The position numbers were made by a program, and so were the translations under genes. A stretch of DNA of 64,000 bases, from NCBI GenBank assembly GCA_019359615.1, contig JAHHHA010000001.1:310001-374000 (forward strand), given 5' to 3'. Below, in pieces: positions 1 through 64,000 of this stretch. The notes under the pieces are model-generated. The model was not told the origin of the DNA. It saw nothing but the letters and a program-made list of their open reading frames with translations, and did no database searches. Position 1 is the stretch's first letter. The number at the start of each line of letters is the position of its first letter. This stretch comes from Cyanosarcina radialis HA8281-LM2. Its GTDB lineage: Bacteria; Cyanobacteriota; Cyanobacteriia; Cyanobacteriales; CCAP-1448.

Positions 1-309
1 ATCGATGTCAAAATTCCCGAAAAAGTCAACGTCGGTCAAACTTATAACTTTGATGTCATCGTTAAAGAACCCCTGCAAGATGATGTTCTTCTTGGAGCCG
101 CGATGGAAGAACAAGTCAGAGGTAACGCCTACGTTCAACCTGGGGTTTACAAACTCGATGCGTTGCCCGCTGGCGGACTGTTTAAGCTGGGCAAAGCTCC
201 CAATAAAGCCGGAAATTACTGGATTTCGGCGATCGTCATCCGGGCTGATGGCATGGTAATGGTGACGCGCCGCTTGCAAGTAGTTGGCAACCGTGCTAAA
301 CCCCTTTAG
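1..309 (+). CDS. C-terminal fragment of an unknown protein (cut by window edge)
   Basis: An open frame enters from the left edge and gives 102 residues before the TAG at 307-309, so the start lies outside the window. The fragment alternates short hydrophobic strands with Gly/Asn turns and reads like a beta-sandwich, including a stretch near its start resembling the 'KVNVGQTYNFDVIVKEPL' type of bacterial surface or periplasmic domain. No catalytic motif is visible. I do not recognise the family. The next gene starts 260 bases downstream on the same strand, beyond short repeats, so an operon is not suggested. Confidence 0.6.
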   Translation: MDVKIPEKVNVGQTYNFDVIVKEPLQDDVLLGAAMEEQVRGNAYVQPGVYKLDALPAGGLFKLGKAPNKAGNYWISAIVIRADGMVMVTRRLQVVGNRAKPL

Positions 310-569
310 GTAGAGAGGGAAGAGAGGGGAGAGGGGGAAACAGAGGAGAATTTTAACTTCTGACTTCTGACTTCTGACTTCTGACTTCTGCACTCTTCCC
401 TCTGCCTTAGATATACTTAATTCAAAGTCAGAAAATCTGTCTGAGGACTTCTTATTTTCTATTTTACAAAAATTATCCAGCGAGAGTAATAAAAATTGTA
501 GTCATAAAGCTCGATCGCTAGCACTAGAAATTGCTAAAAGATTAGTTTCCATCCAATGAGGAATCGATC
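310..569. repeat. Spacer with ACTTCTG heptamer repeat
   Basis: The spacer starts with a purine-rich GAGAGGGGA-type stretch (about 311-350). About five direct copies of a 7-base unit (TGACTTC) follow at 355-390. The remainder up to the next gene is AT-rich with no convincing ORF. A Shine-Dalgarno-like GAGG lies just before the GTG at 570. Confidence 0.6.
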
Positions 570-1631
570 GTGGTTAAGGTTGGAATATATGGTGCTTCCA
601 GCTACATAGGGCGAGAGGTTTCACGAATTTTGCTCGAACATCCTCAAGTCGAGATTCTCTGGACGCTCGATAGCAATAAAAACTCAAACCAAAATTTTCA
701 TCCACATCCAGCTAGCTCTGATAGCGGCAATATTGACTTAGGAGAAGTCGCCGCCTGCGATGTCGTATTTTTAGCTTTGCCTTCAGGTGGAGCCATGAAT
801 GTAGCGCAATTTCTATTAACAAATGGGGTTAAAATTATCGATTTGGGTACAGATTTTCGCCTCAAAAATCGGCTTAATTGGGAGCGATCGCACGGTCAAA
901 CCCATTGGTGCTGGCATCTGACAGAAAGAGTCATTTATGGCATTCCAGAATTACACAGAAACGAGATAAAAAAAAGCAAGTTTATTGCTAATCCGGGTGG
1001 CTTTGCTTCAGCTTCAATATTAAGCTTATCGCCATTAATTAAAGCTGACTTAGTAGAGCCAGATAAAATTGTGGTTTATGGTTTATCTGGCACGAGCAAT
1101 ATCGGTAATGAAATCGATGTTAGCCATACCCATCATCCAGAACCTCGAACTAAAGCGGCCGATCGCCGCGAGATCGATCTTCTTGACACTTACGAAATTG
1201 AAGAGCAATTGAGTTCCTTAAGCGATCGCGAGAAAGTATCTGTAAGTTTAACTCCAATTTACGTACCGATTAATCGAGGAATTTTAGCGATCTCTCACTG
1301 CTTTTTGAAGTCTAAAATTCCCCGGCAAGATCTCACTCATTTATATATGGATTTCTTTAAAAACGAATATTTTATCAAATTTCTTTATCTGCCTAAAGAG
1401 TCGAAAAATACCTGGCAATATTTGCCATATTCTTGGATATCGGCTGTCGCTAAAACCAACTTCTGCTATGTGAGTTTCGATCTAGACGAAAACCGCGATC
1501 GAATTACTGTTTTTAGCGTCTTAGATAGTTTAGGTAAAGGCAGCGCCCAATTAGCCGTGCAAAATTTCAATATCTTATTTGAATTAGAAGAAAGCTTAGG
1601 ATTGCCTCGATCGGGATTCGCTCCATATTAG
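570..1631 (+). CDS. argC: ArgC-like N-acetyl-gamma-glutamyl-phosphate reductase paralogue without catalytic Cys
   Basis: The 353 residues match ArgC in length and order. An N-terminal dinucleotide-binding segment begins VGIYGASSYIGRE. The mid-protein active-site loop reads NPGG at residues 141-144, and the C-terminal half keeps TPIYVPINRGILA. ArgC reduces N-acetylglutamyl phosphate in arginine synthesis through a thioester on the Cys of its NPGC motif. Here that Cys is Gly144, and the usual His-containing HRHTPEIEQ segment has become DTYEIEEQ. The dehydrogenase fold seems kept, but normal chemistry is unlikely. Start is GTG with GAGG about eight bases upstream. The frame is intact, so this is a diverged paralogue rather than an obvious pseudogene. 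Its present substrate is unknown. Confidence 0.8.
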   Translation: MVKVGIYGASSYIGREVSRILLEHPQVEILWTLDSNKNSNQNFHPHPASSDSGNIDLGEVAACDVVFLALPSGGAMNVAQFLLTNGVKIIDLGTDFRLKNRLNWERSHGQTHWCWHLTERVIYGIPELHRNEIKKSKFIANPGGFASASILSLSPLIKADLVEPDKIVVYGLSGTSNIGNEIDVSHTHHPEPRTKAADRREIDLLDTYEIEEQLSSLSDREKVSVSLTPIYVPINRGILAISHCFLKSKIPRQDLTHLYMDFFKNEYFIKFLYLPKESKNTWQYLPYSWISAVAKTNFCYVSFDLDENRDRITVFSVLDSLGKGSAQLAVQNFNILFELEESLGLPRSGFAPY

Positions 1632-1733
1632 ACTTCTTGCAGAAGTCGGGGAAAGGAGTTTGGCTGTAGGTTGGGTTGAGTGACAACGAAACCCAACACC
1701 AGATTTAGCTTTAGTTGAGTTTCTACAAGAAGT

Positions 1734-2219
1734 CTACAGTCTAGTCAAGCTCTCAATATCTAACAAAAATAAAGTCATTGAAGTGTTAGCAGGAAAAACG
1801 ACAGCTACATGGCTGGCAATACCTAAAGCGTTAGCTTGACGGAAAGTTTCTGGTAAGACGCGGATATTAGCAAAGGGAATATCCATCAAAACTGGGACTT
1901 TTTCTACTGGAATACCGTAAAGTTCGCCCCGTTGATTTTGGACGACAATTAAATAGCGAATATTCACAGAGTCATTGGTTTGCTCGCTGGGAAACAATCG
2001 CTTATTAATATCTAAAACAGTAACTTCGCGATCGCCTAAGTGGGTAAGTCCTACCCAACTATCTTGGCTGCCATACAATTGGGGAGACGTGACTACTTTA
2101 TAGACTGGATCGAGTCGGAAAGCACAGTTAAGCGTGCCAACGCTAAAAACAACTGCTTTCAGAGGGCGTGCAGTCGCGGAATTTATGCGTAAATTGGTGG
2201 GAGTAGGTAAAGTATTCAT
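1734..2219 (-). CDS. CheW-domain coupling protein, last gene of the phototaxis operon
   Basis: The 161 residues form a single CheW-like domain: beta strands around residues 20-75 ('GREVTVLDINKRLF'-like core) and a second half with GIPVEKVPVL. CheW proteins couple receptors to the CheA kinase at the membrane array. This gene lies downstream of the large cheA on the same strand, separated by a minisatellite. It is probably the second coupling protein of the operon (the first is at 15365-15922) or a CheW used by another receptor set. No TM segment or phosphorylation site is expected or seen. Confidence 0.8.
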   Translation of the reverse strand: MNTLPTPTNLRINSATARPLKAVVFSVGTLNCAFRLDPVYKVVTSPQLYGSQDSWVGLTHLGDREVTVLDINKRLFPSEQTNDSVNIRYLIVVQNQRGELYGIPVEKVPVLMDIPFANIRVLPETFRQANALGIASHVAVVFPANTSMTLFLLDIESLTRL

Positions 2220-2223
2220 AAAG

Positions 2224-2437
2224 GAGATGGGGAGATGGGGGGATGGGGAGATGGGGAGATGGGGAGATGGGGAGAGGGGGAGAGGGGGAGATGGGGAGAT
2301 GGGGGGATGGGGAGATGGGGGGATGGGGAGATGGGGAGATGGGGAGATGGGGAAACAAGGGAAATTTTGAACTTCTGCCCTATGCCCTATGCCCTATGCC
2401 CTATGCCCTATGCCCTATGCCCTATGCCCTATGCCCT
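2224..2437. repeat. Two adjacent minisatellites: GGGGAGAT (8-mer) and CCCTATG (7-mer)
   Basis: From about 2224 to 2353 the plus strand is almost entirely GGGGAGAT, with GGGGGGAT and GGGGAGAG variants. From 2378 to 2437 follow about eight copies of CCCTATG. Both fill the gap between cheW and cheA. Open frames over them are artefacts of the periodicity. The same 8-mer recurs near 5960, 8745, 11816, 12144, 45704 and, inside a gene, 60196. Confidence 0.95.
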
Positions 2438-2447
2438 GAACTCCTCG

Positions 2448-5400
2448 TTATGCTGTTTCTTCGATAATTTTCTTGATGGCTCCCAAGAATTCTTGTTCGA
2501 TATAAGGCTTAGTAAAGTAAGCTTTAGCTCCTAAGTGAGCGGCTAGTTTTTGATGTTTGTCGCTGCTGCGGGAGGTCAACATGACTACTGGAATTTTGGA
2601 TATCGTCGGATCTTGACGGCGTTGGCTCAAGAATTCAAAACCGTTCATGTTGGGCATTTCCACGTCAGAAACCACTAAGTTAATGTTGGAATTTTGCTGC
2701 AACTGCTCTAACGCTTCTCTGCCATCTCTGGCTTGTAAAATTCGATATCCAGCTTTTTGCAAAGTCAGGGCTAACGTTTGTCGCAAGGTCAAAGAGTCAT
2801 CGACGATCAAAATTAGAGAAGATTGAGCCACAGCCGCAGGTTTGGCTGCTTCAACCCCAGACGGTAGCTTCAGTTCGGTAGCAGGCGCGATCGCTTGGGG
2901 TTTGCCTCGATCGAGCAGCGTCTCTAGCAAGTTATTGGCATCGATCACGGGTACCAAACTACCATCGCCTAAAATGGAGCAACCGTAAATATAGCTAGGA
3001 GGTGCGATCGAGGCCCCAAAAGGTTTGATTACCAGTTCTTGCTCGGAAATTAATCGATCGACTTCTACCGCAATTAATTGAGTATCTTGACGAATCAATA
3101 GCAGCGGCGGCTCCCATTCTTCCGGCGCAGGCACAGTTGTTAATACTGGGCTGAGAACTGATTCTGGCAAGGGACAACTGTATCTGAGCAATCCAGATAA
3201 AGGATGAACTGGAACTATTTGCTGCTGGTAGTGCAAAAATCTCTGCTGTCCCGAACGTTTGATTTGCTGCGGTTTGGGAATGACGATTTCTTCAATACTG
3301 TCGGATGGCAAAGCATAAGGAGCAGTACCAGACATACACACCAGTAATTTGGCGATCGTCAGCGTTAAAGGAATGCGTAAGGTAAAGATGGTGCCTTCGC
3401 CGACTTCGGAAGCAACTGTAACGCTACCTTTGAGCGATCGCAGTTCCGATCGCACTACGTCTAAACCTACACCTCGACCGGAAAGTTCGCTGATCTGGTC
3501 GGCAGTCGAGAATCCCGGTTGGAATAGCAGTTCGATCGCTTGGTTGCTGGGGGTAACTGCTGCTTGTTCGGGAGTCAGCCAGCCGATCTTCACTGCCTTC
3601 GCCCGAATTTTGTCTGGATCGATTCCTCGGCCGTCATCTCGGACTTCGATTACCGTTTGACTGCCTCGGTGGAAAGCTCTAATTTCGATCGTCGCCCGTT
3701 CTGGTTTCTTTTGCGCTCGGCGATCGTCAGGATATTCGATGCCATGATCGAAGGCGTTGCGAACTAAATGCAGTAAAGGCGAATAGAGTTTTTCTAGAGC
3801 GGCTTTATCGACCAAAACTCCACTACCAGTTAATTTGAGGTCTACTGGTTTTTGGTAGCTCAGCGATAAGTCGCGCAAGATTCTGGGAAAACGGTTCATC
3901 ACTTCCCCAACTGGCAGCATTCGCGACCACATCAAGTCGTCTCTAAGGTTGGCCACCATCCGCCGCTGACCTTCCAGGGTTTCACCAGATTGTCCGGCAA
4001 TCAGGGCTACGTCTCCCACCACTTCTTCTAGCTGAATCATTTCTTCGATCGAGCTTTGCAGTAGGGAATATAGTTCCCCGTAGCTGTCCATTTCTAAAGA
4101 ATCGAATCCAGCGAGCAAGGAGGCTGAGGTGTTAAGAGATGGCTGTAGAGACGCGCCAGGCCGGATCTGAGGATTGCCATTCACTCCCCGGCCGGTGCGA
4201 TATCGATCGGGGGAAACCAGCATCTGGTCGGAAAGATCTCGCAACTGAGCGGTCATTTGCTGGAATTTGGCAAACCGACGCAACAGTTCGCGCACCGTCC
4301 CTTGCAGTTGCTCGTTTTGTAGCGATAAGCTATTCCGGTTGATCGCCAGTTCGCCCACCAAGTTATTCATGCGCTCTAGCCGTTGCATATCGACGCGCAC
4401 GAACAGTTGAGCCGCTGCCTCAGCATTGGCCGTTACGGGTTCAAACTTAACATCTTGGGTAACAGGCTTCTGGCGACCAGTGGTGAGACTAGAAGGAGTC
4501 GGGGTCACATCCAAACTGGTGTCTATAGCCCTAACAATAGCTACATCTTGTTCGATCGGCGATAATTGCTCGAACGATTGTTCGACCGATTTCACTACCT
4601 CCGAAATATTTTCTGGCTGGTCGATTCTTAATACTTCGGGTCCGATATTTGGTGCTGGCGAGGGTGTTATTTGGCTGATGAATGACTGTCCCGCTGCCGA
4701 TAGAGGGGCTGAGATCTCGACATCGTTGAAAATATCGTCTAATGAAGGGGCGGGAGCAGCGATTTCGTTGTTATTTTTTAACTCGATGACAGTAATTTCA
4801 TCTGTGGGTGGAATCAGATCGAAATCGGCATCATCTTGGGATAAAGTTAACTCCCATGGTTGGGCTTCTTCTGGGCTGGGGAATTCGTCTCCAGCCATGC
4901 CAAAAATGTCATCTATAGAAAGATTGCCTGCGTCGATTTCGGCGGCTGGAGATAGATCCCAAGAGAGAGATTCTGTTTGAGTAAAACCGTCTGGCTCCCC
5001 TTGATAGACAGAAGACGAGTTAGCCAGTTCCATTAAGACTGGGGAAGGTGCGCCGCCATGGGTGCGATCGCCGTTAAGCACCTCTTGCCGCGCCATCTGA
5101 AAATCTGCGATCGCCAAGTGAGTAATTTCTATCGCTCGATCTGGATGAGCGTCAATAGCTTCTTCTACCGTTTTGGCGATTTGACTGAATCCGGGTAAAT
5201 TTAATAATTCGCCGATGCCTAAAAATACTTCAGCTTGCGCCCGCAATTCTCCGGTGACTAGATTGTCTTCAGGATTAGCTAAAACCGTTTCTAGGCGCTC
5301 GATTCCTTGGGCGACATCCACCTCAAAGATCGAAGCAGCAATATCTACCCCTAATTCCACAGAACCAGGCAGGTTAGCCGAGCCACCAATCAGATCTCCC

Positions 5401-5798
5401 AAACGGCCTGCTAGTTGAGCGAATACGGGTTCGGCGGCTGCCATGGCCTTTTCGGCATCGATTTTGCCGTAGCTCATTTGCTCCATCAGAGGCAAGCGCA
5501 GGCAGTCGTAAGCTTGTAGTAACAAGCTTTCTAAATCGTTATCGATTACTACTTCTTCGCTAAATAAGGCTTTAAAAACGTCTTCTAAGCTGTGAGCGAT
5601 CGTCTTTAAAGTTTCCAAACCAACACTAGCAGCCCCACCTTTAATCGAGTGAGCCGCTCGCATCATATTGTGAACTTTAGCCGCACTCCGCTCTGTAGAC
5701 AGAGTTAACAGTTCCGATTCAATGACTTGCAAGAGTTCCGGAGCCTCTTGCACGAAAAATATATAAGCTTGGTCGCGAATATCGGTATCGATTTTCAT
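2448..5798 (-). CDS. cheA: Hybrid CheA histidine kinase (HPt-CheA-CheW-REC, PixL/PilL-like)
   Basis: This is the central kinase of the operon, 1116 residues. The N-terminal HPt domain has the phosphorylatable His50 in AHSIKGG. A long acidic/Pro-rich linker runs to about residue 450. The dimerisation helices, then the HATPase domain follow, with an N-box HLVRNAFDHGIE, a DDGRGID box and a G2 box GRGVGLDV. A CheW-like regulatory domain comes next. A C-terminal receiver starts near 995, with the acceptor Asp1045 in VVSDVEMPNMNG and a Lys in FTKP. This architecture matches Synechocystis PixL/Slr0322-type kinases, which control type IV pili rather than flagella. It lies downstream of three receptor genes on the same strand. 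A single HPt domain is visible, unlike the multi-HPt ChpA of Pseudomonas. Confidence 0.95.
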   Translation of the reverse strand: MKIDTDIRDQAYIFFVQEAPELLQVIESELLTLSTERSAAKVHNMMRAAHSIKGGAASVGLETLKTIAHSLEDVFKALFSEEVVIDNDLESLLLQAYDCLRLPLMEQMSYGKIDAEKAMAAAEPVFAQLAGRLGDLIGGSANLPGSVELGVDIAASIFEVDVAQGIERLETVLANPEDNLVTGELRAQAEVFLGIGELLNLPGFSQIAKTVEEAIDAHPDRAIEITHLAIADFQMARQEVLNGDRTHGGAPSPVLMELANSSSVYQGEPDGFTQTESLSWDLSPAAEIDAGNLSIDDIFGMAGDEFPSPEEAQPWELTLSQDDADFDLIPPTDEITVIELKNNNEIAAPAPSLDDIFNDVEISAPLSAAGQSFISQITPSPAPNIGPEVLRIDQPENISEVVKSVEQSFEQLSPIEQDVAIVRAIDTSLDVTPTPSSLTTGRQKPVTQDVKFEPVTANAEAAAQLFVRVDMQRLERMNNLVGELAINRNSLSLQNEQLQGTVRELLRRFAKFQQMTAQLRDLSDQMLVSPDRYRTGRGVNGNPQIRPGASLQPSLNTSASLLAGFDSLEMDSYGELYSLLQSSIEEMIQLEEVVGDVALIAGQSGETLEGQRRMVANLRDDLMWSRMLPVGEVMNRFPRILRDLSLSYQKPVDLKLTGSGVLVDKAALEKLYSPLLHLVRNAFDHGIEYPDDRRAQKKPERATIEIRAFHRGSQTVIEVRDDGRGIDPDKIRAKAVKIGWLTPEQAAVTPSNQAIELLFQPGFSTADQISELSGRGVGLDVVRSELRSLKGSVTVASEVGEGTIFTLRIPLTLTIAKLLVCMSGTAPYALPSDSIEEIVIPKPQQIKRSGQQRFLHYQQQIVPVHPLSGLLRYSCPLPESVLSPVLTTVPAPEEWEPPLLLIRQDTQLIAVEVDRLISEQELVIKPFGASIAPPSYIYGCSILGDGSLVPVIDANNLLETLLDRGKPQAIAPATELKLPSGVEAAKPAAVAQSSLILIVDDSLTLRQTLALTLQKAGYRILQARDGREALEQLQQNSNINLVVSDVEMPNMNGFEFLSQRRQDPTISKIPVVMLTSRSSDKHQKLAAHLGAKAYFTKPYIEQEFLGAIKKIIEETA

Positions 5799-6000
5799 AA
5801 CCTTAAATTAAATAAATAGAAGTTCAGGAGTTCAGGAGTTCAGGAGTTCAGAAGTTCAGGAGTTTAGGAGTTTAGAAGGTAGAGACGTTGCCTGCAACGT
5901 CTGTACAGAAGTTTAGAAGTTGTGGAGTCTTAAGTGAATAATTCCTCCTTGTCTCCCTTGTCTCCCCATCTCCCCATCTCCTCTTAGAATACCCTTAACA
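5799..6000. repeat. Spacer with AGGAGTTC octamer array
   Basis: About seven imperfect copies of an 8-base unit (AGGAGTTC) lie at 5820-5876. A TCTCCCTTG/TCTCCCCA pyrimidine tract follows at about 5944-5985. The latter is the complement of the GGGGAGAT family. Confidence 0.85.
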
Positions 6001-8298
6001 CTAGCTCACCTTAAACTGTTTGGCACTAGTTTGAAGTTCTTCCGCCACCGCGAGTAATTCCTTAAATGAAGATGATACTTGAGAGGCTTCGTTTGAAGTT
6101 CGATCGGCGATCGCGGCTACGTCAGTCATAGTTTGCGTTACCGATTCTGAGGTTTGAGACTGAGCGACGGTGGCTTGAGCGATCGCTTCGACTAATTCGC
6201 TAATTTGACGGCTGACTGCGGTAATTTTGGTCAAATTTTGGCGAGTTTCATCGACTAACTTCGTCCCTGTTGCTACTTGTTGGCTCCCTGCTTCCATTGC
6301 TGCTACCACCTCCTGAGTTTCAGTTTGAATGTTTGCCACCAGAGTTTCAATTTCTGATGTTGCTTGGGCCGATTGCTGGGCTAATGTTCTAACTTCGTCG
6401 GCTAGCACGGCAAATCCGCGACCTTCTTCACCAGCGCGAGCCGCTTCGATCGAAGCTTTCAGCGCTAACAGGTTGGTTTGAGCCGCAAAGGTGCCGATCA
6501 GTTTCACCACTTTAGAAATGCTTTGAGAAGCCTCACCTAACTGCCTCACTTTTTTGGCGGTTTCTGACACGGTTTCTTGAATGGTCAAAATCCCATCCAC
6601 CGTGCGGTTCATGGCGGCATCGCCTGCGGTTACTGTCTCGGTGGCTTCTTTCGCCGCTGCTTCTGCTTTTTCGGCATTGCTAGCCACCTCGCGAATCGAT
6701 TGCGACATTACCTGAATTTGGTTCAGCACGTCTTGAATTTCTTCGTTTTGCCGCAAGGCTTCCGTCGATAGATCTTCAACCGAAACGGCATTGGTACTAG
6801 TAGTGGCTGCCATTTTTTCGGCGGCGACTTGCACTTGAGCCACGATTTTCCGCAAGCTGCCAATGGTAGCGTTGTAAGAGTCAGCGATCGTGCCGATTTC
6901 ATCTTCGGTGACGCTAGCGCGAATCGTCAGGTCGCCTCTACTCACCGCGTCAACTTCCATCAACAACTCAAGCGCCCGTTTCTGAAGCAATTCTCTAGCT
7001 AACTGTTGCTCTTGAGCAGTTTTAGCTTGTTGCTCCATCGCTTCTGCCTGAGATGTTATCTGCTGGCGAGTAGTTTCTTCTTGTTCGACGAGCAAGTTTT
7101 GAATCTGTTCTGCCAGACGGTTAATGTTAGTGCCCAGTTTGCCCAGTTCGTCTTGCCCAGTCAGATCTACGCGAGTTGCCAGTTGGCCGCTGCCCAACTT
7201 TTCCACGGCCTCAGATGCTTGTACTACCGGCCGGATGACGCGATTGGTTAAGTAAGCTGCTATGGCCCCTACTGATAAAGCTGCCAGCGCCGTACCCAGC
7301 ACAAAAGTCAATAGCAGCGATCTTTGGGCCGCAAATGCCTGCTTTGTGGGTTCGGTTAACACCACGCTCCATTTTAAATCTGGCATTGCGCCCACTTTAG
7401 CTAAACGAGTGTATGCCACCAATTGCTCTTGATTTTCAGTGAGAGCGAAGGTAGCATCGCTTTGATTTGCTTTTAATCGAGCAAAATTGGTCAACAAAGA
7501 ATTAGCATTTTGTCCTTCCTTTTTGCCTGATGCCGACAAGATTATTTTATTGTTTGAATCTATTAAGAATATCTCTGAATTCTCGGCAGCTTGTTTCAGG
7601 GTTGGGCGTAATAATTCCACAGGGATTCGCGAACGGACAATAGCACTAATTTTGCCAGTATTACTATCCACAATGGGAGCCGCAGCGAAAATAGAATGTT
7701 TTTTGGTTAAAGCCGAAGCCCTAGCAACAATGGTAGGGCGCTTGGTACCGATTACTTGCTTGAAATAATCTCGCTGACCCAGACCTGTAACTGGTTCTCC
7801 CTCAGATTGCAGAATTGTTTTACCTGTCAGATCGCCGATGGCAATATTGTCATAGTAGCCGTAATATTTCAGATAGTTATCAAGAACTGTTTGTTTCTCT
7901 TTAGCGGTAGCACCTGCTGCGAGATTAGAGTTGCTAAATATTGGCAGACTAGCCATTAAGCTGATATCTGCATATCGTTCGGATAGAAAACTGGCTAGTA
8001 TATTACTAATTAATTGAGTCCTATAGCGTCGCTCTTGTTTGATTTCTTGCACCAATTGTTGGTTGGCAAAATAATAGGCAACTGTTCCAATTCCTACGAC
8101 TGGAACTATACCTAGAGTAATCGCTAAAGCTACAGCTTTAGTTCGCAGGCTCAATCTTTGCCACCAATTCCCAGCTTCTCGTTCTTCGCCTACTTCGAGT
8201 GGATTTAAATTGCCGCTATCTTTGACCCGATCGAGCTTAGAAGGAGTAATAAATTCGTCTATAGATGTAGATCTGTTTGGTTTAGTAGAGTCAATCAT
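6001..8298 (-). CDS. Methyl-accepting chemotaxis protein, Cache-HAMP-MCP, no GAF
   Basis: This receptor has a cytoplasmic N-tail, TM1 (about residues 55-83), an extracytoplasmic Cache-type sensor with a FLIDSNNKIILSASG-like segment, and TM2 (about 326-349). HAMP and a second HAMP-like segment follow, then the coiled-coil MCP signalling domain. It lacks the GAF domain of its two upstream neighbours. The ligand is unknown. I chose the ATG at 8298 because AAGG lies eight bases upstream; a TTG seven codons earlier has no better support. The hairpin tip reads NLLALKASIEAA, with Lys (codon at 6457-6459) where nearly all MCPs have Asn. The product feeds CheA through CheW at the pilus-bearing pole or membrane array. 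Confidence 0.92.
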   Translation of the reverse strand: MIDSTKPNRSTSIDEFITPSKLDRVKDSGNLNPLEVGEEREAGNWWQRLSLRTKAVALAITLGIVPVVGIGTVAYYFANQQLVQEIKQERRYRTQLISNILASFLSERYADISLMASLPIFSNSNLAAGATAKEKQTVLDNYLKYYGYYDNIAIGDLTGKTILQSEGEPVTGLGQRDYFKQVIGTKRPTIVARASALTKKHSIFAAAPIVDSNTGKISAIVRSRIPVELLRPTLKQAAENSEIFLIDSNNKIILSASGKKEGQNANSLLTNFARLKANQSDATFALTENQEQLVAYTRLAKVGAMPDLKWSVVLTEPTKQAFAAQRSLLLTFVLGTALAALSVGAIAAYLTNRVIRPVVQASEAVEKLGSGQLATRVDLTGQDELGKLGTNINRLAEQIQNLLVEQEETTRQQITSQAEAMEQQAKTAQEQQLARELLQKRALELLMEVDAVSRGDLTIRASVTEDEIGTIADSYNATIGSLRKIVAQVQVAAEKMAATTSTNAVSVEDLSTEALRQNEEIQDVLNQIQVMSQSIREVASNAEKAEAAAKEATETVTAGDAAMNRTVDGILTIQETVSETAKKVRQLGEASQSISKVVKLIGTFAAQTNLLALKASIEAARAGEEGRGFAVLADEVRTLAQQSAQATSEIETLVANIQTETQEVVAAMEAGSQQVATGTKLVDETRQNLTKITAVSRQISELVEAIAQATVAQSQTSESVTQTMTDVAAIADRTSNEASQVSSSFKELLAVAEELQTSAKQFKVS

Positions 8299-8367
8299 AG
8301 TTTTTACCTTAATGGCCAATAAAAAAGAGGGCGGGGAGAGCGAAGAGGGCGAAGAGGGCGGGGAGAT

Positions 8368-8718
8368 TTAGTTATTAGACCGGAAGACTTGGTAATGGCA
8401 ATCGCTGCTTTCCTTTACTAGAAGATTCTGGTCAAACATCCAGTTGTCTGGATTTGTCATCATTTTGACTAAATCACTGAGGATTTGATTGTAAGTTCCA
8501 TATAGTTCTCTTTGATACTTACGTTTTCTCCAGGCTTCTGCTAGGTTGGCACAAACAGAACGCGAAGAGCGGCGAATTTGGTCGGTCAAAGCATATTTCT
8601 CTTCTTGGGGAAACTTTTTAGATAATTCAAATATTGTCATCGCTGTCTCAAATGCCAACTGGAATATTTCCAAATCCTCATGAATTTCCAACCTTTTATT
8701 TGCTTCCATATTTCTCAT
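8368..8718 (-). CDS. Four-helix-bundle (23S rRNA IVS-type) protein, central segment deleted
   Basis: The start reads MRNMEANKRLEIHEDLEIF. It continues with helix 1 and helix 2 of the TIGR02436/S23 ribosomal-intervening-sequence family, including IRRSSRSVCANLAEAWRKRKY. It then jumps directly to RELYGTYNQIL, the family's C-terminal helix. The usual third-helix region (the SEAAETQVWL stretch) is absent. The frame is kept. A homologous gene at 11850-12125 has lost exactly the part kept here. ATG at 8718 or 8709 is plausible; an earlier in-frame ATG (8760) is repeat-derived. The function of free-standing members is not established. It sits between two receptor genes of the operon. Confidence 0.7.
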   Translation of the reverse strand: MRNMEANKRLEIHEDLEIFQLAFETAMTIFELSKKFPQEEKYALTDQIRRSSRSVCANLAEAWRKRKYQRELYGTYNQILSDLVKMMTNPDNWMFDQNLLVKESSDCHYQVFRSNN

Positions 8719-8737
8719 ATCTCCATTAAATCCAGTC

Positions 8738-8773
8738 TCCCCATCCCCCCATCTCCCCATCTCCCCATCTCCC
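8738..8773. repeat. GGGGAGAT-family minisatellite (complement)
   Basis: CCCCATCTC units lie between the four-helix-bundle gene and the next receptor. They belong to the same 8-mer family as 2224-2353, in the opposite orientation. Confidence 0.9.
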
Positions 8774-8774
8774 T

Positions 8775-11765
8775 TCAGTTCACCTTAAACTGACTGGCGC
8801 TCGCTTGCAGTTCTTCTGCCACTGCCAGCAATTCTTTAAACGAGGATGAGACTTGAGTGGCTTCTTCTAAGGTTTTGTCTGACATCGCCGCTACCTTAGA
8901 CATGGTTTGAGTCACGGTTTCTGAAGTTTGAGACTGGGCGGCGGCGGCTTGAGCGATCGCATCGACTAGAGCACCGATTTGAGCGCTAACAGCGGTGATT
9001 TTAGTCAAACTTTGTTTGGTTTCATCGACTAGCTGCGTCCCCGTTACCACCTGTTCCGTACCAGCTTCCATGGCGGCTACCACTTCGTTAGTTTCAGTTT
9101 GAATTTCTGTCACCAGACCTTCAATTTCGGCGGTAGCTTGGGCCGATTGTCGCGCCAGGGCCCGCACCCGTTCGGCAACCACGGCAAAACCCCGTCCTTG
9201 TTCGCCCGCGTTGGCAGCTTCAATTGCCGCGTTGAGGGCTAGCAGGTTAGTTTGTTCGGCAAAGGTGCTAATCAGGTTCACTACCTTGGAGATCTTTTGA
9301 GAAGATTCACCCAGTCTCTTGACTTTTTTTGACGTTTGTGCTACGGTCTCGCGGATTGCTAAGATGCCATCGACGGTACGGTTCATGGCACTATCGCTCT
9401 CGGCTACCACCTGGGAGGCTTCCTTGACCGCAAATTCGGCTTTTTCGGCACTGGTGGCGACGGCTTGAATCGAATTGGCCATTTGTTGCAAGCGATCGAG
9501 GGCAGCATTAATTTCTTCAGCTTGATCTAAAGCTTCTTGGGATAGTTCGCGCACCGAGACTTCGTTGCCGCTGGTAGTGACGGTGAGTTTTTGGGCGGCA
9601 GTTTGCACTTGAGTCACGATTTTACGCAAGCTGCTGACAGTAGCGTTGTAGGAGTCAGCGATCGTGCCAATGGCATCTTCAGTGACAGTAGCCCTAATTG
9701 TGAGGTCGCCTTTACCGATCGCATCGACTTCAGTTAGCAGTTCTATAGCTCGCTGTTGCAGTAACTCTTTACTAGATCTTTGCAGTTCGATCAGGTTAGC
9801 GCGATCGAGGGCAAAACCCATTTGGGTAGCTACTTGAACTAATAAATCGCTATCGAATGGCTGCCAAGCGCGAGGACCGGAACACTGGTGAGCGATTAAC
9901 AACCCAGCTAAAGTCTGGCGGCTGCCTCTAGTTATCGGCACCACGAGGTTAGCTCTGACAGCAAAAGGTTCGAGGATTTTCAGGTGACATTCTTGCAGGC
10001 CAGCGGCGTAGACATCATCACAAGCCCAGATTCGCCCTTGACGATATTTCTCGATATAATCCTGCTGGAAACAGTGGTCTTCAATTTGCGCCCCCAGAGC
10101 TACCGGCCAGCCTTCAGCTACGGATTCAGCGGTAATAGTGCCGATCCAAGAAGTTTCGTCAAATCGATAAACGAATACTCGATCGGCCTCGATCGCTTGC
10201 CGCAGTTGTCCGACGACGGTTGAGAAGGCGGTATCGACCTGGGGATATTGACCCAATTCTAAGGTTATATCTCGCAACAGTTGGGACGATCGCGCCTCTT
10301 TTTGCTCCTCTGCCATACTACTTTCAATACTAGCCGCCATCTGGTTTAGTTCTTGGCTGAGAATGCCGATTTCATCTTGGCGATCGGTATTATCCAAGCG
10401 CACTCCCTGTTGTCCGGCGGCGATCTGCTGGGCAAAAACAGACAGTCGCCGCAGCGGCCGGGAGAACGCCCCAGCAATGGGAATGGCGGCTAAACCTGCC
10501 AGCAAAATGATACCTCCCCCAATGCCATAGCCAATTTTTTGCAATTCCCCCACCGTTTCGTCTAGCTCTCCTGGCAGCGTCCCGGCAAAAATCATGCCCA
10601 CGGGTTTGGCTTGAGTTGGGTTCAGTTCTTTTCGGTGGTCGTAGAGCGGGACGAAGGAAGCGAGATAAGTTTTGCCACCTATTTGGGTTTTGCCAGTAAA
10701 TTCTTCTTGTCCTCGATTCAAAATCGCTTCAGTAACTTCCTTGGGAGCGCGGTTCCCGATTAACCGATTTTTACCATCAGCACTAGGAACGCTAGAACTG
10801 ACTTCTAGATCGCGGGCGTATATTCCAGCTACCGCATTGTAGAGTTCTGTAAAGGCATCGGTTTGCAAGTGACCTCGATCGAACAACACACCAACTATTG
10901 CTACGCCCACGACTTTGCCATTGACTTTAATCGGTTCGACGGCCATGGCGACTAAACCCTCAGCCTGCTTGGCACCTGACGATTGGGGTTTGACAGCTAG
11001 CTGTTGGCCTAATCCCAACTTTTGCAACACTTGGATGTCTACCAACTCTATACCTTTTAGAGGGCGGCGTTGGGTTAGAGAAGCTTTGACGATCGGCACC
11101 TCTCCTAACTCGACTCCAGTGGGCACTGATACCGATCGCAGAAATTTACCTACTTCCTCAGAACTCGTTCCTAAAGGATAATCTTGCAGCACCCTGACGT
11201 ATTGAGCCACAGTTTTACCGCGAATATCGGTAATAATGCGGAAACTTTTCCAAGAATCTGGTCGTTCTGCTTCTTGAGCCAGAGGTTGGAGCAAGGTTTC
11301 TAGCAGGGGACGGTTAGCCTCAACCTGACTGGGATTTTGCAGATCGATTTTGGCGGCTCCCACCGTCTTGGCAATGGTATGAGCCTGGGATACGCTTTCC
11401 AACCGTTGCCAGAGTACGTAGTCATCCCGAAACCCACCGCCATTGGACTTGACTGTGGCTAAAAGATTTTTTTGAGCGTTTTGTTGGCTGAACCAAACTA
11501 TCCCTTGAGTCACTGCGATTACTGGGACGGCGGCTCCAGCGATCAACAGCAATGCCAGTCGCGAGCCAAACCCCAGTTTGTTCCACCAGCCACCGCGCGG
11601 CCGATTCGGAGCGACTCGATCGGGTGAAGATGCTAAAGCTGCAAGATCTTCTATTTCATCTAAGGGGTCGCGATCTTCTTCCAAAGGGTCGCGATCGAAT
11701 AAGTTTTCTGACATTTCGCCATTGTCGTCAATACCGACAGATTTTGAGAAAGGACGATCTACCAT
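8775..11765 (-). CDS. Chemoreceptor with DXCF-type cyanobacteriochrome GAF domain (PixJ-like)
   Basis: The 996 residues show TM1 (about 68-92), a large periplasmic double-Cache region (about 95-405), TM2 (about 412-433), HAMP (about 434-485), GAF (about 505-665), a HAMP-like linker and an MCP signalling domain. The GAF has D563-H-C565-F and, 28 residues later, C593-H594 in AGLQECH. This is the spacing and context of the two thioether-forming cysteines of TePixJ-class cyanobacteriochromes, so a covalently bound bilin and blue/green-type photochemistry are predicted. The signalling tip reads [12 protein letters not shown], with Asn (codon 9210-9212) in place of the conserved Arg. Start: ATG at 11765. 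A phototaxis receptor, possibly also sensing a chemical via Cache. Confidence 0.9.
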
Positions 11766-11803
11766 AGTGTTTACTCTAATTAGTTAATTGATACTGTAGG
11801 AGA

Positions 11804-11846
11804 AAGGGGGAGGAGATGGGGAGATGGGGAGATGGGGAGATGGGGG
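11804..11846. repeat. GGGGAGAT minisatellite
   Basis: About four 8-mer units lie directly after the second four-helix-bundle gene, as at the corresponding place beside the first copy. Confidence 0.85.
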
Positions 11847-11849
11847 GAT

Positions 11850-12125
11850 TTAGTTATCAAATGGCAAGACTTGGTAATAGCAATCATCCATTTCCCTAAC
11901 TAGAAGATTTGGGTCGATCGTCCAGTTATCTGGACTTGTCCTCATTTTGACTAAACCACCGAGAATGCGATTGTAAGTTCCATAAAGTTCTCTTGCTAGT
12001 TCTATTTCTAGGTATTGACATTTCACCGCAAACTTGAGCCAAACTTGAGTTTCTGCTGCTTCTGACTGGAATATTTCCAAATCCTCATAAATTTCCAACC
12101 TTTTATTTGCTTCCATATTTCTCAT
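11850..12125 (-). CDS. Four-helix-bundle (23S rRNA IVS-type) protein, N-terminal helices deleted
   Basis: This gene begins like the copy at 8368-8718 (MRNMEANKRLEIYEDLEIFQ). It then passes directly to SEAAETQVWLKFAVKCQYLE and ends in RELYGTYNRILGGLVKM. It therefore lacks helices 1-2, including the AEAWRKRKY motif, that the other copy keeps. Together the two copies reconstruct one full-length family member. Each deletion is in frame. ATG 12125 or 12116 are possible starts. The gene lies between receptor genes in the same position relative to its upstream neighbour as the first copy, so a [receptor + bundle] tandem duplication is likely. Probably non-functional as a bundle. Confidence 0.65.
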   Translation of the reverse strand: MRNMEANKRLEIYEDLEIFQSEAAETQVWLKFAVKCQYLEIELARELYGTYNRILGGLVKMRTSPDNWTIDPNLLVREMDDCYYQVLPFDN

Positions 12126-12143
12126 ATCTCCACTAAATTCAAT

Positions 12144-12171
12144 CTCCCCATCTCCCCATCCCCCCATCTCC
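12144..12171. repeat. GGGGAGAT-family minisatellite (complement)
   Basis: CCCCATCTC units end exactly at the stop codon of the following receptor gene (12172). Confidence 0.85.
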
Positions 12172-15100
12172 CTAGCTGACCTTAAACTGACTGGCGCTAG
12201 CTTGCAGTTCTTCTGCCACTGCTAGCAATTCTTTGAATGAGTCAGATACTTGGGTCGCTTCATCTGAAGTTTTGGTGGAAGTTGCGGCTACGTCTGTCAT
12301 CGTTTTGGCTACTACTTGAGAAGCGTGGGATTGGGCTACGGCAGCTTGAGCGATTCCTTTTACCAACTCGCTAATCCGATCGCTCACTTGGGTAATTTTG
12401 CTCAAACTGATGCGAGTTTCCTGGGCGAGTTTGGTCCCTTCTACCACCTGCTTGCTGCCCGATTCCATCGCTGCTACTAATTCTCTAGTCTCAGCTTGAA
12501 TTTCTTGAACGATGCTTTCAATTTCAGCGGTAGCTTCAGATGATTGCCGCGCCAAGACACCCACTTCATCGGCAACCACGGCAAATCCTCGTCCTTCTTC
12601 TCCAGCGCGGGCAGCTTCAATGGCGGCGTTCAAGGCTAACAAGTTGGTTTGATCGGCAAAGGAGTTAATCAGACCGATTACCTTAGAAATTTTCTGGGAA
12701 GCTTCACCCAATTGCTGCACCTTTTTCGCCGTGGTCGATACCGTTTTCCGAATTGCTAAAATGCCATCGACCGTGCGGTTAATGGCTTCATCTCCAGCGG
12801 CTACTGTAGCGGTGGCTTCTTGGGCGGCGGCTTCAGCTTGGGCAGCACTTCTGGCCACTGCTTCGATCGAATTAGTCATGTCTTGAATGCGATCGAGGGC
12901 ATCGTTAATTTCAGTCGTTTGCTGCAAGGCTTCTTGAGATAGTTCGCGCACCGAAACTTCATTGCTGCTGGTAGTAGCTGCCATTTTTCGAGCGGCGGTT
13001 TGCACTTGGGCCACGATTTTCCGCAAGCTGCCGATGGTAGCGTTGTAAGAGTCGGCGATCGTGCCGATTTCATCTTCGGTGACATCGGCGCGGATGGTGA
13101 GATCTCCTTGGCTGACCGGATCTACTTGCATCAGCAATTCCAGAGCGCGTCTTTGCAGTCTTTCTTTTTCCGATTTTTGTTTTTCTAGTAGATTAACCCG
13201 ATCGAGGGCAAATCCGACTTGAGTAGCTAACTGACTGAATAAGTCGATATCCTTGGTATCCCAATTGCGAGGGGCATCGCACTGATGGGCGATCAGCAAG
13301 CCCAAAAGCTGGCGGTTGCTACCCACGACGATCGGCGCTACTAGGTTAGCTTTCACCTCGAATGGCTCTAGTTGTTGCAGGTGGCATTCGGTCAAGCCTG
13401 CTTCATAAATATTTGCCGTCGCTTGCACTCGACCTTGGCGATATCTCTCCACGAAATGCTCGCGGAAGCAAGGATCGTCAATGCTGGCTCCTAAAGCCCT
13501 GGGATAACCATCGGCTACCGATTCAGCGATGATGTTGCCCAACCAATTTTTGTTGAATTCATAGACAATTACTCGATCGGTTTTCAGGGCAAACCGCATC
13601 TCTTCGACAGCGGTGTTGAGAATTTGTTCGACTTGGGGAAATTGACTGAGTTTGAGGGTAATGTCTTTGAGAAGTTGCGATCGCTCGTTTTCCGATTGCT
13701 GCTGGCTCAAAAGCACTTGAATTTGCGATGACATCTGGTTGATGTTAGAGGCTAACACGCCGATTTCGTCATCGCTTTTCACTGGGACGACTGTATCGAA
13801 TTCTCCTTTGCCTAATTTTTGCACCGCCTCGGTTGCTTCTACTAGAGGACGGGTAGCACGGTTGGCCAAAAAGGTCGCTAAAGCACCTACTGCGATCGCC
13901 GTCAGAGCCGTTCCCAATAACATCGATAACAGCAATTGACGTTGAGGAGCAAAAGCCACATCTGTAGGCTGAGAAATCACTCCTCCCCAGTTGAGGTTAT
14001 ATGGTTCTTCTGCTAAATCTTCAGTTGTGGTGTAAGTCCGTAATTCCTCCTGTTTGCTGACTAAATTTCGTTCGACTTTAGTAAAATCTTTATTCTCTTT
14101 TCCTCGTTCGATTTCAGTTGCTAACTGAGGAAAAAACTCCTTCAAGTTTTTGCCAATTGCCTCTGGACGCTCGGACAGAAAAATCGTTCCCCGATCGTCA
14201 AAGAAGAAAAATTCCTGCCCTTTCGTCTCATCGCTCTCAAACAACTCGTTAAACGCTTCTAAATTTATGCGAGTTCTAATTATCCCGCTAATTTGACCGG
14301 TGACATCATCTTTAATCGGGGCAGCCATTTCCAAGCTCCACTTCCCGGTCCAACCAGATTTATATGGATTCCCAATAATAATGGATTGAGTTTCTATTAC
14401 TTTTTGCAAAAACTTGCTGTTCTGCAAATGATTTTTGTCCAACTGCCGATCGGCTGACGATTGCCCTAAGACATTGCCATTAAGATCGATAACGGCAATG
14501 CGATCGTAGACTGGGTTAGTCTTGACATAACGAGTTAACAGAGCGTCTTTCTGCTGTTGAGTAGTCGCTTGTCGAATCCTGGCATTAGCGAACGTATCTA
14601 GTTCGGATAGTAATTGAAGATTGGCATATCTTTCTTGGATAAATGCTTCTACTTTGTCCTCTAGGCTGCTAGATTGATACTTTTGACCTTGGATAATTTC
14701 TTGAGTTAGAGATTGATTGGTCAGATAATAAGCGATCGCTCCAATTCCTAATACTGGTATAGCGCTCAGAGCAATGGCTAAAGCTGTGGCTTTAGTTTTT
14801 AAACTCAATCCTTGCAATTGCAGGCGCGGCGTATCTGTTTTTAGCGCTATGGCTTTTTGCGCTTCCCAATCTAATTTTGCTGGATCTAGTTTCGAGGGTT
14901 GCTGTCCGTCTGAGTTAATTTCTTCTAACTCCAGTTCCGATTCCTTTCGATCTCGATCGAAGTCATAGGCTACAGCTTCATCAAAGGGATAGTCGCCCTC
15001 GGTTGGAGTCTTTGGCAAGTCATCAGCGATTTGTGCCTCTACGATCGATTCATCTGAGGTAGCGTTCCCTTCAACTCCACTTGCCTGCAAGTCCTCAGCG

Positions 15101-15210
15101 GTCTGTGACTCTGCGACGCTCTCTTCTAATGCTTCATTGGGGTGGCCGTCGATCTCGTTCTGAGCGTTCAGATCGGGGATATTAGAATTGGGTTGAGAAG
15201 AAGGAACCAT
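12172..15210 (-). CDS. Chemoreceptor with DXCF-type cyanobacteriochrome GAF domain (PixJ-like)
   Basis: The 1012 residues begin with an acidic cytoplasmic tail of about 135 residues. TM1 (about 140-164), a Cache sensor (about 170-420) and TM2 (about 425-449) follow, then HAMP, GAF (about 510-672) and an MCP domain. The GAF carries D579-P-C581-F and C609-H610 in AGLTECH, again 28 residues apart as in TePixJ. A bilin-binding, dual-Cys photoreceptor is therefore predicted. The signalling tip is canonical ([21 protein letters not shown]). The long N-tail holds repeated acidic AED/ADDL motifs of unknown use. It is the first receptor after the CheW, CheY and PixG-like genes, the order seen in pixGHIJL of Synechocystis. 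Start: ATG at 15210. Confidence 0.92.
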   Translation of the reverse strand: MVPSSQPNSNIPDLNAQNEIDGHPNEALEESVAESQTAEDLQASGVEGNATSDESIVEAQIADDLPKTPTEGDYPFDEAVAYDFDRDRKESELELEEINSDGQQPSKLDPAKLDWEAQKAIALKTDTPRLQLQGLSLKTKATALAIALSAIPVLGIGAIAYYLTNQSLTQEIIQGQKYQSSSLEDKVEAFIQERYANLQLLSELDTFANARIRQATTQQQKDALLTRYVKTNPVYDRIAVIDLNGNVLGQSSADRQLDKNHLQNSKFLQKVIETQSIIIGNPYKSGWTGKWSLEMAAPIKDDVTGQISGIIRTRINLEAFNELFESDETKGQEFFFFDDRGTIFLSERPEAIGKNLKEFFPQLATEIERGKENKDFTKVERNLVSKQEELRTYTTTEDLAEEPYNLNWGGVISQPTDVAFAPQRQLLLSMLLGTALTAIAVGALATFLANRATRPLVEATEAVQKLGKGEFDTVVPVKSDDEIGVLASNINQMSSQIQVLLSQQQSENERSQLLKDITLKLSQFPQVEQILNTAVEEMRFALKTDRVIVYEFNKNWLGNIIAESVADGYPRALGASIDDPCFREHFVERYRQGRVQATANIYEAGLTECHLQQLEPFEVKANLVAPIVVGSNRQLLGLLIAHQCDAPRNWDTKDIDLFSQLATQVGFALDRVNLLEKQKSEKERLQRRALELLMQVDPVSQGDLTIRADVTEDEIGTIADSYNATIGSLRKIVAQVQTAARKMAATTSSNEVSVRELSQEALQQTTEINDALDRIQDMTNSIEAVARSAAQAEAAAQEATATVAAGDEAINRTVDGILAIRKTVSTTAKKVQQLGEASQKISKVIGLINSFADQTNLLALNAAIEAARAGEEGRGFAVVADEVGVLARQSSEATAEIESIVQEIQAETRELVAAMESGSKQVVEGTKLAQETRISLSKITQVSDRISELVKGIAQAAVAQSHASQVVAKTMTDVAATSTKTSDEATQVSDSFKELLAVAEELQASASQFKVS

Positions 15211-15364
15211 AATAGCTATCTAAATTATAAAAATCGGTGTTTACATCAAAACATCTGGGAGGGATAATGGTTAATGGGTAAATCTACCAATTATCTACTG
15301 CAATATAGAATTGTGTCCGATCGGTGTCCAAGTCGTCAAAGCTTATACCTATTACTTAAATTTC

Positions 15365-15922
15365 TTATGGCTGAGGCATCCTGGCAATAATAGCATTGCC
15401 ATCTAAAGCCACCATAATATCGCCACTAGACTTGAGCCAGTATCCTCTGAGAAATGGGACTAAATCGGGGCTAACAGAGACATTCAAAGAAGATTGAATC
15501 AAATCTGGATCGCACGATTCCATATCTTCTACCTGGTTGACCACCAGCCCTAGCATTTTTCTGGTGTTGTTGCCCGGTTGGGTGGCATTATGAATCACGA
15601 TGGTAGTGTAAGTCGATCGACTAGCGGTACTTTGGTATATGGAATCCATCCCTAACAAATTCCCTAAATCGACCAGCCAGAGAACCTCACCGCGCCAGTT
15701 ATAAACTCCCATCACCCAGGCTGGCATCTGAGGAATCGGCACGATTTGCCCCATAGGAATTGCTAGAACTTCTGTCATCTGAGACACGGGCAGCATAGCT
15801 GTAGTCTCTGGCAGCAAATTAAATCGCAGAAATTGTTGCTCTGTGCCACTGCCTGGGTTGGCATTTGCGGTTTGTAGTTCCTCCGGTGGGGGATTACTCC
15901 TAGCTAAAAATCCTGATGACAT
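15365..15922 (-). CDS. CheW-domain coupling protein (PixI-like)
   Basis: The 185-residue product has a Pro/Asn-rich N-tail followed by a single CheW domain. That domain includes VAIPMGQIVPIPQMPAWVMG and YNWRGEVLWLVDLGNLLG, the classic CheW beta-barrel region, and VNQVEDMES. It would bridge the receptors and CheA. It sits between the CheY-like gene and the first cyanobacteriochrome receptor, the position of pixI in Synechocystis. The spacer to the receptor gene is 154 bases. Confidence 0.9.
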   Translation of the reverse strand: MSSGFLARSNPPPEELQTANANPGSGTEQQFLRFNLLPETTAMLPVSQMTEVLAIPMGQIVPIPQMPAWVMGVYNWRGEVLWLVDLGNLLGMDSIYQSTASRSTYTTIVIHNATQPGNNTRKMLGLVVNQVEDMESCDPDLIQSSLNVSVSPDLVPFLRGYWLKSSGDIMVALDGNAIIARMPQP

Positions 15923-16012
15923 TACTTATCTCCTTTGTCAGTTGCCAGTTGTCAGTTGTTAGTTGTCAGTTGCTCGTTGCTTTTTGACACATTCGCTGCG
16001 CTCAGTGCGAGC

Positions 16013-16056
16013 TTTTGACTTTGGTAGCTGAGCCTGCCGAAGCTGACTTTTGACTT
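16013..16056. repeat. Left arm of a 44-bp inverted repeat
   Basis: This stretch is the exact reverse complement of 17957-18000. The two arms enclose the CheY-like and PixG-like genes. It lies in the spacer between CheY and CheW, among GTTGTCAGTT repeats. Confidence 0.9.
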
Positions 16057-16073
16057 GTTTTGCTTTCTTACCC

Positions 16074-16439
16074 TCAAATTTTTACCAACCGCTTCACAGT
16101 AGCGATCAGTTCTTCCTGGTCTACAGGTTTAGGGATATAGGCATCTGCGCCTTGTTTCATGCCCCAAAATTTATCCATATCGCTACCTTTGGTAGAGCAC
16201 AAAACCACGGGGATGCTGCTGGTTTCAGGATTGCCTTTGAGTTCGCGACAAAATTCAAACCCGCTGCGTCCTGGGAGGACGACATCGAGGATGATAATAT
16301 CGGGGCGATCGTTACTAATTTTAGCGGTGGCATCTTCGACGCTATTGGCTGTGGCCACGCTCAATCCGGCTCGTTTGACGCAACCACTAATAATTTCCCT
16401 TTCTGTTAGGGTATCTTCAACAATCAAAGCAGTAGGCAT
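16074..16439 (-). CDS. CheY-like single-domain response regulator (PixH/PilH-like)
   Basis: The 121 residues make one receiver domain: acidic pair in LIVEDTLTERE, acceptor Asp in DIIILDVVLPGRSG, Thr/Ser switch in LCSTKGSD and Lys in IPKPVD. There is no output domain, so it acts by protein contact, probably on the pilus motors or as a phosphate sink for the hybrid CheA. Gene order (PixG-like, this gene, CheW, receptors, CheA) supports PixH/PilH. Confidence 0.92.
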   Translation of the reverse strand: MPTALIVEDTLTEREIISGCVKRAGLSVATANSVEDATAKISNDRPDIIILDVVLPGRSGFEFCRELKGNPETSSIPVVLCSTKGSDMDKFWGMKQGADAYIPKPVDQEELIATVKRLVKI

Positions 16440-16571
16440 TAAATTCTCCTTGAAAAAATCACTCTAATGTTAATGTTTAGGGACAACGATTTTAAGATTT
16501 ACTTGTTCGCCGTTTGTTAGTTCGTCATTTTTTAGTTCGTCGTTAGGGGATTTTTGCCTTTTGCTTGCTTC

Positions 16572-17759
16572 TTATTCTGCGGCTTGCGCTTGTTGCAGGT
16601 ATCTGTTAGTAACTTCGAGTACCGTGGCAGCATCGACTGGTTTGCTTAAGAAATCTGAAGCCCCAACTACCTTAGCCCGAACTCGATCGATAATACCGTC
16701 GTTTCCAGTCAAGATCACGATCGGGGTGTCGCGAAATGCCGAAACCTTTCGTAATTGGCTGCAAATTTCATACCCGTTGGTATTGGGCATGACTAAATCC
16801 AAGAATATCAGTTCTGGCTTCCGACTCAAGAGAGTAGCTATCGCTCTCATGGAGTCTTGCACGGCTAAAAATTGATATCCGGCTGAAGTCAGAATTTTCT
16901 CCATGGTTTGACAAACCAAAGGACTGTCATCGACGCAGGCAATCAGCGGTCCGGCTGATACTGGTTGCGGTGGTATAGTTCTGGTAGGAGGAACTGATAG
17001 AGGCGGCAAGTCTGGAATATTGGCCAGATCGACTAATCCGCCTTCGATGTAAGGCACTAAAGAGCGAGTAACATCGGTAATATTGCGCCTGGTTTGCACG
17101 GCGATATCTCGTAGGGTTCTTTGCCCGTTGAGCAGTGCCGATAAAGATTTATAGGTAGTAGGCGATACTTTTTGCTGGAGTTGATAGTGATTTTGAATTA
17201 CAGGAGCTTGATCTGGTAGGATGTCAGCGATTTGAGCCGCTTGCCACGCTTGCCATAACTTTTGAGCTTCTGCTAGTGCCTGTTCGACATCTACTAATAC
17301 TAATTGGGGAGATAGGGCCACATCTGGTTGAATTTCTCCAGTGATTTGAATCGCTTGTACGATATCGAACAACACTTCTACGATCGTGGCTTGAATCATC
17401 TTCACCACTTGCTCGCGACCGATCATTTGTTGCTGGAGGGCAGCCCACACCAATTGATATTCCCAGCAACCGCCATTTTCTTCTGCCGATAATCTAGAAA
17501 AATCGTTGAGAGATTTAACTAGATTATCCATAGGTGGCAATTTGCCGTTAAAGCAGTAAACTGCTAAGTTCCTTTGCCACCTTCTAATCGGATGAATGCC
17601 GCCATTGGCATACAAAATTCTACCGAGGCATAAGTAAACAGTCCACTCTTGTCCCAAAGAACTTTTCAACAGCAGCCTTCCACTAAAGCGAACTTGCTTT
17701 AGTTCCATGAGCTTTTTAGTAAATGCGTTGATATTAACGTTTGGGGCAGTCATCATCAT
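16572..17759 (-). CDS. PatA/PixG-type response regulator (PATAN/DUF4388 plus REC)
   Basis: The 395 residues show an N-terminal PATAN/DUF4388 domain (FSGRLLLKSSLGQEWTVYL and GRILYANGG near residues 24-55). An alpha-helical middle follows. The receiver starts near residue 271: IACVDDSPLVCQ, acceptor Asp in LIFLDLVMPNTNG, Thr in VILTGNDG and Lys in FLSKPVD. This layout is that of PatA, PixG and PilG-type cyanobacterial regulators, which act with CheA in pilus-based motility. It is the first gene of the operon, about 300 bases after mfd. The 44-bp inverted repeats flank it and the next gene. Confidence 0.9.
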   Translation of the reverse strand: MMMTAPNVNINAFTKKLMELKQVRFSGRLLLKSSLGQEWTVYLCLGRILYANGGIHPIRRWQRNLAVYCFNGKLPPMDNLVKSLNDFSRLSAEENGGCWEYQLVWAALQQQMIGREQVVKMIQATIVEVLFDIVQAIQITGEIQPDVALSPQLVLVDVEQALAEAQKLWQAWQAAQIADILPDQAPVIQNHYQLQQKVSPTTYKSLSALLNGQRTLRDIAVQTRRNITDVTRSLVPYIEGGLVDLANIPDLPPLSVPPTRTIPPQPVSAGPLIACVDDSPLVCQTMEKILTSAGYQFLAVQDSMRAIATLLSRKPELIFLDLVMPNTNGYEICSQLRKVSAFRDTPIVILTGNDGIIDRVRAKVVGASDFLSKPVDAATVLEVTNRYLQQAQAAE

Positions 17760-18061
17760 TCCCTTATAAAAAAATTGCTGGAATTACCGATCCGAGCGAA
17801 ATAATCAATCTCCACCATAATTAAATTAAACTACTCTGGTGCGGTTGAGAGCTTCAGTAAAATTACTAAGTTTTAGACTAAGAGATCCCATCGTTCGTGA
17901 AAATACTGAATCTAGAGGGGAGAGGGGGAAGAGGGCGAGAGGGCGAGAAAAGTTAAAAGTCAAAAGTCAGCTTCGGCAGGCTCAGCTACCAAAGTCAAAA
18001 AACAACGCGCACTTCCTCAACTGCTGAACTCCTGAACTTCTGAACTTCTGAACTTCTGATT
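17760..18061. repeat. Spacer with right arm of the 44-bp inverted repeat and ACTTCTG array
   Basis: The spacer upstream of the operon holds the right inverted-repeat arm (17957-18000). A GAGAGGGGGA purine tract lies at about 17917-17948, and about five CTGAACTT(C) units at 18019-18060. The operon promoter should lie within 17760-17900, but I cannot assign -10/-35 boxes with confidence. Confidence 0.75.
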
Positions 18062-21000
18062 TCATAATTCACTCATTTTGCTGAAAAATTCAATCAGATT
18101 TACCAGTTGTTGCTCGACTTTTAACACGCCTAATCCTCGAACGGTAACTTTGCCAGGGGCGTAGACAAAGCGGGATTTGAGATGTGCTGGTAGGTTGTTG
18201 GCAAGCAAATTCCAAGCTGGTTCCTCCATGGGAGTTTCGAGAACGACGTGCTGTTTGCCTTCTAGTTTAATGCGAGAGATGCCAATTTTCTTCGCTAGTT
18301 GTTTGAGTTCGATCGCTCTCAGCAGTTGCTCGACAGATGGGGGCAGGTCGCCGTAGCGATCGCTCCATTCAGCGGCAATATTGGTTAATTCAGCCTTGGA
18401 AGTGGCTGTAGCCACTGTGCGGTAGGCGCTCATCTTTTGTTCTAAATCGGGGATGTAGTCAGCCGGAATGAACGCCGTCAGCGGCAGATCGATCGCCGTG
18501 TCGTCTACTTGGGGAATTTCTTGCCCTCGGATTTCACGGATGGCATCTTGCAACATTTCCATATACAGATCGAAACCAATGGTTTCCATCTGTCCCGATT
18601 GTTCTGCGCCTAGCAAGTTACCCACGCCTCGAATTTCCATATCTCGCGTTGCTAATTGGTAGCCAGAACCTAGTTGAGTGAATTCTTGAATGGCTCGTAG
18701 CCTGGCCCTAGCAGTATCAGTTAATTTATCCTGTTTGGGGTAAAAAAGCCAAGCATGAGCCTGAATGCCGGAACGTCCGACTCGTCCTCGCAGTTGATAG
18801 AGTTGAGATAACCCAAACTTTTGAGCGTCTTCGATCGCAATAGTATTGACGCGAGGAATGTCTAACCCTGATTCAATAATAGTAGTGCAAACTAAGACAT
18901 CTGCTTCACCATTACTAAACGCCAGCATAGTGCTTTCGAGTTCGCCTTCGTCTAATTGGCCGTGAGCGATTGCCAACCGACATCCGGGCACCATTTCGCG
19001 CAACTTAGCAGCAGTTTCTTCAATTCCTTCCACGCGCGGCACGACGTAAAATATTTGCCCGCCGCGATCGAGTTCTTGCCGAATTGCAGTGCGGATGGCT
19101 TCGAGGTTGTAGGGCAATAAGTGAGTTTTAATCGGACGGCGTGCGGGTGGGGGAGTAGCGATCGAACTCATTTCCCGAATCCCTGAAAGTGCCATGTAAA
19201 GAGTACGAGGAATCGGGGTGGCAGTCAAGGTAAGAACGTCTACCTGAGTTTTGAGGGATTTAATTTTTTCTTTCTGGTTGACTCCAAATCGCTGTTCTTC
19301 ATCGACGACTAACATCCCTAAGTCACGGTAATGAACTTCTTTATTTAATAGCTGATGAGTGCCGACGACGATATCGAGTTCGCCAGTTTTGAGTTTGCTA
19401 ATAATCTGGCGGCGCTCTTCTGGGGTGCGAAAGCGGTTGAGCAAGCCGATATTAACTGGGTAGGGGGCAAAGCGTTCTTTGAGGGTGTGGTAGTGCTGCT
19501 GAGTCAAGATGGTGGTAGGAGCGAGCAGAGCCACTTGCTTGCCAGCGGTGACGACTTTAAAGATGGCTCTGATGGCAACTTCAGTTTTGCCGAAACCGAC
19601 ATCGCCGCACACCAGCCGATCCATGGGGCGATCGCTTTCTAAATCTTGCTTGACATCTCGAACTGCCTTGAGTTGATCTGGAGTCGGTTGATAGCGAAAA
19701 GAATCTTCTAATTCTTGCTGCCAAGGAGAATCTGGGGGGTAAGCATAGCCTTGGCGTTCGGAGCGTTTGGCGTAAAGTTGCAATAAGTCAAAAGCTAATT
19801 TTTTGATGCTAGAGCGAACTTTATTTTTAGTCTTTTCCCAAGCTTTACCAGATAGCTTGTGGAGTTCTGGAGGGCGATCGCCTGTATGTCGAAACCGCGA
19901 CAGGGAGCCAACTTGGTCGGCAGCAACTCGTAGCAAGCCATCGGCATATTGCACCGCTAAGTAATCGCGAGTTTCATTATTAATCGTCAAGCTTTCGAGT
20001 TTGAGAAACTTGCCGATGCCGTGATGGCGATGAACGACCAAATCGCCCGGACGCAGCTTGTTAGGATCTACCTGTTTCGACGCGGCTTGGCGGCGCTTGC
20101 GGACGTAGCTGGGGGTAGCGAGGGCGTGCTGGCCGAAGAATTCGCGATCGGTAATTACCGCTAACCGATACGTTGGTAAGATAAATCCTTCTAGTTCCGC
20201 CAGTCCCGAATATTTAACCGCTACCGGGAGGTGTTGAACTTGCAGTTTATCGATCGCAGCATAGTCGCGGGGGTTAGGGGCAAATTGAGCCGGACAGTCG
20301 TGTTCCTGCAACAGAGAAACCGATCTGGTGGGTTGAGCCGAAACGATCCAAATCGAAAACTGGCGATCGCGTTCTTGTCTGAGAACGTCGGCAATCTTGG
20401 CGAATTGGTGCGGCGTGGTGGGTAGAGGGCGACTGGCTAAGTTAAGTGTGAAGTGTTGAGTGTTGAATGTTGAGTGTGCAATTGCTGTCTTCTGTTCTTC
20501 TGCGAGTTCGGATAAATCTACGCGGTAAAAGCGGGATACGTCTGTCAGGGAATCATCAAAAGAGCGATGAATTCGAGGTATTGAAGTTTCTAAGATTTTT
20601 GAACTCCTGAACTTCTGTACGGGCGCAATGCTTTGCGCCCCTACGACTGAACTCCTTAATTCTTCCCATTGCTCCTCGGCGTGTTCTACCCAGCGATCGC
20701 TATGAGCGCGACATTGTTCTGGTTCGTCGATCGCCACTAAGGTATTTTCCGGCAAATAATCTAATAGCGAAGCTGGTGACTCAAAAGCTTTACCCAACAA
20801 TCGGATTACATTATCTTCTTCCCCCTCTCCCCCTGCTCCCCCTGCTCCCCCTGCTTCCCCTGCTCCCTCCTCTCCCAACGCTGCCATGACGATCGGGCGA
20901 AAATCTGTCGGGGTGAGAATTAGGCGAGCGATTTTATCTAGGGAACGTTGAGTAGCAGGATCGAATTCCCGCATTTGGTCTAGATCGTCTCCAAACCATT

Positions 21001-21652
21001 CCAAGCGCACTGGCAATTCTGCCGCTACGGGGAAAACGTCGATGATATCTCCCCGGCGGCTCCATTGTCCTTCTGTTTCCACTAAAGGCACGCGATCGTA
21101 TCCTAGTCGAGCTAACTGGCGGCTAAAAGCTGCTAAATCCCAACTTTCTCCGCGATTTAGAGTCAGGCAGTAAGGAGCGAAAGCCTCGGTCGGTGGCAGG
21201 TGGGGTTGAAGCGATCGCTCAGTCGCCACAATCGCCCAACCGAGGGAGTGTTGAGTGTTAAGGGTTGAGTGTTGAGTTAAGAGTTCTTCCCCATTTCCCT
21301 TTCCCCTTCCCCTTTCGGCCACCAAATCTGACAACACCTGCATCTGTCCCCAAGTCATCTCTGATTCGGGGGCAAATGGCTCGTAGGGGGATGCTTCTGA
21401 CGTGGGATAAAAATATACCTGCGACCACCCCATCGCCTCTAGCTGGGCGGCCCAGCGTCCAGCTTCTTCTAAGGTTGCCGTTACTACTAATAAATTACGT
21501 CCTTCAGCTTGCGCTAAGGCCGAAGTCACCAATCCTTTGGGCAGGCGAGAAATGCCATTAAGCCTGATATTTGACTGGCGATCGAGTTTGGTGAGGAGTT
21601 CCGTGGTTAGCGGCGATCGCCCCAGAGTCCGAATAATTGAAGAGAGAGCCAT
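18062..21652 (-). CDS. mfd: Transcription-repair coupling factor Mfd
   Basis: The 1196-residue helicase removes RNA polymerase stalled at lesions and recruits UvrA. Visible parts are the N-terminal UvrB-like module, the CarD/RID module ([20 protein letters not shown]), the RecG-type motor with Walker [10 protein letters not shown] and DEEQ box [10 protein letters not shown], then GRVGRSG and the C-terminal D7 region. The N-terminal half contains four low-complexity stretches that look like the intergenic repeats of this genome translated in frame. They lie at about residues 124-136, 261-278, 333-353 and 391-405. The motor is intact. It lies upstream of the phototaxis operon, same strand, without clear coupling. 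Confidence 0.97.
20440..20480. repeat. Intragenic TGTTGAGTG repeat inside mfd
   Basis: GTGTTGAGTGTTGAATGTTGAG-type units are the same family seen in spacers at 62245-62285 and 62884-62920. They are read in frame as HSTFNTQH-like residues in Mfd. Confidence 0.85.
20595..20655. repeat. Intragenic GGGGCGCAAAGCATTGCGCCCC-type stem-loop inside mfd
   Basis: Between CTGAACTCC/CTTCTG units lies a near-palindrome (about 20618-20644) with arms GGGCGCAA and TTGCGCCC. It is read in frame as part of Mfd. A split copy of the same hairpin surrounds the element at 34406-34630. Confidence 0.85.
20820..20872. repeat. Intragenic CCCCCTGCT repeat inside mfd
   Basis: About five units of a 9-base CCCCCTGCT repeat are read in frame as Gly/Ala/Glu-rich residues. 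Confidence 0.85.
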
Positions 21653-21695
21653 GAGTCAATAGCGTTGAGTTGAAGAGTCTTTTCTACTTTCTACT

Positions 21696-22676
21696 TTAGA
21701 GCCTAGAACTGTTTAACTTCTCCAACATCATCTCGATCGCCTTAACAATGAGATCTGGTTCGTCAATCCAGACAAAATGACTGCTGCGATCGGCTGGGAT
21801 TTGAATCTGTTCGCTAGATAAGCGCATCAGTTCGGGGTGCATCTCGTCTCGCAATCGGTTGGCAGCACCGATGGGAAAAGCGATCGTTCCTAAAGAAGGG
21901 TGAAAAAATGTCTTGGCTTTGATACTGATAATCGGTAAGTTGCCAAATCCATCAGCCGATCGAACTTGAGAGGCACTGCGATCGATGTTGAAGAGTTCGC
22001 CAGCCATCGTCAACCAGTGTTTGGGGCGACAAAACGATCGCTTGACGGCATCGAGTCTTTCTGGGGGAAAATGACGCAATCCTGGTTTGAGCAGTTCAAA
22101 TATCCCCATCGTCTTCAACAGCCGGATGAAACCGAGCGACGAGCCTAAAACTGACATCACAAAGCCAGAGACGAAAAACATTTTCAAGGCTTGCAACCGC
22201 ATCGGCATTTTCAGCATACTGGTTTCGTGCAGTCCATCTGTCAGCACTATCCCAACGACCTTTTCAGGAAAGCGATGAGCGTATAGCCTGACGTTATAAC
22301 TGCCAAAAGAATTACCCACTAGAATATAAGGCGGTTCGATTCCAGCTTGAGTCAGCAGTGCATCTAATTCGGTAACGATCTGTTCGCTGGTTCTGGGATG
22401 AGGAGAGCGATCGCTCCAACCATAGCCAGCGCGATCGTAGATGCAAACGCGAGCTAGTTTAGCGATGTCTGTCATTAGTAAATAACCTTCAACTCCTCCC
22501 AAACTATGGTCTATAACTATGGTGGGACTACCTTCACCCATAGTATAGAGATGGAGGCGATAGCCACCGACATCAACCATCTGACCTGGTGGCGATTTTC
22601 GATCTTCAATTTGGCAGGCGACGATCTGATAAACTGTAGTAGCAATTAATAACCAAAATCGGACGGAAATCGTCAT
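21696..22676 (-). CDS. Alpha/beta hydrolase
   Basis: The 326 residues begin with a hydrophobic N-terminus ending in IVAC (Cys21), which could be a lipobox or a membrane anchor. The fold signatures are VIDHSLGGVEG (oxyanion region), YDRAGYGWSD, nucleophile Ser123 in GNSFGSY, and a late His in SSHFVW. This is the core of serine hydrolases of the alpha/beta fold. The substrate cannot be read from sequence. It lies alone between mfd and a small membrane protein on the other strand. Confidence 0.85.
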   Translation of the reverse strand: MTISVRFWLLIATTVYQIVACQIEDRKSPPGQMVDVGGYRLHLYTMGEGSPTIVIDHSLGGVEGYLLMTDIAKLARVCIYDRAGYGWSDRSPHPRTSEQIVTELDALLTQAGIEPPYILVGNSFGSYNVRLYAHRFPEKVVGIVLTDGLHETSMLKMPMRLQALKMFFVSGFVMSVLGSSLGFIRLLKTMGIFELLKPGLRHFPPERLDAVKRSFCRPKHWLTMAGELFNIDRSASQVRSADGFGNLPIISIKAKTFFHPSLGTIAFPIGAANRLRDEMHPELMRLSSEQIQIPADRSSHFVWIDEPDLIVKAIEMMLEKLNSSRL

Positions 22677-22752
22677 TTTGTCTCCAGATCGATGATAAAA
22701 TTGTCTGCCTGCTACGACATTCTATAACGAACTTAACAGCTAGGTAAAATCG

Positions 22753-22953
22753 ATGAAAAATCAGTTCGACCCGCTGAAGTTTTCCCTGCATTTTGTTTTT
22801 GGATTATTTATTGGAGTTTTCGCCGTACTACCATGGGGATTCAATCTGCTATCGCCTGTAGCTATAGTGGCAATTTTGTTAATCGCAACTATTGGTGGTT
22901 TTTATGGCGATCGCTTTTGGCATTGGTTTATTAACTCTTTTTGGTTTCGTTAA
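22753..22953 (+). CDS. Small two-helix membrane protein
   Basis: This protein has 66 residues and two strongly hydrophobic segments (about 14-30 and 34-50) joined by a Pro-containing turn. Its tail is aromatic (FWHWFINSFWFR). I do not recognise the family; similar small unnamed proteins are common in cyanobacteria. It lies 43 bases upstream of xth on the same strand, so co-transcription is possible. Confidence 0.6.
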   Translation: MKNQFDPLKFSLHFVFGLFIGVFAVLPWGFNLLSPVAIVAILLIATIGGFYGDRFWHWFINSFWFR

Positions 22954-22995
22954 TCGTAAGTTGAGTTATCATACTAGCTTAGATAGTTTGTTGTC

Positions 22996-23769
22996 ATGAA
23001 AATTGCGACGTGGAATGTTAACTCGATTCGCACTCGGTTAGAGCAAGTAATGCAGTGGTTGCAAATAAATCCAGTGGATGTTTTGTGCCTGCAAGAAACT
23101 AAAGTTATAGATAAAGATTTTCCGCGATCGCCTCTAGAACAATTAGGTTATCACCTTTATATCTCAGGACAAAAATCTTACAATGGGGTGGCGATTCTCA
23201 GTCGGCAACCGTTAGAAAATTGCAGTACGGGTTTTGCCCCAGTTTTAGGCACTGAAGATTTAGACGAACAAAAGCGGCTAATTACTGGAATAGTTGAAGG
23301 CGTTCGGATCGTTAATGTTTACGTTCCTAATGGAGCGGCAGTAGGAAGCGAAAAATACGATTATAAGTTGAAATGGTTGAGTTGTTTAAAAGAATATCTA
23401 AAATTGCTCTTGCCTTCACCGATAATTATCTGCGGTGATTTCAATATTGCTTTAGAAGATCGAGATATTTTCGAGCGAGACGATCGTATAGAAAAACTAA
23501 TTATGGCATCGCCCAAAGAACGCGAAGCCTTGCAAGCAATTATCCAATTAGGGTTTGCCGATGCCTTTCGCAAATTCCATCAAGAAACAGGATATTTTAC
23601 TTGGTGGGATTATCGAACCGGGGCATTTCGTCACAATCGAGGTTGGCGGATCGATCTGCACTATCTCACCCCCGATCTCTACCAACAAGCGACTAGTTGC
23701 GCGATCGATCTAGAACCAAGAAAACTCGAAAAACCTAGCGACCATACCCCAGTAATTGTTGAGTTTTAA
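22996..23769 (+). CDS. xth: Exodeoxyribonuclease III (Xth family AP endonuclease)
   Basis: The 257 residues carry all family landmarks. These are TWNVNSIRTRL at the start, Mg-binding Glu in CLQETK, Tyr/Asn in VYVPNG, GDFNIALEDRD in the middle, WWDYR near residue 205, and the C-terminal SDHTPVIVEF with the catalytic Asp-His pair. The enzyme cleaves abasic sites and has 3'-5' exonuclease activity in base excision repair. Length is normal. Start is ATG at 22996. Confidence 0.95.
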   Translation: MKIATWNVNSIRTRLEQVMQWLQINPVDVLCLQETKVIDKDFPRSPLEQLGYHLYISGQKSYNGVAILSRQPLENCSTGFAPVLGTEDLDEQKRLITGIVEGVRIVNVYVPNGAAVGSEKYDYKLKWLSCLKEYLKLLLPSPIIICGDFNIALEDRDIFERDDRIEKLIMASPKEREALQAIIQLGFADAFRKFHQETGYFTWWDYRTGAFRHNRGWRIDLHYLTPDLYQQATSCAIDLEPRKLEKPSDHTPVIVEF

Positions 23770-23802
23770 AATTCAAATTTTAACCGCTTAGCAAAGGTTG
23801 GT

Positions 23803-23863
23803 TTGCCCTCACCCCGCCTCCGGCACCCCTCTCCCTTGGGAGAGGGGACGGGGGTGAGGGCAG
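23803..23863. repeat. Stem-loop repeat (CCCTCACCCC...GGGGTGAGGG)
   Basis: A long imperfect palindrome has arms GCCCTCACCCC and GGGGTGAGGGC and an inner CCCTCTCCC/GGGAGAGGG pair. It lies between the convergent xth and PfpI genes and may act as a bidirectional terminator. A half copy is at 25428-25468. Confidence 0.8.
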
Positions 23864-23900
23864 CAATGGATGGTATGAGAACCGGATTTAGTATGACTTG

Positions 23901-24458
23901 TTAACGACTGCTAGCGGGGACAAATCTAGAGAACAGAGCGATCGCTTCTCGATTGAAAGCTGGAATATCGCTCGGTTGGCGGCTAGTGACCAAGTTACCA
24001 TCGACGACCACTTCTCGATCGACCCAATTACCGCCAGCGTTGCGGATATCGTCTTGAATGGTGTAGTAGCCAGTCAGCGTCCGTCCGCGCACGAGATCGG
24101 CAGAAACTAGCTCCCACGGGGCGTGACAAATAGCAGCTATAGGTTTGCCAGCCTCTTGGATTTGGCGCAGAAACGATCGAACTTCAGGCACCATCCGCAA
24201 AATATCGGCATTCAGCGCCCCTCCTGGCAGCAACACGGCATCATAAGATTCGGGCTGCACTTCGTCTAGAGTGCGATCGACCTTCACGGTTATGCTTTTG
24301 TCGTGATGGCGAAATGCTTGGATTTCTCCTCGCTCGATCGATACGATTTCTACTGTTGCCCCTGCCTCCTGAAGAGCGCGAGCGGGTTCGGTCAATTCTG
24401 ATTCTTCAAAGCCATCAGTGGCAATAACTGCCACTCGCAAATTAGATAGTTCGGGCAT
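23901..24458 (-). CDS. PfpI/DJ-1 family protein (YhbO-like)
   Basis: The 185 residues form one class I glutamine-amidotransferase-like domain. Glu18 lies in GFEESEL and the nucleophile elbow is Cys111-His112 in AAICHAPWEL, with YDAVLLPGGALN before it. This set defines the PfpI subgroup of the DJ-1 superfamily, described as proteases, deglycases or general stress proteins. Length and active-site residues are normal. The stop is near the hairpin shared with xth. Confidence 0.92.
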   Translation of the reverse strand: MPELSNLRVAVIATDGFEESELTEPARALQEAGATVEIVSIERGEIQAFRHHDKSITVKVDRTLDEVQPESYDAVLLPGGALNADILRMVPEVRSFLRQIQEAGKPIAAICHAPWELVSADLVRGRTLTGYYTIQDDIRNAGGNWVDREVVVDGNLVTSRQPSDIPAFNREAIALFSRFVPASSR

Positions 24459-24831
24459 GATTTACCTCTTCAATTCGCAATTTTCAATTCGCAATTCGCA
24501 ATTAACGCCAATTGCGAATTACCAATCGATTTGTGTCCGACTAGTTAGCAGTTTGTCCGCTAGCTGTAGCTCGATCGCCAGAAAGTTACAGTTTCTTGAG
24601 CCAGATTTACGCTAGCTAAAGACTGCCAACGATCTCCTCAGCCAATTGGATCGGATCTGCTATCGCTAAAGTCTTATTGCGTTTAGCCTTCTTTAGATAT
24701 AAAAACCACAGTAAAAATCAATCTTTGTGCTTATATTTTCAAAATAAATTTGTCACCTCCGGTTGAGGATTTACTAAAGATTTTTTTCCTAGATTGGCAG
24801 TTAGTTCGTTTTTGTCATAGGCAATAGAAAA
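24459..24831. repeat. Spacer upstream of psaL with AATTCGCAA repeats
   Basis: The divergent region between the PfpI gene and psaL has several CAATTCGCAATT-type direct repeats at about 24470-24505. The rest is AT-rich. The psaL promoter must be here, but I see no confident boxes. No ORF of note. Confidence 0.6.
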
Positions 24832-25398
24832 ATGACTCAAGCTGTCGAAAAAACCGTAGAAAATGTGCAAAAATACCTGTGGGTTCCAGACCCCAATGAC
24901 CCTACAGATCCGCGAAATAAGGAACTCATTCGTCCGGCTGATAACGACCCTCAAGGCTCCGATTTGAGAACGCCGATCAATTCTTCTCAAATAGTGCGGA
25001 CTTTTATTAATAATCTACCTGCCTATCGGCGGGGGCTATCGCCGCAACGGAGAGGGTTAGAAGTAGGACTGGCTCACGGTTATTGGTTAATCGGGCCTTT
25101 TTACGCTCTAGGTCCATTACGCGCCACTAGCGCCGCCCCGCTTGCAGGTTTGTTATCGGCGATCGGTCTAATCGTAATTTCGACGATCGGGATTTCCCTG
25201 TATGCTGCTAGCAATCCCCCCGCACCAGTCCCCAGCGTCGGTGCCCCCAATCCACCTGAAGCTTTAAAACGCCCTGAAGGATGGGACGACTACGCTACAG
25301 GCTTTTTTATCGGCGGTGTTGGCGGTGCTTTCTTGGCCTATTTCCTCTTGCAAAACTTCGATGCGGTCAAGACTATATTGAGTATGCCGGGAGCGTAA
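24832..25398 (+). CDS. psaL: Photosystem I reaction centre subunit XI (PsaL)
   Basis: The 188 residues include the conserved core: TFINNLPAYRRGLSPQRRGL, EVGLAHGYWLIGPFYALGPL and the last helix VGGAFLAYFLLQNF, with three membrane helices. PsaL sits at the trimer or tetramer interface of photosystem I. The loop before the last helix is long and Pro-rich (SNPPAPVPSVGAPNPPEAL). It resembles the Anabaena-type PsaL found in tetrameric PSI rather than the short Synechocystis loop. The N-terminus is also long, with several charged DP repeats. No psaI or psaF/psaJ gene adjoins. Confidence 0.95.
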   Translation: MTQAVEKTVENVQKYLWVPDPNDPTDPRNKELIRPADNDPQGSDLRTPINSSQIVRTFINNLPAYRRGLSPQRRGLEVGLAHGYWLIGPFYALGPLRATSAAPLAGLLSAIGLIVISTIGISLYAASNPPAPVPSVGAPNPPEALKRPEGWDDYATGFFIGGVGGAFLAYFLLQNFDAVKTILSMPGA

Positions 25399-25427
25399 GC
25401 CTAAATTCGCTGAGCAAAAGTGGGTTT

Positions 25428-25468
25428 GCCCTCACCCTAAATCCCTCTCCCACAGGAGAGGGACTTTG
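25428..25468. repeat. Stem-loop repeat downstream of psaL
   Basis: CCCTCTCCCACAGGAGAGGG forms a compact hairpin preceded by GCCCTCACCCTAAAT. It belongs to the family seen at 23803-23863 and could terminate psaL transcription, although no T-run follows. Confidence 0.7.
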
Positions 25469-25540
25469 ACCGCTCGAAGCGGATTGGCAATCGCACCAAC
25501 TGTAAAAACCCCAAGACCGTTCGGTCAGGAGGTATGACTG

Positions 25541-26047
25541 ATGTTCGAGATTCTACAGATTGTTACTGCGATCCTGGCGATCGTAGCCTTGAGTCTGGCT
25601 CTCGCTCATGCGCTTGAGTTACCGGGGAAAATGCGGCTCGCTAAAGAGGCATACTTTGCCATGCAGCCGATCTATTATCCGGGGTTTACTGTCGGCGGTG
25701 CGATCGGGGAGTTTGGCGGTTTGATTTTCACTCTCGTATTGTTGCTCTTTACGCCCTGGCAAACTACAGAATTCTGGCTGACTCTGGTGGCATTACTCGG
25801 ACTGATGGGAATGCAAGCGGTATACTGGCTCTTCACCCATCCGGTAAATCAGTTCTGGCTGGAAGGGGAAAACCTCAGTCGCTTCAGTTCTGGGTTTTTC
25901 TCGTTGGGAGCGAATCGATCGCCCCATGCCACTGACTGGACAGCCTTGCGGAACCAATGGGAGTATTCTCACGTAGCACGAGCGGGATTGGCGCTTGTAA
26001 GTGCGATCGCCTTAGTTATTGCGATCTCAGTCCACAGCCACAGTTGA
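25541..26047 (+). CDS. DUF1772/anthrone-oxygenase-like membrane protein
   Basis: The 168 residues have four predicted membrane helices: about 5-25, 48-72, 80-100 and 145-165. Family-like landmarks are HALELPGKMRLAKEAYF in the first half and PVNQFWLE plus a W-x3-RNQWEY segment before the last helix. These match DUF1772-type proteins, whose enzymatic role in bacteria is not established. It lies 142 bases after psaL with a hairpin between, so it is probably a separate unit. Confidence 0.6.
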   Translation: MFEILQIVTAILAIVALSLALAHALELPGKMRLAKEAYFAMQPIYYPGFTVGGAIGEFGGLIFTLVLLLFTPWQTTEFWLTLVALLGLMGMQAVYWLFTHPVNQFWLEGENLSRFSSGFFSLGANRSPHATDWTALRNQWEYSHVARAGLALVSAIALVIAISVHSHS

Positions 26048-26063
26048 GCCTTGTTTGGTTTCT

Positions 26064-26088
26064 AGGGACAGCCCAGAGGGCTATCCCC
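26064..26088. repeat. Hairpin repeat GGACAGCCCAGAGGGCTATCC
   Basis: A short near-palindrome centred on AGCCCAGAGGGCT. It recurs inverted at 27302-27325 and 41228-41247. At about 26124-26186 another GGGGAGGGGG/CCTCCC-rich stem-loop sits between the convergent genes. Confidence 0.85.
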
Positions 26089-26188
26089 AAGTCCATACAA
26101 ATTGCCCACTGCTATGGTAAACCCCTCGCCTGAAGGGGAGGGGGTTTTGCATTTTCCTCCCTTCCCTTGCAGGGAAGAGGGGGGTTAG

Positions 26189-26650
26189 CTAGTAAGTGCC
26201 AAGAGTTTCTTGTTTGAGCGATCGCCACTTTTCCGATAGCTCTTGCCGAGTGGAGGCTTTGAGCAGATAGCGGTTGACGAACCAAACGAGGTAGCCAGCA
26301 CCGACGATCTCTAGAGTCGGCCCTACCAGCGGGATGTCATTTAAGGCATCTAAAATCGACAGCAGTAGCTTCAGAGCAATGAAAGCAGCAATGATGAAGC
26401 CAATGACGATCGCCGGGCGCTTGTTTTCTTGGAAGAAACGACCGATATATTCAGGCAGTCGTTCTAGATACATCCGAATTTGTCTGCCGATCCACTGCCA
26501 TTGTTCTCGATAGTAATCAGCGGTCGATCGCTGAGCTAAAGGTGCTGGCGTTGAAGCATCTACAATCTCGGTATCGGCTTCTAACAGCTTGGCAGAATCA
26601 ACCTCGATCGATTCTCCGTTGTGGGTGATGGGTGTAGCTTGAGATTCCAT
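26189..26650 (-). CDS. CAAD-domain (CURT1-like) thylakoid membrane protein
   Basis: The product has 153 residues. The N-terminal 60 are polar. Then comes the CAAD/CURT domain: an amphipathic helix ending PEYIGRFFQENK, a membrane helix (PAIVIGFIIAAFIALKLLL), the LNDIPLVGPTLEIVGAGYL turn, a second hydrophobic helix, and the polar helix NRYLLKASTRQELSEKW. CURT1 homologues bend thylakoid margins, and the same domain is found appended to some aminoacyl-tRNA synthetases. Here it is free-standing. It is the last gene of a minus-strand run and 104 bases after the BON lipoprotein. Confidence 0.9.
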   Translation of the reverse strand: MESQATPITHNGESIEVDSAKLLEADTEIVDASTPAPLAQRSTADYYREQWQWIGRQIRMYLERLPEYIGRFFQENKRPAIVIGFIIAAFIALKLLLSILDALNDIPLVGPTLEIVGAGYLVWFVNRYLLKASTRQELSEKWRSLKQETLGTY

Positions 26651-26754
26651 AATTCACTTGACTCCTGCTTGATAATGTGAGGTTAATTGACCAAAAGAAT
26701 TCGGAATTAAAAAAGGTACAGAGCAACTAACGATTAGAACTCCGAACTCCGAAC

Positions 26755-27225
26755 TCAGTTGACGTTGTTAGGTTTGGCTGGGGCGACGCTGACTCTGTTA
26801 ACCACTTGACTCACACCTTTGATTTCCCTGGCCAGAGGTTCGACTCTTTGGAGTTGAGCTTGGGTAGGCACGGTACCAGTAATGGTAACTATGCCATCTT
26901 CGGCTTCCACGCCAAGCTGACTGGCAGGTAAATTGGCCTCTAGTTTGCTGCGAACTTCGCTTTCTAGATCTCCATCGGCTCGATCGGTATCGCCACCCGT
27001 GACATTGTTACGCTCCTCGCGAGCGCGAATGTCAGAATCGAGTTGCCTTCTGCGAGTTTCACTAGTGGCATCATTTTGATTTTCTTGAGCGGTTTGAGCG
27101 TCTGGCGATTCCACATTGGCGTTGGGATTATTGGGGGCATCGGTACTAGTTTGGGCGGTATTTTGACAACCCAAAGCACTAATAACTAAGACGCTACTAA
27201 TTAAAAGTGGAATTAGCTTTTTCAT
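26755..27225 (-). CDS. BON-domain lipoprotein
   Basis: The 156 residues start with a lipoprotein signal (MKKLIPLLISSVLVISALGC). After it come an Asn/Gln/Asp-rich linker and a C-terminal BON domain (about residues 85-150: LEANLPASQLGVEAEDGIVTITG and AREIKGVSQVVNRV). BON domains bind phospholipid surfaces, as in OsmY and DolP. The likely location is the periplasmic face of a membrane. Same strand as the stress-type genes upstream, but separated from them by a MITE-containing spacer. Confidence 0.88.
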   Translation of the reverse strand: MKKLIPLLISSVLVISALGCQNTAQTSTDAPNNPNANVESPDAQTAQENQNDATSETRRRQLDSDIRAREERNNVTGGDTDRADGDLESEVRSKLEANLPASQLGVEAEDGIVTITGTVPTQAQLQRVEPLAREIKGVSQVVNRVSVAPAKPNNVN

Positions 27226-27301
27226 TTTTATCCTTCTTGGCTTAAAAAAGTTTTAAAGATGGGGTTCGATCGCTGTTGGCATTTCTATATGGCTCTCTTG
27301 T

Positions 27302-27325
27302 GGGATAGCCCTCTGGGCTGTCCCC
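27302..27325. repeat. Hairpin repeat GGGATAGCCCTCTGGGCTGTCCCC
   Basis: Inverted copy of 26064-26088, directly upstream of the MITE-like element. Confidence 0.85.
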
Positions 27326-27342
27326 AGTGGGCTACCCTGGAA

Positions 27343-27555
27343 GCCATTAGTGTCAACTTAAGGCTAAAAGCATTGTTAGACCTCGATCTTCAGCGCCGAC
27401 CGCCAGGGGTTCAAAACCCCTGGCTAATAGTACAAGTCCATTAAAATGGACTAACCTGACTATGATTAGTCCTCTTTAGAGGACTTTAGCTGTGAGGCAG
27501 GGGTTTTCAACCCCTGACGGATGAAGGTTTTGACCGTTAACTTGACACCAATGGC
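27343..27555. mobile_element. MITE-like element, copy A (about 213 bp)
   Basis: The ends are inverted repeats of about 19 bases (GCCATTRGTGTCAASTTAA). Inside are several small perfect hairpins: AGGGGTT/AACCCCT pairs, GTCCATTTTAATGGAC (about 27436-27451) and GTCCTCTTTAGAGGAC. No transposase is encoded. It aligns end to end, in opposite orientation, with 34406-34630. It fills the spacer between the duplicated YflT-like gene and the BON gene. Confidence 0.85.
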
Positions 27556-27586
27556 AGGATGCCTACCCTACAAGAAGCTTCACCCT

Positions 27587-28930
27587 TTACATTTGCTCTC
27601 GGCGATCGACGATGATGACTTCCGGGTTGGTGCCAGTGACGTTACTGGGGGAATCTGAGGCAGAGGTTCGCAGGGGATTATCCATCCGATCTGAGTCGGA
27701 GGCATTGTAAATATCCCAATCTTCAATTCCTCGCTTGCTCAAAATCGCTTCGGCACGGCGAATCTCATCATCAGTGCCATCAACGATTACCAAATAGTCG
27801 CCACGACTAATGCGATCGTTATATAACCGGGCCCGGTCTTCGGGAATTCCTAAGCCGACCAGCGCCCCGACTAAACTGCCAGCAGCAGCACCAATAGCAG
27901 TACCCGAAAGAGTGGTGGCGATCGCGGTAGCCGTGGCTCCTGCCAGCATCACCGGGCCGATACCGGGAATAGCCAGCGCCCCCAGACCGACTAACAAGCC
28001 GCCTATACCACCAACCGTACCGCCAGTAACCGCACCAGCTACAGCGCCTTCATCGGCTTTATTGCCCACCCCAGTTTTGACATCCTTGCCAGCAATTTTG
28101 TCATTGCTATCTTTGCCGATTACAGATACCCTATCCATCAAAAAGCCAGAATTTCTCAAGGCTTCGAGTGCGACTTCGGTTTCCCGCCGTCCGCGAAAGA
28201 CCCCAATAGCCCGCTTTTGACGGCTAGTGGGTCGATCGTCGAACCGATCTCTTGAGGAAAGGGCGTAGTCTGGATCGGCCATCGCACCCGTGGGATAGCT
28301 AGAAGCCCCCATTAATCCTGCACCATAGGTAGGATCGGCCATCGAGCCTGCGGGATAATCGGCAGCAGCCATCGTGCCCGTTCTGTCGGGAGCGTCGTAA
28401 ACGCCCCATTCTTGAATGCCGCCGTTGCTTAAAACAGCTTGTGCCCTAGCAATTTCTGCATCGCTACCGTCTACTAAGACGAGATATCCGCCTTGAGAAA
28501 CGCGATCGTTATAAACTTGCGCGCGCTCTTCTGGAATGCCCAATCCGATCAAGGCCCCCACTAACCCGCCAGTGGCAGCCCCAATCGCTCCGCCAGCTAC
28601 AGTGGTAGCCAGCACGGTTGCTAGTTCGCCAGCTAGCACGACCGGACCGACTCCAGGAATTGCTAATGCGCCCAAGCCGACAAGCAGGCCTGTTAGTCCG
28701 CCTAAAGCGCCGCCTGTGGCGGCTCCAGTCTTGGCCCCTTCATCGGCTTTATTGCCAACAGTATCTTGAACGTCTACACCAGCAATGTCGCCTTGACGGT
28801 CTGCATCTCTAGCAATAACAGAAACCTTGTTCATGGGAAAACCAGAACGATGCAATTGATGAAGAGCATCTTCTGCTTGTTGGCGAGTGTTAAAGACTCC
28901 AACTGCACGCTTGTTTAAGCCTAAAGCCAT
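27587..28930 (-). CDS. Duplicated YflT/17M-like general stress protein
   Basis: The 447 residues hold two copies of one domain (about 5-180 and 235-410). Each has a ferredoxin-like start (KRAVGVFNTRQQAEDAL, KRAIGVFRGRRETEVAL), a Gly/Ala-rich hydrophobic hairpin (GGLTGLLVGLGALAIPG, GGIGGLLVGLGALAIPG) and an end GYLVLVDGSDAEI / DYLVIVDGTDDEI. The linker repeats YPAGSMADP-like units. The domain resembles the general-stress 17M/YflT type. The Gly-zipper segment may insert in membranes. A single-domain paralogue is at 32848-33330. It lies 88 bases after the repeat protein gene, probably in the same operon. Confidence 0.8.
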   Translation of the reverse strand: MALGLNKRAVGVFNTRQQAEDALHQLHRSGFPMNKVSVIARDADRQGDIAGVDVQDTVGNKADEGAKTGAATGGALGGLTGLLVGLGALAIPGVGPVVLAGELATVLATTVAGGAIGAATGGLVGALIGLGIPEERAQVYNDRVSQGGYLVLVDGSDAEIARAQAVLSNGGIQEWGVYDAPDRTGTMAAADYPAGSMADPTYGAGLMGASSYPTGAMADPDYALSSRDRFDDRPTSRQKRAIGVFRGRRETEVALEALRNSGFLMDRVSVIGKDSNDKIAGKDVKTGVGNKADEGAVAGAVTGGTVGGIGGLLVGLGALAIPGIGPVMLAGATATAIATTLSGTAIGAAAGSLVGALVGLGIPEDRARLYNDRISRGDYLVIVDGTDDEIRRAEAILSKRGIEDWDIYNASDSDRMDNPLRTSASDSPSNVTGTNPEVIIVDRREQM

Positions 28931-29018
28931 GGTTTTTTACCTCCAATTTAAAAAATGAATGTGAGAGGGTGAGGGGGTGAGAATTCTTAACTCCACACTT
29001 CCTACAACACTCCTTGAA

Positions 29019-32000
29019 CTAGGGAAATACTGCGATTCTGACGGTGGCTAAAGCCCCGGCGATCGCAGAGGTGACTAGGGAAAAGAGCGCCGTACCGAAT
29101 AGCCACCAAGCCGCCCCCGCGACGACTGCTTTGGTTTCGGCTGCCCGTTTCTGGGCTTGCTCTTTGAGAGCAGAGAGCCGCTTTTGAGTTTCTAGCTGGA
29201 TCTGCTCGGCGCGTTGCAGAACGCTGTCGCGGGCGGATTCGATCCGATCGACGATCCTTTCGGCATCTGCTGCGGAGATGTCTTCCCGCGAACTCAAAAG
29301 AGCAACTAGAGTGTCCCGATTTACCTGACTCAACCGCCCTTTGAGAACATCGAATCCAGCTTGAGGATCGTCGAACAGTTGGCGGAAATCGCCTTGAATC
29401 CCCTCGTAGTTGAGTTCGGGACGCTCTAAGGAGTTGAGGTAATCGCGCAGCCGATCGAAAGTGCGATCGACCGTCGATTGCACCCGCTGCTGGACTTGCT
29501 GGATTTGTTCGACCAGGGAGTTGCGGACTGACTCGATCTGTCCGACTATGCGGTTGGCTTCTTCCTCGCTGATGTCTTCTCTTTGGGCTAAGAGCGCGAC
29601 TAAGGTAGAACGATCGAACTGCGAGAGGCGTTCTTTGAAGTTTTCCGTGCCCGCGCGAGGGTCTTGGAATAAGAGTTGCAAGTCTCGCTTAATCCCTTCG
29701 GGGTCGAGTTCCTCTTTGTTGGTATGGCGCAGGTAATCGCCAATAGTGGTGGCAAAATCTTGGACTCGATCGCGGGCGCGGGTTGCCAAGCGGCGCGGAG
29801 CCTTGATAATGCTGCCAATTGCTGCTTCGACTCGATCGATCGCTAAGTTTACTTGCTCCTCGCTCAAATCTTCTCTTTGGCTCAGCAGCTTGACCAAAGT
29901 TTCTCGATCGACATGAGCCAAGCGATCGCGCCAAGCCGACACGCCTGCTTGAGGATCTTCTAGGAGATTTTGCAAGTCTCGCCCCATCCCTTCGGGATCT
30001 AGTTCTTCTAAATTGGTATTTTTCAGGTAATGGGCGATCGCGCTGAGAGTTTTGTCGTATTGCTCTTTAGCTTGACCTGCCAGTTGGCCCGGTGCTTGCC
30101 AAACCCGATCGCGGACAGCTTCTAGGCGATCGATAGTATGGTTGACTTCCTCCTCGCTCAAGTCTTGACGCTGACTGAGGAGTTGCACTAGGGTATCGCG
30201 ATCGAATTGCGAGATCCGATCTCGCAGTGCCTTTAAACCAGCAGGTGGATCTTCTAGCAGAGTTTGAAAATCGCGCTCGATCCCTTCAGGGTTTAGCTCT
30301 TCTTTGTTAGTTTGGCGCAGATAGTTGGCTACTTTTTCTCGCAATTCAGCCGCTTGCGATTTTGCCTCTTCTTGCCATTCTCGAACTCGATCTAAAGACT
30401 GTTCTAGAGTGCTTTCGAGTTGTCTGACAATATTGTCGATTTCCTCGCTGCTCAGGTCTTGGCGTTGTTGCAGAATTTGTCTCAAAGTCTGACGATCGAA
30501 TAGAGACAAGCTTTCCCATAAAGTGTCTGAATCGGCTTCGCGATCGGCTAACAAGTTGAGGAAATCGCGTTGAATGCTCTCTGGATTTAACTCTTCTTTG
30601 CTAGTTGAAAGCAGATAGCGTTCGATTTGCTGTTGCAGGCCTAGCGATCGCGCTTGAATTTCTGCCGAGCGCACCGTATTGAATACTTCTGTCCGAATTT
30701 CTTCGAGTTGGCTGGCAATTTCGTTTATCTGTTCTGAACTTAAATCGCCGCGTTGGTTTAGCTTTTGAGTCAAGTAGTTGCGATCGAGTTTTTCTAGCTC
30801 CGATCGCACCTGGCCCGGCTCTGCTTCTGGATCGTAAAGTGCGGCTTTAAATTCCCGCATTAAGGTTTCGCGGTTGAAGTGCCAGCGGTAAGAATTTAGC
30901 AGGTAGTTATCGACATCGGTGCGAATCGAGCTAGATTGTAAAGCTGGGGGTTTTTCGCCAACTTGCCCGGTCAAACTACTAACTGGTTCTGCGGTTTTAT
31001 CCCAAAGTTTTTGCAATTGTTGGGAAATTTTTTGCACGTCTAAATCGGATAAGTCTAATCGATCGGCCACAGTCGTTACTAACGACTTAACGCCAGCGTC
31101 AGCAGCTTGTTTGACTAAATCGTTTCCCGATTTTGTCGTTAGGGGCTGCTCTTTTACGATCTGCGCCACCATATCTCCTACTCGTCCCGATCGCAATTCT
31201 TCCGGGGTGGCTGACTTTAAGAATTTTTGCAATTCTTTTTGAGGTTCGTCCGTCTGAGTTTGACCGATCGCTCCCTGCCAAGCTTGTTCTAAGCGATCGA
31301 CGAGTTGCTCGGTATCTTTTTTAGATAAGTTCGTGCGCTCTCTAATTAAATCGACAAATGTTTGACGGTTGATATTAGCAAAACCTTCGCTACCAACTAG
31401 AGATTTTAAATCGGCATCTTTTAAAATCTTGGTAAATTGCTCCTGAATTTCGCCCAGATCTAACTTGGGCAAGGGCAAAGATTTCAAAGAAGTTTCTAAA
31501 GTGCCGCGAATCGCATTCGGGTCGATGCCAGCGGTCAGTTCGCGACGCACGGCGGCTGTCACTGCTTCGGCGGTAGAAACTGCCTGACTTTTAACAGTAT
31601 TAATTCCCAAAGCCGTAGTTGCCGCTCCGATCGCTCCTTGAAAACCAGAAGTAGCGGTTTTAACGAGCGAACCGACGAGGGCACCGATGGCGGTTGAACC
31701 CATCCAAGCTAGTAGCAAGAAGTAAATCGACCAAATAACGACACCAGTAATTACTCCCAACCACGTGCTGCCGATTAAACTCAATTTGACTGCCAAAAAA
31801 CTGGCGGCAAATAAAGTCAGGCTAGCGCTCAGTAGCGCCCAAATTCCTACTTTGGTTTCAATTTTGCGAATCGTGCTGCCCGTCTCTGTTGGTGAATCGT
31901 CCCCGTCTAAATCGATCTCAAAATTAGAAATTCCAAAAGCCACAGAAAAGTTGGTCAGTAGAAGTTGAAAGGCCAAAGCCATCAACACTCCTGCTACTAC

Positions 32001-32117
32001 TGAAATCAAAAATTGGGGAACAGAGAATTCTAGATATCTGGCTTCTGGAATAATTAATTGCGTTACTCCTAAACTTTGCCAACTATCTCGACCGATCGTA
32101 CTTGCAATTTCCCACAT
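29019..32117 (-). CDS. Large membrane protein with six to seven ~100-residue helical repeats
   Basis: The product has 1032 residues. The N-terminal part has several hydrophobic segments (about residues 35-60 and 95-165), including a Gly-rich one. From about residue 404 to 985 come six repeats of about 97 residues. Each has a pattern Y-L, then EELDPEGI-x-RDL, DPxAG, a DRxTLVxLLxQRxDLSEE core and a long charged helix. A partial repeat lies before residue 404. A final hydrophobic segment lies at about 1000-1028. Function is unknown. Repeated 'QREDLSEEE' blocks suggest an elongated helical, possibly scaffold-like cytoplasmic or lumenal domain between membrane anchors. It is flanked by YflT-like genes and a HAD phosphatase on the same strand. 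Confidence 0.8.
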   Translation of the reverse strand: MWEIASTIGRDSWQSLGVTQLIIPEARYLEFSVPQFLISVVAGVLMALAFQLLLTNFSVAFGISNFEIDLDGDDSPTETGSTIRKIETKVGIWALLSASLTLFAASFLAVKLSLIGSTWLGVITGVVIWSIYFLLLAWMGSTAIGALVGSLVKTATSGFQGAIGAATTALGINTVKSQAVSTAEAVTAAVRRELTAGIDPNAIRGTLETSLKSLPLPKLDLGEIQEQFTKILKDADLKSLVGSEGFANINRQTFVDLIRERTNLSKKDTEQLVDRLEQAWQGAIGQTQTDEPQKELQKFLKSATPEELRSGRVGDMVAQIVKEQPLTTKSGNDLVKQAADAGVKSLVTTVADRLDLSDLDVQKISQQLQKLWDKTAEPVSSLTGQVGEKPPALQSSSIRTDVDNYLLNSYRWHFNRETLMREFKAALYDPEAEPGQVRSELEKLDRNYLTQKLNQRGDLSSEQINEIASQLEEIRTEVFNTVRSAEIQARSLGLQQQIERYLLSTSKEELNPESIQRDFLNLLADREADSDTLWESLSLFDRQTLRQILQQRQDLSSEEIDNIVRQLESTLEQSLDRVREWQEEAKSQAAELREKVANYLRQTNKEELNPEGIERDFQTLLEDPPAGLKALRDRISQFDRDTLVQLLSQRQDLSEEEVNHTIDRLEAVRDRVWQAPGQLAGQAKEQYDKTLSAIAHYLKNTNLEELDPEGMGRDLQNLLEDPQAGVSAWRDRLAHVDRETLVKLLSQREDLSEEQVNLAIDRVEAAIGSIIKAPRRLATRARDRVQDFATTIGDYLRHTNKEELDPEGIKRDLQLLFQDPRAGTENFKERLSQFDRSTLVALLAQREDISEEEANRIVGQIESVRNSLVEQIQQVQQRVQSTVDRTFDRLRDYLNSLERPELNYEGIQGDFRQLFDDPQAGFDVLKGRLSQVNRDTLVALLSSREDISAADAERIVDRIESARDSVLQRAEQIQLETQKRLSALKEQAQKRAAETKAVVAGAAWWLFGTALFSLVTSAIAGALATVRIAVFP

Positions 32118-32157
32118 CTTCCTTCTTCCTTTTATTAAATAAATTTGTTATTACTTA

Positions 32158-32844
32158 TTACTTACTTTCTGCTTGACCTAAAGGCGAATCTGCGTAATGC
32201 GCTAATAAATCAGCCGGATCGTCATAAATCGCCAAGGCCTCTGCGAGGCGATCGTCTTGCCAGCCACCGCACCGCAGAGCGATAACGCCCACTCCCGCCG
32301 CCTTTGCTGCCTTGATGTCGTAAGGCGTATCGCCCAGCATCACTACTCGATCGGGCGGTAAATCTTGCTTATTAAGTGCCGCTCGGACGATATCTGGCGA
32401 TGGTTTAGATTCCTCAGCGTCATCGGCTGTCGTTGCTTCTGGCAACAGATCGTCAACTCGCGCGGCTTTCAGCAGTATAGAAAGTTCTTCTTTTTTCGCC
32501 GAACTAGCGACGATCGCCTTTAATCCTGCCTCTTTAATTTTTATGACTAATTCTCTGGCTCCCTTAGTAGGAGAAAGCTGCTGGGCATAACTGTTAAGAA
32601 ATAGTTTTTGACGATATCGAGCAATTTCTTTACCAGGGTTTTCTTCATCAGATAATCCTGGCACTACTTGCGGGATTAATCGATCGCCACCCATACCGAT
32701 TAAAGGTCTGACTCGATCGAAACTAACGTCGTCATAACCAAAAGTTGCAAATGCGTCCACCCACGCTTCGGCGTGAGCGTCATTGCTGGCGACGAGAGTG
32801 CCATCAACATCAAAAATTACTCCTTTTAGCTGGTCGTTCATCAT
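32158..32844 (-). CDS. HAD-family phosphatase (phosphoglycolate phosphatase/beta-PGM-like)
   Basis: The 228 residues have motif I DVDGTLVASND, motif II IVASSAKKEE, Lys in AEESKPSPDI, and motifs III/IV GDTPYDIKAAKAAG. An alpha-helical cap follows motif I (subclass I). Substrate is likely a small sugar or glycolate phosphate but cannot be fixed. Only three bases separate it from the upstream YflT-like gene, and 40 bases separate it from the repeat protein gene downstream, so one operon is likely. Confidence 0.9.
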   Translation of the reverse strand: MMNDQLKGVIFDVDGTLVASNDAHAEAWVDAFATFGYDDVSFDRVRPLIGMGGDRLIPQVVPGLSDEENPGKEIARYRQKLFLNSYAQQLSPTKGARELVIKIKEAGLKAIVASSAKKEELSILLKAARVDDLLPEATTADDAEESKPSPDIVRAALNKQDLPPDRVVMLGDTPYDIKAAKAAGVGVIALRCGGWQDDRLAEALAIYDDPADLLAHYADSPLGQAESK

Positions 32845-32847
32845 TAT

Positions 32848-33330
32848 TTACCTGCTGAGAGCATCAGATGGTTGACGATAAATCTTCCAAGATTGAATCG
32901 GAATGTTATCGAAACTAGAGCCAGCCTCATCTATTTCCTTTTCGGTACCATCAACTACCAAAAGAAAGTCACCGTTGGCTACACCATCGCTGTAAAATTG
33001 AGCGACATTTTCAGGAAGACCTAAACTCTCTAAAGCCCCCATCAATCCTTTATTTAAAAAGCCGACAGCATTATTAGCTACAATATTTGCCATCGCTCCA
33101 GTTGCAAATACAGAGCCGACATCTGTAGCTGCCAAACCGCTAATTAGGGCATTGTCAGATGATGGGGATAAGTTGAAATCTTTTTGACACTCATATCCGC
33201 AAGAATTCGGGCCAATTATAGAAATTTGCTCTCTAGAAAAACCATTATCTTGTAGTTTTTGAACGGCATTCTTAGCATCTTCTTGGCTTGAAATCAGACC
33301 GAACGCCCTTTTCTTCGATTCTGAAAACAT
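32848..33330 (-). CDS. Single-domain YflT/17M-like protein
   Basis: The 160 residues are colinear with each half of the protein at 27587-28930: KRAFGLISSQEDAKNAV, ISIIGPNS, a hydrophobic Gly/Ala middle, ESLGLPENVAQFYSDGV and DFLLVVDGTEKEIDE. The central hydrophobic hairpin is shorter and less Gly-rich. It is the first gene of the presumed operon (this gene, HAD, repeat protein, duplicated YflT-like). A role in stress is inferred from the family only. Confidence 0.7.
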   Translation of the reverse strand: MFSESKKRAFGLISSQEDAKNAVQKLQDNGFSREQISIIGPNSCGYECQKDFNLSPSSDNALISGLAATDVGSVFATGAMANIVANNAVGFLNKGLMGALESLGLPENVAQFYSDGVANGDFLLVVDGTEKEIDEAGSSFDNIPIQSWKIYRQPSDALSR

Positions 33331-33612
33331 TTATTTTGTCCGCCAGCAATTATTAACTGCGATCGGTAATGGTTAATTAACAATTGTTTGTCAATTTGAC
33401 CGTCAGCGATCGCAACTTGCACTTAGTTCACAATAATCGCTAAAGCTAGTTACATTCTTCCGTCTTGAGAGCAGAAATGCAGTCCTTCAATAGATAGAGA
33501 ATGGTAAGCTATCAGAGAGATTAGGAGAGCAAAGTTATGTCCTGGGGATGATGGCGATCGCGAGGCTTTTTCGTTTACCGTACAAAGAGTTTCGCGCTCT
33601 GAAGAAAAGCTA

Positions 33613-34347
33613 ATGATTGTCAACCTTGTAGAGAATGGCTGGGAAATTATCTATCATCGCGCTCATGCTTTATTAGCTGCCAAAATCGCGGGGCAGTGGA
33701 GCAGAAAGGAAACGCCCGTGCGTTTGTATGAGACGATCGCAGCTATTTCTCACCACGACGATTTAGAGCGGGAGTGGGAAGGAAACCACTTGACTGAAGC
33801 TGGCGCGCCTTTAGACTTTACTCTCGATAAAGACTCGTCGGTCGCACAGTTTATTCAGCTAATAGATGGCGCTCGCTACCGGGGGCGATGGGTAGCCATG
33901 CTGGTCTCGATGCACATTTGCTTTCTCAATCAACATCGGCGAGGGCAATCGGCCGAGTGGGATGACTTTTTCAAAACCCAACTCAAGCGGCAAGAAGAAT
34001 GGCGCAAAGGGCTGGGAATCGACAAAGATGAAGCCGAACGAGCTTATCAATTTATGCACTGGTGCGATCGCTTATCTTTGATTTTGACGCAAAAACAACT
34101 TCCTGCCGGACAGCGATGGCTAGAAATTACTTCGGGGTTAGACGGAGTGCGTTACGAGGTGATGCAACAAGCGAACGGAGATGTCACCATCCAGCCCTGG
34201 CCCTTTGAGGCGAAACGGTTTCAGGTGAGCGTAGATGCCAGTCATTTAACCCAGTTGAAGTTTAAAAGCAGCGAAGAACTGGCAAAAGCACTTCAGCAAG
34301 CCCCGCTCGAATTGTTAGAGTGGACATTTGTTAAATCCAATTCCTAA
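33613..34347 (+). CDS. DUF3891 family protein
   Basis: The 244 residues match the DUF3891 pattern: an N-terminal His-containing segment (YHRAHALLAAKIAGQW) and the motif AISHHDDLEREWEG. The mid-protein motif HICFLNQHRR and the late FMHWCDRLSLIL follow. Conserved His/Asp residues suggest an HD-like metal site, but no activity is established for the family. It is alone on the plus strand. Confidence 0.85.
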   Translation: MIVNLVENGWEIIYHRAHALLAAKIAGQWSRKETPVRLYETIAAISHHDDLEREWEGNHLTEAGAPLDFTLDKDSSVAQFIQLIDGARYRGRWVAMLVSMHICFLNQHRRGQSAEWDDFFKTQLKRQEEWRKGLGIDKDEAERAYQFMHWCDRLSLILTQKQLPAGQRWLEITSGLDGVRYEVMQQANGDVTIQPWPFEAKRFQVSVDASHLTQLKFKSSEELAKALQQAPLELLEWTFVKSNS

Positions 34348-34387
34348 TTTTCAATCCGCTTTGTTGTTTAGATGCAACACATCCTGA

Positions 34388-34405
34388 GTAGGGGCGCAAA
34401 GCATT
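34388..34405. repeat. Left half of a split GGGGCGCAAAGCATT hairpin
   Basis: GTAGGGGCGCAAAGCATT is half of a cyanobacterial stem-loop. The complementary half (CCATTGCACCCCTAC, 34632-34646) lies just beyond the MITE-like element, which therefore seems inserted in the loop. Confidence 0.75.
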
Positions 34406-34630
34406 CATTGGTGTCAAGTTAACGGTCAAGAGCTTCGTCCGGCAGGGGTTCAAAACCCTACCTCTCAAAGCGAAAGTCCTCGCTCAGAGGACTGCCGATC
34501 TCTGGGTAATTTAGTTCATTAGTCCATTTCAATGGACTTAAGCTATTAGCCGGAGGTTTTGAACCTCCGGCGGTGGTGGCTGAAATCCATGGTTTAGCAA
34601 AGGCTCTAGCTTTAAGTTGACGCGCATGAA
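34406..34630. mobile_element. MITE-like element, copy B (about 225 bp), nested in another hairpin repeat
   Basis: The left end CATTGGTGTCAAGTTAACGG matches the reverse-complemented end of copy A, and the right end is TTTAAGTTGACGCGCATG. It shares the internal AGGGGTT/GTCCATTT/AGGTTTTGAACCT hairpins with copy A. No ORF. It interrupts a palindromic repeat whose halves flank it. Confidence 0.82.
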
Positions 34631-34701
34631 TCCATTGCACCCCTACAGGGGAATTCATATGTAGCAGGTATTAAGCAAAACGGTATTACAGATGTGTCTA
34701 G

Positions 34702-35139
34702 TTACGGTAAATATTTTTGCACTACTTGCCATCCAGAGAGCGACACCCAAAACAATCCTACGAATAGGGCGATGTTAGTAGCGACGTGAAAGGAACGCGC
34801 CCAAAATCTCTGGGGGCTAATTAGGGTAGCACTACCAGCAGATAGCAAAACCAAGACTACAACTGCTAATCCCGCTGGCAGATGACCAGAATGACCTAGA
34901 GTTCCATAATGACCCAACGTACCGACAATGCCAATTGCCAGGAGCAATAAAACGAGGGCTACAAGAATAGCACCAGTTATGTTATGGAAAGGCTGTAACC
35001 ATTTGGGCTGAGAGTTTCCTTGCTGTCGTCGCAAGAACATCCAAGCCCCCGTAACGCCTAGCAACAAGTAGGCGAAGATGGATAGCCCCATCGACCAAGC
35101 AGCTATTTTCCACAACCAAAGAAACGAGGGGAGATGCAC
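34702..35139 (-). CDS. DUF4079-type four-helix membrane protein
   Basis: The 145 residues have four hydrophobic helices (about 10-32, 53-73, 82-102 and 113-135). Short polar loops and His residues (HNITG, GHLPAG, FHVATN) could ligand haem. The pattern fits DUF4079, a cyanobacterial membrane family of unknown role with cytochrome-b561-like traits. The gene ends beside the MITE copy B region. Confidence 0.7.
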   Translation of the reverse strand: MHLPSFLWLWKIAAWSMGLSIFAYLLLGVTGAWMFLRRQQGNSQPKWLQPFHNITGAILVALVLLLLAIGIVGTLGHYGTLGHSGHLPAGLAVVVLVLLSAGSATLISPQRFWARSFHVATNIALFVGLFWVSLSGWQVVQKYLP

Positions 35140-35250
35140 TGGGAGAGAAGGAGAGAGGGGGAAGAGGGGGAAGAGGGGGGAAGAGTTCGGAGTTCGGAGT
35201 TAAAAATAACTCCACACTCAACACTTAACACTTAACACTTCCTACAGCAC
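35140..35250. repeat. GAGGGGGAA and TTAACACTT repeats
   Basis: GAGGGGGAAGAGG units at about 35153-35180 are followed by CACTTAACACTTAACACTT at about 35214-35240. Both families are scattered over the window. Confidence 0.8.
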
Positions 35251-35271
35251 TTCCAAAGCTCTTAAGATCTT

Positions 35272-35301
35272 AAAAGGGGGTTGCCAAAGATGACAACCCC
35301 C
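35272..35301 (-). terminator. Rho-independent terminator of the DUF1830 gene
   Basis: The perfect stem GGGGGTTG/CAACCCCC has a 10-base loop. Read on the minus strand a TTTT run follows the stem. It lies 31 bases after the stop codon at 35332. Confidence 0.85.
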
Positions 35302-35331
35302 TATGGAGTGAAAATTGAAAACAATAGTTTA

Positions 35332-35730
35332 TTACCCAACTGTAGCGGTTGCTAAAAGGTCTTGGTTTTCTAGTCTTTTTTGAGAGGTTGGTTTGGTAGA
35401 TTGCGCGGGAGCGTCAATATTTCGATCGCCCTCTAATGACTGTCGATCGCTAGCTGAATTGTCGTTATTATCGTTATCTTTGATGCTCAAACGTTCGCAA
35501 GGAATTTTGTCTGACAAGATAGCACTTGCCATCATGCCCGTATGAATTTCTAAATAAGCGTCGGGCAATGTTTCAAATAGCAAACGCTGTCCGGGAAAAA
35601 CTACCCGTTCAAAGTACCAGTTGGGAACATTCGTGATGCGGGCAACCTGGATCTGGCTGGTAGCATTAACATAGCAACACAAAATTGCACTGGAATTATC
35701 ATCAGGTATAGGATCTAGAATTTGTGCCAT
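35332..35730 (-). CDS. DUF1830 domain protein
   Basis: The 132 residues have a conserved N-terminal domain (about 15-85: CCYVNATSQIQVARI, WYFERVVFPGQRLLFE, CERLSI). A low-complexity Asp/Asn/Ser tail follows. DUF1830 proteins are short, cyanobacteria-restricted and of unknown function. The domain looks like a small beta-barrel. It has its own terminator. Confidence 0.85.
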   Translation of the reverse strand: MAQILDPIPDDNSSAILCCYVNATSQIQVARITNVPNWYFERVVFPGQRLLFETLPDAYLEIHTGMMASAILSDKIPCERLSIKDNDNNDNSASDRQSLEGDRNIDAPAQSTKPTSQKRLENQDLLATATVG

Positions 35731-35940
35731 AACTTTACTAAAAATTTTTTTGTCCAGGTGTTTGATTACTGCGAACAGGTTAACACTTGGCGATCCCCGC
35801 TTGCTGTAAAGTCTACTACCAACTAATTCAGTTGTAATATTTCTTTATTTAAGAAATTACCGATCGCCCGTTTACTAACGGTAAATGGTAAGAATATAAA
35901 GAAATTATTAAGATTAATTCGATCGAGATCCACAATGGAG

Positions 35941-36594
35941 TTACTGTGTAAGTCCCGATCGATCGACTTTAGTACCGATAGCGCAAGTATCGGTCAGGTT
36001 GCTCCCGGTTAGGTTACTGCCTTCTAACTCAGCGCATAATAAATTAGCTCCAGTCAAGTTAGCCCCAGCAAGATTGGCTCCTTGCAAGTTAGCCTCTTCC
36101 AGATTGGCTTGGCTCAAGTTGGCTCCTTGCAAATCTGCTTGGGTTAAATCTGCTCCTTGGAGGTTAACAGTATTGAGGTTAGCGCCTCGTAAATCAGCAC
36201 CTCGCAAGTCAACTCCTTGCAAGTTGGCTCCCATTAAATTACTACCGCTCAAGAAAGCACCAGCTAGAGATGCTTGGGTCAGTTTGGCTCCCATTAAGTT
36301 AGCGCCTCGAAGGTTGCTTCCTCGTAAGTCAGCACTGGCTAAGTCGGCTTGCATCAAGTTGACTCCCACCAGATTGCCTCGCAAGTTAGTACCTACTAAT
36401 TTAGCGCCGAGCAAATTAGATCCTTCCAGTCGAGCGCCTTCTAGGTTAGCTCTAGAAAGATCGATCCCAGTTAAAGTCGCCCCAGCTAAATTAATTTGCC
36501 GCAAGTCAACACCAGCTAAGTCTTCATCTTCTAGGTTGGCTCCTGGTAATTGCTTGAGTTTGCCTAAGCGAATTGCTTCAATATCAGTTGTCAT
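35941..36594 (-). CDS. Pentapeptide-repeat protein
   Basis: The 217 residues consist almost entirely of A(N/D)LxG-type pentapeptide units (about 35 repeats) after a short cap. Such proteins form a right-handed quadrilateral beta-helix. There is no signal peptide. Its ATG overlaps the TGA of the upstream DICT-HD gene (shared bases 36591-36594), so translational coupling is likely. Function is not defined; a few relatives mimic DNA. Confidence 0.93.
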   Translation of the reverse strand: MTTDIEAIRLGKLKQLPGANLEDEDLAGVDLRQINLAGATLTGIDLSRANLEGARLEGSNLLGAKLVGTNLRGNLVGVNLMQADLASADLRGSNLRGANLMGAKLTQASLAGAFLSGSNLMGANLQGVDLRGADLRGANLNTVNLQGADLTQADLQGANLSQANLEEANLQGANLAGANLTGANLLCAELEGSNLTGSNLTDTCAIGTKVDRSGLTQ

Positions 36595-38027
36595 TTTGTC
36601 ACCTCTGCCCCTCTGCTCCTCTGCTCCTCCACTTCCGAAGCTGGATCTAACAACCAGATGCTAGATGTAAGTTTGGGTGCGATCGCGCTTAAGGTCAATC
36701 CTTGTTGCATCCCTGCGACTAACAGGGCGAGGGTATCTATCAGTTTGGGATCGAAGCGATCTCTGGCGGCTTGTTGGCATTCGGCAAAAGCTTGAGACAA
36801 GTTCTCTGGGCGGCTAGAGTCAGCGGCTTGGAGTTGAGCCAGTCGTTGCTGAAAGGCGATGGCTAATCCTAGAATTCTCGATTCTAAGGGTATTTCATCT
36901 GTCCTCAAACCAGCGGGGGAACCAGTACCGTTCCACCACTCGCTCTCGTGGGTAATAATTTTGGCTACCGCCTCCATTTGGGGCATGGTTCGCAAGACTT
37001 GAGTAGTTGGGATCAAAGGACACGTCAGCGGAGAACAGGGAGCCTCTTCCTGGTAGTGCATCGACATTTCTGGGGCCAGAAAACTTTCCGATCCCGACAG
37101 CGAACCAAAACGGTGCAGCAATCCGGCTAGGCGCAGGCGCTTGATTTGCCACGCTGGTAGATCTAAAAGTTGCCCCATGGCTTCTGCTAGGGATGCTACT
37201 TCTGCCCCTGCCATCGGGTTGTTGATGTCAGCTAGATCGATCAGTTGCGCCATGCGGAAGAAAGCTTGCAACTCGTTAGAGATCAGGTTGCGATCGAGCG
37301 CCTGTTGATGGGGCAAGGTGGTTAGCCGATCTAAATCTAAATGGCTGGTATGCAGGTAATCGACGATCCGACAGACGATCGCATCCAGAGCATCTGGTTG
37401 TTCTACTTTGGTTTCGGCGATCCCTTGGGCTTGCTCGGTTAACTTGGCTGCCAGTTGGGGGTTGTAGGTGGCAATAGTAGCGATCGCTAAATCTACTACT
37501 TCCCGCACCAACTCGGCTTCAAACGTCCAAAAACCATAAAATTTCCGCTCTAAATCTTCTTTGGGAACCCCTTCAACCCCATAATCTGCTGGTGATAGCT
37601 CTTGGCAAAGTACCATGGCGCTATACGTGGGCGATAGAATTATCAGATGCCATTCCTGGGCGACGGGATCGGTGGGGTCTAAACCAACTAACGCTACATT
37701 TGGCAGTTGACTGGTAGGGTGTTCGGCAAACCCAGTATCGGCTGCTGCCATAATGACTACCTGACTGGATGCTTCAGCGATATCTCGATAGCGATCGGCT
37801 TCTTGCAGATACCATTTACCTCGTTGAAAAGCCGTAATTACCAACGGCGAACTAGTAGAGGTTAAGATGCAATCCTCTAAAGCGTGGCATAGAGCGATCA
37901 GAGTATTTTTGTAATAAACGCCGAAATTGAGCGGTGTTTTGCTGGCTTGGCGAGCATCTGCCAGTTTTTGTAAGATTGAGCCTTTTAACATGGATTGGGG
38001 ATCGACTGCTTTGCCTACTCTCACCAT
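36591..38027 (-). CDS. DICT sensory domain plus degenerate HD domain protein
   Basis: The 478 residues begin with a DICT domain (about 1-205: NFGVYYKNTLIALCHALED, ITAFQRGKWYLQEADRYRDI, FYGFWTFEAELV). DICT is an input domain found with diguanylate cyclases and two-component proteins. The C-terminal half (about 235-460) is helical, with WWNGTGSPAGLR and RILGLAIAFQQRL, which recall HD-GYP proteins (GTGxP, then the helix). The metal-binding HD pair itself appears lost, with HRFGSL and THES at the expected places. It could bind, rather than cleave, a cyclic nucleotide. It overlaps the pentapeptide gene by four bases. Confidence 0.8.
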   Translation of the reverse strand: MVRVGKAVDPQSMLKGSILQKLADARQASKTPLNFGVYYKNTLIALCHALEDCILTSTSSPLVITAFQRGKWYLQEADRYRDIAEASSQVVIMAAADTGFAEHPTSQLPNVALVGLDPTDPVAQEWHLIILSPTYSAMVLCQELSPADYGVEGVPKEDLERKFYGFWTFEAELVREVVDLAIATIATYNPQLAAKLTEQAQGIAETKVEQPDALDAIVCRIVDYLHTSHLDLDRLTTLPHQQALDRNLISNELQAFFRMAQLIDLADINNPMAGAEVASLAEAMGQLLDLPAWQIKRLRLAGLLHRFGSLSGSESFLAPEMSMHYQEEAPCSPLTCPLIPTTQVLRTMPQMEAVAKIITHESEWWNGTGSPAGLRTDEIPLESRILGLAIAFQQRLAQLQAADSSRPENLSQAFAECQQAARDRFDPKLIDTLALLVAGMQQGLTLSAIAPKLTSSIWLLDPASEVEEQRSRGAEVTK

Positions 38028-38481
38028 CTTAAATTAATCGGGCTAAATCTAGGGGGAGCGATCGCACATCGTCTTTGCTTCCAGAAAGCTACTGTATATA
38101 CATCAGCGATCGGTCGGAAGCTAGGTCTTTTAGATCCCCCTAAATCCCCCTAAATCCCCCTTAAAAAGCGGATGCGCTGTGCGGAGGTTCCCTCCCCTTA
38201 AAAAGCGGATGCGCTGTGCGGAGGTTCCCTCCGCATACAAGCGCACCAAGCAGCGGATGCAAGTGTGGCGAGGTTTCCTCGCCATACAGCTTGCACCAAG
38301 CAGGGGGACGAAGAGATCCGGTTCCCCCCTTTTTAAGGGGGGCTAGGGGGGATCTGCGAGGGATTTAGGGGGATCTACAAGGTCGAAATTCAAACCGATG
38401 AAGCCACAGCAACAACTTGGATAAACCAACAACTTAAAGCCTTGGGTATCGGCTTACCTTATATTTTTTAAAGGAGCAAAA
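38028..38481. repeat. Repeat-rich spacer: GATCCCCCTAAAT palindrome and GGAGGTTCCCTCC units
   Basis: The left side (about 38130-38168) holds three GATCCCCCTAAAT-type units. The right side (about 38322-38376) holds the complementary AAGGGGGGCTAGGGGGGATC units, forming a long inverted repeat. Inside it a unit with AAAAAGCGGATGCGCTG and GGAGGTTCCCTCC is tandemly repeated twice (about 38163-38242), with a third diverged copy (GAGGTTTCCTCG). From 38380 to 38471 follows a decayed gene 3' end, described separately. Confidence 0.85.
38380..38471 (+). pseudogene. Gene-end remnant, copy 1 (TDEATATTWINQQLKAL)
   Basis: Only the C-terminus of a frame is left: an ETDEATATTWI-like segment ending in TAA at 38469-38471, 10 bases before the antitoxin ATG. 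It matches the remnants at 39110-39200 and 39312-39423. The parent protein is not recognised. Confidence 0.6.
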
Positions 38482-38727
38482 ATGAAAGCAGTCAAAGTCA
38501 TGGCAACTGTTGACGAACGCGGACAATTGGCTTTAGATCGTCCCCTAATGGCCGATCGAAACAGCCGAGTGGAAGTAATTGTTCTGATTCCAGAACCGTC
38601 AGAAATCGAAGAAGAGGAACAATCTAAGGCAGCAATTCTACAAGACTTTCGGCAAGCTTGGCACGAAGCAATGACTGGGCAAACTATCCCAGTTGCTCAA
38701 ATTTGGGAAGGAATTGAGGATGTCTGA
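38482..38727 (+). CDS. Antitoxin-like protein of a type II toxin-antitoxin pair
   Basis: The 81 residues begin with a short beta segment (VMATVDERGQLALDRPL), like the DNA-binding swapped-hairpin of AbrB/RelB-type antitoxins. An acidic EEEEQSKAA linker and a C-terminal helix (RQAWHEAMTGQTIPVAQIW) able to embrace a toxin follow. It overlaps the RelE/ParE-like gene by eight bases, the classic TA arrangement. Autoregulation by the complex is expected from the class. Confidence 0.7.
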   Translation: MKAVKVMATVDERGQLALDRPLMADRNSRVEVIVLIPEPSEIEEEEQSKAAILQDFRQAWHEAMTGQTIPVAQIWEGIEDV

Positions 38728-39097
38728 GCAGCCTGCAATCGAAGTTGAAGCTTCGCCAACGTTCAACCGAAATCTCCGCACCCTTGCTAAGAAATACCGC
38801 AGTATTCGCAATGACGTACAACCCCTAATCGAGCAACTCGAACGGGGAGATTTGCCAGGCGATCGAATTTCTGGGGTTGATTACCCAGTCTTTAAGTTGA
38901 GAGTCCGAAATAGCGATATTCAGAAAGGGAAAAGTGGCGGCTACCGACTAATTTATTATGTCAAAACCGTTAACGGGATCGTTCTGCTGACGATATACGC
39001 CAAATCCGAGCAAGTCGATATTGGTGCCGAGGATATTCAGAACATCATTACAGAATACGAGCAACGGGCGATCGAAGATAAGGAAGAAAAAATCTAA
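38720..39097 (+). CDS. RelE/ParE-superfamily toxin
   Basis: From ATG 38720 the product has about 125 residues: MSEQPAIEVEASPTFNRNL, helices with AKKYRSIRNDVQPLIEQL, then VFKLRVRNSD, KGKSGGYRLIYYV and LLTIYAKSEQ. This is the RelE/ParE fold, with basic residues on strands 3-4 and a terminal YAKSEQ. Members of this subgroup are ribosome-dependent mRNA interferases or gyrase inhibitors. I cannot tell which. A start nine codons earlier (38693) would lie deep in the antitoxin. Confidence 0.85.
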   Translation: MSEQPAIEVEASPTFNRNLRTLAKKYRSIRNDVQPLIEQLERGDLPGDRISGVDYPVFKLRVRNSDIQKGKSGGYRLIYYVKTVNGIVLLTIYAKSEQVDIGAEDIQNIITEYEQRAIEDKEEKI

Positions 39098-39105
39098 ACA
39101 AGTGC

Positions 39106-39423
39106 TGGAAATTGCTAAAACAGGAGTATAACAAGCGATCGCAACCGATGAAGCCACGGCGACGACTTGGATAAATCAGCAAATTGAAGCTGCGAAAATC
39201 AAAATATCAAACTCAAATTAATTTAAGGGATTTAGGGGGATCTACAAGTCCGAAATTCAAACCGATAACTTATGTATACACCCTAACTTAAAAAGGGGGG
39301 AAACAAGCGCTACTGCTAAAACTTGCTAAAACAGGAGTAGAAAAGGCGATCGAAACCGATGAAGTAACAGCGACGACTTGGATAGATCGGCAACTCGAAG
39401 CTTTGGGGGTAAAACTGACATGA
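39106..39423 (+). pseudogene. Two further decayed copies of the same gene end (LAKTGVEKAIETDE...)
   Basis: Copy 2 (about 39110-39200) has a TAA in frame after GTA. Copy 3 (about 39312-39423) reads LAKTGVEKAIETDEVTATTW-type residues, then IDRQLEALGVKLT and TGA at 39421-39423, overlapping the next ATG. A fourth short match lies at 39604-39650. GGGGATCTACAAG and AAAAAGGGGGGA repeat pieces lie between them. These are tail fragments of one gene family left by repeated deletions or duplications. Confidence 0.6.
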
Positions 39424-39569
39424 CTATTCCAGCGATCGAACTACCAATGGATAAAATTGCTGAATTTGGTATGAATTATATTGCTGAGCGATCGCGAGAG
39501 GAATTGGCAACTGACCTCCAATTTGAAGATGCAACGATCCGCAGACTTTCGCTAGTTTACCAATTCTGA
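39420..39569 (+). pseudogene. Truncated nucleotidyltransferase (MNT-type) remnant
   Basis: The frame opens MTIPAIELPMDKIAEF, a start typical of small MNT nucleotidyltransferases in cyanobacteria. It loses the GSxxRxD-type active site and changes to an unrelated helix (AERSREELATDLQFED). The ATG overlaps the stop of the preceding gene-end remnant, as if an ancestral two-gene operon had collapsed. Probably not functional. Confidence 0.45.
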
Positions 39570-39697
39570 TTGTAGAGCTAGAGAAAATAATCAATCCCGA
39601 ACAATAGCAGGTAAATTGCTAAAACAGAAGTACAAATGGCGATCGCTCTTCCCTAACTGCGATAATTAAGATTAGGGAGACAAGGAGGAGGGCAATT

Positions 39698-41170
39698 ATG
39701 TTACTTGAAGATAAGCAACAGCGGCACTGGAAGCCGATTATTAAAGAATTTGAGGCTATTGTTGGTAAAAACGGAGTCGTGCAACGGCGCGAAGAGTTGA
39801 TTACCTACGAGTGCGATGGGTTAACTAGCTATCGCCAGCGCCCAGCTTTGGTGGTTTTACCCAGAACGACAGAACAAGTAGCAGAAATTTTAAAAATCTG
39901 CGATCGATCTGCTCTTCCTTGGGTAGCTAGGGGGGCTGGTACAGGGTTATCAGGTGGTGCTTTGCCAGTAGAAGATTGCGTTTTGATCGTCACCGCCTTA
40001 ATGAACAAAATCTTAGAAATTGGCTGGGAAAACCAGAGAGCGATCGTCCAACCTGGGGTAATTAATAACTGGGTAACTCAAGCCGTCAGCGGTGCGGGAT
40101 TTTATTACGCTCCCGATCCTTCCAGTCAAATTATCTGCTCGATCGGGGGCAACGTCGCCGAAAATTCTGGTGGGGTTCATTGCCTCAAATATGGAGTTAC
40201 TACTAACCACGTTTTGGGTTTAAAACTGGTGATTCCCGACGGTTCGATCGTCGATGTCGGCGGCACGATTCCCGAAATGCCCGGTTACGACCTGACGGGT
40301 TTATTTGTCGGTTCGGAAGGAACGCTGGGCATCGCTACTGAAATTACTTTGAGAATTTTAAAAACTCCAGAAGCAATTTGCGTGTTGTTAGCCGATTTTA
40401 ACAGCATTGAAGCAGCAGCCGCGTCGGTTTCTGACATCATCAGCGCCGGGATTATTCCAGGAGGTATGGAGATGATGGATAAAATGAGTATCAACGCTGT
40501 AGAAGATGTAGTTGCTACTAATTGTTATCCCAGAGATGCGACAGCCATTTTATTAGTAGAAATCGACGGCTTAGAAGTAGAACTAGCAGCGAATAAACAG
40601 CAAGTGGCTGAAATTTGTCGAAAAAATGGCGCTAGAAGTATTACTACAGCTAGCGATCCAGAAACTCGACTTAAGTTGTGGAAAGGGCGCAAGGCAGCAT
40701 TTGCCGCTATGGGAAAAATGAGTCCAGATTACTACGTGCAAGATGGGGTAATTCCCCGAACAAAATTACCAGTTGTTCTCAAAGAAATTGAAAATTTAGG
40801 TGAAAAATACGGCTATAAAGTGGCGAATGTATTTCACGCTGGAGATGGCAACTTGCATCCCTTAATTCTTTACGATAATTCGCAACCTGGGGCGTTAAAA
40901 ATCGTGGAAGAATTAGGCGGAGAAATTCTCAAACTCTGCGTCAAAGTCGGCGGTAGTATTTCTGGAGAACACGGGATCGGGGCAGATAAGCGTTGTTATA
41001 TGCCAGAAATGTTTACCCCAACGGATCTAGAAACGATGCAATGGGTGCGACAAGTTTTTAATCCTCATGGTTTAGCTAATCCAGGAAAAATATTCCCCAC
41101 GCCCCGGACTTGCGGGGAAGCAGCTAACGGTGGGAATGGGAAAGATTTCCCAGATGTGGAAAGATTTTGA
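39698..41170 (+). CDS. glcD: Glycolate oxidase subunit GlcD (FAD-linked oxidase)
   Basis: The 490 residues have the VAO-type FAD-binding domain (PRTTEQVAEIL, WVARGAGTGLSGGALP, YAPDPSSQIICSIGGNVAENSGG). The C-terminal FAD-oxidase domain has NVFHAGDGNLHP and SGEHGIGADKR. The enzyme oxidises glycolate (or D-lactate) in photorespiration, with GlcE/GlcF as partners. Those genes are not in this window. Start ATG 39698 follows GGAGGG. A hairpin repeat at 41228-41247 lies behind the gene. Confidence 0.93.
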   Translation: MLLEDKQQRHWKPIIKEFEAIVGKNGVVQRREELITYECDGLTSYRQRPALVVLPRTTEQVAEILKICDRSALPWVARGAGTGLSGGALPVEDCVLIVTALMNKILEIGWENQRAIVQPGVINNWVTQAVSGAGFYYAPDPSSQIICSIGGNVAENSGGVHCLKYGVTTNHVLGLKLVIPDGSIVDVGGTIPEMPGYDLTGLFVGSEGTLGIATEITLRILKTPEAICVLLADFNSIEAAAASVSDIISAGIIPGGMEMMDKMSINAVEDVVATNCYPRDATAILLVEIDGLEVELAANKQQVAEICRKNGARSITTASDPETRLKLWKGRKAAFAAMGKMSPDYYVQDGVIPRTKLPVVLKEIENLGEKYGYKVANVFHAGDGNLHPLILYDNSQPGALKIVEELGGEILKLCVKVGGSISGEHGIGADKRCYMPEMFTPTDLETMQWVRQVFNPHGLANPGKIFPTPRTCGEAANGGNGKDFPDVERF

Positions 41171-41227
41171 AGAGCTAAAAAAGTAATTTGGTAATTCTTG
41201 TGGGACTTGCGGTGAGCTTGTCGAACT

Positions 41228-41247
41228 GTAGCCCTCTGGGCTGTCCC
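41228..41247. repeat. Hairpin repeat TAGCCCTCTGGGCTGTCCC
   Basis: Third copy of the AGCCCTCTGGGCT stem-loop (others 26064-26088 and 27302-27325). It lies between convergent glcD and the lipoprotein gene. Confidence 0.8.
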
Positions 41248-41274
41248 ATAATTACTGGATTTAATTCTTAACCT

Positions 41275-42453
41275 TTATATTTGAGGTTGAGTATTAGCAC
41301 TGGCATTTGGCGGCACCGTTCCATTTTGTGGAATATTGCCGCTGGTCGGTGGTTGTTCGGGATTGATGCTAGCTGACGGCGATGCTGGTGGCTGTTCGGG
41401 ATCGATACTAGCAGATGGTGGTGCTGATGGCTGCTCTAAAATGATACTGGCTGATGGCTGTGTTGGCGTTCCACCTGGCGTGTCTCCTTTCTCTCCAACC
41501 GATCGCGTCACTTCAACTCCGTATTGCGCCAAAATTACCATCGGGGCCGAACCTTCATTCATCTCGATCCGCTGGACGGTGATTTGCCCGTCAGCTAGCG
41601 TATCTCCAGCTTGGACGTAACGACTAGTCGTTTCGTTCGGGGCTTTGACAATCGCATACATCCGACCGCCAACTTCTACTACTCCTGTAACTTCAACTCG
41701 TTTGGCTAGTTCTGGTTCTTGAACGGTAGGGACTTCTGGAGGCAAACCAGTAGGGGGAGTGCCAGGCAATTGTCCTGGAGGGATATTAGTACCAGGAGTC
41801 TGTCCTCCTGGGGGCAAACCTGGAATAGTATCGGGCGGACGATTGATGGCTACCTGGCCGGGCGTTTTAGGACGATTGGTTGCTGTGTTGGTGGTTTTGG
41901 GACGATTGGTTGCCGTGTTGATGGTTTTGGGACGATTGGTTGCCGTGTTGGTGGTTTTGGGGCGATTGGTTGCCGCCTTGGTGGTCGTGGGGCGATTCGT
42001 TGCTACCTGACCGGAACTATTTGGCTTAACTGGGTAACGGCATTGCAATCCCGATCCGCCGGGACAAGGTGCAATAAAATATTGGGGGTTTGAATTTTGA
42101 GCTTTGGTAGTATTACTGCCTGTCAGACTGGGAACTTGGGGCACGTCTTTGCCTGCCTCTACTGACACTTCTGGCTGGGCGGGGAAGACCGCAAACGGGT
42201 CTGTGCGACCTTTCTGCACCTGCCTGGCCCGTTCGTCGGGATTAGTCGGTTGAATCAATCCTGATGCCACTACAGTCGTTGGTGGTTGGGGTACGGGTGT
42301 TGCTGCTACCGGAGAAGGTGGGGGCGATACCGCAGGTGTAGGAGAGCTAGGAGTGACTGCATTATTGCTATTAGTATTGCTTTCAGGATTACAGCCTGCC
42401 AGCAACAGAGCAATTATTCCTAAATAAACCACCGACAAGGAAGCTTTACGCAT
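41275..42453 (-). CDS. Pro/Thr/Asn-rich repeat lipoprotein
   Basis: The 392 residues start with a lipoprotein signal (lipobox LLAGC). After a Pro/Ser/Thr linker comes a decapeptide array, about five copies of ATNRPKTTNT-type units (residues about 155-205). A folded segment then reads RVEVTGVVEVGGRMYAIVKA and GQITVQRIEM (about 250-315). It resembles the short beta-domain of pilus/secretion-pilot or PilP-like proteins. A tail repeats SASIDPEQPP-like units. The likely place is the periplasmic side of a membrane. The repeats are unstable by nature. Identity is tentative. Confidence 0.6.
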   Translation of the reverse strand: MRKASLSVVYLGIIALLLAGCNPESNTNSNNAVTPSSPTPAVSPPPSPVAATPVPQPPTTVVASGLIQPTNPDERARQVQKGRTDPFAVFPAQPEVSVEAGKDVPQVPSLTGSNTTKAQNSNPQYFIAPCPGGSGLQCRYPVKPNSSGQVATNRPTTTKAATNRPKTTNTATNRPKTINTATNRPKTTNTATNRPKTPGQVAINRPPDTIPGLPPGGQTPGTNIPPGQLPGTPPTGLPPEVPTVQEPELAKRVEVTGVVEVGGRMYAIVKAPNETTSRYVQAGDTLADGQITVQRIEMNEGSAPMVILAQYGVEVTRSVGEKGDTPGGTPTQPSASIILEQPSAPPSASIDPEQPPASPSASINPEQPPTSGNIPQNGTVPPNASANTQPQI

Positions 42454-42826
42454 TAGAACTCCACCTCACCTGATTTCCCAAAATATCTTGAAAGTTTACC
42501 GCAATTGCCAGAGCCGATCCCAGAAAGAAACAAAAACTATAGTAGCTATTTTACTGCTACAGAACTTTTCAACTAGCGGACAAAAATAATGGCGATCGCG
42601 GGGTCGGTTGGATGCAGATGAAACCTTGGCGGGGTAAGTATCTGAGTCTAACCCTAACCCTACAGTCAACTTTCATCGCTGATGTCCGGCTATCTACTAA
42701 ATTCTACGATGTTTGTCAAGGATACGACAATTTTTGATGAAGATCTTAAAACAACTTGTCCTCCCTTGAGTAAATTATCAATGTTGAGGTCAATTTTCGC
42801 ACGTATTAAGAGCGATGCAGTCAACC
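42454..42826. other. Spacer between the lipoprotein gene and sigF
   Basis: I see no supported gene. A plus-strand open frame at 42682-42879 overlaps the end of sigF and lacks a ribosome site. The region near 42600 has an isolated GCGATCGC octamer. The lipoprotein promoter should lie close to 42454-42560. Confidence 0.5.
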
Positions 42827-43603
42827 TCAATTATCGCCAGCCACCATTAATTGTTTTAGAAAGTCCAATCCTTTTTTGACGTGACGAGAAACAGTGACAA
42901 CGCTGATATCGAGGTGTTCTGCCACTTCCCTTTGGGTTAAATCCTGCAAGAACACGAATTCGAGGACTTGGCGGGTGCGCTGTTCTAGCTGCACTAGAGC
43001 TTGCTGCAATCGAATTTGGTCTTCTTGGGCTAATTGAAAGCTGCGATATTGAGCATCGGGTACGAGTTCGCCTAAAGAATTGCCCTCATCTTCAGCATCG
43101 CCTACTGGTGTATCTAAACTGATAGGCTCGCGATTTTGATAAGCTAGTCTGATTTCTTGCCATTCTTCTACAGAGACTCCCAAAGCAGTTGCCAATTCTG
43201 CATCTGTAGGTTGACGATCGAACTCGTTCCTTAACTGACGGGCAATCTCGACCGACTGCTGCCTCAAAGTCATCCAGCGGCGGGGAATGCGGACGGTGCT
43301 GCTTTTATCTCGCAAATAGTGTTGGATCTCGCCGCGAATGTAGGGCAGGGCAAAAGAACTAAAGGCATTACCTTTACTGACATCAAATCGTTCGATCGCT
43401 CTAATCAAACCTAAAGAGCCAACCTGCATCAAGTCTTCATAGCTTTCAGTACATTGGTTAACCCAGTGATGAGCCTCTTTCCTTACCAATCCTAAATTAA
43501 GTTGAACTAGCTGATTGCGAATCTTGGCTGAATGAAACTGCTGGTAATCTTTTAAAAGTTCTAAAGTTTGATACTTAAGTTCGCGAGTGATGGTAGTAGA
43601 CAT
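42827..43603 (-). CDS. sigF: Group 3 sigma factor SigF
   Basis: The 258 residues have region 2 (LNLGLVRKEAHHWVNQCTES, YEDLMQVGSLGLIRAIERFD, FSSFALPYIRGEIQHYLRD) and region 3 (PTDAELATALGVSVEEWQEI). Region 4 has LEQRTRQVLEFVFLQDLTQ, REVAEHLDISVVTVSRHVKK. There is no region 1.1, so it is group 3. In Synechocystis SigF controls pilA1, type IV pili and phototaxis. That suggests it may act on the motility system encoded at 1.7-17.8 kb. Confidence 0.9.
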   Translation of the reverse strand: MSTTITRELKYQTLELLKDYQQFHSAKIRNQLVQLNLGLVRKEAHHWVNQCTESYEDLMQVGSLGLIRAIERFDVSKGNAFSSFALPYIRGEIQHYLRDKSSTVRIPRRWMTLRQQSVEIARQLRNEFDRQPTDAELATALGVSVEEWQEIRLAYQNREPISLDTPVGDAEDEGNSLGELVPDAQYRSFQLAQEDQIRLQQALVQLEQRTRQVLEFVFLQDLTQREVAEHLDISVVTVSRHVKKGLDFLKQLMVAGDN

Positions 43604-43845
43604 ATAGTAAATGCTTGTTTGTTAAGCAACAACTGAATTAATCTTGTAATCAGCTTACTGGCCCAATCCCAGAGCTAACAACAGCATTTTTACTGAAGTC
43701 TAAAGTTGACAAATTGAAGTGTTAATGGCCGCAAAAATGCCAGAGTGAAACTAATATGCCCCTTTTTAGTTGCTAACCGATCTTTTAGAAGTACGTGAAT
43801 TTACGGATTATTGACTAATCGATCGATCTGGAGTTCGCTCCTCAA
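43604..43845. other. Spacer between sigF and the psbO terminator
   Basis: The stretch is AT-rich, with no ORF of note and no repeat longer than about 12 bases. Likely holds the sigF promoter. Confidence 0.4.
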
Positions 43846-43846
43846 T

Positions 43847-43868
43847 AAAAAAGCCCGCGTCGGCGGGC
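43847..43868 (-). terminator. psbO rho-independent terminator
   Basis: The stem GCCCGC/GCGGGC has loop GTCG (43853-43868). On the minus strand it is followed by a T-run (the AAAAAA at 43847-43852). It lies about 73 bases after the psbO stop. The same GCCCGC/GCGGGC core is used behind groEL. Confidence 0.88.
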
Positions 43869-43940
43869 AGATATAACTTGAACCAACTCTATAACCAAAT
43901 AAGGCTATAGCTTGAGAAGAAAAAGATTTCTGAGACAGCT

Positions 43941-44867
43941 TTAGTCTTCAAAGTTTTCTGAAGGCTCTTCCACTTCTTCTACTTCTTCTCGAACTTGAGG
44001 TTGCTGTTTGGCGCGGGCTTGGCGCTGAGGAGCCGCTTGGGGTAGCTCTTCTACTTGAGCGTAGAAAGTCCCTTCAATTTTGACTTCTTTGGGATTGGCA
44101 GCGCCCAAGTCAGTATCGGAAGGCTGCTCGCTGACAAAAGTACCAGAAATCTCGCCAGTTCTGGGGTCTACATTAGAGACTTGCAGGGAAATTTTACCCT
44201 TTAAAATTTCAGCCCGCTTGACATTAGCGCGGACGAGATCTTCGCTATCAGCTTCAGCGGGCAGAGCGACCGCATTGTCATAGCCAGTAGCTACCCCGCG
44301 TCCCTTGGGATCGAGGAAAGTCGCACCTCGGTAAGAAGGAACTTTAAATTCTCCTTGAAAGTCAGTCGAGGGGTTAACACTGTCCATATTGGGCTGGCTG
44401 TTAGCCACCAAGCTTTTAATGGTGAAGAGAAAAGGTACTCGTTCGCCGCCTGGTAACTGAACGGTAATCGGTTGGAAATCCATGCCTTCTTCTTCAACAA
44501 AGGTGAGGCTGCCATTTTTACCGACTTTGAGTTGACCTTCAACGTGATCGAGGGTGTAAGTTAAGCGGGTCAACAATTTACTAGGAACAAATTCAGCTTC
44601 TTGCCGCTTGTTAGCACTTTCTTCCTTGACGAAATAAGTTGTGGGCTGCAAGCACAATTCCTTAAGGGTATAGGACTTGCTATCATCAATGGGAATAGAA
44701 CCGCGAGTGGTTGTAGTTAAAGTTGGGCAGTTAACGGCTAGCCCAGAGCCTTTGACTTGCGTGTAGGTAACTGGAGCGTTGGTGGCGGTTGCCGGACCTT
44801 GACTGCAAGCAGTCAAGACTCCCAAGCATAATGCTAGGAGTGCCACAATGAAAGCGCGATACCTCAT
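43941..44867 (-). CDS. psbO: Photosystem II manganese-stabilising protein PsbO, with acidic C-terminal extension
   Basis: The product has a lipoprotein-like leader (VALLALCLGVLTAC). It then shows the PsbO beta-barrel landmarks: CPTL, YTLKELCLQPTTYFVKEE, LTRLTYTLDHVEGQL, FTIKSLVANSQP, FKVPSYRGATFLDPKGRG, TGEISGTFVSEQPSDTDLG, and KIEGTFYAQVEEL. PsbO stabilises the oxygen-evolving Mn cluster in the lumen. Instead of ending there, about 35 residues follow, Gln/Ala/Arg-rich and then Glu-rich (EEVEEVEEPSENFED). ATG 44867 is preceded by GAGG seven bases upstream. The upstream in-frame start (44885) is less likely. Confidence 0.95.
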   Translation of the reverse strand: MRYRAFIVALLALCLGVLTACSQGPATATNAPVTYTQVKGSGLAVNCPTLTTTTRGSIPIDDSKSYTLKELCLQPTTYFVKEESANKRQEAEFVPSKLLTRLTYTLDHVEGQLKVGKNGSLTFVEEEGMDFQPITVQLPGGERVPFLFTIKSLVANSQPNMDSVNPSTDFQGEFKVPSYRGATFLDPKGRGVATGYDNAVALPAEADSEDLVRANVKRAEILKGKISLQVSNVDPRTGEISGTFVSEQPSDTDLGAANPKEVKIEGTFYAQVEELPQAAPQRQARAKQQPQVREEVEEVEEPSENFED

Positions 44868-44885
44868 AGTAAACCTCAATTTCAA

Positions 44886-45235
44886 TCTCTCATATCAAAA
44901 TATTTGGGGGCACTTGAGAGCGACAGCAGTGCAATTGGCTCTGTAGAACTTACTCAAATCTGCGTCGAGCACATTTAATGTCTACTTCCTGCTGCTTCCA
45001 GGGCTGTAGGCAGCCTTAGATTCGCAGGCATAAATTTGGGCAGAGCTTGCCCTATATGTGTTGAAAGCTAATTAAAAGCCCTCTCGCTTTTAGCATTGTA
45101 CAAGGACTTACGATCCATTTATCGGACAAGGTGGCTAGAGAGACTGAACTCAATAGATAGATCGGGTCTGTACTTTAGCCTCGATCGAATTATGATTTAA
45201 TAGATTCGCTGAAAAATTCCCCATGCCTTCGATCT
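44886..45235. other. psbO upstream region
   Basis: The psbO promoter and leader lie here, on the minus strand. I see no clear -10/-35. AATTGCTCT and CTTAGATTCG stretches show no repeats. No tRNA-like fold is recognised. Confidence 0.4.
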
Positions 45236-45370
45236 ATGCTTATCGGGGGCGCAAAGTCGTCCGTAGAGGCTCATGCCATTGAGGCAAGTAAGCTGCGCGT
45301 GCTTGGCGGCGCGGTAGTTGGCGGCGGAATTTGGCTCGGTCTGAAAAATCTAAATTTGCAAAATTATTGA
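45236..45370 (+). CDS. Possible small membrane protein (44 residues)
   Basis: A short frame from ATG 45236 to TGA 45370 reads MLIGGAKSSVEAHAIEASK and then a Gly-rich hydrophobic helix (RVLGGAVVGGGIWLGL). A second frame from ATG 45223 gives MPSIYAYRGRKVVRRG and stops. A one-base shift would join the two into one 50-residue protein, so a frameshifted gene is an alternative. It ends four bases before the next gene. The hydrophobic helix looks real, but coding is unproven. Confidence 0.35.
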   Translation: MLIGGAKSSVEAHAIEASKLRVLGGAVVGGGIWLGLKNLNLQNY

Positions 45371-45374
45371 TGGC

Positions 45375-45704
45375 ATGAACCGCGATCGCGATATAGTTTC
45401 ACAACATCTACAGCCAGAATTGGAGGCGATCGCCAATACAATTCGGGATGTAGCTCGCAAATATCGGGACGACAATCTAGAAGTGTTAGCCTTACTACGA
45501 TTGTTAGAGCAGCTACATCGGGAAATTCGAGAAGAGATGTTTCAACAATCGCTACCCGATAGCCGACATCACCTCTATGCCTTACTCAAAGACATTGAAG
45601 AGAAAGGGGGTTGGCCCTATATCGAGCGAATGAATTTGCGATCGCTCTTGGCACATTTGGTAGACGAATCGGTTGTCGAAGAGCCGGAGGAGAAAGAGGT
45701 GTAG
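45375..45704 (+). CDS. Conserved cyanobacterial helical protein of unknown function
   Basis: The 109 residues are mostly amphipathic helices with many Glu/Arg/Leu: IANTIRDVARKYRDDNLEVLA, LEQLHREIREEMFQQSL, HHLYALLKDIEEKGGWPYI, RMNLRSLLAHLVD. Such proteins are typically small and soluble. No motif is recognised. It is followed by a GGGGAGAT array, and then the phosphohexomutase gene on the same strand. Confidence 0.6.
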   Translation: MNRDRDIVSQHLQPELEAIANTIRDVARKYRDDNLEVLALLRLLEQLHREIREEMFQQSLPDSRHHLYALLKDIEEKGGWPYIERMNLRSLLAHLVDESVVEEPEEKEV

Positions 45705-45773
45705 GGGAGATGGGGAGATGGGGAGATGGGGAGATGGGGAGATGGGGAGATGGGGAGATGGGGAGATGGGGAG
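45704..45773. repeat. GGGGAGAT minisatellite, about nine units
   Basis: Near-perfect 8-mers run up to GGGGAGAATTTT. CACTTAACACTT and CTGAACTCC repeats then continue to about 45842. Confidence 0.95.
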
Positions 45774-45879
45774 AATTTTTAACTCCACACTTAACACTTA
45801 ACACTTCCTAACCTTCTGAACTTCTGAACTCCTGAACTCCTGTAAAATAATTGATGCCCTTGTTCGATCTTCAGTTGCC

Positions 45880-47307
45880 GTGCATCCGATTAAATTTGGT
45901 ACAGATGGCTGGCGAGGCCTAATTGCCGCTGATTTTACATTCGATCGCCTGAAACTAGCTGCAACTGCGGCTGCCCAAGTGCTGGCGGAAGTTTATCGCC
46001 CGCAAGTGGGAAACAATACGATCGTAGTGGGTTACGATCGCCGCTTCATGGCGGAAGAATTTGCCCGTCAGGCAGCAGAAGCGGTAAAAGCAGCAGGATT
46101 TGATGTCTGGCTCTCAAACGGTTACGCGCCCACTCCAGCCTTTAGTTGGGCGGCCTATCATCAGAAGGCGTTGGGTGCTCTAGTAATTACTGCCAGTCAC
46201 AATCCTGGAGGTTATTTGGGATTGAAAGTGAAGGGCGCGTTTGGCGGATCGGTTCCTGGGGAAGTTACCGAGCGCATCGAAGCTAAATTATCTGCCCTGG
46301 AAGCACCGACAACGCCTGGAACTATCCAAACGTTCGATCCGTGGTTGAGTTACTGCGAAACTTTGCGGGCAAAGGTAGATATTGCCCAGATTCAAGCGGC
46401 CATCTCGCAAGGAAAACTTACAGTATTTGCCGATGCCATGCACGGGGCAGCAGCGGGGGGATTGGCTAGGCTGTTACAAGTGCCAGTGACAGAAATCAAT
46501 AGCGATCGCGATCCGTTATTTGGTGGCGTAGCACCAGAACCTTTAGCAGGCAATCTTTCAGCATTATTTCGTCTGATTCGGACTCATCGCCGCCATCAGC
46601 CGGGTGGTTTGGTAGTCGGTTTGGTATTTGATGGCGATAGCGATCGAGTGGCAGCGGTTGACGGGCAGGGGAATTTCTTGAGTTCTCAGATTTTGATCCC
46701 GATTTTAATCGAACACTTAGCGTCGCGTCGCGGCATGAGGGGAGAAGTAATTAAAACTGTCAGCGGTTCGGCATTAATTCCTCGCGTGGCGGATCTTTAT
46801 TGCCTGCCAGTTCATGAAACTGCTGTGGGCTACAAGTATATTGCCGAACGAATGTTATCCAATCAGGTATTACTGGGGGGCGAGGAGTCGGGAGGAATTG
46901 GCTACGGCGATCACATCCCGGAACGAGATGCCTTGCTATCGGCTCTTTACTCGTTAGAAGCGATCGCTCAGTCGGGGCAAGATTTAAGCGATCTCTATCA
47001 AAATTTGCAAGCAAAAACTGGCTTTAATTCGGCTTACGATCGCATCGATCTACCTTTGGCAAGCATGGAAGTGCGATCGCGCCTGTTGGAACAATTGCAA
47101 GCCCAACCATTAACAGAAATTGCCGATCGAGCCGTGGTGAATTGTCAGACGATCGATGGCTATAAGTTTTGGCTAACTGACGGTAGTTGGTTGATGATAC
47201 GCTTCAGCGGCACCGAACCAGTTTTAAGACTTTATTGTGAAGCGCCAAATTTAAAGCAGGTTCATCAAACTTTAGAGTGGGCGAAAACTTGGGCTAATTC
47301 AGTTTGA
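45880..47307 (+). CDS. Phosphoglucomutase/phosphomannomutase family protein
   Basis: The 475 residues have the alpha-phosphohexomutase landmarks: GTDGWRG at the start, phosphoserine Ser106 in TASHNPGGYLG, the metal loop FDGDSDRVA, the sugar loop GGEESGGIGYGDHIPERDA, and phosphate-binding RFSGTEPVLRLY. The enzyme interconverts hexose 1- and 6-phosphates for glycogen or cell-wall sugars. Start is GTG 45880, giving MHPIKFGTDG. No ribosome site is clear just upstream, where the repeats lie. Confidence 0.93.
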   Translation: MHPIKFGTDGWRGLIAADFTFDRLKLAATAAAQVLAEVYRPQVGNNTIVVGYDRRFMAEEFARQAAEAVKAAGFDVWLSNGYAPTPAFSWAAYHQKALGALVITASHNPGGYLGLKVKGAFGGSVPGEVTERIEAKLSALEAPTTPGTIQTFDPWLSYCETLRAKVDIAQIQAAISQGKLTVFADAMHGAAAGGLARLLQVPVTEINSDRDPLFGGVAPEPLAGNLSALFRLIRTHRRHQPGGLVVGLVFDGDSDRVAAVDGQGNFLSSQILIPILIEHLASRRGMRGEVIKTVSGSALIPRVADLYCLPVHETAVGYKYIAERMLSNQVLLGGEESGGIGYGDHIPERDALLSALYSLEAIAQSGQDLSDLYQNLQAKTGFNSAYDRIDLPLASMEVRSRLLEQLQAQPLTEIADRAVVNCQTIDGYKFWLTDGSWLMIRFSGTEPVLRLYCEAPNLKQVHQTLEWAKTWANSV

Positions 47308-47325
47308 TTTCAGAGGCTAATACAA

Positions 47326-47739
47326 GTGAATGTGGTAGTCGAAACGCTCAAAAAAGATTTACCGACATTGTTCGATCGCGATATATCCTACGATATTTAT
47401 TCGCGAGATATTTATTTTCAAGATCCGGTAAATAAATTTAAAGGCAAGGTTAATTACCGCATCATTTTTTGGACTCTAAGATTTCACTCTCGGTTATTTT
47501 TTAAAAGTATATACTTCGATCTACATGACGTGTCGCTGACAGACGATCGCACTATTTTGGCTGAGTGGACCGTGCGGGGGGTTTTGCGCTTACCGTGGTC
47601 AGCTAATATTCTTTTCAACGGTTGGTCTACCTATAAACTCAACTCTGATGGTTTAATCTACGAGCATATCGACACTTGGGATCGAAAACCTGCTGAGATA
47701 TTAAAGCAATTTTTACCCGCTAGGGCACATCAGGAGTAG
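47326..47739 (+). CDS. DUF2358 family protein (SnoaL-like fold)
   Basis: The 137 residues have LPTLFDRDISYDIYSRDIYF, YRIIFWTLRFHSRLFF, and YKLNSDGLIYEHIDTWDRKP. This is the DUF2358 pattern, found in cyanobacteria and plants and thought to adopt a SnoaL/NTF2-like cone. Function is unknown. GTG start, 18 bases after the phosphohexomutase stop, so the two genes may be co-transcribed. Confidence 0.85.
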   Translation: MNVVVETLKKDLPTLFDRDISYDIYSRDIYFQDPVNKFKGKVNYRIIFWTLRFHSRLFFKSIYFDLHDVSLTDDRTILAEWTVRGVLRLPWSANILFNGWSTYKLNSDGLIYEHIDTWDRKPAEILKQFLPARAHQE

Positions 47740-48114
47740 ACTTTGCTTATATCGGTGCTACTTGCGGGGCATTAACTCTAAGACTGCTACCCACTTGGCA
47801 TTCGTAAGATGACTCGCGAGCGATCGACATCGAACTGCTCTGTTGTCGGGCAGAATACTAAATTATGCCATTTGCAGGATAGATCGAGTTGTGCGATCGC
47901 CCTTCGATCGGGTTCTTTCGTGACTACAGTTTCATTCTTTTGCGCTGCGAGTCCGCGCGATATTGTTGGTGGGTTGAGCAACCGTCTAATATGTGTTTGT
48001 ACCAGCATGAAGCCAACACCCTCACAAACCGAGCAGCTTTATGAAGCTACTAGCAGTTGATGATTTGAGCCGTTAGGCTTCATCAGGAGTGGGCATAATC
48101 GATGAGGTAATTGA
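47740..48114. other. Spacer without a convincing gene
   Basis: Opposing open frames (47787-48008 minus, 47809-48060 plus) cover this stretch. Neither has a ribosome site or a recognisable family. The minus one resembles a short decayed fragment. A weak GAGGTAATTG precedes the small gene pair at 48115. Confidence 0.4.
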
Positions 48115-48300
48115 ATGGAGCCGACTGGCGAACAACTCATAGCATTTTATAGAATCGTTCGACGGGCAGTTCTGCTGTCATCATTCATTTCTTTCGTGGA
48201 ACTGGCTCCAGACAATAATCTTTATGTTTATGTTGGCCGTTATGATGCTGTGGAGAGTTCCGTAATTTGCATTCTTCCTAACGGAGATTACGAGCTATGA
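48115..48300 (+). CDS. Small protein, DUF6888-like, first of a pair
   Basis: The 61 residues begin MEPTGEQLIAFYRIVRRAV and continue with a short beta-like part (DNNLYVYVGRYDAVES...). It resembles cyanobacterial DUF6888 proteins, which begin similarly (MxPTxEQ) and are usually paired with a second small protein. ATG follows GAGGTAATTGA. Its TGA overlaps the next ATG by four bases. Function is not known. The pairing suggests a two-component small module. Confidence 0.55.
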   Translation: MEPTGEQLIAFYRIVRRAVLLSSFISFVELAPDNNLYVYVGRYDAVESSVICILPNGDYEL

Positions 48301-48512
48301 CTCACTTAGACCTAACTTCTCTAACTAAGCAGCAGCTTACGGCTCTGCTCTGGGAGCTTAAGGGTACTCCTGCTGTTTACCCAATCTATCAGGAACTCAG
48401 AACTCGATCGCCCAAAGTGACGATCGCCATCTCAGATCCAGACTGGGAAAGCAAGACTGATGAGGCACTAAAGCAGGCACTCGGAATAGCCAAACACTTG
48501 CATGAAGATTAA
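48297..48512 (+). CDS. Small partner protein of the 48115 gene
   Basis: The 71 residues begin with the helix TSLTKQQLTALLWELKGTP, as in DUF6887-type partners, then YPIYQELRTRSP and an acidic tail with DPDWESKTDEALKQAL. It overlaps the preceding gene by four bases (ATGA). The pair looks like a cyanobacterial small-gene module, but I cannot show that either is toxic. Confidence 0.5.
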   Translation: MTHLDLTSLTKQQLTALLWELKGTPAVYPIYQELRTRSPKVTIAISDPDWESKTDEALKQALGIAKHLHED

Positions 48513-48553
48513 CGCTGAATACACCACCTGAAGGGAATTTTGCCGCCGGATAT

Positions 48554-49699
48554 ATGGACTACTCCTCAAAACCCCTAGCAGCCACACCACCCATGGGTTG
48601 GAATTCGTGGAATATGTTCGGCAGCAATATTGACGAAGCGTTAATTCGCGAAACCGCCGATGCGATCGTCTCTTCCGGCCTTAAGGATTGCGGCTACGAA
48701 TACATCGTCATCGATGATTGCTGGTCGCAAAAGGATAGGCGCGACGCGCATGGCGACCTGATGCCCGACCCCACCAAGTTCCCCAGTGGCATGAAAGCCT
48801 TAGCCGACTACGTGCATAGTCGTGGGTTGAAAATCGGCATCTACTCCGATGCAGCAGAACTGACTTGCGCTGGTTATATCGGCAGCTACGGTTTTGAAGA
48901 ACGAGATGCCCAGTTGTGGGCTTCTTGGGGGATGGATTTCCTCAAATATGACTATTGTTATGCACCGAGCGATCGGGAATCTGCGATCGAGCGATACGAT
49001 CGGATGGGGGCAGCCCTACAGAAGACAGGGCGCGAATTTCTGTACTCGCTGTGCGAATGGGGAGGTCGAAGCCCGCACCTATGGGGGCGTAAGGTCGGCG
49101 GGCAGATGTGGCGGGTATCGCGCGATGTCCTCGATCGATGGGAAGACATTGAAATGGGTATGGATATCGCCGCCGATTTGCACGATTACAGCGGGCCTGG
49201 CGGTTGGAACGATCTCGATATGCTAGTTGTGGGTCTGAACGGTAGCGGTCAAATAGCAGGCGAGGGCCTGTCGTTCGCTGAGTATCAGACTCATATATCG
49301 ATGTGGTGCATGGCTTGCTCGCCCCTAATGATAGGCTGCGATGTGAGAAAGTTGGATCGGGAAACGGCCGCTCTACTGATGAATCGGGAAGTAATTGCCG
49401 TGAATCAGGATGTATTAGGCCGACCTGCCCAGCGATCGATCCAATCGGGTCAGTGTGAAATCTGGAAGAAATTACTCGGAGATGGCACTGTTGCCGTGGC
49501 GTTGGTCAATCGCGGGCTATCAGATTGCGATATTATCCTCAAGTCCAGCGACATTGGATTGCCAGATAAGCCCAAACTCGCACGGAATCTGTGGCTCCAG
49601 CAAGATATCGCGGACTTTACTATCGAGTTGACCCAGCACGTGCGATCGCACGAGACGATTCTGCTAAAGGTCGAAGGGGCGAACCCATTGCCGAGCTAA
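48554..49699 (+). CDS. GH27 family alpha-galactosidase
   Basis: The 381 residues form a GH27 TIM barrel: TPPMGWNSWNMFG, VIDDCWSQ, nucleophile Asp133 in FLKYDYC, and acid/base Asp191 in MWRVSRDVLDRW. NDLDMLVVG and CSPLMIGCD follow, then a small C-terminal beta domain. It hydrolyses alpha-1,6-galactosides. There is no signal peptide, so it is predicted cytoplasmic, whereas many relatives are secreted. Start is ATG 48554. It lies 41 bases after the small-gene pair. Rare in cyanobacteria, so lateral transfer is possible. Confidence 0.92.
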   Translation: MDYSSKPLAATPPMGWNSWNMFGSNIDEALIRETADAIVSSGLKDCGYEYIVIDDCWSQKDRRDAHGDLMPDPTKFPSGMKALADYVHSRGLKIGIYSDAAELTCAGYIGSYGFEERDAQLWASWGMDFLKYDYCYAPSDRESAIERYDRMGAALQKTGREFLYSLCEWGGRSPHLWGRKVGGQMWRVSRDVLDRWEDIEMGMDIAADLHDYSGPGGWNDLDMLVVGLNGSGQIAGEGLSFAEYQTHISMWCMACSPLMIGCDVRKLDRETAALLMNREVIAVNQDVLGRPAQRSIQSGQCEIWKKLLGDGTVAVALVNRGLSDCDIILKSSDIGLPDKPKLARNLWLQQDIADFTIELTQHVRSHETILLKVEGANPLPS

Positions 49700-49715
49700 T
49701 AATCCAAAACCCCTT

Positions 49716-50033
49716 TTAAATAAAGGCTTGCAACCGCTTGACCAGATCCGGGGCTGATAAAACGCCCTCAATGCGATCGACTGGCTCCCCATTTTTGAAC
49801 AGTACCAAGGTGGGGAGAGCTTCGATTTGGTACTGAGTAGCCAGTTGGGGATATTTGTCGCTGTCGATTTTGACTACCTGCAATCGCTGCTTCAGGTAGC
49901 CGTGTACCTCCTGTAAAATTGGAGCCATCATATGACACGGGCCGCACCAAGTAGCGTAAAAATCGACCAATACAGGGACATCGGAACCAGCGATTAGCTC
50001 TTGGAAACTATTGAAATGCTTTTTAACTGCCAT
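49716..50033 (-). CDS. trxA: Thioredoxin
   Basis: The 105 residues carry the redox pair Cys30-Cys33 in ATWCGPCHMMAP, the cis-Pro segment ALPTLVLFKNGE and VDFYATWC. This is a canonical thioredoxin, reduced by ferredoxin- or NADPH-dependent reductases. It is close to the m-type. It converges with the alpha-galactosidase gene, with only 16 bases between. Confidence 0.93.
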   Translation of the reverse strand: MAVKKHFNSFQELIAGSDVPVLVDFYATWCGPCHMMAPILQEVHGYLKQRLQVVKIDSDKYPQLATQYQIEALPTLVLFKNGEPVDRIEGVLSAPDLVKRLQAFI

Positions 50034-50100
50034 GTGACCCGACCAATTTTTTGCTAAGGATAAACCAATTTTAATCAGAAATATGCAATTCGTCCGTTAG

Positions 50101-51608
<1,508 letters not shown>

Positions 51609-51666
51609 AGCTAAACCTCAAACATCTAAAAATGATGGAGTCGATCGCAATTCATCATCCAGTCGA

Positions 51667-52812
51667 TTAATTCTCTTTTTGACTCCAAACTTTGGGTTTT
51701 TCTCGCCCTAATGCCCTGGTTCTGCGCCAGATGGTGAAGCCTAAAAGTCCGATAATACCGATGCCAGTAACCAAAATCAGCATCGATGGGTTTTTAATGT
51801 CCTTTTTCAGGCTGATGGCTACCAAGTTACAAACTAAGGAAATTCCCCACAGCACGAACACGACATGGCGCTGGGAAAGCCCCAAATCTAGCAACCGATG
51901 GTGTAAGTGATCTTTACCAGGAGTCTTCAACGGATTTTTACCCGCCATCAACCGCCGCACGAATACCTGGGTAGTATCCAGCACTGGTAAGAGCAAAAAC
52001 AACACCGTAGGGATGAGGGCAAACACCGTATTCCCCTTCAGCTTGCCGATAATACTAGTTGCTGCTAAGACATAGCCAAAGAAGTAGGCTCCAGCATCTC
52101 CCATGATGATCCGCGAGGGGTGAAAGTTGTGCCGCAGAAAGCCTAGTGCCGCCCCCCCTAAAGCTGCCAAGATAAACGTTGCTGCCGCCCAAGTGTAATA
52201 AGCAGGTTGAGCCGAAACCGCCAGCAGGCTCATCGCGGTGATAAAGCTGATTCCCCCTACTAAACCGTCGATTCCGTCCATCAAGTTAATGGCATTAGTA
52301 ATCGCTACTACCCAAAAGATGGTGAGCAATCCTGAAAAAATCGGATCGATCGGGGTGCCGAAGTTGACAGAAATCGTAATCTTACTAGCAGCCAACAATA
52401 TTGCTGCTAGCACCTGAGCTAATAAGCGAATATAGGGATGCAAGCCAAATTGGTCGTCAATAAAACCCACCAACACTAAAAAAGAACCGCCTAAGAGAAT
52501 GGTTAGTACCTGCGCTAATACGTCTGGCCTGATGGGTTTAAAAATGCTAACTATGACTAAGGCTAAAACTAGAGCGGCGATTACCCCAGCGTAAATTACT
52601 AAGCCGCCAGCGTTGGGCAAAGGTTCTTTATTCAGTCGCCGAGCGTTAGGTTGATCTGCCCACCCGACTTTCAGCGCAAACGATCGCACTGTTGGCATGA
52701 AAAGATAAGTTATCCCCCAAGCAATCAGGAAGGTGAATGCTACTGCTAGCCAACCAGTGCCACCAGGATCGTTAATACCGAGGGATTGAAGAATGTTATA
52801 GAGGAAGTCCAT
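51667..52812 (-). CDS. WecA/TagO-type undecaprenyl-phosphate sugar-1-phosphate transferase (MraY superfamily)
   Basis: The 381 residues have about ten membrane helices and the superfamily signatures NAGGLVIY, GFIDDQFGLHPYIRLLAQV, NAINLMDGIDGLVGG and the histidine loop DHLHHRLLDLGLSQRH. This places it in the polyprenyl-phosphate GlcNAc-1-phosphate transferase group (WecA/TagO/TarO) rather than true MraY. It starts cell-surface polysaccharide or lipid-linked glycan synthesis. Divergent from groEL. Start ATG 52812. Confidence 0.88.
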   Translation of the reverse strand: MDFLYNILQSLGINDPGGTGWLAVAFTFLIAWGITYLFMPTVRSFALKVGWADQPNARRLNKEPLPNAGGLVIYAGVIAALVLALVIVSIFKPIRPDVLAQVLTILLGGSFLVLVGFIDDQFGLHPYIRLLAQVLAAILLAASKITISVNFGTPIDPIFSGLLTIFWVVAITNAINLMDGIDGLVGGISFITAMSLLAVSAQPAYYTWAAATFILAALGGAALGFLRHNFHPSRIIMGDAGAYFFGYVLAATSIIGKLKGNTVFALIPTVLFLLLPVLDTTQVFVRRLMAGKNPLKTPGKDHLHHRLLDLGLSQRHVVFVLWGISLVCNLVAISLKKDIKNPSMLILVTGIGIIGLLGFTIWRRTRALGREKPKVWSQKEN

Positions 52813-52991
52813 CTCTCTCTGGCGCTATGACTACACCCTGCCCACGCCGAGCATCAACAGTATACTAATCGTTTTTTATCCAATCGGCCGCCCAATTTCA
52901 AATTTTTTGTTAAGTACGCGAGCAGAATAAATTATCTATGCCTATTCTATACCCCATGCCCCATGCCCCATTCCCCATTCATCATTCAAAT

Positions 52992-54708
<1,717 letters not shown>

Positions 54709-54770
54709 TCAAATGTCATTTTCCATTTGCAACTGATATCCCATCAGGTTGAAACAACTAATTTTATTTA

Positions 54771-54793
54771 GCCCGCAGATGCGGGCTTTTTTT
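54771..54793 (+). terminator. groEL rho-independent terminator
   Basis: GCCCGC/GCGGGC stem with a short AGAT loop, then TTTTTTT, 63 bases after the groEL stop. Confidence 0.95.
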
Positions 54794-54818
54794 GTCTAAT
54801 ACCTGTTGCATGAGTTAT

Positions 54819-54931
54819 AGGACTTACGCAAAGCCTCCAAATGTATGGTGTGTAAAGCCTGCGGCATGGCTACGCTAAAGCGTAGCGTAACGCACCGCCA
54901 CCACCATCAATAGTGTTGCTGCGTAAGTCCT
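54819..54931. mobile_element. 113-bp MITE-like element with 12-bp perfect terminal inverted repeats
   Basis: Ends are AGGACTTACGCA and TGCGTAAGTCCT. GAGTTA lies immediately outside both ends, which looks like a target duplication. The interior holds a GCTACGCTAAAGCGTAGC palindrome. No coding capacity. It sits just after the groEL terminator. Confidence 0.85.
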
Positions 54932-55214
54932 GAGTTAGAGGTTTGAATAAAAACCACAGATGCACACAGATAAACACAGATGTAGATGCGCTAGCGGCTT
55001 CTCGTAGGGTAATTGATGAGTGGAAGGATACGCCCAAAACAGTGCAATAGCTGTAGGAATACTAAGAGGTATAAAAATGCGATCGCTTGCCGAGGAAAAA
55101 AGCCTTAATTTGAGCTTTTGCTTAATGTAAAAATTCCAATTTGTTAGCTTGTGCCGCCTCGCGTTAGATCGACGTTTACAATTCATCAATTGTCACTAAT
55201 CCGCCTTCCGTAAA
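54932..55214. repeat. Spacer with partial copy (1) of the accessory-island direct repeat
   Basis: Positions about 55055-55134 (AGGAATACTAAGAGGTAT... to ...CTTAATGTAAAAATT) match the right-hand part of the repeats at 56632-56834 and 57530-57741. The remainder holds no gene that I can support. Confidence 0.8.
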
Positions 55215-55565
55215 TTAAATGACGAGTTCTTGCTCGTTCAGCATGGCAGTTCCAATTAAAGGTCGTCGCCCTGTCGCAAATACACGAACATCCCGTTCTA
55301 CGCCATCCCAAAAGATTGTTGCTTGATGAACTGCCAAAGGGACTGTGCTGTTATCTGCCAAATTCACAGGCAAATTTTACAAAAACGGCAATCTCAGCAA
55401 ATTTACTGCTTCTGGCGGCAGGCAAAGGTAGTCAGTAAAACCTGTATCTACAACGAACTCGATCGGGAAAGTTGCGCTATTCGCTAGGAGAAATGTCAAT
55501 GAGACGATCGCGTGTCTATCAGTTACTATACCGGAAATCACTGCTAACCCGCTCCATAACACCAC
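55215..55565 (-). pseudogene. Clan AA retropepsin-like aspartic protease with one in-frame stop
   Basis: The reading frame carries the catalytic FVVDTGFTDYLCLPP. It then meets a single TAA (bases 55377-55379, codon 63 from 55565) and continues in the same frame with NLADNSTVPLAVHQATI, WDGVERDVRVFATGRRPLIG to its natural stop. The complete frame (116 codons) is colinear with the intact gene at 56876-57235. A GTG at 55541 is an alternative start. So this is a young pseudogene, or a stop that would have to be read through. It lies after, and overlaps, the partner gene. Confidence 0.8.
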
Positions 55566-55809
55566 CTAACGAAGCCGCTACATTGTAACCGATCCGGATT
55601 CCAAAGAGCCTTGCAAATGGATGTTTTGCATAAAGATTGCGTGCTGCTTGCAGTCCGGTTTCATCAATCTCGTAGTCGCCTGTTTCAATGTCAACGATGA
55701 CCATCTTGCCAATATTTTCTTCTGTCTCAACTTTTTGACGGATTTCGTTGTCGTATAGTTGGTTAGCGCGTTTTGCAACTTCTTCGCTGCTTAATAAGAT
55801 TGCTTGCAT
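55519..55809 (-). CDS. Small partner protein of the protease cassette
   Basis: The 96 residues share the core NIGKMVIVDIETGDYEIDE, R-x-RIGYNVAASLGG with the 57232-57504 gene. The N-terminal helix (SSEEVAKRANQLYDNEIRQ) is amphipathic. It sits immediately before the protease frame, as in the second cassette. I read it as the cassette partner, perhaps the regulator or substrate of the protease. Family not named here. Confidence 0.65.
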   Translation of the reverse strand: MQAILLSSEEVAKRANQLYDNEIRQKVETEENIGKMVIVDIETGDYEIDETGLQAARNLYAKHPFARLFGIRIGYNVAASLGGVMERVSSDFRYSN

Positions 55810-55967
55810 AGGTTGGCTCCCGATCGCTACGTTACTCTTTGAACTTTTTCATAATATGTTGCCGATCGCCTCAAGGTTCCTCTTCTCCCACTACTAGTAA
55901 CCTTTTGCTCTCAACCAACTCAATACAGTCGCCGTGCAAGCGGGTTGTTATGCGGCGGCTGCACGCA

Positions 55968-56300
55968 CTACGTTAACACTAGAAGACTTTCCGTTTGACT
56001 ATTTTCAAATTGGACAACTGTATCAAAATTGTCTCTCAAAATTTGAATAATCTTTGATGTTGGGCAATTACCAATCCGAAGATAAATAAACTTGGGTGGA
56101 TGACCATAAAGTAAACTCCGCTGGTGAAAGTCAGAATCTTTGGAAACAAGTACAAACCCATTTGTCTTGGCATATTCCCAAATCAAAGCATCATCCGTAT
56201 TGATGAGTCCTAATGTCTTGAGATGCTCGGAATTCGGATACAGATCGACAATACTGAGAATAATTCGGTCTGATAGGTTTTCATCCAATAGTAGTTTCAC
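55968..56300 (-). CDS. DUF5615 (PIN-like) toxin
   Basis: The 110-residue product from GTG 56300 begins VKLLLDENLSDRIIL. It has the acidic PIN-like core (DENLS, NTDDALIWEYAKTNGFVLVSKDSDF) and YLRIGNCPTS. These DUF5615 proteins are toxins of VapC-like RNase type, paired with DUF433. The GTG overlaps the TGA of the DUF433 gene (GTGA). A longer in-frame start at 56351 lies inside the antitoxin and is unlikely. Confidence 0.85.
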   Translation of the reverse strand: MKLLLDENLSDRIILSIVDLYPNSEHLKTLGLINTDDALIWEYAKTNGFVLVSKDSDFHQRSLLYGHPPKFIYLRIGNCPTSKIIQILRDNFDTVVQFENSQTESLLVLT

Positions 56301-56521
56301 ACCGATACCACAAATAACTTTTTCTCGCGATCGGCTGCAAACGCGAGACAAGCTCTAATGTCTTCCGAAGTGAGTTCAGAAAAGTCTTCCAGAATTTCTG
56401 CCTCAGTCATCCCACCTGCTAAATATTCTAAGATATCGTACACTGTGATTCGCATTCCCCGAATACACGGCTTACCACTGCGCTTTCCAGGCTCAATTGT
56501 AATGATGTGTTGGTAGTCCAT
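56297..56521 (-). CDS. DUF433 antitoxin
   Basis: The 74 residues match DUF433: HIITIEPGKRSGKPCIRGMRITV, LEYLAGGMTEAEILEDFSELT, and EDIRACLAFAADRE, a winged-helix-like antitoxin. Four-base overlap with the DUF5615 gene supports a type II toxin-antitoxin module with coupled translation. Confidence 0.9.
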   Translation of the reverse strand: MDYQHIITIEPGKRSGKPCIRGMRITVYDILEYLAGGMTEAEILEDFSELTSEDIRACLAFAADREKKLFVVSV

Positions 56522-56631
56522 AAAAGTGGCATAAGAGAGAATAGCTGTTTACATTATACCGGGAACTCTTGCTGCCCCCAGACTGAGAATACTGCGAGAA
56601 CCGATCTGCAATATGTCGAGCATTGACACGC

Positions 56632-56834
56632 AACTACATTAATTATGGCCGATCGATTCAGTCGATCGCGCTACCCAATAAATTCAGCTTGCGGCGCTAC
56701 TACAGGCAGTCGATCGCATTAGCACAAAATCAAAGTTCTAAAGTAGCTTTTGCAGGAATACTAAGAGGTATAAAAATGCGATCGCTTACTTAAGGAAAAA
56801 ATCTTTATTTTGAGCTTCTGCTTAATGTAAAAAC
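56632..56834. repeat. Long direct repeat, copy L (about 203 bp)
   Basis: It starts AACTACATTAATTATGGCC and ends in CTTAATGTAAAAAC, and includes GTCGATCGC and an AGGAATACTAAGAGGT run. It is nearly identical to 57530-57741 except for small differences, among them an insertion near GATCGCGGGCAAACGC. The two copies bound the intact protease cassette. Confidence 0.9.
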
Positions 56835-56875
56835 TCCCATCCTACTTAGCTGAAAATCTATATTGTCAGAATGTC

Positions 56876-57235
56876 TCACAATATGTCATCTACTAACACC
56901 GTACCTCCCTCATAAAAGAGATGATAATCTGCCAGCAATGCTGTCCCAATTAGGGGGCGACGGCCCATTGCTAGCACTGGAATATTGCGTTCTGAACCAT
57001 TCCAGACAATTGTGGCTTGGTGAACGTTGGTAATGATTCGAGAGTTATCGGCAAGGTTGGCTCTGAGGGGACCAAGATAGGTTAAACCAAGCTCTGCCAC
57101 TATACTGGGCGGTAAGGTTAAAAACCCTTCAAAGCCTGTATCGACAACGCACTCAATATCTACCTCAGAAGATCCTATAGGACGAATAATGACACCCATG
57201 CGTGCCTGAAGTCCGACAACTGTTCCGTGTATCAT
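56876..57235 (-). CDS. Clan AA retropepsin-like aspartic protease
   Basis: The 119 residues have the catalytic triad-like DTGFEGFLTLPP (Asp at about 32), then LRANLADNSRI, IVWNGSERNIPVLAMGRRPLIGT and ALLADYHL. This is the single-domain, dimer-forming retropepsin fold of clan AA. The start ATG 57235 overlaps the stop of the partner gene by four bases. Possibly a soluble protease acting on, or controlled by, that partner. Confidence 0.85.
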   Translation of the reverse strand: MIHGTVVGLQARMGVIIRPIGSSEVDIECVVDTGFEGFLTLPPSIVAELGLTYLGPLRANLADNSRIITNVHQATIVWNGSERNIPVLAMGRRPLIGTALLADYHLFYEGGTVLVDDIL

Positions 57236-57504
57236 TGTGCTGTTCTGACTAACGTACCGCCGACTGCAAAAACAGCATCATAACCAATCCGTTCTGTCCA
57301 AATTACTGCATTGTGATGTTTGGCTTGCAGCCGATGGCAAGCGACAATTAAATCCTCATCAATTTCGTAATCGCCAGTTTCAAGATCGATCGAGATAATT
57401 TTTCCGATATTCTCTGGTGTTTCGACTTGAGTGCGGATACTTTTTTCGTAGAGTTCTCCACCCCGCCGAGCAATTTCCTCTTTGTTGAGTTGCGAGTTAG
57501 TCAT
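57232..57504 (-). CDS. Small partner protein of the protease cassette (intact pair)
   Basis: From ATG 57504 (GGAGG nine bases upstream) the product has 90 residues. They include NIGKIISIDLETGDYEIDE and ERIGYDAVFAVGGTLVRT, the same core as the 55519-55809 gene. The stop overlaps the protease ATG by four bases. The N-terminal helix and acidic core suggest a binding protein. No named function. Confidence 0.7.
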   Translation of the reverse strand: MTNSQLNKEEIARRGGELYEKSIRTQVETPENIGKIISIDLETGDYEIDEDLIVACHRLQAKHHNAVIWTERIGYDAVFAVGGTLVRTAQ

Positions 57505-57529
57505 GTCAACAACCTCCATCACTGAACTT

Positions 57530-57741
57530 AACTACATTAATTATGGCCGATCTACTGAATCGATCGCGGGCAAACGCGCTACCCAATAAATTCAGCTTGC
57601 GGCGCTACTACAGGCAGTCGATCGCACTAGTACAAAATCAAAGTTACAAAGTAGCTTTTGCAGGAATACTAGGAGGTATAAAAATGCGATCGCTTGCTGA
57701 GAAAAAAGCCTTAATTTGAGCTTTTGCTTAATGTAAAAATT
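57530..57741. repeat. Long direct repeat, copy R (about 212 bp)
   Basis: Partner of copy L (56632-56834), located just upstream of the cassette. Recombination between L and R would remove the whole protease cassette. The spacer continues to 57870 without an ORF. Confidence 0.9.
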
Positions 57742-57870
57742 GCGATCGTATTTGGCATTAGAAGAGTTCTTTTACCATAACTAAAATAAATTTAACGGTT
57801 GCAATCACCGGACACCAATAACTTCTGCGACTCACCGAACGGATTGAACTGTTCCGGTGCATTGCGATTG

Positions 57871-58773
57871 TTATCTTGCTGACCGCGCACGTTCATTCAG
57901 ATGGCGATCTAAGAATCTATATGCTCTTTCACGCATCTCTTGAGAAAAGCTATGCCTTCCAGAGTAGATTTGCCACTCTAATTTCCCCGTCACAAATGCT
58001 GATTTTGCGTACTCACAAATATCCTCAATATCTTGACTCCACTTATCATCATCAGTGCCCAGAATGAGTAAGTGGCATGGCTCAACCAATCGCGCAACGT
58101 CTTCAATGTCGCCCCATGCCAAAAAGCTAGGAACAACATAATCAAACTGAATACCAATATCTTGAGCCAGCATCGTCCTGAGTTTTGTAGAACCACAATT
58201 ACTCACAGATACTTTGATTCTTCGATCAAAAGCTGGCGCAAACAACGCGGTTCTACCGCCATAGGAATGACCAATGAAGCCAATTCTCGTTTCATCAACC
58301 TGCGGCAGATTTTGAAGCAAATCAATTCCTGCACTGATATCAAACAATACTTTACCTAGAAGGGTTTGCCCTCGCATTAGTCGGGTATGCAGTTGGTGAG
58401 CGTGATATCGAACTGGATCGGCAGCATCTGCTCTTTCTTCAAAACAAATGGCATCAGGAGCCAGAGTGATATAACCTCGTTCGGCTAGTTCTTTAGCGTA
58501 AGCTTGGTCAGGTGAACCTGCAAACCCGACAACTTCGCTCTTACCCAGTGCCCAGTTTGCCGCATGTTGATGAAAGCAGTAGATGGCAGAAAGGGGGACG
58601 TTGATGTTTTTAGGAATACAGAGAAATGCAGAAATTGTTTCTCCTGCTTCAGATGAATAGCCAATTTTTTGCTGAACGAATGATCCACAATCCCTCTCCT
58701 CGAATACCTTGAGGTTCAATTCACTTTTTGTAGGCATCTCGCCAAGCAAAGAAAGAAAACTGGTGCGGTTCAT
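57871..58773 (-). CDS. Alpha/beta hydrolase (dienelactone-hydrolase-like esterase)
   Basis: The 300 residues show FHQHAANWALGKSEVVG, LAPDAICFEERADAAD, the nucleophile GFIGHSYGGRT, an acidic LILGTDDDKWS and catalytic His in YSGRHSFSQEM. Fold and order fit dienelactone-hydrolase/xylan-esterase-like enzymes. The substrate is not deducible. It is alone in the accessory island, followed by the direct repeat R. Confidence 0.82.
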   Translation of the reverse strand: MNRTSFLSLLGEMPTKSELNLKVFEERDCGSFVQQKIGYSSEAGETISAFLCIPKNINVPLSAIYCFHQHAANWALGKSEVVGFAGSPDQAYAKELAERGYITLAPDAICFEERADAADPVRYHAHQLHTRLMRGQTLLGKVLFDISAGIDLLQNLPQVDETRIGFIGHSYGGRTALFAPAFDRRIKVSVSNCGSTKLRTMLAQDIGIQFDYVVPSFLAWGDIEDVARLVEPCHLLILGTDDDKWSQDIEDICEYAKSAFVTGKLEWQIYSGRHSFSQEMRERAYRFLDRHLNERARSAR

Positions 58774-59326
58774 CGCAGTGCAGAGTTTAACGCTACTCTG
58801 AATCCTAACAGATCACCTCCAAACCACTGTCACAACCCTAAGCATAAGCAAGATAACTATATATTATACCGCACTTTGCTTAATAAAACTCCTATTTGGG
58901 GTATTATGTCGCAGTTCTGCGGTATAACTCCCGATAAGTGGGGTATTATCGGGCAATCTTACGGTATAACTCCCCAATTTAGTAGGGTTATACCGCAAAA
59001 ATCCTATATAACTCTCTAAACGATCGAGTTGCGATCTTGATTAGATAACAATCCGATTTTCCTTATCGAGTTTGTCAAACGATCGCGCTCGAACATTTCT
59101 ACTTTCCAACTAAAAATAGCCATTCAGCCGAACTATCCGACACAACAACCTGTGTTTGGAGTTAGGATCGACAAAGCTACTAGTTTACAAATGTAGTCTT
59201 TGTAGTATATTATTGTAGTATAATAATATCTACTGGCCCGATCGAGCTAGTAGAATCCGACCACAGGAGGCGATCGGCCTTGAACTCTAGTTTCACAACC
59301 TCAAAACTTGAGATAAATATATAGGG
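58774..59326. repeat. Upstream region of ldpA with 42-bp tandem units
   Basis: Two 42-base units start at 58898 and 58940. Each begins GGGGTATTAT and ends with a complementary GGTATAACTCCCC-type block. Further partial copies lie at 58864 (TTATACCGCA) and 58983 (AGGGTTATACCGCA), so the array alternates inverted blocks. Farther down, 59190-59235 holds GTAGTATATTATTGTAGTAT-type AT repeats near the probable ldpA promoter. No gene. Confidence 0.8.
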
Positions 59327-60487
59327 GTGAGCAACCTTTACAGTCCCTTAAATTCTCTGAAGGCAGGTCATTGGTTTAAGCTGATTTGCGGAGCCAGCTT
59401 CCAACACCTCCCTGCCGTGCGGAATTTGACCTTGGCTTATACCTTAGCTGGGGCTGACTGTATCGATGTCGCTGCCGATCCAGCAGTCATAGCCTCAGCC
59501 CAAGAGGGAATGCAAGCAGCCGCAAAATTGGCACAAGCTGCTGAAGAAAGAGGGTTTGTCCGTCAAGGCTTGCCGTGGTTAATGGTGAGTTTGAACGATG
59601 GTGAAGACCCTCACTTTCGCAAAGCCGAATTTAATTCTACTGAATGTCCGATCGATTGCCCGCGCCCTTGCGAACAAATCTGTCCGGCGCAAGCAATTAA
59701 CTTTTCTGGTGTCATCGACCAGCGATGTTACGGCTGCGGGAGATGCTTGCCAGTTTGTCCCAAGCAATTAATTTTTACTCGTCCCTATGTATACACTCAA
59801 GAAGCGATCGCGCCTTTAGTTTTGCATCAAGACATAGACGCGCTAGAAATTCACACCCAAATCGGTCGAACGGCAGATTTTCAAAGATTGTGGCGGGCAA
59901 TTCTGCCTGAAATTGATAGACTCAAACTTATAGCCATCAGTTGTCTCGATGGCGACGGTTTAATCGATTATCTTAGGGAATTGCACGCAGCGATCGCACC
60001 TTTACCTTGTCCTCTAATTTGGCAAACCGACGGCAGACCGATGAGCGGCGATATTGGCATCGGTACTACCCATGCGGCGATTAAATTGGGCGAAAAAGTT
60101 TTAGCAGCCAGATTGCCTGGATACGTCCAGTTAGCTGGCGGTACAAATCAGCATACCGTTACCAAACTGCAAGCGGCTGGGTTGTTGCAGAGAGGGGGAT
60201 GGGGAGATGGGGAGATGGGGAGATGGGGAGAATTCCTAACTCAACACTCAACACTCAACACTCAACACTTAAAGAAGATTGCTGGCGTGGCCTATGGAAG
60301 CTATGCGCGAGTTTTGCTATCGCCGATTTTAGAAAAATTAGAACAGAGTAATGAAACTAATCCGACTCAAAACGCTTCTCAGTTAGAAGAAAATCCTCAG
60401 TTGTTGTGGGAGGCGGTGGCTACCGCTCGCTCCCTAGTCGCCCAGATCGAATCTTCAGTTAAAGGAACAGTTACTAGTTGTGGATGA
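59327..60487 (+). CDS. ldpA: LdpA, light-dependent circadian-input iron-sulfur protein
   Basis: The 386 residues contain two 4Fe-4S motifs: CPIDCPRPCEQICP and CYGCGRCLPVCP, then YVYTQEAIAPLVLHQDIDAL. These are LdpA hallmarks. LdpA senses redox or quinone state and tunes the circadian clock. Residues about 289-315 (bases 60195-60268) are in-frame GGGGAGAT and ACTCAACA repeats, giving GWGDGEMGRWGEF and STLNTQH. The C-terminal part resumes with KIAGVAYGSYAR. Start is GTG 59327. Overlaps the Ycf45-like gene by eight bases. Confidence 0.92.
   Translation: MSNLYSPLNSLKAGHWFKLICGASFQHLPAVRNLTLAYTLAGADCIDVAADPAVIASAQEGMQAAAKLAQAAEERGFVRQGLPWLMVSLNDGEDPHFRKAEFNSTECPIDCPRPCEQICPAQAINFSGVIDQRCYGCGRCLPVCPKQLIFTRPYVYTQEAIAPLVLHQDIDALEIHTQIGRTADFQRLWRAILPEIDRLKLIAISCLDGDGLIDYLRELHAAIAPLPCPLIWQTDGRPMSGDIGIGTTHAAIKLGEKVLAARLPGYVQLAGGTNQHTVTKLQAAGLLQRGGWGDGEMGRWGEFLTQHSTLNTQHLKKIAGVAYGSYARVLLSPILEKLEQSNETNPTQNASQLEENPQLLWEAVATARSLVAQIESSVKGTVTSCG
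60195..60268. repeat. In-frame minisatellites inside ldpA
   Basis: Four GGGGAGAT 8-mers are followed by about four ACTCAACACTCAACA 9-mers. They are the same repeats as in spacers, here kept in the reading frame. Confidence 0.95.
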
Positions 60488-62237
60488 AAACATCAATTTA
60501 GGAAGAATGCAAATTACCGACGATCTATCTCAATTGTTGGACATTTTGCCCGATCGCATTCGTTCGTCCTTAGAGCAGCACCCACAGCAAAGTAATTTAA
60601 TTGAGGTGGTGATGGATCTGGGACGATATCCAGAAGCTAGGTTTCGAGCAGGAGCCGAATATCTGGGCGAAATCGCGGTTTCTAAGGAAGATCTCAATTA
60701 CTCGATCGATCGAGTCGGTATCTTTAGCGGCGACAACCGGGCTGGCATCGAACGCACATTACATAGAATTAGCGCCATTCGCAATCGCAGCGGCGAAATT
60801 ATCGGCTTGACTTGTCGGGTGGGTAGAGCCGTCTACGGCACGATTGGCATGATTCGCGACTTGGTAGAAACTGGCAAATCTATTCTATTGCTCGGCCGTC
60901 CCGGCGTGGGGAAAACCACGGCTTTGCGGGAAATTACTAGAGTGATGGCAGATGAGTTGCAAAAGCGGGTAATTGCGATCGATACTTCTAACGAAATTGC
61001 TGGCGATGGCGATATCCCTCACCCCGCAATTGGTAGAGCCAGAAGAATGCAAGTGGCTCGTCCCGAATTACAACATCAAGTGATGATCGAGGCGGTAGAA
61101 AATCATATGCCGCAAGCGATCGTCATCGACGAAATCGGTACGGAACTCGAAGCTTTAGCCGCCCGCACGATCGCCGAACGGGGAGTCCAGTTAGTCGGAA
61201 CCGCCCACGGCAACCAGATTGAAAATCTGATTAAAAACCCCACTTTGTCTGACTTGGTGGGGGGAATTCAAGCTGTCACGTTAGGCGATGAAGAAGCCAG
61301 ACGGCGATCTTCACAAAAAACCGTTTTAGAACGCAAAGCGCCCCCCACGTTTGAAATTGCCGTAGAAATGCAAGAACGCGATCGCTGGGTAGTCCATGAA
61401 AGCGTGGCCGATACGGTCGATACTCTGTTGCGAGGGCGACAGCCCAGCCCCCAGGTGCGAACGGTAAGCGAAGACGGCAAGGTCAACATTACCCGCGAGC
61501 TACCAGAAGCTCCTGTCGTTCAGCAGGCTCCAGCCATGTCTTGGCGGCCGACTGGTTGGCGATCGTCTGGACGGATGACCCCAGTAGCGGCTCAGCCGAC
61601 TGAAGCCCCAAGTCGCGCGATCGCAGAACGGACAGGGGAAGAAAGTTCCTTCGAGCAGTTGCTAGATAACTCTTGGCAGCAAGCGGAGGGATTGGGATAT
61701 AAAGATTGGGTTCCCGGCCCCAACGGGGAAGATTTACCCCTGCACGTTTATCCTTACGGTATCAGTCGCCAGCAGTTAGAGCAGATCGTCCAAGTCCTCA
61801 ACTTGCCCGTAGAGTTAACTAGGGATATGGATAGTGCTGATGTAGTGGTGGCACTGCGATCGCACATCAAAAACCACTCCAAATTGCGGCACATCACCAA
61901 AGCCCGTCAGTTACCGCTCTATAGCGTCAAAGATAGCTCTATTCCCCAACTGACCCGCGCCCTGCGGCGGATGTTGCACCTCGACGATGCCAATTTCCCC
62001 GAAACTAACGATCTGGTCTTGTTTGCTCGCAACAGCGGCGAAGACGAACTCGAAGCTTTAGAGGAAGCTAGGCTGGCAGTCGAACAAATCGTCATTCCCA
62101 AAGGACAGCCTGTAGAGTTGTTGCCGCGATCGTCGCAAGTGAGGAAGATGCAGCACGAGTTAGTCGAACACTACCGTCTCAAATCTTCCAGTTTTGGGGA
62201 CGAACCCAACCGCCGCCTGCGGATTTATCCAGCCTAA
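60480..62237 (+). CDS. Ycf45-like AAA ATPase with R3H domain
   Basis: The 585 residues have an ATPase domain (about 90-300) with Walker A LLGRPGVGKTT, Walker B AIVIDEIGTELEA and sensor LVGTAHGNQIENLI. It is a member of the SpoIIIAA/Ycf45 group found in cyanobacteria and plastids. After a Pro/Gln-rich linker comes a C-terminal R3H domain (HELVEHYRLKSSSFGDEPNRRL), expected to bind nucleic acid. The start GTG 60480 overlaps ldpA. A later start near 60508 cannot be excluded. Role unknown. Confidence 0.88.
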   Translation: MDENINLGRMQITDDLSQLLDILPDRIRSSLEQHPQQSNLIEVVMDLGRYPEARFRAGAEYLGEIAVSKEDLNYSIDRVGIFSGDNRAGIERTLHRISAIRNRSGEIIGLTCRVGRAVYGTIGMIRDLVETGKSILLLGRPGVGKTTALREITRVMADELQKRVIAIDTSNEIAGDGDIPHPAIGRARRMQVARPELQHQVMIEAVENHMPQAIVIDEIGTELEALAARTIAERGVQLVGTAHGNQIENLIKNPTLSDLVGGIQAVTLGDEEARRRSSQKTVLERKAPPTFEIAVEMQERDRWVVHESVADTVDTLLRGRQPSPQVRTVSEDGKVNITRELPEAPVVQQAPAMSWRPTGWRSSGRMTPVAAQPTEAPSRAIAERTGEESSFEQLLDNSWQQAEGLGYKDWVPGPNGEDLPLHVYPYGISRQQLEQIVQVLNLPVELTRDMDSADVVVALRSHIKNHSKLRHITKARQLPLYSVKDSSIPQLTRALRRMLHLDDANFPETNDLVLFARNSGEDELEALEEARLAVEQIVIPKGQPVELLPRSSQVRKMQHELVEHYRLKSSSFGDEPNRRLRIYPA

Positions 62238-62470
62238 AGGAGTTTTAGGAAGTGTTAAGTGTTGAGTGTGGAGTGTTAAGTGTGGAGTTAAGAATGCTCC
62301 CCATCACCCCATCACCCCATCACCCCATCACCCCATCACCCCATCACCCCATCACCCCATCTTCCCCTTGTTTCCCTACACCGCCTTTGATAGGATGAGA
62401 AAATAGAAAACAAAACTTAAACTAATACAAAGAACATTAGCCTCAAATAAGCTGTGTTAGGAGGAATTTC
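62238..62470. repeat. Spacer with TGTTAAGTG and CCCCATCA minisatellites
   Basis: GTGTTAAGTGTTGAGTGTGGAG-type units at about 62250-62285 are followed by about eight CCCCATCA units at 62297-62360. The leader of psbU then carries a GGAGGAAT ribosome site at 62460-62467. Confidence 0.9.
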
Positions 62471-62884
62471 ATGAAACGATTGGTGCGTCTGCTAGCAGTT
62501 TTGTCTCTGTTGGTGGGGTGCTGGGGATGGTCGGGAATAGCCCAAAATGCGGTGGCAGCTAATTTAACTGGAGCTACACTGGCGGCGGCAACTCCGATGC
62601 GGAATGCCGTTGACGCTCAACTGGGAACGGAGTTTGGGAAAAAGATCGACTTAAACAACACTAATGTCCGAGCCTTTCGGCAATATCCGGGGTTATACCC
62701 GACATTGGCCGGGAAAATTGTCACTAATGCTCCTTATAAGAGCGTCAACGATGTGTTGAAAATTCCGGGACTGACCGAACGGCAAAAGGATTTAATCCAA
62801 GCCAACCTCGACAAATTTACCATCACTGAGGTTAACCCTGCCTTGGTTGAAGGAGACGATCGCTATAACAACGGCATCTATTAG
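62471..62884 (+). CDS. psbU: Photosystem II extrinsic protein PsbU
   Basis: The 137 residues have a signal peptide (about 1-30, ending AVAA). The mature domain has [57 protein letters not shown] and YNNGIY. PsbU binds the lumenal side of PSII and stabilises the oxygen-evolving cluster. Own terminator at 62978-63001. Confidence 0.97.
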
Positions 62885-62977
62885 AAGTGTTGAGTGTTGA
62901 GTGTTGAGTGTGAAGTGTGAATTTGAGAACACCAAACATTCAAATATCAACCTCAACTGCTAAAAGTTGTTTTTTAG

Positions 62978-63008
62978 ACCCACTCTCGATCTAGAGTGGG
63001 TTATTTAT
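62978..63008 (+). terminator. psbU terminator
   Basis: ACCCACTCT/AGAGTGGGT stem with a CGATCT loop, followed by TATTTAT. It lies about 93 bases after the psbU stop, beyond TGTTGAGTG repeats. Confidence 0.85.
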
Positions 63009-63024
63009 ATCTAGGAATCTCTCG

Positions 63025-64000
63025 TTGAACCTTACGGAGTTTGATTCTTTGCCAGATCGAGATCTACCAACTCAGTTTGACGTGCTGGTAGTGGGTACTG
63101 GTGCGGCTGGGTTGTATGCGGCGCTTTGCTTGCCAGCCTCGCTGCAAGTCGGCTTAATTAGCAAAGATACCCTGCCATTGTCGGCTAGCGATTGGGCCCA
63201 AGGAGGAATTGCGGCTGCGATCGCTCCGAATGATTCTCCGGGGCTGCATTTTGAGGATACGCTGCAAGCTGGGGCGGGATTGTGCGATCGGGCAGCGGTA
63301 CAGTTTTTGGTAGAACGAGCGCCTAGCTGCATCCAATCCTTAGTCGAGATGGGAGTGGCTTTCGATCGCCAAGGAACGGATTTAGCCTTAACTACAGAAG
63401 CGGCTCACTCTCGCCCTCGCGTTCTCCACGCGGCTGACACCACCGGGAGGGCAATGGTTAGCACTTTAAGCTCCCAGGTCTTAAATCGTCCCAACATTCG
63501 AGTAATTACTCAAGCCTTTGCCCTCAGTTTGTGGCTCGCTCCGCAAACTGGCTGCTGTCAGGGAATTAGCTTGCTCTATCAAAGCCAGATCGTTTGGGTG
63601 CGAGCTAGGGCGGTTGTGTTGGCTACTGGCGGTGGTGGCCAGGTTTTCGCTCAAACGACTAATCCCGCCGTCAGCACCGGAGATGGAGTCGCGATCGCTC
63701 ATCGGGCGGGGGCGATTTTGAGAGATTTAGAATTTTTCCAGTTCCACCCGACAGCCTTAACTCAACCTGGTGCGCCTCGGTTCTTGATTAGCGAAGCGGT
63801 AAGGGGTGAAGGCGCTCATTTAGTAGACGATTTAGGACGACGATTTGCCTTCGACTACCACCCAGCGGGGGAATTAGCGCCGAGGGATGTCGTCAGTCGG
63901 GCCATTTTCAGTCACTTGCTGGCAACTGCGGCCGATCCGGCGACGGCTCGCGTGTGGTTGGATCTGCGCCCCATACCCCCAGATAAAATTCGCCATCGAT
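63025..64000 (+). CDS. nadB: L-aspartate oxidase NadB (cut by window edge)
   Basis: The frame begins at TTG 63025 (AGGA about eight bases upstream; no ATG fits) and runs off the right edge. It shows the FAD-binding DVLVVGTGAAGLYAAL, then SASDWAQGGIAAAI, LEFFQFHPTAL, and GRRFAFDYHPAGELAPRD. These are succinate-dehydrogenase-like flavoprotein features typical of NadB, which makes iminoaspartate for NAD synthesis. The C-terminal part is outside the window. Confidence 0.92.
   Translation, partial: MNLTEFDSLPDRDLPTQFDVLVVGTGAAGLYAALCLPASLQVGLISKDTLPLSASDWAQGGIAAAIAPNDSPGLHFEDTLQAGAGLCDRAAVQFLVERAPSCIQSLVEMGVAFDRQGTDLALTTEAAHSRPRVLHAADTTGRAMVSTLSSQVLNRPNIRVITQAFALSLWLAPQTGCCQGISLLYQSQIVWVRARAVVLATGGGGQVFAQTTNPAVSTGDGVAIAHRAGAILRDLEFFQFHPTALTQPGAPRFLISEAVRGEGAHLVDDLGRRFAFDYHPAGELAPRDVVSRAIFSHLLATAADPATARVWLDLRPIPPDKIRHR

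What the first reader, a model, noticed from the sequence alone, without database searches (positions are those of the whole stretch)
8775..15210. Phototaxis operon with two tandem receptors carrying DXCF cyanobacteriochrome GAF domains
Both receptors have a DPCF/DHCF motif and a CH motif in the AGLxECH context exactly 28 residues later, as in TePixJ. Gene order (PatA/PixG-like, CheY, CheW, receptors, CheA) matches pixGHIJL. Two different photoreceptors plus a GAF-less third receptor would be an expanded light-sensing array with possible two-colour comparison. Each also has its own Cache sensor, so light and chemical input may be integrated.
Basis: partly seen in the sequence, partly recalled or inferred. 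Interest (0 to 1): 0.75.

Follow-up and report, generated by a model that had tools for sequence, protein, structure and literature searches.

The report
Cyanobacterial phototaxis cluster with paired photoreceptors
This is a cyanobacterial light-steering gene cluster in which two neighbouring receptors each carry a bilin-type light sensor and a third has none; tandem receptors of this kind are common in relatives, and the mildly new point is that the second receptor's light pocket differs from the first, partly in a way also seen in one other genus.

Summary
Both receptors carry a GAF domain whose closest solved structure is the TePixJ cyanobacteriochrome (E 1.1e-49 for A, 1.7e-40 for B), with DXCF and CH cysteines 28 residues apart. 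Gene order is PatA/PixG–CheY–CheW–A–B–C–CheA, as in pix/tax1; C has no GAF. The arrangement is not unusual: 23 of 75 named loci fetched with these GAFs hold two or more adjacent receptors, and Gloeocapsopsis has three DXCF receptors in a row. A genome of the same family has orthologues of A, B and GAF-less C. Dual Cache in slot one with single Cache in slot two is found in 9 of 31 multi-receptor loci; the reverse pair was not seen, but 16 second slots are unclear. A keeps 11 of 12 inspected TePixJ pocket residues; B differs at five, of which P493H, T511C and Q526I are rare. B's GAF groups with second-receptor GAFs of the sister genus and of Hydrococcus (100/97). A colour difference is plausible but undemonstrated; two-colour comparison and Cache ligands are untested. 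New member of a known kind.

The parts
16572..17759 (-). PatA/PixG-like response regulator (DUF4388 + receiver)
   Evidence: Pfam
16074..16439 (-). CheY/PixH-like receiver protein
   Evidence: Pfam
15365..15922 (-). CheW/PixI-like coupling protein
   Evidence: Pfam
12172..15210 (-). Receptor A: dCache_1, HAMP, DXCF GAF (C581/C609), MCP signalling domain
13171..13677 (-). GAF domain of receptor A; TePixJ-like pocket (D579, C581, F582, H585, T598, C609, H610, Q613, N622; of 12 positions only W499 is replaced, by F586)
8775..11765 (-). Receptor B: sCache_3_3, HAMP, DXCF GAF (C565/C593), MCP signalling domain
9771..10277 (-). GAF domain of receptor B; divergent pocket (H564, D569, Y570, C582, I597 at TePixJ positions 493, 498, 499, 511, 526)
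6001..8319 (-). Receptor C: dCache_1, HAMP, MCP signalling domain, no GAF (listed start TTG; an ATG lies 7 codons in)
2448..5798 (-). CheA/PixL-like kinase (Hpt, dimerisation, ATPase, CheW, receiver)
   Evidence: Pfam
11850..12167 (-). Four-helix-bundle (S23/IVP) remnant between A and B: second half only (TIGR02436 48-105 of 109, 22.4 bits, just under its cut-off of 24)
8368..8760 (-). Four-helix-bundle (S23/IVP) remnant between B and C: first half (TIGR02436 2-53 of 109)

Best explanation
A pix/tax1-type light-sensing cluster that controls type IV pili. Light is read by two membrane chemoreceptors, each with a bilin-binding DXCF GAF domain between a Cache/HAMP module and the MCP signalling tip. 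Receptor A should behave as a TePixJ-like blue/green switch: phycocyanobilin attached at C609, isomerised to phycoviolobilin, with reversible linkage to C581. Receptor B should bind bilin at C593 and probably at C565, but with a shifted colour, dark stability or degree of phycoviolobilin formation, because its pocket has changed. The GAF-less receptor C joins the same signalling array and contributes only Cache input. All three act through CheW on one CheA, which phosphorylates CheY and the PatA-like regulator to bias pilus activity. Shown here: domains, cysteines, fold match of B, gene order, orthology, shared part of the A/B difference. Inferred: photochemistry, colours, membrane placement, array formation, pilus control, Cache ligands.
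For: TePixJ GAF is the closest solved structure for both GAFs by sequence and for B by fold. Identity to TePixJ GAF is 85 of 155 for A and 75 of 155 for B; A versus B 90 of 158. Cysteine spacing 28 in both. Gene order matches the tax1 set described in PMC5812497 (passages) and recurs in relatives. Bilin-reductase and PilB/PilT-family genes in the same genome. Orthologues of A, B and C in a genome of the same family, with tail-tree supports 99/94, 100/93 and 98/93. B-type GAF clade, 100/97, of window B with G001's second receptor and three second-receptor GAFs of one other genus (genus codes).
Against: No photochemistry can be computed. Phototactic use is species-dependent: PMC9090330 (passages) cites work in which PixJ was not responsible for phototaxis in Nostoc punctiforme, and PMC13383048 (abstract and passages) reports PixJ of Phormidium lacuna as a negative regulator of photophobotaxis. 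The B orthologue in G001 keeps P493 and Q526, so B's changes are not fixed in the B line. Of B's five differences from TePixJ, W499Y is the norm in relatives (142 of 150) and 498 is variable. The AU test does not reject the window's A and B GAFs being each other's sisters (p 0.285). Nothing is known of the organism's motility.
Confidence: 0.75

Rival explanations
1. The two photoreceptors are spectrally redundant: both are blue/green switches with the same photocycle, and what differs is the Cache input or simply receptor dosage.
For: In G017 (Gloeocapsopsis) all three tandem GAFs keep the same DPCF, T511, Q526 pocket and the first and third group together at 99/94, so tandem receptors need not differ in colour. 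G001 B keeps P493 and Q526. In the window the Cache classes of A and B differ outright, as in three relatives checked with Pfam.
Against: Window B differs from TePixJ at five of twelve inspected positions, A at one; a hydrophobic residue at 526 is found in 4 of the 5 B-clade GAFs, though three of those four are from one genus.
Confidence: 0.4
2. Receptor B is losing photochemistry: relaxed selection on the pocket leaves a GAF that binds bilin poorly or does not photocycle, a step towards GAF-less receptors such as C.
For: B carries rare replacements, including C at position 511 (0 of 150 DXCF GAFs); a GAF-less receptor sits in this array and in G001 and one in a Symploca cluster.
Against: D, C and F of DXCF, C and H of CH, and N535 are intact; the frame is full length and the modelled fold is confident; second-slot GAFs with the same DHCF and I or M at 526 occur in two other genomes, of one genus.
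Confidence: 0.15
3. The cluster senses light but not its direction: it tunes pilus activity or photophobic sensitivity rather than steering phototaxis.
For: PixJ of Phormidium lacuna down-regulates photophobotaxis (PMC13383048, abstract and passages); Nostoc work cited in PMC9090330 (passage).
Against: PixJ1 mutants of Synechocystis move away from light where the wild type moves towards it (PMC7690835, passage), and loss of PtxD abolished positive phototaxis in Nostoc punctiforme hormogonia (PMC5812497, passage).
Confidence: 0.25

Closest known systems
Synechocystis tax1/pix cluster (pixG, H, I, J1, J2, L; full gene order recalled)
   Same: PATAN regulator PixG, CheY-like PixH, CheW-like PixI, cyanobacteriochrome MCP PixJ1, CheA-like PixL (PMC5812497, passages); a second MCP gene, pixJ2, with the next locus number (PMC7076178, table passage).
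   Different: The window has two DXCF receptors plus one GAF-less receptor; one GAF each, against two in PixJ1 (PMC5812497, passage). Whether PixJ1 and PixJ2 have Cache or GAF domains was not tested here.
TePixJ of Thermosynechococcus
   Same: DXCF GAF with the same cysteine spacing; best PDB match for both receptors.
   Different: Of twelve positions inspected A differs at W499 only; B at P493, H498, W499, T511 and Q526.
Gloeocapsopsis crepidinum LEGE 06123 (L115 = G017) pix cluster
   Same: PatA-CheY-CheW-three tandem Cache and DXCF GAF receptors-CheA; first dCache_1, second sCache_3_3.
   Different: Third receptor has sCache_3_3 and keeps its GAF; the three GAFs share one pocket type.
Hydrococcus rivularis NIES-593 pix cluster (L116)
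   Same: dCache_1 receptor then sCache_3_3 receptor; the second receptor's first GAF is DHCF with M at 526 and groups with window B.
   Different: Two GAFs per receptor, and no GAF-less third receptor between the second receptor and CheA.
Nostoc punctiforme PtxD
   Same: Cyanobacteriochrome MCP in a phototaxis cluster (PMC5812497, passage).
   Different: Seven GAF domains in one receptor rather than single-GAF receptors in tandem.

Membership tests
pix/tax1-type phototaxis gene cluster | PatA-like regulator, CheY, CheW, cyanobacteriochrome MCP and CheA in one cluster and order | tested here: met
   same order in relatives
pix/tax1-type phototaxis gene cluster | Required for phototaxis through type IV pili | not testable with these tools
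   Only the presence of PilB/PilT-family ATPases was tested (4 matches)
DXCF cyanobacteriochrome GAF subfamily | Canonical Cys-His (CH) and second Cys in DXCF at TePixJ spacing | tested here: met
   A: DPCF C581, ECH C609; B: DHCF C565, ECH C593
DXCF cyanobacteriochrome GAF subfamily | Homology to and fold of TePixJ GAF | tested here: met
   sequence, both; fold, B only
DXCF cyanobacteriochrome GAF subfamily | Covalent bilin binding, phycocyanobilin-to-phycoviolobilin isomerisation, reversible second linkage, blue/green photocycle | not testable with these tools
   Only bilin reductases in the genome were tested (3 matches)
PixJ-type receptor | MCP with HAMP and cyanobacteriochrome GAF before the signalling domain (receptors A and B) | tested here: met
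PixJ-type receptor | Plasma-membrane placement (transmembrane helices) | not tested
   No helix prediction was run
PixJ-type receptor | Cyanobacteriochrome GAF in the third receptor (C) | tested here: not met
   No GAF in C; in the alignment C has a gap across the GAF of A and B

The most novel reading that the evidence does not exclude
Paired phototaxis receptors are a standing design in part of the cyanobacteria: a first-slot dCache receptor with a conserved blue/green GAF and a second-slot sCache receptor whose GAF has a separate colour or photocycle, so that one CheA array compares two light qualities, each with its own Cache input, against a light-blind reference receptor.
Probability: 0.2. 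Interest if true: 0.6.

Novelty: new member of a known kind. Interest (0 to 1): 0.33.

Why it matters
How cyanobacteria extract direction and colour from light with one chemotaxis-type array is unsettled. A compact cluster with two single-GAF receptors of divergent pocket types and a natural GAF-less companion is easier to dissect than five- or seven-GAF receptors: each photoreceptor carries one GAF, so a spectrum and a deletion phenotype can be assigned to one domain.

Tried and rejected
Tandem receptors as something peculiar to this genome: rejected; 23 of 75 named loci have two or more adjacent receptors of 500 aa or more. Recent local duplication of A to give B: not favoured, because A, B and C each pair with their G001 counterpart in the tail tree and A and B do so in the GAF trees (in one search the seven A and B rows together form a 95/88 group), but an AU test on the GAFs does not exclude the window's A and B being sisters (p 0.285). 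DHCF as a unique motif: rejected; 2 of 150 DXCF GAFs in the named loci have it. C as an originally GAF-less receptor: not favoured, since C and its orthologue group with A (97/96) inside a larger group of receptors that otherwise have GAFs (93/93); no topology test was run on this. The four-helix-bundle genes as a conserved part of the cluster: not supported; G001 has only about 70 bases between A and B and no match there, while its B-C junction is a contig break. PADLOC and PHROGs were not searched, being off the question. Literature searches; I saw no listed title, abstract start or passage that describes tandem DXCF receptors with Cache domains, but the library holds open-licence papers only and I read passages and one section, no whole text.

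Choices that bias the counts: the 75 loci come from one pattern-based scan (best 80 of 331 relatives kept) that favours DXCF GAFs with AGLT-type CH motifs. One search counts only GAFs that fit a fixed-spacing DXCF...CH pattern. The dCache/sCache classes come from small models built from 6 and 5 sequences; '?' means no clear match, not absence. One search counts loci with two or more receptors of 600 aa or more without checking adjacency, looks at the first two slots only, and includes the window and G001 among its 9 dCache/sCache loci; in the window itself slot three is dCache again. Of 35 such loci I dropped 4 before the count (L115, L129 and L133 as duplicates of G017, G018 and G024, and L158, which holds parts of two clusters). 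Other named and unnamed records may still be the same genome. The 20 stretches were chosen partly because one search showed tandem matches. The GAF tree used a hand-picked subset of loci (78 rows); I meant to drop six long rows, but three stayed in because of a naming slip (76 rows with one added).
Full report
What is there. On the minus strand, downstream of an mfd (TRCF) gene (18062-21652), lie a PatA/PixG-like regulator, CheY, CheW, receptor A (12172-15210), receptor B (8775-11765), receptor C (6001-8319) and CheA (2448-5798). Receptor A has dCache_1, HAMP, GAF and MCPsignal; B has sCache_3_3, HAMP, GAF and MCPsignal; C has dCache_1, HAMP and MCPsignal and no GAF. The two GAFs have DPCF/ECH (C581, C609) and DHCF/ECH (C565, C593), 28 residues apart. 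TePixJ GAF is the best PDB sequence match for both (1.1e-49 and 1.7e-40), and the AlphaFold2 model of B's GAF (pLDDT 89, pTM 0.86, 14-row alignment) has TePixJ as its closest fold.

Supporting machinery. The same genome (6.5 Mb in 65 contigs) has three matches to the ferredoxin-bilin-reductase family and four to the PilB/PilT ATPase family. It has two CheR matches, on other contigs than the cluster. Among its 39 GAF matches are other cyanobacteriochrome types, including a three-GAF MCP-like protein on contig C23 followed by a short CheA-like gene, and a two-GAF frame near the end of contig C43.

Is the arrangement special? In 40 genomes (the window's own and 39 of its order) searched with A's GAF-to-tip part, 40 of 40 have a match at 1e-60 or better, in many of them to the signalling part only. 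Of 20 stretches then fetched, chosen partly for tandem matches, 12 hold two or more receptors of 600 aa or more, G017 and G007 three. A scan of named genomes with the GAF alignment gave 75 loci; the longest run of adjacent receptors of 500 aa or more is one in 46, two in 21, three in 2 and none in 6. In 10 of the 75, two or more receptors in the locus have a GAF that fits the strict DXC...CH pattern, a lower bound. G017 is Gloeocapsopsis crepidinum LEGE 06123 by contig and frame lengths. GAF-less partners also occur: an 836-aa MCP beside a DXCF receptor in Symploca SIO2E9, and short MCP frames of about 180-240 aa in several others. Synechocystis lists pixJ2 next to pixJ1 (PMC7076178, table passage; that PixJ2 lacks a bilin GAF is recalled, not tested).

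Orthology and age. In a tree of 38 signalling domains, A pairs with the first receptor of G001 (same family, another genus; 99/94), B with its second (100/93) and then with the middle receptor of G017 (98/97), and C with G001's GAF-less receptor (98/93); the A and C lines together form a 97/96 group. The simplest reading is that A, B and C existed before these two genera split, and that C arose from an A-like receptor and lost its GAF.

A recurrent first/second difference in Cache class. Among 31 multi-receptor loci (4 of 35 dropped), slot one/slot two classes are dCache/sCache in 9 (window and G001 included), dCache/unclear in 16, unclear/unclear in 2, unclear/dCache in 2, sCache/unclear in 1 and unclear/sCache in 1; sCache/dCache was not seen. 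Pfam confirms dCache_1 then sCache_3_3 for G017, Hydrococcus rivularis and G001, though in G001 A the dCache score is below Pfam's cut-off (32.1 against 45). Results against a general rule: of eight further receptors scanned, five are second-slot, and of these four have no Cache match and one has sCache_3_3 under the cut-off; the first-slot receptor of G007a has sCache_3_3 well over the cut-off; the first-slot receptor of G027a and the single large receptor of RI_101 have no Cache match.

The pockets. In TePixJ numbering, A differs from TePixJ at 1 of 12 inspected positions (W499F). B differs at 5: P493H, H498D, W499Y, T511C and Q526I. In TePixJ, H498 and W499 bind the B-ring propionate, and the illuminated chromophore comes nearer to D492 and Q526 (PMC6955287, passages). 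Position 493 follows the motif Asp; the position that I take as equivalent in another cyanobacteriochrome (Val1018 of MCC3606390g2) has a modest influence on phycoviolobilin formation (PMC11284453, section 2.3 read; the equivalence is my inference). In 150 DXCF GAFs of the named loci, 493 is P in 148 and H in 2; 526 is Q in 115, L in 24, E in 6, I in 4, M in 1; 511 is T in 122, I in 24 and never C; 499 is Y in 142, and 498 is variable. So B's Tyr is the norm, and its rare features are H493, C511 and I526. Both H493 cases are the first GAF of a second-slot sCache receptor (Hydrococcus rivularis, and a bin labelled SU_1_2), with M and I at 526, and they group with window B.

The B-type clade. 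Window B, G001's second receptor, those two GAFs and a second-receptor GAF of G303 form a 100/97 clade (smaller sets 96/87 and 100/97). G303's slot is read from coordinates and its Cache class was not tested. A hydrophobic residue at 526 occurs in 4 of these 5 (not in G001), H493 in 3 of 5, a residue other than Thr at 511 in 4 of 5. Caution: by frame lengths and motif letters Hydrococcus rivularis is G315 and SU_1_2 is G342, and G303, G315 and G342 carry one genus code. The clade thus spans two families but only three genera, and the 493/526 change is seen in the window and one other genus. An AU test does not reject window A and B as sisters (p 0.285), and G017's three GAFs share one pocket type.

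How it most likely works. A is predicted to be a TePixJ-like blue/green switch. B is predicted to bind bilin but with altered colour, stability or phycoviolobilin conversion. C gives Cache input only. All feed one CheA and thence CheY and the PatA-like regulator, by analogy with tax1 (PMC5812497, passages). Whether the outcome is directional phototaxis or tuning of photophobic responses differs between species (PMC13383048 and PMC9090330, passages) and cannot be settled here.

Inserted remnants. Between A and B and between B and C are four-helix-bundle (S23/IVP, TIGR02436) genes reduced to complementary parts: 48-105 of 109 in one (just under the family's cut-off), 2-53 in the other. The two intergenic stretches align in two blocks, 154 of 173 and 125 of 153 bases identical, the first of which also takes in the end of the receptor gene and the repeats; both genes start in 8-bp GGAGATGG-type repeats; no such gene lies between A and B in G001. 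They look like decayed copies of one inserted gene, unrelated to light sensing; this is inference.

Verdict. A genuine pix-type cluster with two DXCF receptors: ordinary as an arrangement, with a testable divergence of the second receptor.

Noticed in passing
8368-8760 and 11850-12167: Two four-helix-bundle (S23/IVP) genes between the receptors are open frames, but each keeps a complementary part of the family profile; both start in GGAGATGG-type repeats. Decayed copies most likely; a split two-piece bundle is not excluded.
   Followed up: partly
2223-2353, 5821-5878, 8736-8773, 11812-11849, 12142-12172, 18011-18059: Many intergenic tandem repeat arrays with 7-9 bp units (GGAGATGG, AGTTCAGG, AACTTCTG types) around and inside the cluster; a GRWGDGE peptide like the one they encode also appears inside a GAF-matching frame on contig C2 (L044).
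   Followed up: no
L084 5632-8841 (contig C23 of the same genome): A 1070-aa MCP-like frame with three cyanobacteriochrome-type GAFs (DPCL, DPCF, DACI) and a very divergent signalling domain, followed by a short CheA-like frame: possibly a second, degenerate light-chemotaxis locus.
   Followed up: partly
   Followed up: partly
29019-32117: 1032-aa frame with only weak Pfam matches (bacterial DNA-binding, apolipoprotein-like), next to a YflT-domain protein.
   Followed up: no
36591-38027: DICT, CHASE6_C and HD domain protein, a probable signalling protein about 19 kb from the cluster.
   Followed up: no
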